This document shows positions 1-64,000 of a stretch of 64,000 nt of DNA, one piece after another. The notes beneath the pieces are model-generated. The model had not been told where the DNA came from, made no database searches, and saw nothing but the letters and a program-made list of their open reading frames with translations. The position numbers and the translations under genes are program-made. The stretch lies in NCBI GenBank assembly GCA_033220425.1, contig CM065649.1, positions 2,294,001 to 2,358,000 on the forward strand. Direction: 5' to 3'. This DNA is from Lepraria neglecta (Eukaryota > Ascomycota > Lecanoromycetes > Lecanorales > Stereocaulaceae). Position 1 is the first letter of the stretch. Every line of letters starts with the position of its first letter.

Positions 1-1
1 T

Positions 2-1546
2 CGGATGCAGAAATTTGACCCCACAAGGTTCAAGCTCATCTTGGTAGATGAAGCCCACCATATCGTTGCAGCTAGCTTTATGGGAACTTTGAGACACTTT
101 GGGCTACTAAAGGATTCGGCCATTGGAAACCCGCCAGCTTTGGTCGGAGTTTCAGCAACACTTTCTAGATTCGATGGGCTGAGACTTAGCGACGCCATTG
201 ACCATATAGTCTACCATAAGGACTACATTGATATGATCGGAAAGAAGTGGCTTTCCAACGTCATATTTACTACTGTGCAATCCAAGGCCGATATCTCCCG
301 CGTCAAGAAGGCACCGACTGGGGACTTCCAGACAGGAGATCTCTCCAAGGCAGTCAACACCGCGGAAACCAACGAGTTTACCGTGCGAGCTTGGATGTCT
401 CGAGCCGCCAGCCGGAAGTCTACTTTGGTATTCTGCGTCGACCTTGCTCATGTTTCGGACCTAACAGCAGCCTTCCGCAAAAACGGGGTCGACGCTAAGT
501 TCATCACAGGTGACACTCCAAAGCAAATACGCAGCGAGAGGCTCGATGCTTTCCGGAACGGCGAGTACCCTGTGCTTCTCAATTGTGGAGTCTTTACTGA
601 AGGCACTGACATCCCAAACATCGATTGCGTTTTGCTTGCGCGGCCAACCAAATCTCGAAACCTACTGGTCCAGATGATTGGCCGCGGTATGCGTCTGCAC
701 CCCGGGAAAGAGAATTGTCATGTCATTGACATGGTGGCCTCACTCGAAGCTGGAATTGTCACAACTCCAACGCTATTCGGCCTCGACCCTGCAGAGATGG
801 TTGAGGAAGCCAATGTTGAAGAGATGAAGGCACAACAGGAGCGAAAGGAGCTCGGAGTTAAGCGTGAAGAGCGTGTAGCGGAGAATTGGAGTCCTACCCT
901 GCCAACGCGGCAGACACCGAGGAATATCACATTCACAGATTATGATTCGGTTTACGACCTCATCGATGACACTTCAGGGGAAAGACATATTCGGGGCATT
1001 AGTCAACTTTCTTGGGTGATGGTGAGGCAAAACCGCTATGTTTTGTCCAACCAGAGCGGTGACTACATTACTATTGAGGATTCTGACTCAAGTGCAGCTT
1101 ACTCTGTCGTCTACATGCAAAAGATACCCGAGAGAGACCTCGCACCCGGAACTGGAAGCAAAGCAAAGAGTCCCTATATGCGGCCTCGACAGATAGCAAA
1201 AGCAGGCACGCTCTCGGACGCCGTCCACGCAGCAGATACGTTTGCGCTGCAGAAATTCCCATGGAAGTTTGTTCACAACGGGCAACCATGGAGGAAAGCG
1301 CCGGCAACACAAGGACAACTGGCTTTCCTCAACAAACTAAGGCCTATGACAGAACAGTTGACAGCAAACATGATCAGCAAGGGCAAAGCGACGGACATGA
1401 TTAGCAAGATCAAGTTCGGAGCCAAGGGCTGGTTCAACAAGCTAGAAGCAGAGAAGAAACGGGACGAACGGGCGATTGAGAAGGTGCGCCAAGTACAAGA
1501 TTTGAGGCAGCGCGAGCAGGTCAAAGTTGGGCCAGTCGCTCAATGA
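2..1546 (+). CDS. IRC3: Irc3-like mitochondrial DEAD/DEAH-box helicase (5' partial)
   Basis: C-terminal part of an SF2 helicase; the start and Walker A motif lie left of the window and the frame is open to the edge. Motif II is visible as LVDEAHH near the left end, then motif III SATLSRFDG. The helicase C domain follows, with FITGDTPKQIRSERL, the FTEGTDIPNID block and the motif VI region QMIGRGMRLHPGK. A family-specific tail of about 250 residues ends in a lysine-rich helix. This motif order and the single large exon fit fungal Irc3, a double-strand-DNA-dependent branch-migrating helicase of mitochondria (known for the family). A mitochondrial presequence cannot be checked because the N-terminus is missing. 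The TGA stop is at 1544-1546. Related SSL2/RecQ-like helicases are less likely given the short spacing and the GRGMR motif. Confidence 0.85.
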   Translation, partial: RMQKFDPTRFKLILVDEAHHIVAASFMGTLRHFGLLKDSAIGNPPALVGVSATLSRFDGLRLSDAIDHIVYHKDYIDMIGKKWLSNVIFTTVQSKADISRVKKAPTGDFQTGDLSKAVNTAETNEFTVRAWMSRAASRKSTLVFCVDLAHVSDLTAAFRKNGVDAKFITGDTPKQIRSERLDAFRNGEYPVLLNCGVFTEGTDIPNIDCVLLARPTKSRNLLVQMIGRGMRLHPGKENCHVIDMVASLEAGIVTTPTLFGLDPAEMVEEANVEEMKAQQERKELGVKREERVAENWSPTLPTRQTPRNITFTDYDSVYDLIDDTSGERHIRGISQLSWVMVRQNRYVLSNQSGDYITIEDSDSSAAYSVVYMQKIPERDLAPGTGSKAKSPYMRPRQIAKAGTLSDAVHAADTFALQKFPWKFVHNGQPWRKAPATQGQLAFLNKLRPMTEQLTANMISKGKATDMISKIKFGAKGWFNKLEAEKKRDERAIEKVRQVQDLRQREQVKVGPVAQ

Positions 1547-2230
1547 GGGTGACAGCAGTTTTCGCTACATACTTCCAGAAATTCACATCAAGAAGCTTCA
1601 TCAAGCAACACGTGCCCGCTGGGTTGTAGTTATGCTTTCTTGGTGAGCTTAGATAAAGTATCTGAATTCAGCCATGACGCTATTGGTTGCACGAGCTTTC
1701 GAAACCAAGGCCGCGCAATTGTGTGACGGATGCTTTCGAAGAGGCAAACGCCTGCCTTGGAGCTATTCCTGGATTGCTTAGCTCTGCGGAGACTAGACCG
1801 CCCAGTGATCGTATTTGGGTACACATTCCCATAGATTAGCCTAATAATCCTGAAAAAGAAGCCTGGGCCAACCATGTTCAAGGCCGCGCCTGTTCGAGCT
1901 TGCAGTAGTACCAAATCTATGTACTCGACCACGCGACACAAAGATAAGGTCATGGTAGCTTTGGCTGTCTCGCATCACTTTGATATAAGTTTCACGCTCG
2001 GGAAAAAATAATCGAGGAGGCTGGGAGAAAAGAAAGGCAGGCTCGAATCTGCTTCCAGCCAACCTTGAACTTTCGGGGAATTTTGACTCCCGCTTAGCGT
2101 GCGCGGCCACCGAGTTTGGCCTGTTTCTTGGCCTGCGTATTGACAGGTCAAAGCAAGGCATTCCTTCGTCCTCCACAATCACCCAGCACGAGGCTGTCGT
2201 GTCGACGGATGCCCCTTGCTGCTTGGTTCA
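1547..2230. other. Intergenic region between the Irc3-like gene and BST1
   Basis: About 680 bases with no supportable gene on either strand. The short open frames on the minus strand have no recognisable motifs and no coherent splice structure. The region must contain the Irc3-like 3' end and the BST1 promoter; no specific element could be assigned. Confidence 0.5.
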
Positions 2231-5200
2231 ATGATCAGAAGGTTGTCGGGCTCCGCCGAGGAAACCGACAACAACGATCCCATCGAGGCTGAGCCTCCCC
2301 CCTACAATAACCGCGGCCATGGAAAGAAGAAGAGCTTTACTTCTGCCAAGTACGACGTGACACGGCATTCCGACACTTTGGATCAAAGGAAAGTCGAAAA
2401 AGCAATCGGCCTAACTCAATTGCCTACCAATGGATCGAATCAAGCCGCCGAAAATAGACAAGGGGGTTCGAAGAAGCAGCCTCTCCTGGTACCAGGACAG
2501 GAGGTCGACAAGATGGATGAGCCGCGGCGCTGGCGACGTTCACGTGCACGTAGCCCATGGTCAAGCTCTATACTCATCGTCACAGTCACCGCCCTGGCCA
2601 TTGTTCTCCTCCTCTCCATCGTCCATGCCTTCCTCACTCGACAGCTCGACCCAAAGGGATGTGACATGTGCTGGTCACGGCCTATCTATATCAAGTTCTC
2701 CGACTTCGATACTGAACACACACGGTTCGCCAGCAAATATTCTTTACACCTGCTGAGAGAGGGAGGTTTTGATGAAGACCCAAAGGTGAGAGGCCCTGAA
2801 GCCAATGCAGACCTTCCAAGCTCATTGCATGCAGGTCAAAGGTGTTCCTGTTCTCTTTATCCCTGGAAATGCTGGAAGCTACAAACAATCGCGGTGCCTT
2901 GCCTTTGAAGCCGCCCAATACTACCATAACAACGTACAGCAGGATCCTGAGGCAATGAAGAATGGCATGACAAGCCTGGATTTCTTTGCCGTGGATTTTA
3001 ACGAGGACTTCTCTGCTTTCCACGGTCAGACCATACTAGATCAAGCAGAGTATCTGAATGATGCCGTTTCGTACATATTGTCTCTCTACCACGACCCTCG
3101 AAGATCGCAACGAGATCCTGGTCTACCTGATCCCAGCTCAGTCATCTTGGTCGGCCATTCCATGGGCGGAGTTGTTGCTCGGACCATGCTCACTATGTCC
3201 AATTATCAATCTAACTCAATCAATACCATTGTCACCATGTCCGCACCCCATGCGCGTCCTCCAGTGTCCGTAGACGCGGAGTCCGTACACACATACAAGC
3301 GAGTCAACGACTACTGGAGACACGCCTACACACAGAAATGGGCGAACGACAATCCATTGTGGCATGTTACCTTGGTCTCAATCGCTGGCGGAGGCTTAGA
3401 CACTGTTGTGCCTTCAGACTTTGCCAGTCTAGAATCAATAGTGCCAAATACCCACGGCTTCACCATTTTTACATCTGGCATACCCAACGTGTGGACTGGA
3501 ACAGATCACATACAGACCACCTGGTGCGTTCAATTGATGAAACCAATCGTGAGATCACTATTCGAGATTTTGGATGTCCATCGGCCAAGCCAGACGAAAC
3601 CAAGGGCCGAGCGAATGCGCATATTCAAGAGATGGTACTTGACAGGAATGGAAGATATGTCAGAGAGAACGCTACCGCAGAAGGAATCGTCCGCATTGCT
3701 GACATTGGAAGATAACTCGGTGTCCTTACCAGTTGGAGAAAGACTTGTAATTCGCGACTTTGGACGAACGAAGAAGCCGCAAACGTATTTCCTGCCAATA
3801 CCCCTGTCAAGTGCGCCAGGAAGCAAGACTTTCACCCTTCTGTCCGATCAACGGCTTGAGGATCCGGTGACTACTGGCCAACTGGAAGTGTTCTTCTGCA
3901 GCGTCTTTCCCTTACAACCTGGCCAATCGTCAACCTTGTTCTCTATGAATCTCGATCTGTCCGGTGACACCTCAGGATCTACGAGGTTTGCTTGCCGGAC
4001 CGCTGCTTCCGATGTCATTCAGCTTCCAGCATCTACGAGAATGTCTAGTCATCCATTCGACAAGGCTCAACCTTTCTCGTACCTTCAGTACAGCTTCGAA
4101 GATCTTGTAGATTACCGGTTTGTTGCTGTGGTCGATAAAGCTACAGAGCCGAGCCAGGGATGGGTTGTTGCCGAATTCAGTGACAAGGCCGACAATACCA
4201 TAGAGACCAACCTGGGCCTGGAGCGGCTCTTGGTTTTCGGCTTGCATATCAAGTTACCTGCTGATGGTCATGTCATGACGGACATCAAGATACCTGCGCT
4301 CCATTCTAGTCTGCTGGCCTTCAAATTGAGCTTGGGCAAACAGGCGTGCGGGGATGATGAAGAGCTCTTTACTCCTTTGCTTCGGCAACACCTCTCTGAG
4401 CCTCATGAGTCAAAATACTTTGTCAACGTGAAGGATGCCAATATTAGCCTGCACGGGGTGGCTCCATTCGTGCCACCACCATTGCGTGGACTTGCTGTCG
4501 ATGGAGTTTCCCTTCAATTTTGGACCGACCCGACATGTAACTCTTCTATCGATCTTTCGTTGAATGTTGATATTGCTGGGAGTATGGGCAAACTGGTGAT
4601 GCGCTACCGAATGGTATTTGCAGCCTTTCCAATAGTCGTAGTGGCATTGGTGTTGCGGAAACAGTTCTCCGTGTACGATGACACTGGTAAGTACACCCTC
4701 GGCCAAGTACTTAGTCTTTTTCTCACCAGTAGCAGGCATCTTCATCACGTTCGCAGAATCATTGGATCTCTGCCTGAGATCTTCACTACCCATCCTAATA
4801 CTGGCACTGACTTTCTTTGCCATCTCTTTGACGATATCGAGTACTGCGCCCACCAAACCAGCATCCACTGGGTTTTTTGGCTGGGGAGGAAATGCTACAG
4901 AATCTGCAATCGATTTCACGAAGAATGATCTCCTTCTCGGCTCACAGGACTCAATCTTCTGGTTTCTCGTTCCACTCTTTGGCCTCATCAGCGTCGGTGC
5001 CTGTGTTGGCATCAATTATGCAGCCCTTGGATTGACGAATCTCTTCTACCTACCTTACAATTACCTGACCGCCAGACCGGCTTGGGTGAGAGTCGAGGAC
5101 ATAAGGTGAGCAAGTCTTAATGCCCAACGCATGTTCGTTTGTACTGACAAAAGCAGTGGAAGATCGGCCATGCCCGCCTTCGCCGCCAGCTCACCTAGAA

Positions 5201-5837
5201 GACGCATCATAACCACTTGTATACTACTTTTCCTGGTTTCGACTTTCATCCCGTACCAATTTGCATACCTAGACGCCGTCCTTGTACAATTATCAACATG
5301 CACACGGGCGCTACGCTTAGTTCGGGAAACTGTAAGACACCCTCCATATTCTCAACCCGCATGAAACGTACTAATAGAAAACAGCGGTCTGGCGCCCACT
5401 ACAATTTCTACAACTACGCCCACTCAATCCTAATCCTCATGATTTGGATCCTCCCCATCAACATTCCCGTCCTCCTCGTCTGGGCCCACAACCTCGCCGT
5501 TCACTGGCTCACCCCGTTCTCCTCCCATCATAACGTCTTATCAATAATGCCCTATCTCATCCTCGTCGAGACCTTGACCAGCGGCAAAATGATCCCTCGC
5601 GTCTCCTCGAGGGCCAGCTACGTTACTAATGTCCTTTTCTTCGTCCTCGCCGTTTATGCGGCTGTCTATGGCGTAAGCTACGCTTATAGACTGCATCATC
5701 TGGCTAATTTTATTTGTGCGTGGCTGGTGGCGGTACACTTCTCCGGGAGCGAGGTGTCTTTGCAGGGGCTGAGTCAGATGTTGGAGGGAGGTGGAGTCGA
5801 AGAGGTGGATGACAGGGGAGCGAAGAAGAGACCGTAG
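2231..5837 (+). CDS. BST1: GPI inositol-deacylase Bst1/PGAP1
   Basis: Spliced CDS join(2231..2785, 2835..4686, 4736..5105, 5157..5331, 5385..5837), 1134 residues; all four introns (49-54 bp) keep frame and have GT-AG ends. It is an ER membrane lipase that removes the inositol acyl chain from GPI anchors before export and quality control (known for PGAP1/Bst1). The N-terminal cytosolic part is basic, followed by a membrane anchor at about residues 112-135. The family block VLFIPGNAGSYKQ follows, then the lipase motif GHSMGG with the serine near residue 294. The C-terminal third has several membrane segments, including a conserved HSILILMIWILPINIP stretch. ATG at 2231 was chosen because the frame further upstream offers only a TTG. 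The length is normal for the family. Confidence 0.95.
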
Positions 5838-6801
5838 ACGAACACGAGTTTACGACTTTCTTGCATTGGGTTTTTAGCGGACTGGGCGTAGGCAAGATAC
5901 ATAATACTACTTCGATTCGGTTGTATATATATCTTTGGGAATGGTTTTGGAGTTGAGCCAATAATAGATAATACACTCTGCGATATTACATGCCTTGACC
6001 CGATTTACTGTCTGGTGACGGATGAATGGGAAAACGTAGGCTTGAGAACGATAGCCGCGAGAAGGCGAATCGTCAAAGTTGGTAGACCTTGACTTTTCAA
6101 AATCATGAGACATCTTCCTCGCCAGAAACCCTGCTTAAATATCCAGATTTAAAACAAATAAACGCGTTGAGTAAAGGCCATAGCTTGCCTTCTTAAATTC
6201 GTGAAAAATCCTTCTCAACAGAATCTCTGCTCAAAGGTCCAGATTTCGTTTATATAAACACATTCAATGAAGCCCAGAACTGGACGCTCTAAGCTCATGG
6301 ATCAACTGCCTTGCCAAATTCCCAGCTCCAATATCCAGATTTTAGCTATGTGCAGACGTCTACTTGAGCCTTAATGGTGCCTTTTGACGTTCACACAAAG
6401 CATTGCTCGACCGCAAATACTGATCCAATACCCCGATAACTGCGACGGTCATCGTGGACTAAAATCATGTAGTAGTTGATTCGTAGGACTGTCAGGGCGG
6501 ACAGTCCCAAGCCAAGCTAAGCGAGAGCTACCTTGCATACACGCTTAAAGTACGAAAACATCCCTCGGACGTGCAGCTGCACATGTTGGGTCAGAAGAAA
6601 GATCCACAATCCCTTGAGCTGTCACCCAATTCTGCGATGTTTCCTCTCTCAGGCAACTCATTGGTAAAACAAGTCGGTATCTGGCCGATATTGACGTCAA
6701 AAACTTGTTTTAAGGATCCTAGAAGTTCTGACAGAACAAGTCAACTCCAAAACGCCATACAGCTGTAGACTCAGTCATTCACTCCACTCAGGCATTACAG
6801 T
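5838..6801. repeat. Intergenic region with two diverged ~100-bp tandem repeats
   Basis: Almost 1 kb without a supportable gene, between the convergent BST1 and FIS1 genes. Two units at about 6112-6180 and 6212-6275 share the pattern cttc..cagaa..ctgct.aa followed by tccagattt and an AAA-rich run ending in gagtaaag or aatgaag. A third partial match (ccaatatccagatttt) lies near 6330-6350. The repeats are too diverged to date and no transposon motif is present. Confidence 0.4.
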
Positions 6802-7373
6802 CTACCTCCTCCTCGCCCCCCTCAAAATCATAGCTCCCACCCCCGCTGCCGCAATAGCCACACCACTAAGAATCGCAACACCCATCAACCCATCCTTAGC
6901 AACCTTATCATCGATCAAACCCCTCAGACTCGCCGCCTGCAAATTCGCTGGCTCGTGATCCAAGAGCAGGTCGTTATATCTCCTTGCCTCTTGATAATTG
7001 CCGAGCTTGTAGTTGCCTAGTGCGAGATAGTAGAGGCACTCTCGTCTCCTGTTTGGTTCGTTGCGGAAGATTTCTGAGAGGAGGCGCACGCCTTCTTGTT
7101 GTTCGGAGCGGGAGGAGGATTTGATGAGGCCCTTTGAGTAAATAAGCACAGGTCCAAATGAAATGGGCGTTTATCACGCACCCAAGCATAGTTGAATTTG
7201 GTCTGTACGCCGACGTAGGGGCCTTCCTTCTCGTATTGTGCTCGTAGGACTGCGAGTTCGTCTGGTTTTAGGGGGCTGTTCGGCAGGGTTAGTGTGTGGT
7301 GTTTCTGGAGCAGCTTCTCTCGACGAGTTGCTAACCTATCAGCATCTGCTGCGTCTGGTAAACGGTACGCCAT
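6802..7373 (-). CDS. FIS1: Mitochondrial fission 1 protein Fis1
   Basis: Spliced on the minus strand as complement(join(6802..7131, 7182..7275, 7336..7373)), 153 residues, the usual Fis1 length. Introns are 50 and 60 bp, the latter with a CTAAC branch site. Fis1 is a tail-anchored outer-membrane adaptor of mitochondria and peroxisomes that recruits the fission machinery through a TPR-like bundle (known for the family). Visible hallmarks are [19 protein letters not shown], the TKFNYAW block before the second intron, [19 protein letters not shown], and a C-terminal hydrophobic anchor ending GARRR. Neither splice junction is optional: without splicing the SPLKPDE and GLIKS blocks are in the wrong context. 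The start ATG at 7373 gives a short [12 protein letters not shown] leader typical of filamentous fungi. Confidence 0.95.
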
Positions 7374-7796
7374 GTCAGCCTAACGTGCCATCGATCAAAG
7401 GGAACCTGCAGGAAAGAAAAGAACGAGTGAACAGAGTGGAACCTACATGGTAAATTGGAGCCCATCTTAGACAGTTTCTTCTCAAGTTCAAGCGCAGTAT
7501 GTAGCAAACAAAGAGCAGGCAACTTTCTGTCTCAGTGTTGTGGAGAAATCCAGCATGCTTCGCCACCCGTGATAAATTGTGGCGCTCCGGCGCTAGCAAC
7601 GGCGGGACCAAGCCACCGTTGCCGATCACTTCCAATGTTTACTTCTTGGCGCTTTGCATCAACAGAAAGCACTCAATCTGATACTACATCTTCCCTAGAC
7701 TTCGGAGAATAAAGACTAGAACCGTTGTCGCATTTGTTGCTTGCGCATAATTGCTCACTACGCCTATTGACCTTCTGATTCCGCGCAATCTTCAAG
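7374..7796. promoter_or_regulatory. Divergent intergenic region FIS1/SPC24
   Basis: 423 bases separating the start codons of FIS1 (minus) and SPC24 (plus), so both promoters must lie here. Small open frames on both strands have no homology hallmarks. No individual factor site can be assigned with confidence. Confidence 0.4.
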
Positions 7797-8573
7797 ATGT
7801 TGTTTGACGAAGACCCAGCTATGGTATGCATTCGCAAATGAGGTGCAGTTAAGATGTACAGTCTCGCTGACGCTTTTTACAGCTGGTGCAAAGCACCATG
7901 ACCAACTTCCACATAGACACGGACAAGATCGCCATTGGCCGTATCAATGAATCTCTATCCACCCTCCAACAAGCTCGAGACCTGCGCATACGAGAAGCGG
8001 AGAGCGCTTTGAAAAGTACACATAAGCTGGCTGTCCATCTGATACTGTGCCAATCTAATAAATGGTGCAGAGCTCTCTCGCAACCTTTCGACAATGTCGC
8101 AGCAGCATAATGAGACGGTCGCCTCGCAGAGTAGCATAGACCATGCGTCGCACATAGTCGAGCTCGATACCCAAAAATTCCGAATCGCCAAAGCAGCTTC
8201 CGATCTTGAGATAGAAGGCGAGAGATTGGAGCAGGAACTCGAGAGTCTCAAGAGTCGGCTGCATGAGTTGGATGTCCAGGGAGTGGAAGGAGATGAATCG
8301 GCGAGAACGAAGAGAGAGGTGGATGACCCTACGATGGAAGTATATTCAACATGGGGGTTTATTTGTGTCCCAGAATATGCTAATATTACTGTTTCCAGAC
8401 TAAAGTTAAAAGTATACCGATCACTTGGTATCGATGTCGAATCGGACACTGCTGGAAACTATAACAAAGCCGTGATCAGGAATAATCAGAAAGGGGATGT
8501 CCATGTTGTCAACATCGATCCAAAGTTCTCGCGGTTCTTCTATTCGAATTACTTCTGGCAGACAATGCAATAG
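7797..8573 (+). CDS. SPC24: Kinetochore protein Spc24 (Ndc80 complex)
   Basis: Four exons, join(7797..7823, 7883..8015, 8071..8339, 8406..8573), 198 residues, normal for fungal Spc24. It is the Spc25 partner in the Ndc80 complex that links kinetochores to microtubules (known). The N-terminal two thirds is a heptad-rich coiled coil (KFRIAKAASDLEIEGERL and following). The C-terminal globular domain shows LKVYRSLGI, NKAVIRN and the family signature DVHVVNIDPKFS. The first exon is only 9 codons (MLFDEDPAM). The last intron (66 bp) must use the AG at 8404-8405 rather than the nearer AG at 8397-8398, since only the former keeps the frame; this junction is the least certain. Confidence 0.93.
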
Positions 8574-9043
8574 GTGCGGAAACAGTACTTTGGTGTTGGA
8601 GTTCATATCTGGTGATGATGGTTCGGCATTGTTCGGGCGTCATTAGGCTGTAGCATGTTGTACTTCTTTGACTGGGCACTTGTTGAATATCCCGGAGGAC
8701 AAGTCGGAATTTTCATAGGTAGAAAGCATCCGTTCGCGAAGAGTGGTGGAGCAATACGGGTTCGTTCTGCACTAGAACAATGAAGGCGGAGAACAATATG
8801 CCTCGAGTGGGCCTCTAGACGAACCATTGGGGAAGAGGACCTCATTCATCGCTCTAAAGTCTCATTGACAGTGCATGTTTCCAAAGAATCGATGAGCTTG
8901 GTTTCATCATTGTAATTTGCTGCCCAGCCAGTGATGACCGTTGGCCCCTTCCCGCAACCAACCAAATTTAGCCCCCTGCTGCTTGTAGCCGCATCTCCAA
9001 ACTTGAAGTCCGCTGTAAAACACTCTTCCCCTTTGACCACAAA
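8574..9043. other. Intergenic region SPC24-LSB6
   Basis: 470 bases holding the SPC24 3' end and the LSB6 upstream region. Minus-strand open frames here have no recognisable motif and overlap LSB6 coding sequence, so they were left out. Confidence 0.4.
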
Positions 9044-11464
9044 ATGCCTCGACACCGACCACCAACCTCAGGATACGCGCAGATAGCTCAAGCAGACGAG
9101 GAGAATGCCTACCAAGATGATTCTGAAGAAGAAGATGCCTACCGAGTCCCCCGAACAATATCCATCGCCTCAGCTCCACGCTATGCCCCCATTCAACCCC
9201 AACCTCATGGATCAATGCGTGCAGACCTCAGCGAAAGTGCCCCCAGACATCAAAGAAGACTGAGTGGGGGAAAGCGGCGTTTGCGAAGGAATTCGTCTGG
9301 CGTGGATATAAAGGCGATCAATGCCAGACTAGAAAAATGGGCCGAAGAAATAGCTTCGAAGTTCAAGATAAACAGGGTGAAAGGGAAGACTCAAGAGGAG
9401 GAACAATTAGAGATAAAGCACTCCGTTTTCCAGGCTCCAGAAGGATACCGGCCGAGTAGCGCAGAAACCCTTGCATCCGATGTCACAGAAACCCAGGCGG
9501 ATAGGATGACAAAGATTGGGTTCGATGATGTGGTTGAAAGCGTTAAAGTCGCTATAGAGCTTGGTGTCCATCCCAAGATGATTTCTCAAGGAAGCTCGGG
9601 CAGCTACTTCGCCCGCAACAGCGATGGGAAGGTTGTCGGAGTGTTCAAACCCAAGGATGAGGAGCCATATGCATCAAGAAACCCCAAATGGACCAAATGG
9701 ATACATCGAAACCTATTCCCTTGTTTCTTCGGCAGAGCCTGTCTCATCCCCAACCTCTCTTACGTTTCGGAAGCAGCAGCATATACCCTAGACACCAGGC
9801 TAAAGACAAATCTGGTACCCTACACGGACATTGTACACCTTTCATCTAAATCATTTCACTACGATTTCTGGGATAGATCGAACTACTACAGAAAGAGAAA
9901 ACCTTTCCCCGCCAAGGTCGGAAGCTTTCAGGTTTTCCTAAAAGGCTTCAAGGATGCCAATTTATTTCTCCGGGATCATCCATGGCCCGATCAAACGAAT
10001 TCTGGATTTCGACCCGATGATGCTCCAAAATGGAGGAAGCGAGCTTGGACGGAGACATGTCGACCTGGCAGTGCTGCCTCGGATGATGAAGGGGGGAGGT
10101 ACGGAGCGAGGTACGGTCAATGAACGGCGAAGAGGCTACCCAGGCACAGGACAGAAGGTTTGCTTGGACGGACAATATCAAGCAATCCTTCCGGGAAGAG
10201 CTGGAGAAACTAGTCATTTTAGATTACATCATGAGAAATACGGACCGTGGATTGGACAATTGGATGGTCAGGGTAGACGAGCAGAAGGAGGAGGTTTCTA
10301 TAGTCTCGGAGCCCCCAAGGATGAATGGGAACGCCGAGGAGCGGCCGGTCCCTCTCATAACAAGAAATAGTGAAGGAAAGCCTAGCTCCTCCCCTTACAG
10401 GCGCCAAGAGGCTATGTCAGCGAGAAGCAGACCAGGGACTCCTCCAGGTTCTGAGTCCGGTAAAGGTCCTTCGATCTCAATAGGGGCCATTGACAACAGC
10501 TTGTCATGGCCCTGGAAACATCCAGACGCTGTGAGTTTCTCTGCGCATATCTTCTGAACTCTTATTGACTTTAAGGCAGTGGCGAAGCTTCCCATTCGGT
10601 TGGCTGTTCCTACCCGTCTCCCTCATTGGGCAACCATTTTCTCAGAAGACTCGCGACCATTTCCTTCCCCTACTCACATCTACCCAATGGTGGAGCGAAA
10701 CACAACTAGCTCTACGTCGGGTATTCAGCCAGGACTCGGATTTCAAAGAGAAAATGTTTGCGAGACAAATAGCTGTCATGAAAGGCCAGGCATGGAATGT
10801 TGTAGAAACGCTGAAGACTCCGGATCACGGTCCTTTGGAGCTGACTCGGCGAACGCGCGTGTGCGTATGGGATGACCTGGTCGACATCCCTGTTGCTATC
10901 CCAATGCGCGTACCTTCTGCAGAGATGCGAAGACGACGAGACAAAGACACGCGGAAAAGCATAGAGGAAGAGGAAATGGATATCAGTACAGCCAACGCTT
11001 CAGCACCTGCACTGCAGCACGATCTCATTGGCCTAGGGTCTCCTACCACGGAGTTGCCGAATCCAAATCGTTTCGATTTATCACGCAACAACAGTTCTTC
11101 CGACCTTGGACAGCTCTCTAATGGACCAGAAACGCCTGCCACCATCCAAGGTCCATTTTTTGACCACCAGGCCGAACTAGATGAGGCTAAGATGATCCCC
11201 GCCAACAACACAAGACCGAATCCTACAAGGTCCCGGACTCGGCTTAGTTTTGATGGGCACAGGAAAACTACTGGCACCAGCAGGCAGCGTCGCCGGTACT
11301 CTTTCTCGAGATACGGCAGTGGAGGTTTCTTGGGAGATGGAGATGACCTGGAAGGGGATCTGGGTTACTCTGCAGCTGAAGGAATGGAGGGCAACCAACG
11401 GAAGGTGATTGTGGAAAGGTTAGAGACAGTGAAAAGCAAGAATCCTGTCTTTACATGGTGTTAG
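9044..11464 (+). CDS. LSB6: Type II phosphatidylinositol 4-kinase Lsb6
   Basis: Three exons, join(9044..10098, 10155..10530, 10580..11464), 771 residues. It makes PI4P on endosomal/vacuolar and plasma membranes (known for type II PI4K). The kinase starts after an acidic, Arg-rich N-terminus. Visible blocks are GSSGSYFARNSDGKVVGVFKPKDEEPY (ATP-binding loop and lysine) and the insertion with FPCFFGRACLIPN, a Cys-rich patch that in this family is palmitoylated. The catalytic region LDYIMRNTDRGLDNWMV and the WPWKHPDA/WRSFPFGW block split by intron 2 follow. The first intron (56 bp) removes an in-frame stop and restores the RRFAWTDN sequence. The C-terminal 300 residues are low-complexity, phosphosite-like Ser/Arg-rich sequence. 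Confidence 0.94.
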
Positions 11465-12029
11465 ATTGATTGGATGCGTATATACTGCTCATTCAGGGTT
11501 TCAGGACATATCAGTGCATTACATTGGCGCGAAAAATGGTGGGGCATGGAGCGATCAGCATGATATGTGGAGTATTGTTGTATAATGAGTACGGAATTAG
11601 ATTTATGTGTGCTTTTCATAGCTGTACTTACTATCTAGAGTTGGCATAGCTCGTCGGATAAGACCTCTAGCGACTTGAAATCTATTCAGGATTACTCCAA
11701 CGTTAAGCAGATTCTTATGCTTACCTAGCAGCTGATCAACTTCAATTTTTTGTGTGAGGCTCAGGGCAAGTATTACTAATTTGGTCCCGAACCCGTCGCG
11801 CTCATGCACAGAATGTGGCGTTATTGGCCTCGGAAACTTGATAAGATAACTCGATCTCATTGTCACCTCGAGTTGATTCCACACCTTATTGCCCAGTGTT
11901 GAACAGAAAGCTCACGTTTCTTCGCTCATTCACTTATGATGCTCGTCTTGTCCGGCCCTACAAATTTGCTGACCTTCACCTCACTTCCTCCGTCCTCCAC
12001 TTTTCACAACTACACCTACAGCCCCCATC
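11465..12029. other. Intergenic region LSB6 - SNF2/RING gene
   Basis: 565 bases between two plus-strand genes. No gene is supportable; the downstream part is pyrimidine-rich (runs such as ccttcacctcacttcctcc just before the ATG at 12030), as is common in fungal promoters and 5' leaders. Confidence 0.4.
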
Positions 12030-15000
12030 ATGGATGACTCCATGACCTCGTCAGCTTCCTCGAGGCACACCATGCCTTCCTCGAACGGCGTCAACGGGTT
12101 CCCTGTGTCAGCAGCAATGCTCACAGATCCGAAAGCCTTGAAAAAGCATCTTGCGAATGGTACCTCTCCTTCATCTCACTTTGACTCATCATCTTTGCCC
12201 CCTCGCCACAGCAGCGAACCCCCCACTTCTGATTTTTCTCTGGATGCACCTATCGTTTTTAATTTTGCAACTCGACCATCTAAGGATGATGCTTACCATG
12301 TCTTTGAGGGTAAAGGCAAGAAATATGCAATGACACAAGCGACGGGGCAGACGCCCTCGAGTCAGCTTGACCCACGACGACTTCTAGACCCCATCAATTT
12401 CAGCAAAACCAACGGACGACCAGACGTACGAAGCCCCTCGACCACATCTACATATTTGGGCAATCCAAGTCCTACCCAGCCTTCCCCTCACCAGCAGAAC
12501 GGTGGCACTTCCGAGTTCAACGGCAATGGGCTACACAAGCGAGATCACGAGGACTACAAGGGCCAAGGCATGGGCAGCCTTATTGAACGCGTCCACAACG
12601 TCACACAACGCGAAGAACGGCCCCAGAAGAAGCAGAAGACAGAAGCCTTCGAAGATGACGAGGACAAGAAGACTGCCTTTGGTGGAGGCGGCAAGGGGGG
12701 TGAGATTGGAGAATATATGAAACAGAAGAAGAAGGAGGGACTCGAGGAGTCTGGTCCTACTGCTGCTGTTGTGGATTTGACCGGAGGTATGTACATTGTA
12801 CTGTAGCTATGACTTGGTACTTATACCTCTCGTAGGTGATGACGACGAAGTTGTTATGATCAGCGATAGCGGGCAAAAAGAAGTTTGCTACGGTCGCCTC
12901 GATTCGACGAGGGTTCATGCGCATTCAATTCCGTGCCCCAGTGGTAAAGCTGTCTATCTTAGCAAAGGTCAATGGCCAGCCATGAGGCTACATCTGCGGC
13001 GTCACCCTGGCAAAGATAACATAATACGGGTCATCGATCCCATGGGCAAAGATTTTGGCAACGTGGATGTGAGGACCTCCCTAGGTCTGGCGAAAATCAT
13101 GGATTCGAAAAATCCGAAGTTTCGAACGCAAGCCCGACTCAATTCTCGAAATCGGAATAAGGACGATTATCCAGGCAAGGACTGCTCCGAGTATTTCGAT
13201 ATGACTATCAATCTTTACGGTCCACGGAACAAGGCAATATCTCTGGGTAGGTACCTCAGTCAGAGAAACATCTGGCTCAAGACACCTTTCATGGTGGATG
13301 CCAACGTGGAGGTTGTAAATCCGCACGCGCCAACCAACGCAGCGCCGAGGATGTCACTTAATGGTGGTACGAATTCTTCGAGTTCAGCACCAGGGTCAGG
13401 CTATGTTACCCGCACCGTTGAAGAGGTCCGTAATGACGTGATTGGGATGTTTGATTCCTTGGAACAGTCCGAGAACCTTCCCGAAATGGATCCTGACCCT
13501 CGAGTGGCTACAGAGCTGCTGAGCCATCAGAAGCAGGGCCTTTACTTTCTGACTAATAAGGAGAAAGAGCGCGTTTTCAGCGACAAAGAGGAAGACAATA
13601 ACTCGCTTTGGCGTCTCAAATTCCAACCAAATGGTCAGCGGTCATATTACAATGTCATCACTGGTAAAGAGGAGCGTACCAAACCTCCTGAAGTTCTCGG
13701 AGGCATCCTGGCCGACATGATGGGTTTAGGCAAGACACTCAGTATTCTTGCTCTCATTGTTGGAAGCCTTGACGAGGCAAAGCAATTTGGACAACAGCCT
13801 TCCCCCGAGATGGATGGCGAAAAATTACTGATCCGCAACTCGAAGACAACCCTGCTCGTGTGCCCACTGAGTACAGTGGCGAATTGGGAAGATCAGATCG
13901 CGAACCACATCAAGCCGAAGACATTGAAGTATTACATATACCATGGCGGCAACCGTCTTTCGGACATAGATGAGCTTGCTAAGTTCGACGTTATCATCAC
14001 GACCTACAGCATAGTATCGAGCGAATTCATGGGGCGCGGTAAGAAAAAGGACATTAACCCACTGCTCCAGACCAACTTCTTCAGGATCGTCTTGGACGAG
14101 GCCCACATGATACGAGAACAAAGCACACGGCAATCGCAGGCGATTTGCGCACTTTCGGCTCAACGTAGATGGGCTGTCACAGGTACGTGATATTTTCTGA
14201 GCTATTACTCCCCCTTCGTGTTGGCTCATGTGACATGTCTTTCGACTCAAGAACCATCTTAAAGGGGAAATGCTGACTCCGGAATCATTCAGGAACCCCG
14301 GTTCAGAATAGGCTGGACGACCTGGGCGCACTGATCAAGTTCCTTCGGATTAAGCCATTCAACGAGAAAGGCGGATTTGCACAGTTCATCCTCAGCCCTT
14401 TCAAGAACGCAGACCCCGAGATTGTCCCCAAATTACGACTTCTGGTGGATAGTATCACTCTCAGACGTCTCAAAGATCGCATTGACCTTCCTGGCCGTCG
14501 TGATGAGATCGTCCGTCTACCATTCACTGAAGAGGAGAAGGTCTTATATGAGTGGTTTGCCAAAGATTCGCAGAATAAATTGAGGGTCATAGCCAATGAG
14601 CAGCGCAAGAGTTTGGGTGGGAGAACTTACGCCCACATCCTTCGAGCAATCATGCGCCTTCGGCTGATCTGTGCACATGGCCGAGAGCTGTTGAGTGAGG
14701 ATGATCTCAAAATCACCGAAGGATTCAGCTTGGACAACGCCATCAACCTTGACGATGACGATGACGATAGAGCCGCTCTTAGCCCAAATCTAGCTTACGA
14801 GATGCTGATGCTGTTCAAGGAGACGGATACCGATTCATGCGCGCAGTGCCAAAAGAAGGTCGAGATCAAGGACACGGAAGAAACCGCAAATGACGAGGAC
14901 GATGTTATTGGCTGCATGCTGCCGTGCTACCAATTGCTCTGTAAAGAGTGCATGGACGGCGTCAAGGCTACCCTGGAGCAGACTTCTACAGACAACCATT

Positions 15001-15692
15001 TCCAATGTCCCTTCTGCCAACAGACTCTACGTGCCTCCTTCTTTGAACTCACGAAAGATGGTGTAGAGGCGGCCGAAGAACAGCGGGCAATGGCTAGGGA
15101 GAATCCACGTCAGGCTAAGATCATGGGCAGATATGGCGGACCTCACACCAAGGTTAGGGCGCTGGTCGAGGCGTTAAAAGAGTCTGAGGCTGAGAGCCAG
15201 AGTCTTCCATCCGGCGAACAGCCGATTAAGAGTGTTGTCTTCTCGGGCTGGACCGCCAATCTCGATCTCATACAGATCGCTCTCGAAGACAATGGTATCA
15301 GATACGTTCGCCTCGACGGCAAGATGAGTCGAAGGAACCGCAACTTATCTCTCGACGCCTTCCGCGATGATCCAGAAGTCTGCGTTATCCTCATCTCCAT
15401 CACCGCAGGTGGTCTTGGCCTCAACTTGACATCTGGATCTAAGGTCTACGTCATGGAGCCCCAATTCAACCCAGCTGCGGAAGCGCAAGCCGTGGATCGT
15501 GTCCATCGTTTGGGGCAGAGGCGTGAGGTCTTCACCTACCGTTACATCATGGCAGACAGCTTCGAGGAGAAGATGCTGGATCTTCAACGCAAGAAGCAGA
15601 ATTTGGCCGACCTGAGTATGAACCGTGGGAAGCTCGATAAAGCCGAAAATTCCAAGCGCAAGTTGGAAGAACTCAGAAGTCTCTTTAAGTAG
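12030..15692 (+). CDS. Rad5/HLTF-like SNF2 ATPase with embedded RING finger
   Basis: Three exons, join(12030..12786, 12836..14182, 14293..15692), 1167 residues. Proteins of this class are DNA translocases and ubiquitin ligases acting in post-replication repair (known for Rad5/HLTF). A disordered Ser/Pro/Lys-rich N-terminus is followed by a possible HIRAN-like region around residues 280-400 (weak). The SNF2 core has ADMMGLGKTLSIL near residue 545, LDEAHMIRE near 672 and TGTPVQNRLDDL. The RING finger between the two helicase lobes starts near residue 883 (CAQC, then CKEC and CPFC). The helicase C lobe has LDGKMSRRNRN, ITAGGLGLNLTSGSKV and QAVDRVHRLGQRR. Intron 2 (110 bp) interrupts the TGTP motif. 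Which of several fungal Rad5/Rad16/HLTF paralogues this is cannot be settled here, so no symbol is given. Confidence 0.9.
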
Positions 15693-16407
15693 AGGCGTGG
15701 AACAGACTCATTGTCCTCTCTAGTCTCCTTGAGAATATCCAGGACATCTGACCTACCGGGTTGGAAAAAAAGCTCGCTGTCATTTTCACTCAGACCTTGG
15801 CAAGATATCCAGCAGCACATGTCTCATGCCGTTGCCCGTCTTCCCCTACGTCTTACATACTCTTGCCCATTTTCACCATTATCATTATCGTGCACGACTT
15901 TACGGGCGCTCAAAAATCAGCATTGACCTTTTGTTTCGGCATTCGGCCTTCCTGGAAGGCTTGTTGTCAGCTACTCACGAGTGGGGCTTGCATAGCAAAG
16001 GACTGGACGGAGGTACACTTGAACCTTCAATACTATTAGGACGAAGCACTTGCATAGCGAAGGCTGGACGGATGAATACCTCACTGGGGGCATGTATGCA
16101 AATATTCTGTCAAGGTCTAATGACATTGACTGAAGGATGCACCATGTCGCTCACTTGCTCATTTTTCTCAAAACTGGAGTTGCTTTAGAACTCGATACCC
16201 AATTGCTGATAGAACAATGCATCACTTTTCAATGAAGTGCACGACAATTTCATTCATGTAGTTGCTAACATACTGTGGTTTCGCACAAGCTATACTTTCT
16301 AGATGTGATATATGCAAAACGCTTTTGATTGCAAAAGGGTATCATCGCTAGATCTCACAATCATATTACCCTTGGAATCAAGCTGGCCAACCACGTCCAC
16401 ACGGTCC
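15693..16407. repeat. Convergent intergenic region with a ~33-bp direct duplication
   Basis: About 715 bases between convergent genes, no supportable gene. A short direct repeat occurs at about 15987-16020 and 16047-16080, sharing cttgcatagc.aagg and ctggacgga followed by a short acceptable match. This looks like a local duplication. Plus-strand open frames near 16312-16671 are antisense to EXO70. Confidence 0.45.
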
Positions 16408-18488
16408 TTATCCCAAACTCGCCAACACTGCAGCCAACTGCCCCTTATCGTACTTGACATACTTCCCTTTCCCCTTATCAAGCGCCTCATACCGATCCCA
16501 AAACCTTCCATAAAGCGGCTCAACCATATTCCCCACCTCCCTGCCCAAACTGCTTTTAACCTCCCTCTCCATTCCCCCACTCAACTCCTTATGCCGCCGC
16601 ACACACTCGTCGAAACTACTATTAAACAGTTTAAACTTCTCCTTGATAGCGTCTTTATCCTTACTACTTAGACTCTTAACAACCTCAGCGGAGGAGACAG
16701 AAGTGCCTGATTGCGGGCGCGGTCCAGAGCGATTGGTATACTGCACGTCGAAGAGTGCGGACGAGGGTTCGCGCCACGCATCCATGTAAGTGCTCACGCC
16801 CTTTTTGCACCAGGTATCGAGTTTAGATTGGGCTGAGGGGTTCTGGGAGAGGAGGGATGCGAGGTCTGAGGAGCGGATCATGCGGTCGATCAGGGCGAGA
16901 GTGTTGGAGATGAAGACGCCATGGACGGCTTTGGATTTATATAGTATTCGTGCGCGGGCGTCGAGGGACGTGAGGTGTGTCTCTATTGTGTCGAGGATGT
17001 AGTGGGTGAGCAGCTGTGTGCCGTCTGCGCCTACGTCGAGGGATTTGAGGGAGGGGATGGACGTGGAGGAGTTGGAAGGACCAGGGCCGGAGGTTAGGTG
17101 CGTCCAGTTGCCGTCGCCGAGGGAGGTGAGGATTGAGGAGAGGGATTTCGGGTAGGCGCACATGGTTTGGAGACGGGTCAATGTTTCGGCTGTGTATGTG
17201 AGAGCGGAGCCGTCCGCTGGGAGAGTGGTAATGGACGTGATGCGGCGGCGTTGGTCTTCAAGGAGGTCGGGGAGGGATTGTTTTGCTGTTTCGCGGATTG
17301 GTTTGAGGGCGTCGGCGAAGGGGAGTTTGACGTCGCCGGTTGCGGAGTTGACGCGATGGGCGATGTTGGTTACTATTTCGATGATTTCGTAGGCGAGGAA
17401 ACACTCGGTTGTTAGGTTGGATTTTATGTGCATGTTCAGCTCGCGGAGGGTTTTGGCGAAGTCGGCGAGGGCTTTGCGCGATGTGATCTCAATTGCTATG
17501 CCCCAGTCTTCTCGCGGGAAGATGCCGGAGATGTTTTGGAGCTCGGCGAGGAAGAGACCTTCCATTGCACTGGAGTATGTGCCGATTGCACTTGTTCCTT
17601 GACGGTATGGCTCGTCGGCGTTCTTTCTCTTTGAGGTGCTGATCGATGCTATGGATAAATTCTGAAGAGTGTTGACGAGGTAGGGACTCCGACATTCTGA
17701 ATAGATACGAACAGATGGTGACTCTCTTTGGCTGGATGACGCATTTCGAGCGCTCGGAGGAGAAATGAATCGGTCCATGGCACTCAAATACGTGACTTTT
17801 TCCTGTTGAATGACCGGGAATGGTTGCTCTTTTGATGTTTAGCCTTATACATATCTTTGATCAAAGCACTGGATCCTACGTTTTGTGATGTAGTGCAAAG
17901 GTTCAACCTTCTGCACATTCTCCATAAGCGCCGTTCGAAACAAGTCCTGCAACTTATTACTGCCTTCGCTCAGCAATTCATTGAAGTCACCGATCGCTTG
18001 CTGATTGGCACGTATGTTTGTAGCTGTCATCTGGGAAAGAGCTCGTTCAACGCGTTTGAGCGAGGCCAAATATTCATTCAATCCAAATTTGCTTGGGCTG
18101 CACTTCAGTCAGCATTGAGGAAATGGTCTCTTTCTAGAGACGTGGCTTACCCAACCCGGATGATCCTCTCTTCCTTGCCTTTATCTTGACCTGGTTCAAG
18201 CATCTTGTCAATGTGTGCGTCGAGCCTATCGATGTCTAGAAGCTCCATGTTAGCTTTAAGCGTCTCATATGTAGGGGTAGCCATACTGTGTATCATGATC
18301 TGATGTTCCCGCGTATTGCTATGCACTGGCCCTATGGCATCCCTGACGGTCCGTCCACCACCTTCGAGGCTTGCCTGAAGCGCTCTGAGCTTCTTGGCCA
18401 GCTCGCCATATTTGATTGCGTCTGCAGAGAGGACCTCGACTTCAGCTTTCTCCTCTGCATGAGCGGTGTTTCGTGCCTTTGCCATCAT
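16408..18488 (-). CDS. EXO70: Exocyst complex component Exo70
   Basis: Minus strand, complement(join(16408..17828, 17880..18097, 18151..18488)), 658 residues; introns 51 and 53 bp. Exo70 binds PI(4,5)P2 and Rho GTPases and anchors the exocyst at growth sites such as the hyphal tip (known). N-terminal coiled-coil region EEKAEVEVL, then LNEYLASLKRVERAL and EPLHYITK before intron 2, and SAMDRFIS after it. The helical-rod C-terminus includes LTTECFLAYEIIEIVTNIAHRV, AVHGVFISNTLALIDRMIR and KEKFKLFNSSFDE. The lysine-rich C-terminal end (KGKGKYVKYDKGQL) corresponds to the membrane-binding patch of the family. The length matches other Pezizomycotina Exo70 proteins. Confidence 0.94.
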
Positions 18489-18496
18489 CGAAGAGT

Positions 18497-21124
18497 ATGC
18501 GTACGAACCTCCCGGTTGTGGAGAACTTTGCAGCTATACTAAACCAGATTGCTGCTGTTGTCGAGTCTCACAAGTTCCAACGGCTTGTCACGCTAAGGCC
18601 GGACGGGAGTGTCCGTATGTGGGTTGAATAAGCTTAAAGTCTATTTTTTTCATGAAACCTGATCGTGTTTACCACTTGTAGACCCAGGACAAAAAGGTTT
18701 CTGCATATTGCAGACTATGTTCTTGCGGTCTGCACAAAAACGCATATCCCTGGCGATAATTGGCTCAGCTGTTGGTATTACTATTCACAACCGGGTCATA
18801 CGTAACGATAGCAGCAGTACCACGCAATGGCCCAAAACACGACCTCTGGTAGCAAGCCGCTCAAAGGAAGTCGATAGGCAGACGGAAGGAGATGGAGATG
18901 CAAGTGCAGTAGACAGCAAAGATGAGGACGTACCATTATTTGAGGACAACGATAGCGCAGCATGGGCCGCATTCTCCTCGAGATTTGCTTCAGCTGGAAA
19001 ATCCATAACATCGATTCATTGGCCGGCCCTAGTTGATAGAATTGGCAATCGTTTCCTGCCAGAATGGGCTCGGGGGCTGCCAGACTATGTGGCCAAGCTA
19101 CAAAAAGAGATGGAGATGGCTCCTGGTTCCCTGGCAGAGGAGATATGGCAAGACGCGCAGGAGTCCGACCTTCATCCACACATCAAGGCCGATGCTCAAG
19201 TGCGTATCAGCACAGACTTATGTCCTGACGAAGTAGCGTTCTTAGAGCGAAGGAAGAGATATACAACACAGGCTTTGGCGAAGTATCTAGGCATCCCCGA
19301 GGCTGATATTGATCCCCGAGACGTGCCCACTATTGCCATGTGCGGATCAGGTGGAGGTCTACGCGCCCTTGTCGCCGGGGCCTCATCTTTCTTGAGCTCC
19401 CAAGAAGCCGGTCTCTTCGACTGCGCGACTTACACCGCTGGAGTCAGTGGCAGCTGTTGGCTGCAGACCTTATACTTTTCCAGCCTTGGTGATCGCAGAC
19501 ATGGTGGCATCATTGAACACCTAAAGCGCCGGATTGGAGTCCATATTGCGTACCCACCGAGCTTTTTAGAGCTTCTCACCAGAGCGCCCACGAACAAGTA
19601 TCTCCTTTCTGGCCCAATAGAAAAGCTTAAAGGAGACCCAAATGCAAGTTTCGGCCTTGTTGACGTCTATGGTCTGCTTCTTGCTAGTCGATTACTTGTA
19701 CCTAGGGACGAGCTTGGTGTTGATGATCGCGACCTCAAGCTGTCTAATCAGCGCACCTACCTTGCTGAAGGCGCCAATCCCCTTCCAATATACGCTGCTG
19801 TGAGGCACGAGATACCGATAGAGGAGCAGAAGGCCAAAGATAAGAAAGTCAAGGGCAAAGTCTCAGATGCGGTAAAGGAGGAAGCGAAGAAAGAGGCTTG
19901 GTTTCAGTGGTTTGAATTCACTCCTTACGAGCTATTCTGTGAAGAATGGGACGCAGGTATACCGTCATGGAGTATTGGGCGACGCTTCTCTCAGGGCCGA
20001 GGATTGTTTAACGAACACGGTCTTGCTCTTCCTGAGCTAGGGATACCTTTCATGATGGGTGTATGGGGCTCAGCCTTCTGCGCATCTCTTGCACATTACT
20101 ACAAAGAAGTTCGCCCTGTTGTCAAAGGGCTTGCTGGTTTTGCAGGGATCGATGATCTGATCGAAGAGAAGAACGACGACCTGATCAAAGTGCATCCCAT
20201 AGATCCAGGGTCTATCCCAAACTACGCCCTCGGTCTGGAAGGTCTCTTACCCTCGACGTGCCCCAAGAGTATATTCAAGAACAAATACCTTGAATTAATG
20301 GACGCGGTAAGATTCTAGTCTTCGACTTCCATCTGAAATTTTTGTCTCTCAATTTGAAGAACACTGTAACATAGATGAGCAAATACTGACATGGCCATTC
20401 CTAGGGCATGTCCAACAACCTTCCATTGTACCCTCTTCTCCGGAAAGGCCGCGATGTCGATATCATCGTCTGCTTCGATGCTAGTGCGGACATCAAACAG
20501 GAGAATTGGCTTTCCGCTGTCGATGGCTACGCAAAACAGCGGGGCATCAAGGGCTGGCCTATAGGTGCTGGCTGGCCGAAAGTGAAAGATGACACCAAGA
20601 AAGAGCTCGATGCCGCCGATGCCGCAACAGCACAACAAGCGGCCCATAAAATTGCTGACGCAAGAGAAGAACAAAGAGAGAACTCGCAAAATAAGACTCG
20701 AGAAGCGGTCGATAAGGGCATGATTCAAAACCAGAACGAGTCCGATCTTGGCTATTGTAACGTCTGGGTTGGAACAACAATGGAACGGAAGAGCGAGACC
20801 GAACCCCCGCAAAGCAAACGAGTGGACCCGGACGCAGACTGGAAGCTCTTGGCACCTGATGCAGGCATCACGGTGGTCTACTTCCCCTTTCTACCGAACC
20901 CCAAAGTCGAAGGCGTTGACCCCAACATCTCGCCGTACCTGAGCACATGGAACTTCATATACACGCCCGAGGAGATCGACAAGGTCGTTGCTCTTGCACG
21001 CGCTAATTTCGAAGCTGGTAAGGATCAGACGAAGCGCAGTGTCAGGGCCGTGTATGAACGGAAGAAAGCGAGGCGAATAGAAGCAGAGGGAAAGGATAAG
21101 TGGAGGCAGTGGAGGAATCATTAG
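18497..21124 (+). CDS. cPLA2/patatin-type phospholipase with organelle-targeting N-terminus
   Basis: Certain part: join(18682..20306, 20405..21124). The ATG at 18717 gives 769 residues and begins with a basic, hydrophobic leader (MFLRSAQKRISLAIIG) that resembles a mitochondrial presequence. A possible first exon 18497..18614 joins through a GT-AG intron (18615..18681) in phase and would give 820 residues; this exon is uncertain. The lipase core has the oxyanion loop CGSGGGLRAL followed by the nucleophile elbow TAGVSGSCW. The serine and the later Asp in CFDAS form the expected Ser-Asp dyad of group IV phospholipase A2. An unusual Lys-rich insertion (KAKDKKVKGKV) lies between the two. Substrate unknown; glycerophospholipids are inferred from the family. 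Confidence 0.85.
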
Positions 21125-21799
21125 AGGGAGTGTGGGGACCACTTTCAATGAAGTTTGACGCTTTAGACACATGATTTCCTTGCATTCGAGATACCCAAGC
21201 AACATTAGGTTCTTAGATTCTTTCTAGAGCCAGCTAATTTGCCACAGCTCCAAGTACGATCCTTCACTATGCCATCGTTACCCAGTGTGGTTTTGGAGGC
21301 CTCATCTTAGTGAACAGAAGAAATGAGCGCGGGTGTTAAAAGTCATGCATTGAGGAAGAAATCCTGTTTTCTGCAGTGACAATGGAATTCTCCTTAGTAA
21401 GCCTTCCCCAACGTGCTAAGTACTCACAATTATGCGCGTTCAATGTCTCGCGAAAGTTGCTTTGCCGGACATGCGAGTTCTCCTGTTTCCGCTCTATCAG
21501 GACTTGCATTGGAACATGAAAAACCCACGCTATGCTTTCTTGTACTAAATCATTGAAGAGAGCTTGAACAGCAAGTACATCAGAGCGCTTTCGAAGTCAG
21601 CTTCCTGCTTTGCTATCGCTTCACAGCAGTCGGTGAACTTCCCTGCACGAACGACACCACAGTCAATGTTTGGGCAGGCGGTTTTGTTGAATCCTATGGC
21701 TCATCAAAAATCTTATTGATTGTTCTACAGAATCCCAACATTCACGCCAAGATCGAGACCCATCTCCAAAAGGGAAGGGATTTCAGGACACTTCAAAGT
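21125..21799. other. Intergenic region
   Basis: 675 bases between the phospholipase and the amidohydrolase relic. No open frame with recognisable motifs and no repeat was seen. Confidence 0.4.
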
Positions 21800-22735
21800 C
21801 TACTTCTCCTCCTTAGCGCCCAATCGCGGAAGTAATCGAAGCCCGTTCTCTCTATAGATCTTCCTCCTCAACTCCTCCTCCATCTGATACTTACCTAGGG
21901 CCTTATCATTCCACTCCGCCTCCACAGTAGCATACGGAAAATCACCTCCATACAGTATCCTCTCCGCCGGCGCCCACTTCAAGAAAACATCAAGAATATT
22001 CGCCGTACCGCTCAGCGCCGTGTCAAAACAGAAAGATTTCGCATCCTCAACAATCTGATCCCCATGCGGTGATCCCTCTGTCATCAGGTTTTCGAAGAGC
22101 ATAGTACACAGTGCCTCAACGCGCCATGCAAGATACGGCAACGTCCCGCCCGCATGCGAGAGAATAATGTTGCAGTTGGGGTGCTGGCGCTTACCCCCGC
22201 TGGTAATGAGATCGCACGTCGTACGTGTCGTCTCATGCGGGTAATCGATGATAGGCTGTGGCAGCAACGGGCTCGCCCATGTGGTGGAGGGACTGTGACA
22301 TGAGTGGATGAAAACGATAGCGTTTCGTTGATGGAGCTCGGCCCCAAATGGGTGCAAAGTCAGCGTGTCCGAGATATTTGCCGTTGTAGGAAGTGAAGAG
22401 CGTGATGCCGTCGGATTTGAGCTCGTCGAGGGCGTATTTGAGCTCTGTGATGGCTCCTGCGACGTCAATGAGGCTGGTTAGAGCGCCGAAGAAGGCGAAG
22501 CGTGCTGGTGTGGGAGTTCCATTTGCGGGCTAATGCACAGGGATCTGACTGAGAGCCAGCGATTTTCTGCCTGGGGCGTTGAGGGATGGCACGGCGGTTT
22601 CTATGATTAGTTTTTTTCATGAGTGAGAGGCTGGCTTCTTCGCTCCATGGTTGCACAGTGCCATTGGGAGAGAAGGATGTTTCCAGTCACTAAAGCTGAG
22701 AAGGGTGTGGAGCTTATAGTTGAAGGATCGATTGT
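21800..22735 (-). pseudogene. Frameshifted amidohydrolase (ACMSD-like decarboxylase family) relic
   Basis: The C-terminal 200 residues read openly on the minus strand (21800 to about 22345) and carry amidohydrolase-2 hallmarks: ELHQRNAIVFIHS, the metal-ligand region IILSHAGGTLPYLAWR and the block ILYGGDFPYA. Upstream homology continues but in shifting frames: an RFAFFGALTSLIDV segment, an APG loop, and a PWSEEASLSLMKK segment. The breaks coincide with homopolymers: the C run at 22342-22345 and the T run at 22611-22617. At least one further shift lies near 22530, where the frame also meets a TAG. No start or complete N-terminus could be found. Family enzymes decarboxylate aromatic or muconate semialdehyde acids (known); this copy is probably dead unless the indels are assembly errors. 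Confidence 0.7.
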
Positions 22736-23817
22736 GTCCTGACGAGGTAGGAACGCAGAACTTGCTGATCAATGGAATCTTACGAAAAGAGTGTTGATGT
22801 AGAAAATGAGAGACTTTTGGGATCACTTATATGGAAACCATGCAGGGACTTACGTGGATTTTTTCAAGATTCTTCCTCAAGATCAGTAATCAGTAATCAT
22901 TTATCAAGCACTGCCTCCGGCTGCAACTAAGGTAGTACAACTCTCTCCCAACGAATCGTTATCTTGTTGAAGGCCCGGGTCTGAGATCATTGGGCATAGG
23001 TCCAAGATCTCGTCTCGAACAGCATCCGACCTCCCCGGAGATTGAGTGGGACCATTCAGAACAAGGAGGGTTTCCACACTAACATGGCACATTTCGTAAC
23101 GAAGTGAAGAATAGGTTTAGTGAGCATGAGAGGCGTGCAGGAAGTAAGCCAGACCTTACAAAGAAGGTCATTGCCATCTTTGTTGGCAGAGACCTGCAAT
23201 CATGTTTCCAAACCGTCTTTGTCAACGCCGAATCCTCCGAAGGTAGGGACCGAACGAGCTGAAGCGACGATGCACCTCAATGCAGGTTAGCTTCGATCGT
23301 ACATTTTGCCTTACTAGAGTGAAGCTTGTTTATTCGATAGTTCTAGATATTGTCAAAATGGCGATTGGGTTGGGTAGTTGATTGACCACGATATAGGCAT
23401 GAAGGGCAAAGAGACTTGGTTGATAACTTGCTTTCGATCTCGATTTCAACGCGTTTGAATGTTGGCGAGGCTTGCTTTTTCCCGGAGTAGGACGTCTGAT
23501 ACACGAAATAATCTATTTTGTCAGTATAATAGGGATTATACTGCCTATTTTGCTCTGAAACCCAATAAGATTGCCTTGGCTCTGCGAACTGCGTGAGTCA
23601 AATTGTTGGATTGTGACTAAGATCTGGACGAAAATGGTGTTTCATGACTCCCTTAGCCTGTCAAAACGATATTTTATTTTGAGGCGACCTTACATTATAT
23701 TTAAGTCTTCATTCCATGGAAGATCTCTTTGCGGTAATTTGTTATTTCTGCAAGACTGTGAACACCCTTATTGCATACGTGTAGCCTGAAGGCTTTCATA
23801 CTGCCAAGATAATCTCT
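22736..23817. other. AT-rich intergenic region without a supportable gene
   Basis: About 1.1 kb. Short open frames on both strands lack motifs. Composition is AT-richer than in the neighbouring core genes. Confidence 0.4.
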
Positions 23818-24573
23818 ATGCTTTTTGTTGGCGTATTCCTTATTTTGCTAGTTTTATCACTCTCTATTCTTATCTCATTAATGTACACAGGCCTATGCGA
23901 TGCAGTCATAATCGAGACAAGCAACCTCATCAAGCTGATGCCGAATCCCGCCGGCACACCCGAAGTCGTTGCGGAAGTGACATGTGCATTTTAATGGAGC
24001 TACCTAATCCGCATCATGGTGTAACACAAACCTTCACACTCGAGACTCTCGACGTCGTGCTCACGTCCGAAGCTATCCCCGTTGCAGGATTGGTCAATGC
24101 CGTACAATCGAGAGTACCGGCACCAGCATCTCCCTCAGCTATAGGAGCTCCACCTAAACCACCAGCTGAGCCTCCATCGCAATACAAAAACCCCCAATGG
24201 AATCGCTATTTGGCTCGAACAACCTCCCCCTATGGCCAACTATCCGCCGCCTGCCACCTGGTTCGCCCTTACCTACACGCCAGGGGCAGGGGCGCCAGAT
24301 AGGTACGGCGAGCCTTGCGGAGCCACTCACTACGGCAGCACCGAAGTACCGAACTATATGCCAACCGCAGAAGAAGTGAACACATACCCAACGACGATAG
24401 ACTTCTTAGCGGACGGCAAGGTTTTGAAATACAACTCTACCAGCGATACATCTGTCGGTTATTTATTTGACGCGCAATATTCGTACACTTGTGTATTGAT
24501 TGGGGATGCTCAGCCTAAGACGTGTCCGGATCAGACTACTATGACGCCGCAGATCAAGTGCGAGTGGAGGTGA
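23818..24573 (+). pseudogene. Broken locus for a putative small secreted protein
   Basis: An ATG at 23818 opens a 58-codon frame starting with a strongly hydrophobic leader (MLFVGVFLILLVLSLS) that resembles a signal peptide, ending with TAA at 23992. A second frame carries a plausible continuation (TQTFTLETLDVVLTSEAI and a Pro-rich linker) from about 24000 to 24190. The first frame resumes to the stop at 24573, with a Cys-containing tail (CGATHYGS, YTCVLIG, KTCPDQ). No family was recognised. It could be one gene with two compensating frame breaks, or unrecognised introns; a purely chance origin is also possible. Confidence 0.35.
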
Positions 24574-24892
24574 ATGACAAAGCCACAACGCCAAACGAAT
24601 GCCCTTAGAGATGATCAACGATGAGGTCAGGGTTATACAGGATATCGGACTATTCGCAATAGAGATGGGGGGAAAGCAAGATGTGAAATGAAATATGTTT
24701 GGCGAAGTTTGAGAAATTTGGACGAAGCACGAGTGAAAGCACTTCTTTAGTTAGCTCTCGAATATCTCATATGTTGATTTTCTCAATTCAAAGGGACATC
24801 TACTATTGTCTGCCGATGCGTTATAGCCGGCCGACATAACATGGAGTAAGCAAAGCAATGAAGCCAGCGCAAGATGAGCAATAACACGATTC

Positions 24893-27457
24893 CTATTTCC
24901 TACTGACCGGCGCACTACTAAATGCCTCAACCAATTGCTCGGCCTCCTCGGGGCTAACTCTCGCCTCTAACATCTGATGTGCACAATCCACAACATCATC
25001 CTCAATACCCTGTTCATAGAATCCCCCCTCACTAAAAGCCAGTCTCGTAAGCGCAATAAGATATTTCTTCTCTCCGCCCGGCACGACACTGAGTTTCGCT
25101 TGCATGTTGATGAGATGCGGGTAATTTGTTGTTAGATGGTAGAGCAGTCGAGTGGAGGTATTGACGAGGGCGATACGCTGCTCGTGACCATACTGATAAT
25201 CGTAAACCCGGCCAAGCTCGTCGTTCATGACGCGGACAAGGCAGCCGATCACAAGACGGTGTTTCGCGAGAGCTTCGGCGCTGTGGGTGGTGTCGCACAT
25301 GGCTTCTATTAGGTAGAGAACTTCCAGGCGTAAATTGCATATTTCGGCAGCATCGGGAGGATCTTCTCCAGGAGGCGGGCGAGGATTGTTGATAAGCAGG
25401 TGTGACAGATTATCGATGATGTGAGCTTCGGATGCATCTTGCTGCCCATTGTTTGGTGGCACTATCATGGCAAAGGACTGATCGAGAATGCTGGTACGCA
25501 ATATGCTCAGCATCATATGGATCTCCTCCAGAGGATTGACGAAGTTAAGGAGCATCATGATGAAGTCAAAACGCATGGTACGCCAAAAGCGGATGATTTC
25601 TTCGTCGTCGCATTGGCAGTCGTAAGCCATCATTAGCATTATTTGTAGGCATTCTGAACAATCTATGTCCGCCCTGTCTTTTCGAGGAGGCTGCTTCTTG
25701 CATCGTGGAAGCAAGATGACGTCGGCCGTGGCCTGTACAAGGCCCATTACCTCATTGGTGAGGTCTGGGGCTGTCTTGATAGGGTTGAGCTCAAGTATAA
25801 ATTTGACAAAATCCACTAGGAGGTGCACTGGCTGATGCTGAGTAAAGATTTAGCATTGTGTTGTGGCAGTGAAATTTTGTTTTTTCAAATGCTTACATAT
25901 CCTTCTTCCAGACATTGCGACCACAACGAGATGATGATAAGGGCAATCGCAGCTGGAAAGCTCTCGGAGTTGGGCTGGAAATTCCGGGCCGATATCTTAT
26001 CGAGAAGCAATGTGGAGAGGGGTTCACCTTGATTGGAGGAGAATGCAAATGTTGTCAAGCGCTCGAAGGTCCTTGGTTCTTCAGGCTTGAATCGATGATT
26101 CAGGAGCTTTTGAGTAAGCTATAGTGATAACAGTCAGCCAGTACTTACATTCTGCACAAGCCACTCACCTGAAACCGTTGATCTGGTCGCCCTTGACGTT
26201 GGGTGAGCGCAGCCGGTGCAGCGTCTCTAACTTGCGCGACTTCCTCGAACGGTTCAGCTTGTCTAGGTTCAGCGAGTTCCAAGGGTTTGACAGGACTGTC
26301 TTCTGTGGGCTTCCGCTTTCTCTTAGTCCCGCCCTTCGGTGTACCAGCTTTCGATCTTAACACCAATTTCGAAGGAGATAGAGGCTGGACTTCGTCGTCA
26401 TCAAAGCCATCGCGATGTGGCAAAGCCTTGTTCTTCTCGGGCGTTGTAGGGTGGTTTTCTTTGCCCGTAACCTTCTCTCCGCCTTTCTTGATGGCTCGCT
26501 GAAGGTTCCTGATCTGCTTGGTTCCCTCCGCGAGATCATTTTCAAGGAAGTCTTTCTCTGTTGCTATTTTCTGGAGCTCTGCTCTTGCCTTCTCGACCTC
26601 GATTCTCTGGCGGACGGCTTCATCGGCATGCAGTTTTTGCAATGAACTTGTGCGAGCTTCAAACTCCTTTTCCACCTTCGTTGCATTGGCTCGTACGATA
26701 GCAATTTCTCCAGCCTTGGCATAGGCGTTGTCGTTGGCATCCTGGATTCCCCTTTGAAGTTCTTCACGTTCTCGTAACAGCTGAAAAAAAGCAGTCAGCA
26801 GATAGGTATTCTGTACATGGCCTCGAAAGGCAGGCGGACCTTTTGAACTTGAGCTTGAAGAGCCTCTATGTCGGCAGCACCTTGGAGAAGCGGCTGAATG
26901 CTGGTGTCTCCATTCCGAGGGCGTACTGAATTTGTTCCTTGAATGCCGTTGTAGTTTCGTTGAGGGATCGCTACATTTCTAATAGGCTCACGAGCAGCTA
27001 CTTGCTCTCTGGTATGTGGTTCTGGTATCCTTGGCTCAGCTAGGGGAGCGCCATATCGCTGCTGTCTCCATTGTTCCCTCAGTGTGCTGTCTCCAGGTCC
27101 CTTGCCAACGACCCTAACATCGTATTTTGCAGCTAGACTTGGCTCCTCTGCGGCATCGAATATATCACCATCAAGCATCTCATCATCGAAGTCTCCATAA
27201 TCTGATGATGGCGGTTGATAATTGTATTGATCATTAGCATTGGCAGAAGGCTTTCCAACAGACAGCCGGCCAAAGCCGCCTGCAAGCCTAGGAGGGTCCG
27301 GTCGTGGTGGTTGTCTCAAGGCAGGCAGCTGGGCTCTGGTACTTGGCTGCTGGGTAGATCGGACCGCGTCCTCTTGAAGTTCATGAAAGGCATAGTCGGG
27401 CAAGGCGTCCAAGTCGTCATCTGAATATCCATCATCTTCGACGGCCTGGTCTTCCAT
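24893..27457 (-). CDS. uvsD: DNA-damage checkpoint protein UvsD (ATRIP/Rad26/Lcd1 homologue)
   Basis: Minus strand, complement(join(24893..25837, 25897..26118, 26169..26780, 26840..27457)), 798 residues; all three introns are phase 0 and 50-59 bp. ATRIP-type proteins bind RPA-coated single-stranded DNA and recruit the ATR kinase (known). The N-terminus (MEDQAVEDDGYSDDDLDALP) is acidic, as in RPA-binding regions. It is followed by a coiled coil from about residue 200 (LLREREELQRGIQDANDNAY onward) and a basic patch TKRKRKPTEDSPVKP. A helical C-terminal half contains EPRTFERLTTFAFSS and HQPVHLLVDFVKFILEL. Start ATG at 27457. The assignment rests on layout and conserved blocks, since sequence conservation in this family is low. 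Confidence 0.82.
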
Positions 27458-27932
27458 GGCATTCGTCGTACACCTGCATTGAGTGCCAGAGCTGTCTGGC
27501 CGGTTCTCTACATATTGGCAGGAAAGGTAAACATTGAAATGTGAAGGCAGAGGGTCCAATAATTGTCAAACGGGCGGGTTCGGCTAGGGCTGAGTGGAGC
27601 TTGGCGCAGGTGCCAAAATGACGCTCTCCGAGCTGGGACCCGGATCTGACGCGAATAACTCAATACCAGCCATACGACTAAGCCGATCCGCTCCTCATCT
27701 AACAGCAGACTGGTCGTGTCGACTCGTATTCGTTGCCTACTCTCTACAGGTGCCCTATCGGTTGGGTTGCGTAGACCTGCGTCAGCCAAGGCCCAAGGCT
27801 TAATCTCATCACCGTTACTACCGGCTCGCAACGCGTCCCAAGCAACACTGTCAAACAGAGTCAGAGCGAGCTGCTGGATGGTCAGGAGGTGTCCAGGCCC
27901 CATTCTCAGCCGCGTGCTCAGCGCTACAGGCT
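27458..27932. promoter_or_regulatory. Divergent promoter region uvsD/CDS1
   Basis: 475 bases between the start codons of two divergent genes. It is GC-richer than other intergenic regions. A 131-codon open frame on the minus strand here has no homology hallmarks and probably reflects the composition. Confidence 0.4.
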
Positions 27933-29516
27933 ATGGCGAAGCCACGACGAGGTGTTCAGTTTCAACACAGGGGAAGCAACCACCACAACGGAAGGAGACC
28001 TAGTATCTCCGAGAGTGACAGTGTTTCAGAACCAGGAAGCCCAACAGGAGCTGCGATGAACGGAAAGCTAGAAACTAGCAAAGAGGAGGTAAGTGTCTCT
28101 CTGCAAGAAGACACAAGCGACGCCGATTGAGCTACCCGGATCTCGTCCCATGCTGACGCTGCTTGCATCCAGGACGAATCTCCTCCTCAATCAGAATACG
28201 AGAAGAAAAAGCAAAACTTCATTACACGAGCGATATGGACCTTAGTTATGATGGCCGCCTTTTTCACGGCAATGTTCTCAGGCCATCTATACATCATAGC
28301 TATCATCACAGGGATCCAGGTCATGTCGTTCAAGGAAGTCATTGCTATTGCCAATGTGCCGAGCAGAGCGAAAAACCTACGATTCACAAGATCGCTCAAT
28401 TGGTACTTCCTGGGAACAACGATGTACTTTCTCTATGGTGAGAGCGTGATATATTACTTCAAGCATATCGTGCTTGTGGATAAAGTTTTGCTTCCTTTTG
28501 CAACCCACCACCGCTTCATCAGCTTCATGCTGTATGTGATTGGTGAGTCTACTCTTCTGATCGGGGAAATTGGGAAGGCGTTTACTCATGTGGCTGTGCA
28601 GGCTTCGTCTTCTTCGTTGGCTCTCTCCAGAAGGGTCACTATCGCTTCCAATTCACCCAGTTTGCCTGGACACACATGGCACTTTACTTGATCGTTGTCC
28701 AAGCTCACTTCGTCATGAACAATATCTTTGAGGGCATGATCTGGTTCTTCCTCCCTGCTTCACTCGTCATTACCAACGACATCTTCGCCTATATCTGCGG
28801 TATCGCTTTCGGCCGTACTCAGCTCATCAAGTTGTCACCCAAAAAGACTGTGGAAGGCTTTGTCGGCGCTTGGGTCTGCACCATTTTCTTCGGATTTGCG
28901 ATGACGAATGTTTTGATGCGGTACAAGTACTTCATCTGTCCAGTCAATGTATGTCTCCGCCTCCACATTCACCGTTTCTGCTTTGGACTGACGATCTCAG
29001 GACCTTGGCGCGAACATCTTCACCGGCCTTGAATGTACACCCAATCCGGTCTTCATCCCTCAAGCCTATCACATACCCTCCATCGTTACCGATATCCCTC
29101 TTCCCGGATCCCTCCATATTCCTTCAATCGTCCATGTCGCTCCCATGCAATTCCACATCCTCGTCTTCGCAACTTTCGCCTCCCTCATCGCACCCTTTGG
29201 CGGCTTCTTCGCTAGCGGTCTCAAACGCACATTCAAAGTCAAAGACTTCGGCGAATCCATCCCTGGCCATGGTGGAATCACAGATCGTATGGATTGCCAG
29301 TTCATCATGGGTTTCTTTGCCTTCATGTATTATCAGAGCTTTATTGCGGTGTACAAAGCCAATGTTGGGGATGTGATACAGACTGCTATTCAGGGTTTGG
29401 ACCATGAAGAGATGGTGGAGGTGGTTAAAGGTTTGAGCAAGCATCTGGTCAATCAGGGCGTGGTACAGGAAACCGTATTGGAGTGTTGGACAGGAGTTGT
29501 GGGAAATCGGCGATGA
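27933..29516 (+). CDS. CDS1: Phosphatidate cytidylyltransferase (CDP-diacylglycerol synthase)
   Basis: Four exons, join(27933..28088, 28173..28542, 28602..28948, 29001..29516), 462 residues, the usual length of eukaryotic CDS1. It converts phosphatidic acid and CTP to CDP-DAG in the ER membrane, feeding PI, PS and cardiolipin synthesis (known). Multiple membrane helices are visible (AIWTLVMMAAFFTAMFSGH, FISFMLYVIGFVFFVGSL, MIWFFLPASLVITNDIFAY). The full CDS signature lies at about residues 361-387: SGLKRTFKVKDFG, then the PGHGGITDRMD block. The charged, Ser-rich N-terminus is cytosolic. All three splice junctions fall inside conserved blocks and restore them exactly. Confidence 0.96.
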
Positions 29517-30035
29517 AGCAAAATGAGAAAAGGATCTTTTGAGCGACAGCATCTTCGCGGGCGCCATTTGAAGGTTACTGGTATGGATTTGGGTCTTCGA
29601 TTCAGAATGGACATGGGTAGGGAGGGTCACTGGCACGGAAATATCATTGTAGATAAATTTGGTTGTGCGATATTTCTGATCGCCTCCATAATGAGCGCTT
29701 CTCCAATCCATTTTTGGTAATGTATAGGAAGACCATTAAATGAACTGGATCTTCGTCTCCACATTCCACATTTCAGCTTGCTCATACCAACCCTTCATTC
29801 GTGACACAGCACTTGGCTTTCTTTTGAGTGAGTCAGACTCATCTGCCATCGCTTTCTTCATTCCTCAAAGCTTCCCAAGCCTCACGAATTGCTCCTTTTC
29901 CCAGCCACCTGTCTCTCGATGATAGACGAGGGCATTCACCTATTGGGACCCCCAATATCCAGGCAAAGGCATCGGCCCATCACATTAAACCCCCAGATCC
30001 GATCCATAGCCTTCTGCTCTCAATGACCACCGTAG
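29517..30035. other. Convergent intergenic region CDS1/MED21
   Basis: About 520 bases holding the 3' ends of two convergent genes. No supportable gene or repeat. Confidence 0.4.
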
Positions 30036-30591
30036 CTACCGCCTCACACCCCCAACCACTCCCTCCATAAGCCCCACCCACCTCTCCCTCTCCCGCTCAA
30101 CCACTCTCCTCTCCTCCAGCGCCCCCCTCAACTCCCCATCCAACCTCCTAATCCTCTCCTCCTGACTCTCCTGCCCCTCCCCAATACCCGGCAACACACC
30201 AATCAAGTATTCAATCTGTCTGGTCTTTAGTATCAAATCGTGCGCCAGCTCTTTCTGCGCTACTGCGAATGTGGTTGGTGTGTCCGGGCGCTGTTCGGGG
30301 GGGAGGGAGGAGGGGTCGGGGGGTTCTACCACCGCTTGGGATTGTTGGGTGTTGGTGGTAGAGTTTGGGCGGGCAATTTGGCCGTTTGCTCCACCTGAGG
30401 TTGAGGAAGTGGTGGGGAGGGGTACGGGTGCGGGGAGGGCAGAGGCGTTGTGGTGGAGGGAGATGTAGCGGATTGAGGCGTAGAATTGTGTTGCTAGCTG
30501 GGGGCAGTGTCAGTGAACGTTCAAGTCTATGTGACGAGTTGGGATGTACCTGGTCATAGCAGTCTTGGAGCTGGGTCAGTCGGTCTGCCAT
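30036..30591 (-). CDS. MED21: Mediator complex subunit 21 (Srb7)
   Basis: Two exons on the minus strand, complement(join(30036..30497, 30550..30591)), 167 residues, with a 52-bp phase-0 intron. Exon 1 is 14 codons (MADRLTQLQDCYDQ) and joins LATQFYASIRYI, giving the classic Med21 N-terminus that binds Med7 in the Mediator middle module (known). A Pro/Ser-rich linker contains PPDPSSLPPEQRPDTPTTF. The C-terminal coiled coil starts QKELAHDLILKTRQIEYLIG and includes the diagnostic LPGIGEGQESQEERIRRL. The unspliced frame would lack the N-terminal helix. Confidence 0.94.
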
Positions 30592-30934
30592 TGCTGTGGT
30601 GGTGACTCTGGAAGACCGTTCGGGGCGCGAGAACGGCCCGCGACCGTTTCTTGGGGGCCTGTTCAGGTGCGGTCTCTTACCATCAAAGAGCCAATGTTTT
30701 CTCTTGACTGGCTGAAGGAGCTACTCGTTCATCCAAATCTAGGCAGATCTGGGAGGTGGTGAAGATGGCAGAAGTCTACTGTTCGTATCTATATAACAGT
30801 ATCATAGCAATTCAGCTGTATCTGCAATTGAGTCCCTTCTAAAAATGTCTTTCGTTTGTCTTCCAAAAGTCCACCGATAATGCAAAGCTCATGTGCCAGT
30901 AATCTATGGATGCTCTAAATCGTGAGATCTCTCT

Positions 30935-32326
30935 TCACGAACCCTTCGGTACAGCGCAGTGATAAGAACTCGCAGGTGTAGCTGGCAAAGGATTCAGTGG
31001 CACTGCATCCGCTTCTGGATCTGACCGGTCTTGAAGAAGATGCCCTTGGCTGCTGATACCGGCAAACGTTTGATCTTGAGGGCTGTTGGGTACTCCTTTC
31101 GCACGCCAGGACGTAAATGAATCCTCAGCTGACGGCTTTCGAGCTTTCCTCGATCCGCTACCATTGCTGTAGCCCCTTTTGAATGCACTACCAATGCTGT
31201 GAAACAGCGGCATTAGTGTTGGCAGGCAAACGGCGATTAAAATGATGCCGCATTCGATGATACTCCAGGCGAGAAGCTCCACAGAGGTCGCTGGTGTTGG
31301 TCAGACGGTGTACGCAAACGGGGCTCAGCGAAGTTTGAGAGCGGGTGTGGATCAGATGGGGGCCAACTGACACGTGGGATCCGAGAAAGCGTTCTTTCTG
31401 AAAAAGATACTCATGCGTACAGCGCTCGCAATCAAGCCCCTGGCCTTGAGGTCAATTCGAGATTTCCATCACTCCATAATTGGTGGTTGCACACTCACAT
31501 GCCACCCATTAAAAACACTCCCGATAATGCCAAATTCTGTCTGACCGTCATCTGTAGCTTCCATACCATGTTCACTGGCAGCAAGACCATGACGACATCA
31601 GCGAGTAGGTTTGGCAACGACACCCATCGATAGAAAGCGAGCAGATTGATGCAATGTCCAGTCGGCGACATCGTCCAGGCGTACGAGATGGGTGAGCATT
31701 GGAAAATTGAAGAGAAGATGACGCCGAAGCCCCAGCCTAGGACCATGAATCCGAGGATGTAAACTGCCATTTTGAAGCGAGAGTTCGGAAAGATGCGTAG
31801 GTAGAAGAGCAGGATGGCGAGCTTGGGTAGCGCAATGGCGAAGCTGTAGAGGATGATCTGGGAGTAGAGGCACTAGAAGAAGTTCAGTACTGAGGTCTAG
31901 ACGCTGGAGATGCTTGAAGAGGCGAGGTGTACCTTTCCCCACCTGACCAGTACTTCCGGATCTGTGATAGTCTGGACATGCCTGCCGGCGCCTCCGACCT
32001 CGACGACTTCACGTTGTCAGCGAATGCATCTAGAGACTCATTGATGTGACTCACAGGCGATGCAGTTTGCGTTGAGGGCGAGGCAGGCAACCTATTGTTG
32101 TCAGTCTTCAGTCAACCACCCGAAGACTTAGTCACTGACGTTCTACCAAGGCAGGAATGCACATCCATTCGTCAGGTCCGATCTGAGCTTTCTTCAGCCG
32201 CGTGGCATAGAAGCGTGCAGCAACGACAATGATGCACAGGACGGAGAAAACGCAGGCGACTGTGGTGAGTCGATAGCCATCGTCCTGGTATAGGTCCTTG
32301 GGCAGTGATGCATCAGTATCCGCCAT
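30935..32326 (-). CDS. Fungal seven-helix rhodopsin-domain (PTH11-related) membrane protein
   Basis: Six exons on the minus strand, complement(join(30935..31290, 31372..31439, 31499..31872, 31933..32006, 32055..32091, 32147..32326)), 362 residues; the splice phases are consistent throughout. The fungal rhodopsin-domain family hallmarks are present. They include TM1 with ACVFSVLCIIVVAARFY, the KAQIGPDEWMCIPAL loop, GGAGRHVQTITDPEVLVRWGK, and LALPKLAILLFYLRIFPNSR-like helix 4. Also seen are FQCSPISYAW, NLLADVVMVLLPVNMVWKLQM, and SVELLAWSIIECGIILIAVC. No lysine chromophore site is implied; these are uncharacterised receptors or transport-like proteins, some required for surface sensing in pathogens (known for PTH11). 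The third intron (48 bp) and first donor (GTAGAA) are the least canonical junctions. Confidence 0.85.
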
Positions 32327-33043
32327 CACGTAGATTGATTTGGTAAGGAAAGCTTCATTTCAATTGACAGTGGAGAATCGAGGAAAGAAGTTTTCCGGGT
32401 GACCTGAAGCGCGCCTGCCCGTAGGTGAAATTTGGAAGCAATCCCGGTTCGGAAGCTGCGACCGAGAGCCAGAGTACTGACTTCCAATTCAGTGGCCGGC
32501 CATTTCAATCTATATTAACTCCTAGTTAAAATCATTTCTGTGAGCCTTTTTGTGTATTAGGATGCGCAAAGTTCACAATTATTTTTCAGTCGCCACAGTG
32601 AGTGTTTTAGTACATGACTTTGCTCTCATGCAAATCGCAATGCTATCGAGGTCAACTATGATACATGCATGAAACTGTAGGCAAGCCTAGCCTACGTATG
32701 GTTTCGTGATGATGGAAATCTGCTTTTGATCTTCTGATGTCAGCTTCGCTCTTCAATAATACATTCAGGAGCACGTACGCTAGAGGAATGTCCGTTAGAC
32801 CCCCTCAAAATTCATAGCTCATTATTCAAGATGTAGCGATTCCAAACGGCCAGTCCTCCAATCGAGAAAAACTTCGCCAAAATCTGCCTCAATCCTGTGT
32901 TTTCTTTCATATTATTCCGCATGATTTGAAAATTTTCTCCTGTCATCTCTTGTTGCTTTTGTGAATTTCTGCGAAATTGGCACTTTTGCTGGCGCTTCCC
33001 AGTCCGTAGTAAGACATCCCTCAAGTCTTGTATCGAGAAATGC
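32327..33043. other. Intergenic region
   Basis: About 715 bases between two minus-strand genes. AT-rich around 32,520-32,660. No coding signal or repeat identified. Confidence 0.4.
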
Positions 33044-34432
33044 TCATGGCCTACGCCTCTCCCTCTCAACTTCTACTTCATACTCCTCTTCCTCGACCTT
33101 GAAGTATTCCGCTACAGTCTCTTTCTCAGCTTTGGCACGCTGAGTATCGAGCATGAAGCGCACAGTGCCCTCTTTCAGGCCTGGCTTCGAGGCTCCCGTT
33201 GTCGGAGATGTGATGTCTTGCATGAGATCATTTCGAGGGCTTGTTGTAGGGGTGACCTCTTTCGCTTTCGAGCCTGTGGTACCGTTGGTAGCCTTAGCGC
33301 CGTTCAAGAGCTCAGCCGCCTTCGGGGCCGGGGCTCTAGTAAAGCGTGGATAGCTATTGGCGGACGCTTCTTGATTCAGAGTGATGCGGATGGCGATGAA
33401 GGTCTCAAGAGCGTGGCTTTGTCCAACGATTGTGGAAGCTCGGTGATGAGTATAAAGATCGAGTAAATCGAGAAGCGTCTCTAAAGCGAATTCAATATGC
33501 CATCTCTTTCACAACATGAGCACGGAAATGGTAGTCTTACCCATGACCTCTTCACGCGAAGAAGTAAACCACTCGTACTCTTTGCCCGTCTCGATCTCTC
33601 GGACATTCTTCTCATGAAGACGACCAGCGAGCTCGACGCAAGCGAATGCCATAGTAGTGGTGGTCTGTTTGAGAGGTGCAAAAGTGCGATACATATCCAA
33701 GGAGATGTTATAAGCCGTCTTGCCTACCGCCACCTTGTCGGCATTGTAGCGCTTTGCGAACTTTATGAGAATTTCCTGTGGGTAGCGATTCCTGAAATCA
33801 AACCCTGATGCTTCAAGCATGAGACGCTCGAGACCAATAATTGTCTTGGAGTGATTCTCAAATAGCTGTGTCTCGTTAAGAATCATTTGGTCGGCTTTGT
33901 GCAATCCTAGCCACTTACAGGATCATCAGGAGTGAGCTGCTCCGCAGGTGACACTTTCATATTGTATGCGGCGCAAAGAATTTCTTTCGACTTCTTCAGC
34001 GTATCCTCGATCTTGCAAGCGGTAAACAGCGCTGAGGCCGCAGCATCCTGAAATTATGTGAGAAACAAGCACAAAAAGCAAATTTGTCACACTTACGATG
34101 TAGCCATTGCTATCAGGGTGGACTAAACGAAATTTGTGGTAGTAAACACAAGCAGTGTCGTAGGTTTTGACCGGCCTAAATCATATCAGCGTGAGGCAAC
34201 TGAAAGAAACGATTCCTGTCCGCTCTTACAGCTGCATGTACTTTCTAACACTGTCAATCCAAGCGACTCCTTGCAAGCGGATGGAGTCATCTTTGGCTTC
34301 CGACACACCAGCTGCAGCGAGGCTGGCAGTGATCGTGTGCTGGAAGACGTACGGCCTAGCGATCTCAATGTACGAAGGATGAGGACCAATGCGATCAGGA
34401 TCCAACGCGTCTGCTGCTTGAGGGGGAGCCAT
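33044..34432 (-). CDS. CTK2: CTD kinase subunit beta (cyclin, Ctk2/Lsc1)
   Basis: Five exons on the minus strand, complement(join(33044..33480, 33541..33865, 33919..34047, 34097..34175, 34230..34432)), 390 residues, introns 49-60 bp. This cyclin activates the Ctk1-type kinase that phosphorylates Ser2 of the RNA polymerase II CTD (known). Cyclin box blocks: GPHPSYIEIARPYVFQ, SIRLQGVAWIDSVRK, VYYHKFRLVHPDS, ALFTACKIEDTLKKSKEIL, then KTIIGLERLMLEASGFDFR in the second repeat. The C-terminus is low complexity and ends in an acidic/arginine tail. The ATG at 34432 (MAPPQAADALDP) was chosen; the frame is open further upstream to a TAG but contains no earlier ATG. Confidence 0.92.
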
Positions 34433-34736
34433 TTCGGAAGGCAATTCTGATGATTCGGCAGTAGATAAATCCGAGGACTCAACAACTTCACCTTCCTCTA
34501 CTTCGGAATCAGATATATCCCAAAGAATGAGAATTAGCGCAATCTAGAGGATGCATCTTGGCACTGCGGACCGGGCCGCTTTTAGTCTGTCTGGCTTAGT
34601 GCTGTTTGATCAGTGTTTGGAGGATTCTGAAGCTGAGCAAAGGATGGCAGCCTAAGCAATCACAAGAAGCTCGTATTTTCTCATCAAACCAGACATAGAG
34701 GTGTTTGTAAGCACAGATGGTCATCACCCTCTAACG

Positions 34737-35735
34737 ATGATGGTCTTGGCACTCTCCGCGCTGGGCTGGGCCCTAAGTTTGCTTCTACCAATTGCAGCTG
34801 CTCTGCCGCCACAACAGCCTCTTGTTGAACAGGACGATTTTTCAGACAAGTCTTCGAATCTACCGCTGATTCTTTGGCATGGCTTAGGAGACAAGTAAGA
34901 TCAATAGCTATTTCTAAGATTCGAGTACTAAGACTACACTAGCTACAAAGCTGATGGACTCCGAGACATTGGCAAGCTACTCAATGAAACTATTGGAGAC
35001 ACCTACACATATTTCATTCGCCTTGACGATGACCCTTCTGGCGACCGACAAGCTACCTTTCTGGGTAATCTGACTCTACAAGTCGAGAAAGTCTGCGAAG
35101 ACATGGCCAATCATCCCATACTCTCCAAAGTCGATGCAGTGAACGGGCTTGGCTTCTCGCAAGGAGGCCAGTTCCTACGCGCATACGTTGAGCGCTGCAA
35201 TAAGCCCCGAATGTCGAACCTCGTCACGTTTGGAGCCCAACACAATGGCATCAGCGAGTTCCAGCAGTGCGGCGACAACGACTGGTTGTGCCAGAGCTGG
35301 TCGGGCTTGCTGAAGGGTAATACCTGGACCGATTTTGTGCAGAGCAGATTAGTCCCGGCACAATATTTCAGAAACCCCGAGGACCTGGAGAGCTATCTAG
35401 AGAGCAGCAACTTCCTAGCGGATATCAACAACGAGAGGGAAGTCAAGAACGAGACGTACAAGAAGAATATGAAGAAGCTGGACAAATTCGCCATGTATTT
35501 GTTCTCGGAGGATGTTACCGTCATACCAAAAGAGAGTGCGTACTTCGCCGAGGTCAATACGACGAGCGAGGAGGTCACAAAACTAAAGGATAGGGACCTG
35601 TACAAGGAAGATTGGCTCGGCCTGAAATGGCTGGATGAGAAAAAGAGACTTGACTTCCGGATCGCTGAAGGTGGACATATGGCTCTGAGCAAAGAGATAT
35701 TGCAAGAGGTCTTCAATGACTACTATAAGGCCTAG
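34737..35735 (+). CDS. PPT1: Palmitoyl-protein thioesterase 1 (PPT1)
   Basis: Two exons, join(34737..34894, 34943..35735), 316 residues. It is a secretory/vacuolar thioesterase that removes palmitate from cysteines during protein turnover (known). A cleavable signal peptide (MMVLALSALGWALSLLLPIA) precedes the mature protein. The 48-bp intron splits the conserved LILWHGLGDNY block. The catalytic serine lies in NGLGFSQGGQFLRAY near residue 124. The histidine lies in AEGGHMALSKE near residue 297, and the acid is probably in the EDVTVIPKES segment. Upstream GTG/TTG in frame were ignored because the ATG at 34737 starts the signal peptide directly. It faces CTK2 across about 300 bp of shared upstream DNA. 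Confidence 0.95.
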
Positions 35736-36159
35736 GCGTAAAGAGTTTTGTACCAGCTACAGGCGTGTCAGCTATATTAGAATTGTACGGGTACTGATTA
35801 ATTCTTGGGTTCGGCGTCGGCAAGGTTTCTCGCCGTCCTGTGGGTTTCAAATCGACCTTTTGGTTGTTGCTGTATGCCGCCTTCCAATTCGTTGCTTCTT
35901 ATGAGTCTCGCGCCTTCCAGAGGAGCTTTGGGTTTTACGATGTTCTTTGCCGGAAGTTGCATCCCTCAGAAGCCGCTATCATTTCTTATGACTTCGACCA
36001 TAGCGACATTCAACCTCTCTTTACCATCCATACCCATCTTCATATTTTCAAAGTGCTGGATCACAATCAAGTATAATCTTTTAATCGCTTCCATCACATC
36101 TGAATTGTGCCCCAGATAGGATCGAGTCCCTTTCGGAGTGCTAAGTTAGTGGGAGAAAT
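35736..36159. other. Intergenic region
   Basis: About 420 bases downstream of PPT1 with no supportable gene. Open frames around 35805-36119 have hydrophobic but unconserved content. Confidence 0.35.
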
Positions 36160-37818
36160 CCGCTGACCCTACCGAAACGGAGGGCAAGCGTGAATAAATG
36201 GAGTCCAAAACCAGCTCAAACGGTCGCCCCACAGAACGGAATCTCAACGCCTCCACCTTCAGCTTCTCCAGAACGGGAGGTTGGTACCCAAGATGCCTTC
36301 GACTCGAAATCTCCACGTGTTTCCAAAGAGTTCATCCAGTATCTAGACTCTCTACCTACTCTAGGCGTTGAGCCTTACATCGATTATCAACGCGTCCTCC
36401 CACTCCAATATCCGAGTCGTGAAGCAGCTCTGTATCAGTCTCCTCCTCCTCCTCGGCAGGCTAAAACCCTGAATTAGCTCAATATGCCTCTCCAGTGGAC
36501 CCCCTACGAACCATCAGTGTGGAACGTGGCCCTTCGCCTCCACCCGCATTCGACGAGTCTGCCCAATTCTTCTTGGAAAGAGATTTGGAGAACCAGGAAC
36601 TTGAACAATTACTAGCCCCTATGAAGAACGGAACTTGACCAGTTACTGTCCTCTCCTACTTCACCACCCGAGAAACTTCCTGCCGTCCCTGATCAAGACA
36701 TCTCAGGCGAATATTTGGAGAATACGGACCTTGATCAGCTACCATCCCCTCCTACTTCATCACCCATGGAGCTTCCTCCCGTCCCTGATCAAGAAATCCC
36801 TCTTGAAAGTTGGGAGGAGATGGCCATTGGGTGGGAGCCAAACCCTTCTCCTACGCCTCTGGCAGAGCCCCCTCCCGTGTGGATGTACCGCCACTCAGGA
36901 AATGGACCACTCTGTACGCACAATGTGCCGGCCCGAGGCTCTGAAGAAGAGCCAGAGCGTGGCCGAAGACCAGACATACCAGACTCGAAGGACCCTTTTA
37001 TGGGCCATGACTTCCCTTGTGCCCCTGATGATGGGCTAGAGGAGTTAGCAAAATCCTCTCTAGATGCTGTCTTCCGACTCCCAAAGCCTTTTGGCCCAAC
37101 ACCTTCCGAAGCCACGCTCGCCGAACCAATCTGCGACATGATGCACGAGCTGGACCAAATACAATTCATCAGAGACCAGTTATGGAGAGTCAGTATCCGT
37201 CAAAGCCAGACCCTATGCCACACGCTGACACCGAAATAGGACCTTGAACTCATCGATCTTATTATCGGAATGAGGAACCCAGCCGCCCAAAAAGTGTGCC
37301 GGCGCGTCTTTTTGCAGGCCGTAGACGAAACGTAAGTCACCATCCACCCCATGCAGGCCCCGATGAAATCTCTAACAACCACCTCCAGCATCACACAAGA
37401 CCAAGCAAAAACCCATTTTCGCTCTTTCTTCAGTCCCATCGACCCTGTCCGTCGCTCATGCATCGACTTACTCAACCGCGGTGCCGCGCTCTTCGCCAGA
37501 GAGAGTTGTCGCTTCGCTGATTCGGCTCGCGAGTATCTAAACGAGCCAGACGCTTTTTCGCAAGCGATAGATGAGTTGTTGCTTATGGATAGGCAAACTA
37601 GGCAGGCGATAGTAGTGGAGATGCAGAGGCGGCGTTCAGTGAGAAATGTGGTCGATCGGGGTGGGGTGGCAGGTTGAATGGGCATGTTTGTCGTACCACC
37701 GCCGGTTCCGCAGCAAGCTCTAAACGCGAGGGTTGCACACTTTATTAGAGAGTTTCTGGGAACAGGGCTTCATCCCAATGGCGCTTTGAAGATTGTGACC
37801 GCCCTCGCAAGGGCTTAG
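36160..37818 (+). pseudogene. Uncharacterised locus with short peptide repeats and broken frames
   Basis: Coding-like sequence on the plus strand without an ATG. Segment 1 (to 36477) has SPRVSKEFIQYLDSLPTLGV. A single missing base in the A run near 36467-36470 would connect it to SPVDPLRTISVERGP. A second break near 36625 connects to a ~33-residue repeat, seen about three times with the theme LENTDLDQLPSPPTSSP and PVPDQ. The 3' end is regular: introns 37188..37238 and 37332..37388 join ELIDLIIGMRNPAAQKV and QDQAKTHFRSFFSPIDPVR in phase. An in-frame TGA at 37675 is followed by 47 more codons (HFIREFLGTGLHPNGAL). No family recognised. It could be a pseudogene, or a live gene with assembly indels or unseen introns. 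Confidence 0.45.
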
Positions 37819-38001
37819 GCCAGGTGAAATGCTTGTCGGGTAAGGATTAGTACCCAGATTACGGTCTTGAGTATCCGCATCTCATCAAGTGAGGTTGAGA
37901 ATTAGATGCTAGTATGAACGGATGGTTATCGCTCTGGCCACAGAAGCTAGCGTAAATGTAACGTTCGTTAGACTATCTTAGATTGACGAGTCTCTGCTAG
38001 A

Positions 38002-39350
38002 TCAAACCGCTTCAATCGCCTTCTTTGATTTCTTCTTATTTTTGACCGGTTCCTCGCCATCCACTCCTTTGCTTTTCACTACACCTTTCCCCTCAATCAT
38101 CGCCCTAGCTTCCGCCTTCTGCTGTCTCAGCTTCTCCCTCCGTTCCTTCATCTCCTTACTCATCTCCTCATCCACTAATCTCTTAGCCTTCTTTCGTCTC
38201 GACTCTGCCCCAGTCTCCTCAGTAGGTGCACCATCGATTTCCTTCCTCTTCGTCCCTTTCACAAGCACCTCTTCACCCCCATCCATGGGCCCCTCAAGCG
38301 CCCCCCCATCTCTCTTCCCCTTCTGCGCCGCCTTCACTTTCGCCTCAGCTGCCTCATCCTCTTCGAGTATCATGCCCTCGTCCGTCCACAGCTCCTCTGC
38401 TAGCCACACTGGTAACGCCATCGTATTAGGTCCTTTTATATGCACAGCTCGCACATTTCGCCATGCAATCAGCTTATCCATTAAGCCCGCGACCACGGCT
38501 TCGACGTTCGCAGCTACTTGCTCAGGCATGAACGATGCAAGACCTACTTTCACGGACGTGGTGGTGGAGGGGTGGAGGTGAATCTGGGCCGTAGAGAGTG
38601 TGCGTTCGATCTCCTTCGCTATTAAGGGTGGTGCAATGAGTGATTTCGGATCGGTTGGCTCTTTCTTAGGTTTCGTGCTAGGCAGAGCTGCATTTTGCTT
38701 TTCTCTTGGTTTGGGGGGCTGGAGATTGACTGGTATAGGCCGTTTAGGCGTAGTCTTGTAGAACGTTTTCCCAAGTATTTTAGCAAGATACGATATTATC
38801 CTGTCATCTGCTAGGAATATGTCGTAGGAATCGCGAAGCTGTCGTTTCGATTCGAAGGAGTGGTATTTAGCTTCCAGCTTCTTGACGCTGATTACCCTGG
38901 TGATTCGTTTTGCCAGAGCAGGAGGAAAGGAGGGGTGGGCGATTGCATCTTTGAATTGGCGTTGCGGGTCGGGCGTTATGAGGCAGATTGATGTGTTTGG
39001 GGAGGTATTGAGAGTGTGTGGGAGGAGGACTTTGCGGGGTTTGAGTTGTTGTTTGTCGGTTATGAATTTCTTTGCTGAGAGGACGAGCCATATTGGTTCG
39101 ACTTCGGAGGGAAAGTTATCTGGAGAGGTGGGGTCGGTGGTGAGGAGGTTTTTTGTAGAGGAGGAGGCTTCTTTTTGCTGAGCTAAGGTCTTGATGTGTT
39201 TTAGAAGTGCGCTGGATGCTCGTAATGTCTGTTCATGTTTAGCTTGACTTTTGAGGGAACAGCAGACGCAGTAGTCACCTGAGCTTGATCCAGTTGGTAT
39301 GGCGACCCAGACTCGACCTTCGTCGTTAGTGCTGTTGACTCTGGCGCCAT
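38002..39350 (-). CDS. UTP30: Ribosomal L1-domain nucleolar protein (Utp30/Cic1-like)
   Basis: Two exons, complement(join(38002..39228, 39279..39350)), 432 residues, with a 50-bp intron. The ATG at 39350 gives MAPESTALTTKVESGSPYQLDQAQ joined to TLRASSALLKHIK, the usual N-terminus. The unspliced frame is open too but has no ATG, so the spliced form is preferred. The L1 fold covers about residues 25-300 with WLVLSAKKFI, SICLITPDPQRQFKDA, KYHSFESKRQLRDSYDIFLA and VKVGLASFMPEQVAANV. A long Lys/Glu-rich coiled tail ends KNKKKSKKAIEAV. Family members are pre-ribosomal assembly factors (known); Utp30 versus Cic1/Nsa3 is not fully resolved. Confidence 0.85.
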
Positions 39351-39767
39351 GATTGAAAGCTTCCAATTGCTTTATTTTTGTGGAAATTTTTGGCTATCGA
39401 CGTGGAATTTCTTCGGCAAAACCGACGCGGATCAACGTTTTCCCGTAAGTCTTGGCAGGGTCTGTTGCGACTTGACGCTGAGTGAGGCTGAGGCACTGTT
39501 ACCTTTCATCCTACATATATCAACCATGAATCATCCCAATATACAAATCGCGATGTATTTGATTATTTAGATATTGCTGATTTGTGAAGAGAAGCCATGT
39601 CTAGTTCTATTTGCCAGTGACAGCTTTGATGCTTGCGATATTTTGAGCTACTTAATGTCTACCTTCCACCGCCGAGTTTTCTAGTCAATGCTACTTCCTC
39701 ACTTCGTGATGCTTTTTGGAGAATGGTCTTGACATCATGATTTTTCTATCCAACTCTATCGAACAAC
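39351..39767. promoter_or_regulatory. Divergent intergenic region at the core/accessory boundary
   Basis: 417 bases between the divergent L1-domain gene and the STAND-N membrane protein. No repeat seen. This is the last ordinary intergenic stretch before the transposon-rich part. Confidence 0.35.
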
Positions 39768-42381
39768 ATGGCAGCAGAAGCGTCCGTGGCAATAGGTATC
39801 GCCAGCAGCACCATTGCCTTCTTTAAGTTCGCTACTAAAGTCGCCAAGGCGACAAAGGCCATTCACGATGCAGGCAGTGAACTCCCAGAAGACGTTCAAC
39901 TATGCCATACGCTTGTACAGGATTTCTCAAAACTTCTACGACGCTTGGAGAATGGTATACAGCAGCCTCATGTCTCACGGTCGCTCCAAGAGGCCGAAAC
40001 GGATTTCCAACAGCTTATAGAGGATTGTTCCGGCACCGTTCAAGAGCTTCTCATCATCCTGCAGTCTTTGAATCCTATGAAAAACCCTCTTGGGCGCGTC
40101 AGATGGCTTGCAAAGCTCCGTTCAGGTATAAAGATAGCGAGGAAGGAAGGCAAAATTCAACGCATCCAGTCCAGGCTAAGCAGCTATAAGGAGCAGCTAT
40201 TGTTGTTGATGCTGGAGCGAATGCTGAATTCCTCATCCACAACCAAGTAAATCAAATGCCTGTTCAGCATCTGCCGCCGCGTGCTCACGGTTCTACAGAT
40301 CCGCTGTGCAGCAACTTCACGACCATGAAGTTGCACTTCGTTCAGAAACCCGGCATGAGCATAAAGAGATCATTGACTCGGTCGTTAGCCAAGGTCGTGC
40401 ATTTGTTGGCTTGCAGTCTTCAGTTGTACACTTCGAGTCTAGTCTCAATCACCTTCGCTCAGGCTCTGACGAAGGTCTGGCGATTGCGAGACAGATCCTT
40501 GAGGTCGCGAATGCTGGTCGAATGGATCCGAATTATATTTATATAGCTATACCAAAGATACCCCTCAGCCCTTTGCCGATATGGTATTCAGTAAGCTCTC
40601 CCAATTTTTTTAGTCACCACGGATGCAACTGACATCGTTCAGTGCGTGGAAAGCGTTACAAACCGACTGGCTCAGGCCACTAGGCGATTGCGATTATCGT
40701 CTTCTGGGGGCTTGTACACTCGTGACCCACTGGCTTTGGTGAAGCAAGAGCCCACTGGATTTGACGGTGACAAAAGTAACCCAATGACGTTACATCTCAC
40801 CGTCAGAGGAGAAGCATGTTCCACGACACTTCAGCTTGACATGGGAGGCGAGATGAATGACACCAGATTCATTGAAATACTTTCCAGAGCATATGCGGAA
40901 AATGTGGGCTGGAAACCTTGGCTTATTCTACAGCGGTTGAGCTGTATTCGTTTTACACAAGTATGTGGTCCAGTCTGTCGTCTCAGCCCTGTTGCAACAA
41001 CTAATGACATATTTCTGCTTAGATGATGACGTCCGCCAATCGGGAAATGAAACTGATACACCACAGTACGCGGGAACGCAAGCTCAGTACAAATTTTCTC
41101 GGCTGGTATATGTACGAATCTCCGCTCGAATCCGAACACTATCGTCTGCCGTGGTTCCAACCTTCAAGTGAGGAGAACTCAAGTCCCTCAGATGCGTCGT
41201 CTCCTTTCACTACGTCCGCGTTCGAAGAGCCGTCTACGGAGGATCTCATTCTTGAAGAGATAGAAGAATTGCCCAACATGTGCGAGCATAACCATCTAAA
41301 AGAAATTCTCCAACTTACCAGTCGTGCACGGCGCGCACATCAGGATCAAGGGATTGGCCAGCCCCTCGTTAAACTTCTACCAGAAACTCTGCGCCAGGAC
41401 TCGCAAAGACTCGGAGAAGCGGGCGGGGAGATTCTCTGGAGTGTTGAATTACAGGGTGATTTTGACTGGAATACCCTGTGGTGGATTTTACTGGCCATCG
41501 GCTCCGTTGGCTCTTGTTACATATATCCAGACCTCCAACGTCTCCTCAGAATCTACGTCAAAAACCTCCAAGGTCGACTGGTTGATGCCGGCTGTCTTGA
41601 GATCGTTGTCGTCCCAAGCCCTCAATTGACTCTGTTCCCAAAGGCTTTTGCCTGTGGTTTCATGTCCGGTAACACATTCCTCGTCATACTTGCCTCGTGG
41701 CAGGCCGGTCAACAACTAATCCCAAAATACTTCAAGATTGGGCCCTGGCTATGGCCACGCGAAAGCGATACGCAAACTCAATTTGACTACGCAGTGTCGG
41801 CCGGCCTGCTCTTGACGCCTGTAATTCTCTGGGCCTTACAAGTCGGGATCGAGCTCAATGGGTGGTGGCCTCTACCACCTTCATCACCGTCCAGCAATGA
41901 TTCGAACCTTTCATGGACCAGTGCGTTATTTCTTGGAGTCTTGATGGCTTTTCCCGGGGCACTACTTCCCACACGATTTTCCAAGATCCAACGATCCTCA
42001 TTAGGGCGCACGTTCCTGCCATGGACATGGGATGCTGTCGCTATTAAAAATGCTATTATGAGAATAGTACCGCTGATCTTTGTCACAGGCTGGACTCTCA
42101 ATCTTTTTCAGGTCACCAATGCACTTCAGATCACACTAGGTCGAATATCGCCTGTATGCGCTCTCCAATTTGCTGACGTCGAGTGGGCTCAAGATTTTCT
42201 CATTCTCGTCCGGACTATCATGCTGATTGCCCTTGACATTGCCTCTCGATTTCTGGTAGAAGTCGATCTAGCGTCTCCCATTACTACGAGAGATGAGGAT
42301 CCTAAGAGAAAACTGAACGTGTATGCTTTCGGATTTATGGTTGTGTTGCTAGGTATCTTCGTTGCTACATTTCGGTGGTGA
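39768..42381 (+). CDS. STAND-type N-terminal helical domain fused to a polytopic membrane region
   Basis: Four exons, join(39768..40246, 40299..40590, 40643..40960, 41023..42381), 815 residues; the introns (two of 52 bp and one of 62 bp) all restore frame. The first ~150 residues (AIGIASSTIAFFKFATKVAK, SELPEDVQLCHTLVQDFSKLL) resemble the helical N-terminal domains found on fungal STAND/NLR proteins. No P-loop follows. Residues 160-360 contain a conserved-looking segment with MTLHLTVRGEACSTTLQLD. The C-terminal 300 residues carry about six or seven hydrophobic helices, near residues 514-531, 571-589, 619-640, 662-679, 707-725, 754-773 and 794-813. Function unknown. The reading frame is intact, unlike most neighbours to the right, and its codon use is like the core genes. 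Confidence 0.7.
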
Positions 42382-42821
42382 GATGGTCGAGTACTAAAGG
42401 GGCGCGAGAGAACGAAGTTATTCCTGTCACGACGATACCCATGTATATGATATGATGCCTCGCTCTATCTGTTCGCTAGCTCCTTTTGAATCTCTCGAAT
42501 TTATCTTAGCGTTGCGCGATTTACGGTGAGGGACATAAAGTTCGCCAGCGATTTACTGCTTTCCGTGTACAATATAGGGTTATACATCGTACCAGACCTC
42601 ATGATTCTCAAGTTTGGCAACCAAGTTATGAGATCCCAACGACACAGTAATCAACATTGACGTTCAACGTCGAGTCGGGCTTTAAGGTTTGATACGAAGG
42701 ATACAACGCCAAATTACAAGACCCTAAGCTATTGAATGATCAAGCTCCATATCATAATGTGTCATGAGGCTCCAGAGATCGCGATTATAAAAATCGATTG
42801 TTGCATACAAATTTTGAAATT
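42382..42821. other. Intergenic region downstream of the STAND-N membrane gene
   Basis: About 440 bases, AT-rich, without a supportable gene. It ends at a transposon-end-like sequence (42822-42879). Confidence 0.35.
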
Positions 42822-42879
42822 TAGTCCTATAGGGCTGCCGGTTGAGGGGTGCCCACAGTTGAGGGGTGAAGCCTTCTAG
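42822..42879. repeat. Transposon-end relic sharing sequence with 51955-52013
   Basis: The sequence contains cctatagggctgcc, two copies of a g(g)ttgaggggtg-type subrepeat and the terminal gccttctag. The same arrangement (cctatagggctgccc, two copies of catttagggggt, cccttctag) stands at 51955-52013 downstream of a pogo-type transposase relic. This suggests both are right ends of the same DNA-transposon family. The core agccctatagggct is palindromic. Confidence 0.5.
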
Positions 42880-42895
42880 TCGTGTCGGGCCGCAG

Positions 42896-43065
42896 CGGAA
42901 TCTAAGGGGCGTGAGATGCAGAGAAACAGAGAGCAGAGATTGCTTACTGATAGTAAGGCCAACAACATTGCCTTGTACCAGCAGGCCGCCGGTCACCAGA
43001 GTGTTACCGAAGCGCGAGCCTTCTTGGTTGATCCTGCCGTATGTAGCGCGTGCTAGTGCGGACAT
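42896..43065 (-). pseudogene. Truncated small gene with Gly/Asn-rich motif
   Basis: Minus-strand ATG at 43065 opens 39 codons plus one base (exon 42948..43065), ending at a good donor (GTAAGC). An acceptor at 42902 would continue for eight codons to a TAG that lies directly against the transposon-end relic at 42879. The peptide contains RINQEGSRFGNTLVTGG and LLVQGNVVG, a pattern of Gly-Asn turns between short beta-prone strands. It reads away from the patatin/NLR locus that starts 318 bp to the right. The 3' part seems to have been lost to the transposon. No family is certain; a signalling (amyloid-like) motif of the kind found next to fungal NLR genes is a speculation. Confidence 0.35.
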
Positions 43066-43382
43066 TTAGTCCGAGACGGCCGGCCAAGGCCTCAGTCGGT
43101 AGTAGGAGGAGTATTCACGTTACTGACCTCACTCGCAGTGGAGCCGCTAAGTGGTACGCCTGCCGGGCAGATTGTTGCGGAGTAAGGTACGAACGAGTAG
43201 GACTGGCAGCCGGATATAATTAGCACCCGCTTCGATCAACCTCTATGGATTTCTATGGGAGCCTGATAGAATATAGCCTTACGAATACCAGTTTTCTTAT
43301 ATTCGCGAGTATACTCTTACAACTTCCAAACGTCCTCCCAAACAAGTCCTCTTTTCAAAATCTCAGTTTTACAGTACTTAGG

Positions 43383-43960
43383 ATGGGATCAAAGTCTGGA
43401 CAGACTATGAGATTGCTGTCAGTTGGTGAGTTTGCCCATACCCTGACCTAATCTTACTGGCTTGACGCCCCATAGATGGAGGCGGTATTCGTGGACTGTC
43501 TTCACTTTTCATCTTGCAGGACTTGATGCAGAAGATTAAATTTATCGAGGACCTGGACACCGAGCCCCTTCCTTACGACTATTTCGACATAATTTGCGGC
43601 ACGAGTACTGGAGGGTACGCGATATGCACCTGGAACTACCATTACACTATACTAATGTTGCTAGTATTATTGCACTTATGCTCGGAAGGCTTCGCATATC
43701 TACTAGCGAGTATATCGATGCTTATCTTGAGATAAGCGAAAACGTGTTTAGCTAGCCTCAAGTATTTACCTACCGAGAGAGGTTCAGCCTAGAGGCACTT
43801 GAAGAAGCCGTAAAGGATATAGTTAAGCGAGAAACTGGTGATGAGAATGTACCACTTATGGATCTAACCTGCTGCAAAACGTAATTCTATAGTCTAAACC
43901 GCTGTTTAAATAAGACTTATTATCTAGAACTAACATATTTAAGGTCTGTCTGTATATACG
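43383..43960 (+). pseudogene. Patatin-like phospholipase domain, 5' half (NLR effector domain), disrupted
   Basis: Exons 43383..43425, 43476..43614 and 43665 onward, with clean GT-AG introns, give the start of a patatin. The oxyanion motif DGGGIRG is created across intron 1, and the nucleophile elbow CGTSTGG sits at the end of exon 2. LGRLRISTSEYIDAYLEIS follows. A TAG at 43753-43755 then interrupts the frame, although homologous sequence (RFSLEALEEAVKDIVKRETG) continues to about 43880. The stop is the CAG-to-TAG type expected from RIP. The homology breaks exactly at a copia LTR at 43961 and resumes behind it. The architecture suggests the effector domain of a patatin/NB-ARC/TPR NLR. Confidence 0.8.
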
Positions 43961-44176
43961 TGTCGGTATAACCTATAGCAGGGTTATGCCGATAGTTAGC
44001 TTGTATGATCCCCTATCACCCGCCCTGAGTAGCCTATATACAGGCTGCTTCTATGGGTAGGTAAAATGGGGATTGATTCTTCTATAGATTGGAGCTATGG
44101 TGTTTTATCTAGAAAGGGGCGCCAAGCACAGATCACGTGACTCCGCAAGTTTGCGGAGTGCGGAATAGTTCCGACA
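43961..44176. repeat. Copia long terminal repeat, left copy
   Basis: 216 bp, TG...CA ends, nearly identical to 46970-47185. Contains a palindromic gatcacgtgac and the inverted pair ccgcaagtttgcgg near its right end. Flanked on the left by atacg, one half of the target duplication. Confidence 0.92.
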
Positions 44177-44347
44177 CTGGCAAAGTTTTAGAAAGTCGAA
44201 AAACAGTGCCAATCGACGCCAAATCCTAGTTGCTTTTATAAGACGAAGAAGGACCTAATAGGCCGAGTAACGCCGTGATCTGATTGGTCAGATCGCAGCC
44301 GGTCCTTCCCTTTCCACTTAGACCGTAGCTTCCCTTTCTACCTAGGC

Positions 44348-44587
44348 GTTTGTCTTCAGCTTGATAGTATTCTTGTCTACCAGCTGCTTTAACGCCTGAC
44401 AGGGGTGTTCCTTCGTCATAGCGTCCGCAGGATTACAGCTCCTATCGATCCACCGCACCTCGTCGATTTCCCTTCTCTCGTAGGATTGCCGTAGTCCTAT
44501 GATGTCGATCATAAGGCGTTTTTCGGCGGTGGTGCCGAGGCGTATAACGCAGTCGTACAGGGAGTATGAATCAGTGCACAGGATTAG
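44348..44587 (-). pseudogene. Copia RNase H domain remnant
   Basis: On the minus strand about 80 codons read through with the copia RNase H hallmark region: LRQSYERREIDEVRWID followed by NPADAMTK. It ends near the left LTR, the expected position of the pol 3' end for a minus-oriented element. Frame decays on the upstream side. Confidence 0.75.
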
Positions 44588-46969
44588 TAGGATCTTTGCT
44601 TAAGTAATACCGTTAATAGTGGATTATAGGGCAGTAGCGATATTAAATCCTGCTACCATTGTATATAGCTCCGAAGCTAGTACCGATCTTATAACTCTTT
44701 TATATTTAGTGCTACTCTAATGAATAATGTTACCGCTGAGATTAATGGTTAATTCATCTAGTTATTTCTTATTAGCAAGGACGATAACGTATCCAATCTA
44801 AGAGCTTAAGTCTGCGTTATTTATAAACGCTGTATCGACGAAAACAAGAAGCTTTAGTCCTTCTAGAGCAAGTTTGACAAATTACAGGCCTCGGAGCTCG
44901 TTTGCTTTTTACCAGTTCAACCATTTATTTAGCCAATCAGCGCTTTCTTTAGTTAGTTAAGTGATTTAAGCTGCCCTAGATAGTGCAAAAGCCATTTCAG
45001 GTTAATATATTGAGGCTATATAGGCGCCTCGAGCTCGCTCCTTAATATATTACGATTTAATATCGCCGGCAGTATCGATCGTATTGATCTTGCTATATTG
45101 CCGTTGTTGCGAGAGCTTCAGAACGTCACCGTTCCTAGAGATAATAGTACCGTTGAACGGAAGGTCTTTTCCTTCCTCTAGTTTCTCGATTAGCTTTGCT
45201 AGGAAGCCTATATCAAGTCGTTTTTATTCTTCTAGCTCCAGGTACTCGGTTATTCTAGAAAATAGTAAGTTATCAGTTTACAGGCCAATAATCGCCTGCT
45301 TAGAGAATATTAAGCAAGGATCAAATAAGGAGACGGTGAGACCAAGCTTCTCGATATAGTAGGTATGGTATATCCTAAACTAGTGTATTCCCGCTTCGGG
45401 AACGCCGTATAGGGGGCGGACTACCTTAAGCATGTTATCTCCTAAGTCGGTGCCTTGCGGCGGTTTCACATAGAAAGGGCGGCTTAGCATTGACGTTGAC
45501 TGTATATAAGCTTGTGAAATATCGCGCACATATAGAGCCCGCGGTAGGATAGTAGCGAGGCAAACGATGAGGCGCTGGCTGGCGCGCTGAATCGTTGGAG
45601 ATTGTGTTAGAACTTCCTTCTTGCCCTTGTCGTTATGAGCTTGGATATCTGGATTGGTCGCGATTACTGGATTCCCGGTTACGGTAGCGGCGGTCTGTAT
45701 ACATTATTTCGCTTGGTGATAAGAGGCTGTGACGGTCTTATAAGGCTATAGATAATCGAAGGTCTTGGATAAGATCTTGTATAGCGTTTGGTAGTTTTCG
45801 GCAAACTATTTCATAAGCGGATATAGACTCGCAGGTAGTAACAATCTTCTGGTGGATAAAGCTATCTCTATGAAGACTTTCCTCCAAGCTATATTGCAGT
45901 TCTCTTAGTCTAGATATTATGGCGTTAAGGTATTCAGTCAGGGTTTTATCTTTATTGCGGTTGATGAAGAGCTATAGGGATATACCGTTCCATTCGTTTA
46001 GACGGGCGATCTAGTATTCTCTTCCCTTGAAGTTTCCTTTAAATACGGTTCTTAGGGAGTCCAGATTCATTGATAAGAATAATGATTAGTTGCTGAAATA
46101 GAAGTTGAGTACGTTACCGTTTAGTATATACTGAAACACCGCAGGGAGTCCGATTAATAGTATCCCCGCGTTGGAGGCGGTAACCAAGAATATATTTAGC
46201 TTGTAGTCGAAAGCGTCGCTCCTTCTATTATACTTTATCTCTTCTATATAGAGTTTGGTAAGGGCGGTGAGTTCCCGGGAAAGGCCTTACTCCTGGTAGT
46301 TAGTAATAGCGTTATAGATTTTAAGGCTGTTGATTGGAGCCGTTTGGAAGGGTGTCTAGAAGCGCTTTTATATTATTTCGAGATTGATCGGCGATAGTAT
46401 ACCGGCTTGGAATAGTAATAGCGAAGGTATGTCAGTTTTAACTAATAAAGGCGTATTATTGCCGGGGATAGCAAGGGAATCTTAGTGGTGTTTCTTCGTG
46501 TTTGGAAGGGGCTCTTCTAGAGGCCATTCTTGCCACGGCTAGACCAATAGATTTGCTATATATTTATAGACTGGTATCTTGTTCCTAGGTGTATAGACCT
46601 TGCGGTCGAAAAATAGGTTCCGAAAGTCACGCATGATACGTTTTTCCACCTTAGTAAACGACCGCTCGTCCTAATCATAGAAGTCTTCCGCGAAGCTCAT
46701 CTATAGGCTGTATCCTTCCTCATTATAGCTTTCGTAATAGCTCGTTAATTGTGTAGTATATATTCCTAGGGCGGCAGCTAACGACTTTGTAGGGTCTATA
46801 AGGACGATACCGTATGGGGTTATAGTCCCCTCGTGTTCCTCCTCTATAGTTGGTTATATTATTGCAGGGTTTATACAGGGTTTAGTGCGGAGCTTGGTGT
46901 TTGGTGTTATAGTGTTGCAGTCGAATTTTTCTGTTATATCTTACTGATCTGAGGTCGACTACTGATCAG

Positions 46970-47185
46970 TATCGGTATAACCTATAGCAGGGTTATACCG
47001 ATAGTTAGCTTGTATGATCCCCTATCACCCGCCCTGAGTAGCCTATATGTAGGCTGCTTCTATAGGTAGGTAAAATGGGGATTGATTCTTCTATGGATTG
47101 GAGCTATAGTGTTTTATCTAGAAAGGGGCGCCAAGCACGGATCACGTGACTCCGCAAGTTTGCGGAGTGCGGAATAGTTCCGACA
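46970..47185. repeat. Copia long terminal repeat, right copy
   Basis: 216 bp, the same length as the left LTR with a handful of differences that are mostly G/A or C/T transitions. First dinucleotide is TA instead of TG. Followed by atacg, the second half of the target duplication. Confidence 0.92.
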
Positions 47186-47405
47186 ATACGAGAAAAGGCC
47201 CATGGCGAATCGCCTGTGCTGCTTCGCATGTACTAATTAGGCTCAGCTCCAATTAACGGTATAATCTGGGAAGCTACCCGAGTACTATCTGCCGTACCGA
47301 TATTCTTTCCCCCTATGAAGTTCAGAAACCGTATAGGCGGAGAGTTTATTAATAGCGGCGTTGGTTGTAATAACCCTACGAAAGCTCTCATCAAAGAAGC
47401 CAAGT
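47186..47405 (+). pseudogene. Patatin-like phospholipase domain, 3' part behind the copia insertion
   Basis: Immediately after the target duplication the patatin homology resumes. The best readable block runs from about 47258 to 47405: IIWEATRVLSAVPIFFPPMKF, then a SGVGCNNPTKALIKEAK segment that corresponds to the conserved D-G-G/x-x-x-NNP region of patatins. The catalytic Asp position reads as NSGVG, so the Asp is replaced by Asn (GAC to AAC type transition). Homology is lost after 47405. Confidence 0.78.
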
Positions 47406-47683
47406 TATACTGTGAAGGTGTGGGAGTAAGGGCGTCGGTAAAGAGATAGTAGCGGAATAGTCACGGGCAAGCTTGCTGCATGGAACGGCTGAGTAGAATC
47501 GAATAAGACTGCTGTATAAACCTATATCTGTAAGAATGTATGTAAGATGATGTCTCTCTGTCGCATTAGGTCTGCCCATACTCAGGCGCTCGCTTAGTCA
47601 GAATCGTATGAACCAATCAAAACTGCAAGACATGTCCACTCCACCACAATACTACCGCTTAAAGAGCTATGCTGTAACCCGGC

Positions 47684-48010
47684 TGTTAGAAGCATGACAA
47701 ACAGGTATGGCACATACCCTCATGCCGCGAACATACGAGCATAACGTGATGCTCGCTCTGCTCAACCAGAGATCAGGTCGAGCATGGGCTGGGCGAAGGA
47801 TTCCTTATGTCTATATATGTAGAGCGCTGCTCACCGTTTGGAGCACTGTGCTCAACTTCGTACTTGCTTTAGCAGATAGATCTCATACTAGGCACTGAAC
47901 ATATCTTATCCATATACCAGACCAGTCTAGTCTCGCGAGGCCTGCTTCCTCTCTTGGCACTCTCCTTACTGAGACTAAACCTAAACGACCTGTCACGCAA
48001 GGTCGTAACA
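47684..48010 (+). mobile_element. Solo LTR (327 bp) with ccggc target duplication
   Basis: Begins TGTTAGAAG and ends GTCGTAACA, with identical 5-bp flanks ccggc on both sides. It shares long blocks with 48312-48638 (inverted), 49112-49365 and 50549-50958, for example the ttggagcactgtgctcaa segment. No second copy in the same orientation sits at a distance with the same flanks, so it is a solo LTR left by recombination. Confidence 0.85.
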
Positions 48011-48311
48011 CCGGCCAATATGTCTCGTCAGTATAGGAACGGGGCAGAAGGATCTTATTCAACTACACAAGGCCGCTTCTGTATACTAGTTCAAAGATCG
48101 ATCAGGACTCTCTATTGCACCAGTCCTTAGTGAAATTATTACAGATTACGAGAACACTCACGACGAAGTCCTTATCTCGTATCTTGAAGATAACATACGA
48201 GATCTATACTATCGCTTTACTATCGCTTTAATATTCCTCAGGGTATACAGTAGATTATACTGGATAAGTAGGCAAAAAAGGACGACGTAAAAACATATAT
48301 AGATAAATACC

Positions 48312-48638
48312 TGTTACGAACCTTGCGTGATAGGTCGTATGGTATTGGTCTCAATAAGGAGAGGAGTGTTTCACACAAGAGTAAGCAGGCTTCTGCACGG
48401 TACTAGACTGGTCTGGTATATGATGAGATATGTTCAGTATCTAGTAAGAGATCTATTGCTAAAGCAAGTTGAGCACGATGCTCCAAGTGGTGAGCAGTGC
48501 TCTACACATATAGACATAGGAAACCCTGCCAAGTCTCCATGAGCGCGGTGGTCGCAGTGCGACCACTGCGACCAGTACCCCTGGTCTCAACTCTACCATA
48601 CGCCCTCGCAGTCAGAGTCATGGACCCTGATTGTAACA
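48312..48638 (-). mobile_element. Solo LTR (327 bp), inverted copy, with atacc target duplication
   Basis: Begins TGTTACGAACC and ends TTGTAACA. It is the reverse complement of the family seen at 47684-48010, exactly the same length, and is flanked on both sides by atacc. It may have landed inside a DNA-transposon remnant, since the sequence just right of it reads TEQELLDCVKRLRLSP, which resembles a pogo-type N-terminal helix-turn-helix region. Confidence 0.85.
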
Positions 48639-49111
48639 ATACCTGAGGCTGAATCAGACCGAGCAGGAGCTCTTGGACTGCGTTAAGCGTTTGCGCCTAT
48701 CTCCTTAGGTTATGCCCAAGATTAAAGAGTCTCAAAATCGAGACGAACGAGATTATCTAAATCTATAACATCTCCGTATAACCCAAGACGGTTCTAATTT
48801 TCAGGGTTCTAATATAGTATATAGTGGTTCGCAGTTTCAGGGAAATTTTATTGGTTCTAAATAAGCCTTCTCCAGCCGATGTTAAAGGCGAGGGTTTAAT
48901 TTTGACGACGTATTCCTCCCAGATATCTTGTGAGACTTGAATTTGCACGATTTACAGAGTACAATTGGGATACTAAGCGAATTATCTTTAAATAGCAGCG
49001 CTGGCTGCCATATATCGTAAGGAGGGCACTAGACTTTATACCGAAAGCCCGCTCTACTATCTATAAGTAAAGTTTATATTTGATTGTGAATTTGTTTTTC
49101 ATACGGCCTCT
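48639..49111. other. AT-rich transposon debris
   Basis: Contains a short transposase-like stretch near 48650-48770 (see the solo LTR entry) and otherwise TA-rich sequence without open frames. No gene supportable. Confidence 0.4.
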
Positions 49112-49365
49112 TGTTAGAACCAGCGGTTCTAACAGGACTGTCGCGTAGGACGGAAGGACTAGGGACAGGATAGGTAGCTCAAGCGATAAGCGCTAGGAGC
49201 GCTAAGCGATCAAGGCGATTAGGAATAATAAGCGCCAGGAGCGCTGAGCGATCCAGCGCTTATAGAATGCTTGGCGGGATTTCCTATTACTATATATACG
49301 AGTACTTGCTCACCACTTGGAGCACCGTGCTCAATCTTGCTATTCATTATTTACTATATATAACA
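49112..49365 (+). repeat. LTR-family relic C
   Basis: Starts TGTTAGAACC and matches 50549-50958 over its left 240 bases, including a palindrome ttagaaccagcggttctaa and repeated gcgctgagcgat / gcgctaagcgat units. No matching 5-bp flanks. Ends at a taaca near 49365, so it is a truncated or rearranged copy. Confidence 0.65.
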
Positions 49366-49639
49366 AGTGAGTGCCCGTAATCTTCACAGAAGATTACCGT
49401 AAAAACGGCTATATCTCGCTTATTTTACACTCGATTTAGAAGATTTAAGCGGAATTAGAAAGCCATCTATCTATAGTATATTTTATATACATAAAGTTAA
49501 GCCCTAATCCTAATAGGGAAAAAGTTATTAAGGATTTAGTATATTAGTGCGTCGGGGGCGGCTGCGGGGGTAGCTTCAGGGAAGTCCGCAGGCAAAAACA
49601 TGTGTTTTGAGCTTTCCTTAGCCGAACCTTAGCCAAATT
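49366..49639. other. AT-rich spacer
   Basis: No open frame and no recognised repeat. The strong TA bias is consistent with RIP-affected transposon debris. Confidence 0.35.
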
Positions 49640-50230
49640 TCAAAATTCGAACCGCGTTGGAAAGCGCATGCTTGGTTCCAAAACTTATGAAATTATGATG
49701 ATATCATATGACGTATGTGGCGCGGGGCATTGCTGCGAAGAAGTTGCGGTGCGCATTCAACTTTTGATGTTCCAGGGTCCGGGGGCGCCAAGCTCAGTGC
49801 TTGGCATCTGGCACCGCCAGAAAAACATGGCGAAAACGCTTCTTTTGCTCATAACCTTTGCGTAAATGGACCGATTTTGAAAATTTTGACGGTGTTAGAA
49901 AGCGCATGCTTGGTTCCAAAACCTATGAAATCATCTCGATATCATATGACGTATGTGGCGCGGGGAAATACTGCAAAGAAGTTACGGTGCGCATTCAGCT
50001 CAATGCTTGGCATTTGCCACCGAGCTCGCGGTGCATGGAAAACATGGCGAAAACGCTTCTTTTGCTCATAACTATTGCGCAAATGGGCCGATTCTAAAAT
50101 TTCTTGATGCGCAAGCAAGCTAATGATTAACTCTAAAACTTATGAAATCATCTCGATATCATATGAGGTATATAGCGCGGGGAAGTACTGCGAAGAAGTT
50201 GCGATGCGAATTCAAGTTTTGGTGGTTGAA
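49640..50230. repeat. Diverged tandem repeat, three units of about 220-240 bp
   Basis: The block gaaagcgcatgcttggttcc recurs at 49660 and 49898 (period 238). The block aaaac.tatgaaatcat followed by gatatcatatga and gcgcgggg recurs at about 49680, 49918 and 50135 (periods 238 and 217). A second shared block cgcttcttttgctcata stands at the unit ends. The third unit is shorter and more diverged. No open frame spans units, so this is non-coding satellite-like sequence. Confidence 0.75.
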
Positions 50231-50548
50231 GGCGCTAGGCCGAAAAGCGTACTATCAGGGGGGGGAAGTATAGGGCCATTCTGATTGGCTGCAAGTGCGG
50301 AATTGCTCCGAATGTCGCGATAATCTGTTATTAGAAGAAAGATAACTCGAATATCTATCAGAATCGGGACCCACGAGGTACTACCTGTTAGTCCTGACAC
50401 ACAAGGAATAGGGACGTATAACTACTTCGGCTAGATTATTTGCGAGCTCTTTGCGACGGATAGCTAGATCCTTAGAATATTTAGTACGAACGGGTAGTAT
50501 AAAGGATGGATAGTTTCTCGGGTCGAGAAATCTAGAGGAGGGAGCTAA

Positions 50549-50958
50549 TATTAGAACCAGCGGTTCTAACAGGACTGTCACGTAGGACGGAAGGACTAGG
50601 GACAGGACAGGCAGCTCAAGCGATAAGCGCCAGGAGCGCTGAGCGATCAAGGCGATCAGGAATAATGAGCGCTAGGAGCGCTGAGCGATCCAGCGCTCAT
50701 AGAATGCTTGGCGGGATTTCCTATTGCTATATGTACGAGCACTTGCTCACCACTTGGAGCACCGTGCTCAATCTTGCTATTCATTGTTTACTACATGCGA
50801 TAGATCTCTTAGGCTAGGCACTGAACATATATATCATCTGATTATATACCAGACCCGTCTAGCATCACTTGAAGCCTGCTTCATACTCTTGTTGGCTGCA
50901 CCTCCATCCCCATTGAGAATCGATCCATATACGGTACCGGTACGCACGGTTCGTAACA
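50549..50958 (+). mobile_element. LTR-family relic D (410 bp)
   Basis: Starts TATTAGAACC (TGTTAG with a G-to-A change) and ends GTTCGTAACA. It shares its left part with 49112-49365 and its right part with 47684-48010 and 48312-48638, and so may represent the fullest family member. The 5-bp flanks gctaa and ctgtt do not match. It abuts the pogo-type transposase relic that starts near 50965. Confidence 0.65.
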
Positions 50959-50964
50959 CTGTTA

Positions 50965-51781
50965 TTCTATTGACAAAACGGACTTTCTAGAGCTTTATCG
51001 CCTAGTAAAACAAGACGCTATCACCCCTACCAATATCCAAAAGGCCTGGGCAGCAATAGGGCTCTTACCATTCGATCCACAAATAGTACTAAAGCACTTC
51101 CCTCTATCGTCAGACAAGCTACAGCAAACCGAGCGATACAACGTGGAATTTTGTCCTACTACACCAGAAGAGATTATTACGAGACTCAATAAGGACGGTG
51201 AGACTAGGGTTGCTATAATACCTGCCAATATATAATAGGTTAAACAATTACTCCGCGAAGCAACGGCAGAGGGTATTAAGCTTAAAGAAGTCGTTTAAAA
51301 AGTGAGTAAAGCTGCTTGTTTTGCGATGGCTGAACGTACTATTCAGAGCGCTATAACCAATGAGCTTTTAGAGTTAAACAAGCGGAAGGAGCGTAAGGCT
51401 AACCGTACCAAAGGCAACTGGGGTAACGCGAGGGTTATAAATCAAGACGTTATCGACCAGCGGAAGAAGGACGCTGCAGAGAAATACACTGAGAAGAACG
51501 CTGAGAGGGCACTAAAGGAGTGGAATAAGGAGGAGAAGAGACTACGAGCACTAGGACCAAATATCTTCGCCCCACCGCGTCTACTAGCTACACCAAGAAG
51601 ACGTGCCCTAGCCCCAGCCCCAGCTGCTGAGCTTTTACCGCTATTAAGCCTACCTCATCTTATTTCTCCTCTACCGAGACCTCTACCAGCGAGCCTACCC
51701 CGCTCGGTTTCTCCTCCGCCGAAACGTCGCAGAATATTAGCAAAATTACCGGTAAGGGTGACTACTCAGGAGCTACAGTAG
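50965..51781 (+). pseudogene. Pogo/Fot1-type DDE transposase, C-terminal relic
   Basis: One frame from about 50970 to 51781 carries DKTDFLELYRLV, TPTNIQKAWAAIGLLPFDP and, after two adjacent stops TAATAG at about 51233, REATAEGIKLKEVV. A further TAA precedes a 159-codon open stretch (NWGNARVINQDVIDQRKKDA), typical of the Fot1/pogo C-terminal tail. The stops are of the CAA/CAG-to-TAA/TAG kind. The N-terminal half including the DDE catalytic core is missing, cut by the LTR relic at 50549-50958. Confidence 0.75.
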
Positions 51782-51954
51782 GGTCGGTGGCGAGGAGGGC
51801 AGGAGGACTCTGGGGAGCTTCAGGATCAGCCAATGGGAAGAGGTCTACGTGTCAGAAAGCCTCGTAAGGCTGCTTAGTAGCTAGAAGGCTTTTTGGAGTC
51901 AAATAAGTCAGAATATGCAATAAAATCGGTTGAGCAGATTTTTTTTTGGAAACT

Positions 51955-52013
51955 CAGCCCTATAGGGCTGCCCATTTAGGGGGTATGCCCATTTAGGGGG
52001 TGAACCCTTCTAG
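51955..52013. repeat. Probable right end of the pogo-type element
   Basis: Lies 175 bp behind the transposase relic. Contains the palindrome agccctatagggct, two catttagggggt subterminal repeats and ends cccttcta, compatible with insertion at TA. Matches 42822-42879 in the same orientation. Confidence 0.5.
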
Positions 52014-52369
52014 ATCAAAGTTTACTGCAGCCTTAGAAGGCGCTCCATATTTCTTCGTCTTTCAGGGGGCTATATTATAAGGTCCTCCGAGTCAACCAGG
52101 GCTAGTAGTTGTACCTGAGATTGCAAAGCAGAGGACTTCTGTATTAAATATCGCTATGCGGACGAACCGCTCTATGGTATAATCGGCCAGGGGCGACGGT
52201 TTATAAGCTCCGCTAGCGGTACGCCACGCAAGCTTCGCACATGGACGTCCGCCAGGAGGGTTCGCACTTTGGAAATACCCACGCTTTCCACGTCAGATCT
52301 TCCAGGGCAATTTCCAGGGACTCACCATTAGTTAGCTCTACCAATTAATACAGAGAAAACAAGAGCTGA
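52014..52369. other. Spacer before the NB-ARC gene part
   Basis: About 355 bases with higher GC than the transposon debris to the left. The missing linker or first exon of the NB-ARC part may lie here, but no convincing exon with patatin homology was found. Confidence 0.35.
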
Positions 52370-54238
52370 TGCGGGAGCCCAGATCCTACGGCTGCTGCCC
52401 AGATCCCTCCAAGCACCTATGAGGGTCACTATGCCAACTCGTCGCTCCGACCGGTCCCTAACTACGTCCCGCGACCGCGATTGCACCAAAAGATCAAAGA
52501 ACAGTTACACGACCTCCAGGATGACGGGGTGGAAGACGTGCGGATCCTGGTGGTGTGGGGGCTCGGTGGAGCGGGCAAGTCGCAGCTGGTGCTGAACTAC
52601 ATCCGCGAATATCGGCGGGACTACGCTGCCGTGTTCTGGATCGAAGCTGGATCGAAGGAGTCGATCGAGCGCGACTATATCCAAATCTACCGACTCCTTT
52701 ACGGTCGCCAGATGGATATAGGCCCCGGGATGGTGAAGGTCGAAGATGCGGTGCCTGCGGTCAAGCGCTGGTTCCACGGTCGTGAGGGGCGATGGCTGGT
52801 GGTTTTAGACAGTGCGGATACCATCGACAACGATCGAGACAAATCCTATATCGACCTGGAATATTTCCTGCCCGACGCGCCTGGAGTACATATTGTTATT
52901 ACCTCACGGAGCTCAATAGCTAAGGAGATGACAGCGCTGGAAGCCGTCGAGGTGGCGGATATGGAGCCACCAGAAGCGGTAGAGCTATTCCAACGATACG
53001 CGAAGATAAAGGAGAAGGGCCAAGATATCGCGACGGAAGTGGCTCAAATCGTTAAAGAGCTGGGATACTTAGCCTTGGCAATCACCCTGGCAGGTTCATA
53101 CGTATCGGTGACGCCTCGCTTATCATCTGATATCCGTAGATATCTCCCTGAGTACCGGCAGCGGCGGAAAGAGCTACTCCGTCAGCGGGCTAAGCGGTAT
53201 ATACACCAATACAGGGAAAGCGTTCTAAGTACATGGGAAGTATCGTTCGAGGCGATTAAAGATTGTAATCCAGCGGCGGCCCGCTTACTCAGTCTGTTAG
53301 CGTTTATAAACTTTGAGGATATCTTTCTAGGTCTCTTCGATAGGGACTGTGCTGGTATCCTCGCGAGCGCCCCTATTCGTGTTACGGAAACATTAGAGGC
53401 TACGATATCGCCTGATGAGACGTGGCGGACGTTCCTATTCTGCGGACAGAAATGGACAGCGTACGACCTGGAGTCAGCGTTCGAGACGCTTCAAAATTAT
53501 TCGCTGATTCAGTGGAAATCGGATCAGGGGAGCTATGCAATGCATAAGCTCGTACATACGTGGGGGCAAGATCGACTGGAGGCGGACAGGCAACGGCGGC
53601 TGAGTAGTCTCGCCCTCGAGCTTATAGCGGATGCCACCGCCCAGGATGAGATCGACCCCAGCCATCAACTCCGGTTGGTGCCGCATGTAATAGCTAGCTT
53701 TAATATATTTTCTCTCCTGCAGGAATCGCTGGACAAGCTTACGATGGGTCGACTCGCTATAGTCTATAGGATGGAAGATTTCTTGTTCAGGATAGGGCGG
53801 TGGTCCGAGGCATATAAGATGCAAGCGTTTCATTTCAGAAGAACAGAGAAGATGCTGGGCAAGGAGCATCCTAATACGCTGACCAGCATAAACAATCTGG
53901 CATTGGTGTTAAGCAGTCAAGGCAATTACGAAGAGGCCGAGCGGATCGATCGACAAGCGTTGGCGTTAAGGGAAAGGGTGCTGGGCAAGGAGCATCCTGA
54001 TACGCTGGGGAGTATGAACAATCTGGCATCGGTGTTGAGCAGGCAAAGCAAATACGAGGAGGCCGAGAAGATATATCGACAAGCGTTGGCGTTAAGGGAA
54101 AGGGTGCTGGGCAAGGAGCATCCATCTACGCTGACCAGTATGAACAATCTGGCCGAGGTATTGAGCAGGCAAGGCAACTATAAAGAGGCCGAGCCCAGAA
54201 GCTCCACTTCCACCAAAAGAATAAAGAATTGGCCTTAG
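52370..54238 (+). pseudogene. NB-ARC/TPR NLR part, without start codon
   Basis: Open frame from just after an in-frame TGA (52367) to 54238, with no ATG ahead of the conserved domain. It begins NSSLRPVPNYVPRPRLHQKI, the usual lead-in to a fungal NB-ARC. Then come Walker A VVWGLGGAGKSQL, Walker B RWLVVLDSADT, HIVITSRS, a GxP-like LGYLALAI segment and MHKLVHTWGQ (MHD-like region). Only about three 42-residue TPRs follow (theme LGKEHPDTLGSMNNLASVL) before the frame degenerates, where intact relatives usually have more. The N-terminal effector is absent. The best candidate is the patatin split at 43383-47405, on the same strand and in the expected order. Either a pseudogene or the surviving part of a gene with a lost first exon. 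Confidence 0.8.
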
Positions 54239-54489
54239 AGACTGCTCCAGAACGCTGCTTCATTTCTCTTTCGTCTATATTCGACAAGTAATCGAACGGA
54301 TCAATCGACGAGGCTCTTTATAATATCAAGCGTCTTTCGGCAAAGAAATGAAGGAGAGGGAAATAGGATAATAGCCAAATAGAGATAGACGGCGAAGGAG
54401 TGGGGTTCGATAAAACAGGAGCTTCCCTTTTAATAAAACATCTCAACGTTGGATCAAACTTATCGGACTGCCTCCAGGCTTTACCTTAA
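54239..54489. other. Spacer after the NB-ARC/TPR part
   Basis: About 250 bases with no readable continuation of the TPR array and no repeat. Presumably the breakpoint of a deletion. Confidence 0.35.
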
Positions 54490-55501
54490 CCTATTTACGC
54501 TGCTGCGAAGGCGGAATTGGATGGATTGAATAAGCAGATATTCGAGCAGAATCTCAAAGACAAGTTCCCGAGAAATGACATCCAGGACTGTCTCATTAAG
54601 GTCCCCACCTTTATCGCCCACTTCCAACTCGCGAAACCGTACTACGATACTTTAGAAAAAGATCTAACTGACGAGATGGCAAGAGAGAAACCCACTAATA
54701 TCAACAAGACTTTGGGCCAAGTGAACGAGCGGCATGGTTATCCCAGGACCTGGCTTATGACCATCCCGCCTCCATCAGACTCAGGATCCGGAGCGGCGGA
54801 ATCATCGGGAGCGACTGGAAGGACCAGAGCCGCCGAGAAAGGTGGCCAAGCTTCCACTAAGCGCGGTGTGAGGACCAAAATCGGCGTTCCCATACCCGAT
54901 AAGTCAGACGGTCGAACGTCTCTCGGAAAAATCCAATATGTTAGGAAAGCCGGGTATGGTTCGCGGGTCATCATGAATCGTTTGGGAAAGGGGTCGCTAA
55001 AGAGTGGGAGAAGGATAGAATATACGAATGCGAAGATCTGCCGAAGGATAGAACGGATCAGAAGCGGAAGAATAAAACGGCGCGTACCCAAAGTCAAATC
55101 CAATACTACTTAATCAGAGTCCTGGAGGAAGAGTATATAAGCACTAGGACTGCGATATCTGGAATAAAGGGCCTCAGCCCTGCCAAACTCAAACGCATCG
55201 ATACACAATTGGACGATCAGAATGAGCAATTACTCGCGGAACTTAATGAGTGCGGGAGAAAACTAAGCATCCGGATACCGGGGAGCAACTGACAAAAGCC
55301 GATATCAAAGAGATGCCCAAGCTGTCGCCGGATGTAATAATCAACGACGTGGACGACGAGGACGACGACGAGGATGATGAAGATGTTGGGAGCATGGTCC
55401 CTCAGAGGACAGGCCTGAAACGGACTCCAAAGCCGAAAGCAGCTTCACGCACTCCGGAGGCCTCCGAAAATTCCAGAAATTCCGTCGAGTCCGAGCTTTG
55501 A
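54490..55501 (+). pseudogene. Uncharacterised decayed gene with acidic tail
   Basis: The first open part (54517-55113) has no ATG and reads FEQNLKDKFPRNDIQDCLIK and later KIQYVRKAGYGSRVIM. From about 54980 the coding-like sequence shifts frame (KEWEKDRIYECEDLPKDRTD, QIQYYLIRVLEEEYISTRTA). It shifts again near 55250 into KADIKEMPKLSPD followed by a run of Asp/Glu and SMVPQRTG to the stop at 55501. Two single-base breaks are thus implied. No family is recognised. The charged, Lys-rich body and acidic tail could suit a nuclear or DNA-binding protein, but that is only a guess. Confidence 0.45.
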
Positions 55502-55943
55502 GTCCAGTTGTGAGAAATATTGGGCGGAGGGAAGCAAGATGCAGGCGCGAGGGTTCCTTAAACTTTGTATTTCCTTTAGTCAGTCTTTACCGAACACACT
55601 AGAATTAGAATCAGCAATGATACTAGATCATCAAGATGGAAAGCTTCCCTACGTATGCATCTTTAGTGACCAATTGTTGTTCGACCCTGAAGTAACCCGC
55701 GAAAAAGGCTTATGTAATAAGCACCTGTGCTGCCCAGAGTTTCAGGTGGAAATATATTGGAGCACAGCAAGCCGGCTTAGCGCCGACTTAGTTAGACTTT
55801 CGTTTCCAGAATTGGGAATACTTTCCACAATCGTTCATCGCAATCGAGGTCCTTGCCAATAGATCCTCAAATACCAGTCTTGAAATAACTTTCTGATAAA
55901 GTCCAGGGGGAGCATTATCAACCGATGAGTAGGGGTTGCTTAT
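55502..55943. other. Spacer of unclear coding status
   Basis: A 107-codon plus-strand open frame (55539-55862) and an overlapping minus-strand frame (55788-55979) both look weakly protein-like. Neither has recognisable motifs or intact surroundings, so neither is called as a gene. Confidence 0.3.
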
Positions 55944-57431
55944 ATGCCGAAGCCAGACCTGAGTCGGCAGATCTCGCACCTAGATCGCACACGACCAAAC
56001 AGGAGTCTATATCTGCAGAACCTAAGCAATAGGGGCAGGAGAGAAAGAAGAAGAGGAAGAGTTCTTTTGACGAGCAGCAACGCCGTGCAAAGCGAGCTTG
56101 TCGTCCCGTTGCGCAATCAACGCCCTTAACCGCGTCAGCGCTTAAGAAAGTCGTTGATAGGGAAAGACTCTCAGGCAAGTGGGGTCCAAGTTCTCTCTAG
56201 GTGCAATACTAATTGTGATCAGTGGTCCCATGTCATGAGTTGTAAAAATGGAGCACGGTCGGTGTCGGACTATTCCGACAGCAAACGAAGAGGGAGCGCA
56301 AGCCTTCTCTCCTCGCAATCTAGGTCTGTCACGGCTTACGATAATAAGTTCGAAGATATACTAGAGACGTGTAGCGTCGTAGAGGCAGATGACGAAGAGC
56401 CCAATAACTAGTGGGAACTTTAATCATTGGTTGGAAGGGACCGCGTATCGGCACCGCCTGAGGAATAGGAAATGAAGAGTATCCGGGTGACCGTCCGACG
56501 CAGCTCCAACGAGAACAGCGTTTCGTCCAGCGTATTCCCAAGGATTTTTCCCGTAAGTAGAGTAGACACCTGCTATACGCTGAAGGAATACTAGAACCGG
56601 CAATGGATACATTGGAGCCCTCCTTACCCGAACTATGATCCTAAAATTATACCTCCTCAGCCAGATTATGCCATTAGATATCATATAAGACTCTTTCCGG
56701 GCGGAGCCATTCGAAGACTACAAGGACTCGCAAGCCCTAGCAAGAAAAAGCTGTCGTTCCCTGTATTCTTTGCAGAGCTGAAAGGGGCGTCGGGAGCGAT
56801 GAACGCTGTAAAACTACAAAACCTTCACAACGGAGCGAGTGCGGTCTACAACCTTCTTAGACTATATCAGGCAATTGGTTTGGAGGACGATTTCTATGAC
56901 AAGGCTTGGGTGCTAGCGCTGGATACCAATGGGGAGATTTGGAGACTACGGTGTCACTGGGTTTCTAGAGGTGGATATAAATGCGATACCTACTATTCTA
57001 AGGTTCTAAGATATTAGGCAATTGAAGACCCGACAGATTCTATAATCTCGGAAGCAAGAGCTTCGATGAGAAATATTGTGGACTGGATTCGTGAAGTCTT
57101 ATTCGCAGGATTACACGCTATTGTTGAAATTTATGAGAAGACTGCCACGGCTGATACATGCGATTCCAAGCCGTGCCTGTCTAGCTTCAAGACACAGCCT
57201 CAACAGGATGCCGTCACCTGTCTACCATCTAACCGTTCTTTCGTCGACGAGACGCAATCCAGTAACGAGCTGGGGTCTCAAGAGGTTCCTGAAACCTGCA
57301 GTGAATCCGTACATAAATCGATCGAATCAGCATGCGTTGATCCCTCCATATCAACTCAAACATTTAACTCGTTGGTTCACGTTACGGAGTACGCCCACGA
57401 AGGAAAGAGAGAAGGTAGGAGTGAAAGATAG
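55944..57431 (+). pseudogene. RIP-type mutated gene; possible nuclease-like domain protein
   Basis: A single frame of 495 codons from ATG 55944 to 57431 is interrupted by exactly six stops: TAA 56127, TAG 56409, TAA 56421, TAG 56466, TAG 56592 and TAG 57015. All are TAA/TAG, none is TGA, as expected if CAA/CAG were converted by CpA-to-TpA mutation. No frameshift is needed. The C-terminal half holds a conserved-looking domain (FPVFFAELKGASGAMNAVK, LHNGASAVYNLLRLYQ, EIWRLRCHWVS). The E-x-K in AELKG and the layout resemble the DUF7924-type fungal family with a possible PD-(D/E)XK fold; this assignment is tentative. The N-terminal part is Arg/Ser-rich. Confidence 0.6.
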
Positions 57432-57678
57432 GATCAGACGCCTTCTTCAACACCTATGACTAGACGGTGTGGGGATGAACGGCAGAAGTCAACTGCAGAG
57501 AGATTCCAAGAGCAAGCCGTAACCTATGTTGATAAGCACTTGGTTATCACTTCGTCACAGATCCAGCGTTGGACTATAACTAAAGCAGACTCGCTTGGAA
57601 CTTTATGTACGATCTATGACTAAATTGATTTCAGCATCATCACTGTACCACTTGATCATAACCTTTTCCTAAAGCCGC
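57432..57678. other. Convergent spacer
   Basis: About 250 bases between convergent genes. A degenerate last ankyrin unit of the minus-strand gene (AALGKGYDQVVQ) is still readable at about 57640-57678, beyond the TAG stop. Confidence 0.5.
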
Positions 57679-60600
57679 CTATAGTACGTTGCCATACCTT
57701 CCATCTTGAGCGTTGACGTCGGCTCCTTTGGCGAGCAGCATCTGCACCACTTGATCATAACCTCCTTCTGACGCCGCCTGCAGTGCGTTGCCATACTCTC
57801 CACCTTGAGCGTTGACGTCGGCTCCTTTGGCGAGCAGCATCTGCACCACTTGATCATAACCTCCTTCTGACGCCGCCTGCAGTGCGTTGCCATACTCTCC
57901 ACCTTGAGCGTTGACGTCGGCTCCTTTGGCGAGCAGCATCTGCACCACTTGATCATAACCTCCTTCTGACGCCACCTGCAGTGCGTTGCCATACTCTCCA
58001 CCTTGAGCGTTAACGTCGGCTCCTTTGGCGAGCAGCATCTGTACCACTTGATCATAACCTCGTCCTGACGCCACCTGCAGTGCGTTACCATACTCTCCAC
58101 CTTGAGCGTTGACGTCGGCTCCTTTGGCGAGCAGCATCTGTACCACTTGATCATAACCTCGTCCTGACGCCACCTGCAGTGCGTTGCCATACTCTCCACC
58201 TTGAGCGTTGACGTCGGCTCCTTTGGCGAGCAGCATCTGCACTACTTGATCATAACCTCCTTCTGACGCCGCCTGCAGTGCGTTGCCATAAAATCCACCT
58301 TGAGCGTTGACGTCGGCTCCTTTGGCGAGTAGTATCTGTACTACTTGATCATGACCTCGTTGTGACGCCGCCTGCAGTGCGTTACTATAGAATCCACCTT
58401 GAGCGTTGACGTCGGCTCCTTTGGCGAGTAGCATCTGTACTACTTGATCATAACCTCCTTGTGACGCCGCATACAGTGCGTTACTATAGTATCCACCTTG
58501 AGCGTTGACGTCGGCTCCTTTGGCGAGTAGCATCTGTACTACTTGATTATAACCTCCTTGTGACGCCGCCTGCAGTGCGTTACTATACTCTCCACCTTGA
58601 GCGTTGACGTCGGCTCCTTTGGCGAGCAGTATCTGTACTACTTGATCATGACCTCGTTGTGACGCCGCCTGCAGTGCGTTACTATACTTTCTACCTTGAG
58701 CGTTGACGTCGGCTCCTTTGGCGAGCAGTATCTGTACTACTTGATCATGACCTCGTTGTGACGCCGCCTGCAGTACGTTGCCATACTTTCCACCTTGAGC
58801 GTTAACGTCGGCTCCTTTGGCGAGTAGTATCTGTACTACTTGATGATAACCTCCTTCTGACGCCGCCTGCAGTGCGTTACCATACTTTCCACCTTGAGCG
58901 TTAACGTCGGCTCCTTTGGCGAGTAGTATCTGTACTACTTGATCATGACCTCGTTGTGACGCCGCCTGCAGTGCGTTACTATAGTATCCACCTTGACCGT
59001 TGACGTCGGCTCCTTTGGCGAGCAGTATCTGTACTACTTGATCATAACCTCCTTGTGACGCCGCGTATAGTGCGTTACCATAGAGTCCACCTTGAGCGTT
59101 GACGTCGGCTCCTTCGGCGAGCAGCATCTGTACTACTTGATCATAACCTCCTTGTGACGCTGCCTGCAGTGCGTTGCCATACTTTCCACCTTGAGCGTTG
59201 GCGTCGGCTCCTCCATCAAGAATGGACTTTACAGATCTGATCAATCCAGCAAATGATGCATAATATAGCGGAGCCAGGATATCATTAATTCCTCTGGTCA
59301 TGTTTAAGCCCCGCCATGGTTCTTCTGGGTTGAAAAGACGGATCCAATTAAGCAAGCCATGTCCTTTCGTCAAGAAGAGCTCCATGCTCAGGAGAGGGGC
59401 TAAGGTCGACCCTCTCTCAGCTACTTGGGCATGTTTCGTCCAATACACTGCTGCATATTCGGCCAGTGGAAATTCAAGGACGGACTTAGTGGTCAGAGAA
59501 CCCGGCTCATCAAACTGTAGAAGATATGCAAGACTGCTTTCAGCTATCGAAGCATTGACGTCTACCTCCTGGATACTGTAATCTTTAACTCGTCCGTTTC
59601 GAATACTAGGTGAGATAAGATACTCCTTCACAGAGAAGTGCGCCAATCGAACAATGACCCTTGGATTTCCCTTGTAAGCATCTTTAAGTGCCTCCTCCTC
59701 CAAGGAGATAAGACTAGAACAGATCGTCCATATATCTCGTGGCTCTGGGTATCTTTTTTCAGAATCGAATCGAGGACTCTCTTTAACATCGATGGCAATA
59801 ACTTCGGCGACTTCTTCAAGTCGTAACGGCCGAGCAGAATACGTCAGCCACTGTAGTATCTTCAAAGCATCTTGACGATAGTCCTCGTGAATGTTGGACA
59901 GTATCCGAGCGTATGTCTCGTCCAAATCTTTTGGCAGAGATGCTAATCTTTTCCGAAGCCCATGGAAATTAAGACAGCTTCTCAATGAATCAAGCTGGCA
60001 TGCGGCCCACCGAAACCTAATCGTATACATCAGCCTTTGCGTTGCATATTTATGTAAATAAGGAAATACTAATATTACATTCCATCGGCTTTTTCCATTA
60101 GTGTGTTCTCAATTTCTTGTTGCACTTTTGGTTCTTTGTGCCACCTTTTCAGTTTCGGATCAGCCCGAAGTCTCTCGTGAACATAGGCGCGGATATCATC
60201 GTTAACCTGCATACTATCGATAGACATCTTTCCTCGATCATGGGCTAAAGGTTTTATCCGCTCTTCGATGTCTTTTTCCCTTCGACTCGTGCTCAGTATG
60301 TGCAGATTCGCATCCGTCCAGTATTTAAGTTCCTCAATATCTTCCAGAAGCTCTTGTCTCTCCGAACATTCATCCAGAGCATCAAGGATAATAAACGTCT
60401 CCTCAAAGGATTCCATCATTTGATGTAGAGTAGCTAGAAGCATGTCACGCGTAGGTTGCCGTTCGCCGTTCATACACGACGAATAAAGTGCTTCCAGACT
60501 TTGAGGTGTACTTCTACATTGCGAAGAGAGCTGTAGAATCAGCGAACGTATCATCTTTTCTTGCCCTTGCTTTTCAATATCGTTGAAGTCGAAATAGAAG

Positions 60601-61464
60601 TACAGCACGGCTAGGGTAGGTTTGAGACGACAATGATTGATGACATCTTCAATGATCGTGGAGCTGAGAATAGTCTTCCCACATCCAGGTATCCCATACA
60701 GCCAGAAGAACGATGCTGGGATAGTTTTCCAATCAGCAAAGACTTTGCTCTCAACAAACCAAGTACCGGTCCTGAGATGGCGCTCTTTCAGCGCCTTGTT
60801 GTAGTTCGACGATGGATCTGGTGCGACCAGCCATCGACGAATCTTTTCACTATTATCATCTATATCTTGTAAGTGAGTATTCTCAGCGGAAAGAGGGAAG
60901 TTCTTATTATTTGACCGATGTGTAATTGAGCAACCCTTTTCCCAACCTCACCGACTTCGCTCCGTAAGCTCACAATATCACCTTTGATAGCCTTAGACAG
61001 GCCACTGTACATATTTAGTATCTATGATCTAAAGAGAAGTGGGGAGAATCGCACATATGATCGTTCTGCCGCGCCAGGTTGAAAAGGGTCTTTTGTCGCT
61101 CAATGACATTAAGGATTTCTTTAATCTCTTCTTTCTGAAATGGCCAAGCGATTGCCTTGCCGACCTTCCTCCAACCTTCAACTGGCGCCAATTTGTTTTC
61201 CAAACGCTCCAATGCTGTCTTGAATTGCTCAATAGGCCCGTTCGGCTTATTAAGTGACAGCAACGTCGATGACCACGCGTCGCCCTGCCGTGCTTGACTT
61301 GCTTGTTCGTCGAGAATGTATAGCGTGCCGTTGACATTGCATAATTCCAAGAGAATCCTCTGACGATCTTTGGGGGCACCTTTCACGCTGTTAAGGTATT
61401 GAATGACCGTTCCCGTAAGCTGTAGTACAGCGATAATACTCGCTGAAATGCTTAGTGGATCCAT
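57679..61464 (-). CDS. NACHT-ankyrin NLR with STAND-type N-terminal domain
   Basis: Four exons on the minus strand, complement(join(57679..60016, 60079..60865, 60916..61004, 61055..61464)), 1207 residues; all junctions are in phase. It begins MDPLSISASIIAVLQLTGTV, the typical fungal STAND N-terminal helical domain (to about residue 165). The NACHT domain follows with P-loop LYGIPGCGKT (about 222-231), Walker B FIILDALDEC (about 324-333), ILSTSRRE and GMFRWAACQLDSLR. Next is the winged-helix region (LDETYARILSNIHED and LKILQWLTYSARPLRLEE-type sequence). One ankyrin unit then leads into 15 near-identical 33-residue repeats. These proteins act in fungal non-self recognition and programmed cell death (known for the class). 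The TAG stop falls within a further repeat (CAG-to-TAG type), so the array was once longer. Intron 2 has a weak donor (GTCAAA). Confidence 0.9.
57690..59215 (-). repeat. Array of 15 highly similar 99-bp ankyrin-coding repeats
   Basis: The unit theme is GYDQVVQMLLAKGADVNAQG followed by GEYGNALQAAS, exactly 33 codons. Units differ mainly at a few positions: Y/H in GYD or GHD, the residue pair before Y (GE, GK, GF, GY, GL), G/S before NAL, and Q/E/G at the start of the unit. Several consecutive units at the C-terminal end are identical or nearly so. This pattern implies recent expansion or gene conversion among units. Confidence 0.93.
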
Positions 61465-61851
61465 ACCGCTTTGAGTTTCTGCCTCAGGAGACTAAAGTGT
61501 CAGAACAAAATGCCTGTCTTAAATAGCTTAGAGGTAAGGTTGTCATACTTTGAAGTAGTGGATATGAGATGTGACGTTGAAGCTAAGAGCAAAGCTTCGC
61601 CCCCCTCACTAGTCAGCTAAAGGATAGGGTGGACCCACGCTAAGCCATTCCAGCATTAGTAGAGAAATCACTGCGGCTGCTTGAATCCTTAGCTAGTTGA
61701 TCATGATACCTAGTTTATTGTGCGAAGCATGCACTTCATGACTATATGCGAATAACTACATTAAATTCAGGTTGCCTGCCTGCGTATTATAGTAAAAGAT
61801 ACTGCAACATGGCAATTTATAACGGCACCGACATGCCTTTCCACCTTCGAG
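61465..61851. other. Spacer between two minus-strand genes
   Basis: 387 bases upstream of the NACHT-ankyrin start and downstream of the patatin relic. No gene or repeat seen; the NLR promoter presumably lies here. Confidence 0.4.
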
Positions 61852-64000
61852 CTAAGTTGATTCGCCTAGATTCTCCGCTAGAGATCCCAGAGGTCGTTGC
61901 TGTAACCGAGGCTTCTTGCGCAATGGAGATCTCCCCTGATCATCGGACTTTTGTCTCTTCAAAGTGTTCGGGATACACGATTTGCAGGATCGATGCTGCA
62001 AGTCCATATGATAGGCGGTTCCAAAGGGAGCGTCAAGCTTTTGTTGCTGTTGGAACCACTCTATGCTCTGAGGGAAGGCACTGATTTTCTGTCGTCCTTG
62101 CGTAACGCTCTCGCCGTAAAAGGTCACAAGTTCTGTCGGATGGCGAACCAAAAAGTCAACCTTCTTCTAATACCGATGGCACAATGCACATAAATCTATA
62201 CGACCTCTACAATAACCCAGAGTCTCGACGTCAGTGGCAAAAACCAAGTTAGATACATTGAATCTGGTTAATAGCTTAACGATCGACATCCCTGGAAGAC
62301 GACACCGTATCGTACCATGGCAGCGATATTGGCCTTCTCGAACGCGTTCGGGGGCGCTTGCCAGCTCGAAATAGAATGCGGAGACGAGCAATGCATAGAG
62401 AGTCTTTTTACAATCTCGAAACTTTTGTGGTACGCGGACGCTTTCGCGCATCTCACCCATGCGATCAGTATTATCAATTACCGGTTCGTCCCTGGGTAAG
62501 AAGGAATTCAACCGGATGTAGTCCTCTTGATTCCTCTCGTCAACAGATTTTATAAGTTTATCCCAAATCTTTTAGCCGTTAAAGGAGGACATAGAAGATC
62601 GCCAGAGTCAAGGAACGTAGCCGTCGAGGATCACATAACAGAAGTCGGTAGTCCGGGGAGATGGCGAAGCCTTCTGGCCGTGCTCCGCCTGATAGCTTCG
62701 CCATTGTACTCACACAAGTGCAGCCGAAGTGCCTCGACCACTGCGAAGTTAGTTTCTCATCTCCTGTAACGACGAGACACTTACGCTTCCCATATACAAC
62801 TTTCTCTGGGCGAACGTGCGTGTACCCTAATCTATTATTCAGTCCTTTACTTCTAAGCGCAACACTCGCCCTTACCGTATTCTTCTTTCCTTGCGCCAGG
62901 TCCGTTATAATTGGTGAAAATGACCGTAGAGGTATTCCCAATTGTAGCGGCGATGACGCCGACTTTGGTAGCAACGACCCCAGGCTGATAGCCAAATATG
63001 CGATCGTCGGCTCCTAAATCATCCTTTAAACAGCCTTCGAGGGCGTTTATATTATAATGACTATCCCTATACTAACCCTTTAAGAAGAGGCGAAGGCGTT
63101 TGATGAAGTTCGTCCGCCCTTGAGGTCGTTCAAAGAGTTTCCGAGCGAATGTATCGAAAATGTAAATATATTAAGGAGCTGGCATGCCACATAGGAACAA
63201 GATACAGATAATAAGACCCCCTGTCTCATTTATAAGCTTGACACCTCGTGAGATCGGAACGTGAAGCTTACCAACACTGGTGCCGAACGCAATATCAAAC
63301 AAGTCTTGAATCTGAAGTTCACTCCCCATCATATCCTGAATGATCGCCAGGATGTCTAGGGGAATAATACTATACGTGCCTCCCCTATTAATAGCTAAAA
63401 GCCGTTCGCTCGCGGAGAAAGGCTTGAGTCTGATAGTGCGATCCCCGGAACGGTATAAGAGACAAGTCTTGATATGATATTGACAATCTATAATGGACGT
63501 CTTATCCCTATAAATCCGTATATAGACGTTATATATCGCATGTCCGCACGAGAGTGCATTTTCTGGCTTCCGGCGAAGGCACTAGAGGCAGGTACGGTTG
63601 CTTTGAAGCTGCGGCCACGGTATGCCGAGGCCGCCTGCATTCTCCTGATATACTTGCGCCACGGAGTGACCTAAGGTAAGAGGGGTGGTAGATGGCATCG
63701 TAGACCGTCTTCGGGTTAAAGTCTGAGTCCCAAATCAGCTCGTAACTTGCTTATTGCCAGTGTAGGTACTTACGATGTATCTTGGGAGGGTACGCGTCCA
63801 GTAAGATGGTAGAAGCAATGAAACGTCCTATGGTGTCGTCCGATAGACCGTGGTCCATCCTAAGTTGGAAGAATGAGGTTAGATGATCGGCGTGGTCTGG
63901 ACCGACTTCGTTCCCTAGTCGGCTTACCGCAACGAAGTTGAAAGGCCGAAGAACAGGGGCTGCTGTATGTGATACGGCTATTTGAAAGAACTTGTTCAGG
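61852..64000 (-). pseudogene. RING-like/patatin phospholipase gene, RIP-type decayed, 5' end outside the window
   Basis: Read leftward from the right edge. The first domain is a helical region (MDHGLSDDTIGRFIASTILL, then, after an in-frame TAA near 63752, ELIWDSDFNPKTVYDAIYHP). A one-base shift near 63553 leads to a degraded zinc-finger motif (LSCGHAIYNVY, where Cys positions are Tyr). The patatin starts RLLAINRGG with the Gly-rich loop damaged, then DLFDIAFGTSVGG across a clean 51-bp intron (63221..63271). It continues with IFDTFARKLFERPQGRTN, YQPGVVATKVGVIAATIG and VIFTNYNGPG. The C-terminal part is FLPRDEPVIDNTDRMGEMR and, beyond a TAG at 62167, a basic tail ending 61852. Most lesions are G-to-A or C-to-T. 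The family layout (zinc finger then patatin) is known in fungi; this copy is dead. Confidence 0.75.

Follow-up and report, generated by a model that had tools for sequence, protein, structure and literature searches.

Two neighbouring genes of Lepraria neglecta, a patatin and an NB-ARC/TPR NLR with a common motif, wrecked by transposons

In Podospora anserina, the NLR NWD2 carries a short N-terminal motif in the place of an effector domain, and a neighbouring gene encodes the effector HET-S with a matching C-terminal motif (PMC5485727). In Neurospora crassa, PLP-1 places an NB-ARC/TPR receptor over a patatin effector (PMC12881547) within a single protein. The two-gene form of the Patatin-NB-ARC-TPR association is described as not found in section 6 of a 2017 review (PMC5485727). 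Several motifs that couple receptors to effectors have published signatures. HRAM has hydrophobic residues at positions 3, 6, 8 and 14 and a glycine at 17 (PMC5485727), while PP has the core NxGxQxGxN and PUASM the pattern FxGxGxQxxGxGxF (PMC9815663). The sigma motif is described as having about 40 residues, with two submotifs in a threefold repeat.

Here we present a locus of Lepraria neglecta, contained in a stretch of 64 kb that we call the window, in which a patatin gene and an NB-ARC/TPR NLR gene are two neighbours whose copy has been wrecked by transposons. There are two genes, their adjacency is repeated, they have a conserved motif in common, and the copy was destroyed by four insertions flanked by duplications together with point changes. 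We consider the locus, with a probability of roughly 0.77, to be a wrecked two-gene cell-death module consisting of a patatin effector and NB-ARC/TPR NLRs that share the motif.

The patatin gene lies on the plus strand from 43383 to about 48861 and is interrupted by a copia element and three LTR-like pieces, all four with target-site duplications. Its 5′ part (43383..43960, +) has inferred exons at 43383-43425, 43476-43614 (GGGIRG...GTSTG), 43665-43880 (with one stop) and 43944-43960; the second exon matches Pfam PF01734 with an E-value of 1.3e-4, below the curated cut-off. A sequence-only reading of the window had proposed that a patatin 5′ half with the GTSTGG elbow ends at a copia LTR and resumes past the opposite LTR and its duplication, and the gene is indeed split in this way: the LTR begins at 43961, the element is flanked by ATACG (43956-43960 and 47186-47190) and patatin sequence follows after 47190. 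The copia-like element (43961..47185, minus strand, 3225 bases) has LTRs at 43961-44176 and about 46969-47185 that agree at 208 of 216 bases; an RVT_2 fragment within it, also on the minus strand, matches at E 7.3e-5, short of the curated cut-off.

Beyond the copia element, comparison with relatives identifies four further plus-strand pieces of the patatin gene. The first (47191..47410; SPVLLRMY..FPPMKF..FINSGVGCNNPTKALIKEAKLY) shares 62% of 81 aa with the relative P0134. It has Asn-Ser in the place of the catalytic Asp-Gly, the Asp being invariant across 26 aligned patatin relatives, so that the dyad of the window copy is not intact although GTSTG is kept. A short piece (47653..47683; YRLKSYAVTR) is followed by one at 48016..48311 (ICLVSIGTGQKDLIQLHKAASVY*FKDRSGLS..), 74-76% identical to P0134 over about 70 aa, and by the C-terminal piece (48644..48861), whose end is the shared motif. 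The window copy has stops as well as an altered catalytic Asp. P0134 itself matches PF01734 with an E-value of 5.7e-24 and carries both GTSTGG and FIDGG, with the Ser/Asp dyad present, and the patatin of the relatives appears to be intact.

The three smaller insertions separate these pieces. The second insertion (47411..47648, no strand assigned, 238 bases, TG..CA) is flanked by ATAC at 47407-47410 and 47649-47652 and has a partial copy at C7:476.4k. The third (47684..48010, +, 327 bases) resembles a solo LTR and is flanked by CCGGC; the fourth (48312..48638, -, 327 bases, duplication ATACC) is of the same LTR type but inverted, with 226 of 316 aligned bases identical between the two. A single 600-base insertion spanning 47411-48010 is ruled out by the two separate duplications. 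A RIP-like composition is present in the patatin pieces and the copia element and absent from the second and third insertions (two of the three smaller insertions were measured) and from the downstream receptor, which hints at an order of events in the wreck.

The downstream NLR lies in tandem with the patatin gene, 3.4 kb away, rather than divergent from it. Its second exon (52383..54194, +) encodes the NB-ARC and three TPR units. The frame at 52370-54238 that the sequence-only reading had reported as lacking a start and an effector domain is confirmed, but that reading overlooked a first exon of its own at 52226..52330 (+), which carries the shared motif, has lost the start codon of the paralogues and contains a one-base frame break. 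Similarly, a second opening of the gene had been placed between 47405 and 52370; further insertions do add damage there, but the patatin runs on to about 48861, through three more of them. The stretch between the genes (48870..52010, no strand assigned) was characterized by repeat comparison and a Pfam scan. It contains a member of a 990-base repeat family at about 49355-50345, a pair of LTR-like repeats in direct orientation at 49114 and 50551 and a repeated end at 51945-52010. Pfam matches nothing in its frame 51299-51778. A transposase origin, perhaps as a pogo-like remnant, was considered for the frames at 50957-51778, but up to E 0.1 Pfam gave a single, irrelevant match at 0.097; no further copies of this stretch were seen among the 40 candidates scored out of 1,070.

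The deposited model OEA41_007835 presents the NB-ARC/TPR as a functioning gene, running through the open frame 52370-54238 and taking its start from an upstream frame. We think it very unlikely that this gene still works. The model omits the conserved first exon and borrows one from an unrelated frame at about 51326-51601 with no Pfam match, and we rejected it as functional evidence on this ground. The TPR run is also short beside those of the paralogues: beyond 54193/54194 the sequence no longer resembles L033-L037 and L040-L042, although L033-L036 have open frames of 968-1368 aa.

A second, divergent NLR is represented upstream by its first exon (42948..43065, minus strand), which carries the shared motif (INQEGSRFGNTLVTGGLLVQGNVVGLTI) and stands head-to-head with the patatin, 317 bases from the patatin start. 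The exon was recognized by a paralogue and a profile match, and its presumed end follows the splice position seen in the paralogues; it is 50% identical to the first exon of L035 (E 0.007). The remainder of this NLR was not found in the window, where an NB-ARC search returns the 52370 frame only. Adjoining the exon is a 92-base end fragment of a repeated element (42787..42878, no strand assigned) with further copies elsewhere in the genome.

The patatin and the NB-ARC/TPR had been read as parts of one gene opened twice by transposons. They share strand and order, and the genome holds four loci of the kind expected for a single gene (C8:135k, C4:369k, C8:1.173M and C1:960k, typed by frame order), with a patatin frame about 0.1-0.8 kb upstream of the NB-ARC/TPR frame on the same strand. 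Nevertheless we regard a single gene as extremely improbable. The patatin has a separate C-terminus with the motif, and the NLR has a separate first exon, conserved in paralogues that have no patatin in front. Grouping of the NB-ARC with another effector class had been named as counter-evidence; it groups with NLRs that have a short N-terminal motif or no recognised effector domain, at 68-89% identity, whereas identity to the four single-gene-type loci is 42% and 28-31% and at most 43% (25-43%, three compared) to NB-ARCs directly after a patatin frame. Separate genes at a related locus, likewise named beforehand, are found at C7:469-471k and C6:2606-2607k, where patatin and NLR are head-to-head on opposite strands, and in Teloschistes.

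The evidence for two linked genes centers on the motif. At its C-terminal end the separate patatin carries a motif of about 28 residues, almost devoid of charge, which is found again at the N-terminus of NLRs, and NLRs with such a short motif in place of an effector domain include P0003, P0077, P0120, P0050 and P0114. A profile was built from the tails of those 30 among 39 patatin proteins that pass a tail pattern, so that the patatin side was preselected for having the motif. Among the nine left out, P0131, P0151 and P0157 have a diverged motif, P0139 and P0140 follow it at the beginning only, P0144 loses the reading frame at this point, and no motif is seen in P0156, P0158 and P0159. On the NLR side 45 N-termini were scored: 39 database proteins unselected for the motif, namely those whose P-loop is preceded by 60 residues or more among 120 listed proteins (the best 120 of 393 matches, after scoring 8,000 candidates), and six own-genome readings picked by eye, five with the motif and one HRAM-like. 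P0003 is the same gene as L034, which is outside these six. The patatin-tail profile matches 5 of the 39 unselected N-termini at 21.8-37.5 bits and 5 of the 6 hand-picked ones at 15.1-29.3 bits, the next best N-terminus scoring 1.5 bits. The motif is more conserved than its linker (entropy 0.93 versus 2.33 bits) and poorer in charged residues (4% versus 30%).

In the window, a joint profile run over six frames exceeds 10 bits only at the three expected places (four frame pieces). With the patatin-only profile, the motif frame of the patatin (48769-48861; LRITQDGSNFQGSNIVYSGSQFQGNFIGSK) scores 64.7 bits and the minus-strand exon 26.9 bits in the six-frame scan and 30.2 alone (best of 5,000 shuffles, 11.6). 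The broken exon at 52226-52330 scores 7.8 and 4.4 bits with the patatin-only profile, the best unrelated frame reaching 8.0, and rises above the background only when the joint profile is used, which includes exons of its paralogues. Across the genome, nine of ten matches to the motif exon lie directly upstream of an NB-ARC frame.

All four own-genome places assigned to the patatin subfamily (the window, C7:469-471k, C6:2606-2607k and C7:3.912M/3.915M) lie within about 0.3-3.5 kb of a motif-bearing NLR first exon. None of the five close NLR paralogues (74-89% identical) has a patatin domain in front, and two of them have a head-to-head patatin relative next door, at C7:469-471k and C6:2606-2607k. 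The motif is found on three of the four patatin copies (window, C7:469k and C7:3.912M), as broken copies. Indeed all four look broken while several NLRs remain open, which suggests that the receptors last longer here than the effector does. Outside it, the only case seen with both motifs is a pair in Teloschistes chrysophthalmus with consecutive locus tags, LQ350_007464 (patatin) and LQ350_007465 (NB-ARC/TPR). In addition, NLR and patatin matches coincide on four contigs, equated by exact size (5,000 jitter trials averaged 0.12 and never exceeded 2); the NLR proteins of these contig pairs are without the first exon.

Two neighbours without a functional link, whose common motif is an old shared tag or chance, would be an unlikely account of these data, yet it has points in its favor. 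Amyloid-like low-complexity motifs can resemble one another, the four copies in this genome may descend from duplicated blocks and hence not be independent, and several motif-bearing NLRs have no patatin neighbor: no match was obtained near C4:4.144M and C1:4.630M, with about 4.3 kb upstream covered, nor nearby at C5:4.631M, C3:2.999M and C4:3.150M. Against it, the motif scores were reached by none of 9,000 shuffles (best 8.4 bits), the Teloschistes pair and the coincidences on equal-size contigs lie outside this genome, and the motif occupies the C-terminus of the effector and the N-terminus of the receptor, the arrangement known from published pairs (PMC5485727).

For a functionally linked pair we propose the following mechanism. 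The effector would be a patatin phospholipase with a C-terminal signaling motif, and the receptors NB-ARC/TPR NLRs with a matching N-terminal motif, one divergent and known here by its first exon, one downstream. In intact relatives, oligomerization of the NLR would bring the N-terminal motifs together, the patatin tail would adopt the same fold on this template, and the clustered patatin would attack membrane lipids. We infer the amyloid-type templating, the activation of the lipase and the resulting cell death. The motif could instead be a homotypic assembly tag that is not amyloid, such as a small beta-arch or a filament adaptor, which is about as improbable as the lack of any link. This would accord with a motif that fits none of the HRAM, PP and PUASM signatures, those writable as patterns: HRAM fits none of the 30 patatin tails and none of the 10 NLR N-termini, against all five NLRs chosen by eye as HRAM-like, and 0 of 40 sequences match PP or PUASM, in searches run without a PP-bearing or a PUASM positive control. 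For eight relatives searched up to E 1, no Pfam family over the motif appears among the matches listed, which are the best 25 each for P0003, P0050 and the window frame. Conversely, its length, position, lack of charge and richness in G, S, N, Q and F would seem to resemble known amyloid signaling motifs.

More broadly, we lean somewhat towards the view that lichen fungi, and probably some Dothideomycetes, have a two-gene patatin/NB-ARC-TPR module with an undescribed motif family, whose NLRs switch effector by exchange of the first exon: closely related NB-ARCs bear the patatin-type motif at some loci and an HRAM-like motif at others. If the motif seeds amyloid, the gap of the two-gene Patatin-NB-ARC-TPR form would be filled and patatin would join the enzymatic effectors reached by amyloid signaling, a question directly testable with the intact relatives.

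Compared with known systems, the module probably signals in the style of NWD2/HET-S with a patatin as its effector. The parts differ, a HeLo effector and a NACHT/WD NLR there against patatin and NB-ARC/TPR here, and the Lepraria motif departs from the published HRAM positions. PLP-1 has the same combination of domains in one protein, whereas here two genes are linked by a motif; NB-ARCs of the PLP-1 type are distant, as judged from the single-gene-type loci of Lepraria and not from PLP-1 itself. The PUASM/PNP_UDP system likewise pairs an NLR with an enzymatic effector bearing a C-terminal motif (PMC9815663), with a different enzyme and a different motif pattern. Further examples are HELLP/SBP/PNT1 (PP motif) and Het-eN/SESB/SESA (sigma motif), where lipase-type effectors, SBP and SESB being termed putative or predicted lipases, are coupled to NLRs via a common motif (PMC5485727). 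The PP pattern is absent from the Lepraria-type motif. SBP and SESB, moreover, belong to the SesB-like class and not to patatin.

The NB-ARC/TPR frame at 52370 (plus strand) is a gene distinct from patatin. In its paralogues in the Lepraria neglecta genome, a short intron separates a first exon (MQASHLDVRQEGSHFGNTNAFHSQIFQGNFHGLTIS in NB-ARC locus L035) from the NB-ARC exon, and the same first exon lies at 52226-52330, where the start codon has been lost and the frame is broken by one base. Nine of the ten genome matches to this first exon (E up to 10) are directly upstream of an NB-ARC frame. The window NB-ARC is 86-89% identical to its four nearest paralogues and 68-77% to six more, versus 42% (C8:136k, contig 8) and 28-31% (the others) for loci fronted directly by a patatin frame. 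In the tree it pairs with L033 (support 0.70) within the paralogue group (0.94), with L043, L019 and L024 far away, and TPR similarity to L033-L037 and L040-L042 stops at 54193/54194. The sequence-only reading of a single patatin-NB-ARC-TPR gene is thus overturned by the NLR's own first exon and by NB-ARC identities of 68-89% to paralogues, against 25-43% to the three patatin-fronted loci in the tree comparison.

The window corresponds to C4:2294001-2358000 in an 11-contig assembly of 42 Mb. Lepraria neglecta proteins among the NLR database matches are P0003, P0010 and P0046, and P0010 (OEA41_007835) is identical letter for letter along the window NB-ARC frame. The deposited model of OEA41_007835 (51326-54490 and beyond) links the NB-ARC exon to one frame upstream of it and another downstream, and is probably an annotation artefact. 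Three further NLR copies, L038, L039 and L045 (C7:21k, C9:18k and C2:2.019M), carry 6 to 23 TAG/TAA stops, and RIP-like decay is suspected; two of them are near contig ends.

The patatin pieces recognized earlier are real, but their extent had been drawn too short: residues 14-387 of P0134, an apparently intact relative of 396 aa, align with strand and order preserved to pieces between 43472 and 48855, across four insertions. The first, a copia-like element at 43961-47185, does split patatin as proposed, having patatin sequence on both sides, an ATACG duplication and LTRs equal at 208/216 bases (8 differences, all transitions, plus one gap); the NB-ARC/TPR frame then follows at 52370. The insertions have one target-site duplication each, ATACG, ATAC (4 bases only), CCGGC and ATACC. 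By the composite RIP index with its customary thresholds, measured among the insertions on the copia element, the second and the third, RIP-like composition is found in four patatin pieces (+0.16 to +0.53) and the copia element (+0.46), and is absent from the second (-0.17) and third (-0.11) insertions, the NLR (-0.32) and the whole window (-0.44); the stretch between the two genes scores +0.01. Because it contains in-frame stops and an altered catalytic Asp-Gly, the window patatin gene is dead, and all four copies of this patatin subfamily in the genome look damaged. A 990-base repeat at 49355-50345, with three internal units at 217-238-base spacing, has at least 38 further copies that are 87-96% identical to it across 850 bases or more (40 of 1,070 candidates scored).

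What the two genes share is a short, nearly uncharged motif. The patatin C-terminal region used as a database query returned 39 proteins, and a later search 34, nine of them new; named sources are Imshaugia, Candelaria, Teloschistes, Bathelium and Plenodomus. In the alignment of 30 tails, a variable linker precedes a conserved end of ~28 residues. Among 39 NLR N-termini from the database, five match the profile of these tails (21.8-37.5 bits), as do five of six own-genome N-terminus readings chosen by eye (15.1-29.3 bits); the next NLR N-terminus scores 1.5 bits, the HRAM-like first exon of L040 0.5 bits, and none of 9,000 shuffles exceeds 8.4. Q, G, S, F, G, G and F are invariant among 12 representative motifs. 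Seven of the nine new proteins match (25-58 bits); P0167 and P0168 do not. P0167 (511 aa) is a patatin of the same subfamily with TPR-like units in one frame in place of the terminal motif. The frame-shifted exon upstream of the window NB-ARC scores 7.8 and 4.4 bits in two pieces with the patatin-only profile, not above an unrelated frame (8.0), which counts against the shared-motif reading.

The tenth genome match to the NLR first exon is in the window itself, at 43065-42948 on the minus strand, an open frame (INQEGSRFGNTLVTGGLLVQGNVVGLTI) followed by a repeat fragment at 42787-42878. A six-frame scan gives it 40.8 bits with the joint profile, which includes NLR first exons, and 26.9 bits with the patatin-only profile; scored alone it reaches 30.2 bits (best of 5,000 shuffles, 11.6). 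Patatin relatives of the same subfamily lie just upstream of an NLR on the opposite strand at C7:471k and C6:2607k. The minus-strand exon is 317 bases from the patatin start, so this divergent order is also kept in the window, although no part of the receptor beyond its first exon was found; the genome NB-ARC search found no second NB-ARC of the subfamily there. At C7:3.912M a patatin C-terminal remnant lies on the same strand ~2.7 kb upstream of an NLR. For the NLRs at C4:4.144M and C1:4.630M, ~4.3 kb of upstream sequence contained no patatin relative, and none was found near the other motif-bearing NLRs (C5:4.631M, C3:2.999M, C4:3.150M).

Motif exons may have been swapped between receptors, as a few loci suggest, since L036 and L068 (C4:3150203-3150283, minus strand) have nearly the same motif-bearing first exon and distant NB-ARCs (88% identical to the window NB-ARC and ~25% to P0003, respectively), and since motif-bearing L037 groups with the HRAM-like L040 and L041 (support 0.988).

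The patatin locus seems to sit among a group of clustered immunity-type genes. Directly to its left, 39741-42381 (plus) holds a SesA-domain frame (E 6e-7) and a 452-aa frame without Pfam match. At 57679-61491 (minus) is a further NLR-like gene with open frames, NACHT/NPHP3_N and ~15 ankyrin repeats, whose N-terminal frame has only a weak PigL_N match.

Such pairs probably exist beyond Lepraria as well. In Teloschistes, the patatin LQ350_007464 and the NB-ARC/TPR NLR LQ350_007465 both carry the motif; their adjacency rests on consecutive tags, and the longest contigs listed for the two clusters differ. Comparison of 120 NLR matches (the best 120 of 393) with 48 patatin matches identified four contigs of exactly equal size carrying both (5 match pairs), against 0.12 chance coincidences on average, and at most 2, with jittered sizes.

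A 2017 review (PMC5485727, section 6) states that no two-gene form of the Patatin-NB-ARC-TPR association had yet been found. Among the non-subscription journal papers listed, none was seen to pair a patatin/PNPLA with an amyloid signalling motif. Patatin is among the 19 starting profiles of PMC9815663, the main text of which, as far as seen, names no patatin-linked motif. The effectors which that study names for its motifs are pore-forming (HeLo, HeLo-like) or enzymatic (PNP_UDP), and its PP and sigma motifs occur with both kinds. By analogy with the systems described in PMC5485727, PMC9815663, PMC12881547, PMC10197012 and PMC12258605, the NLR, once activated, would serve as a template for the tail of the patatin and would switch on lipid hydrolysis.
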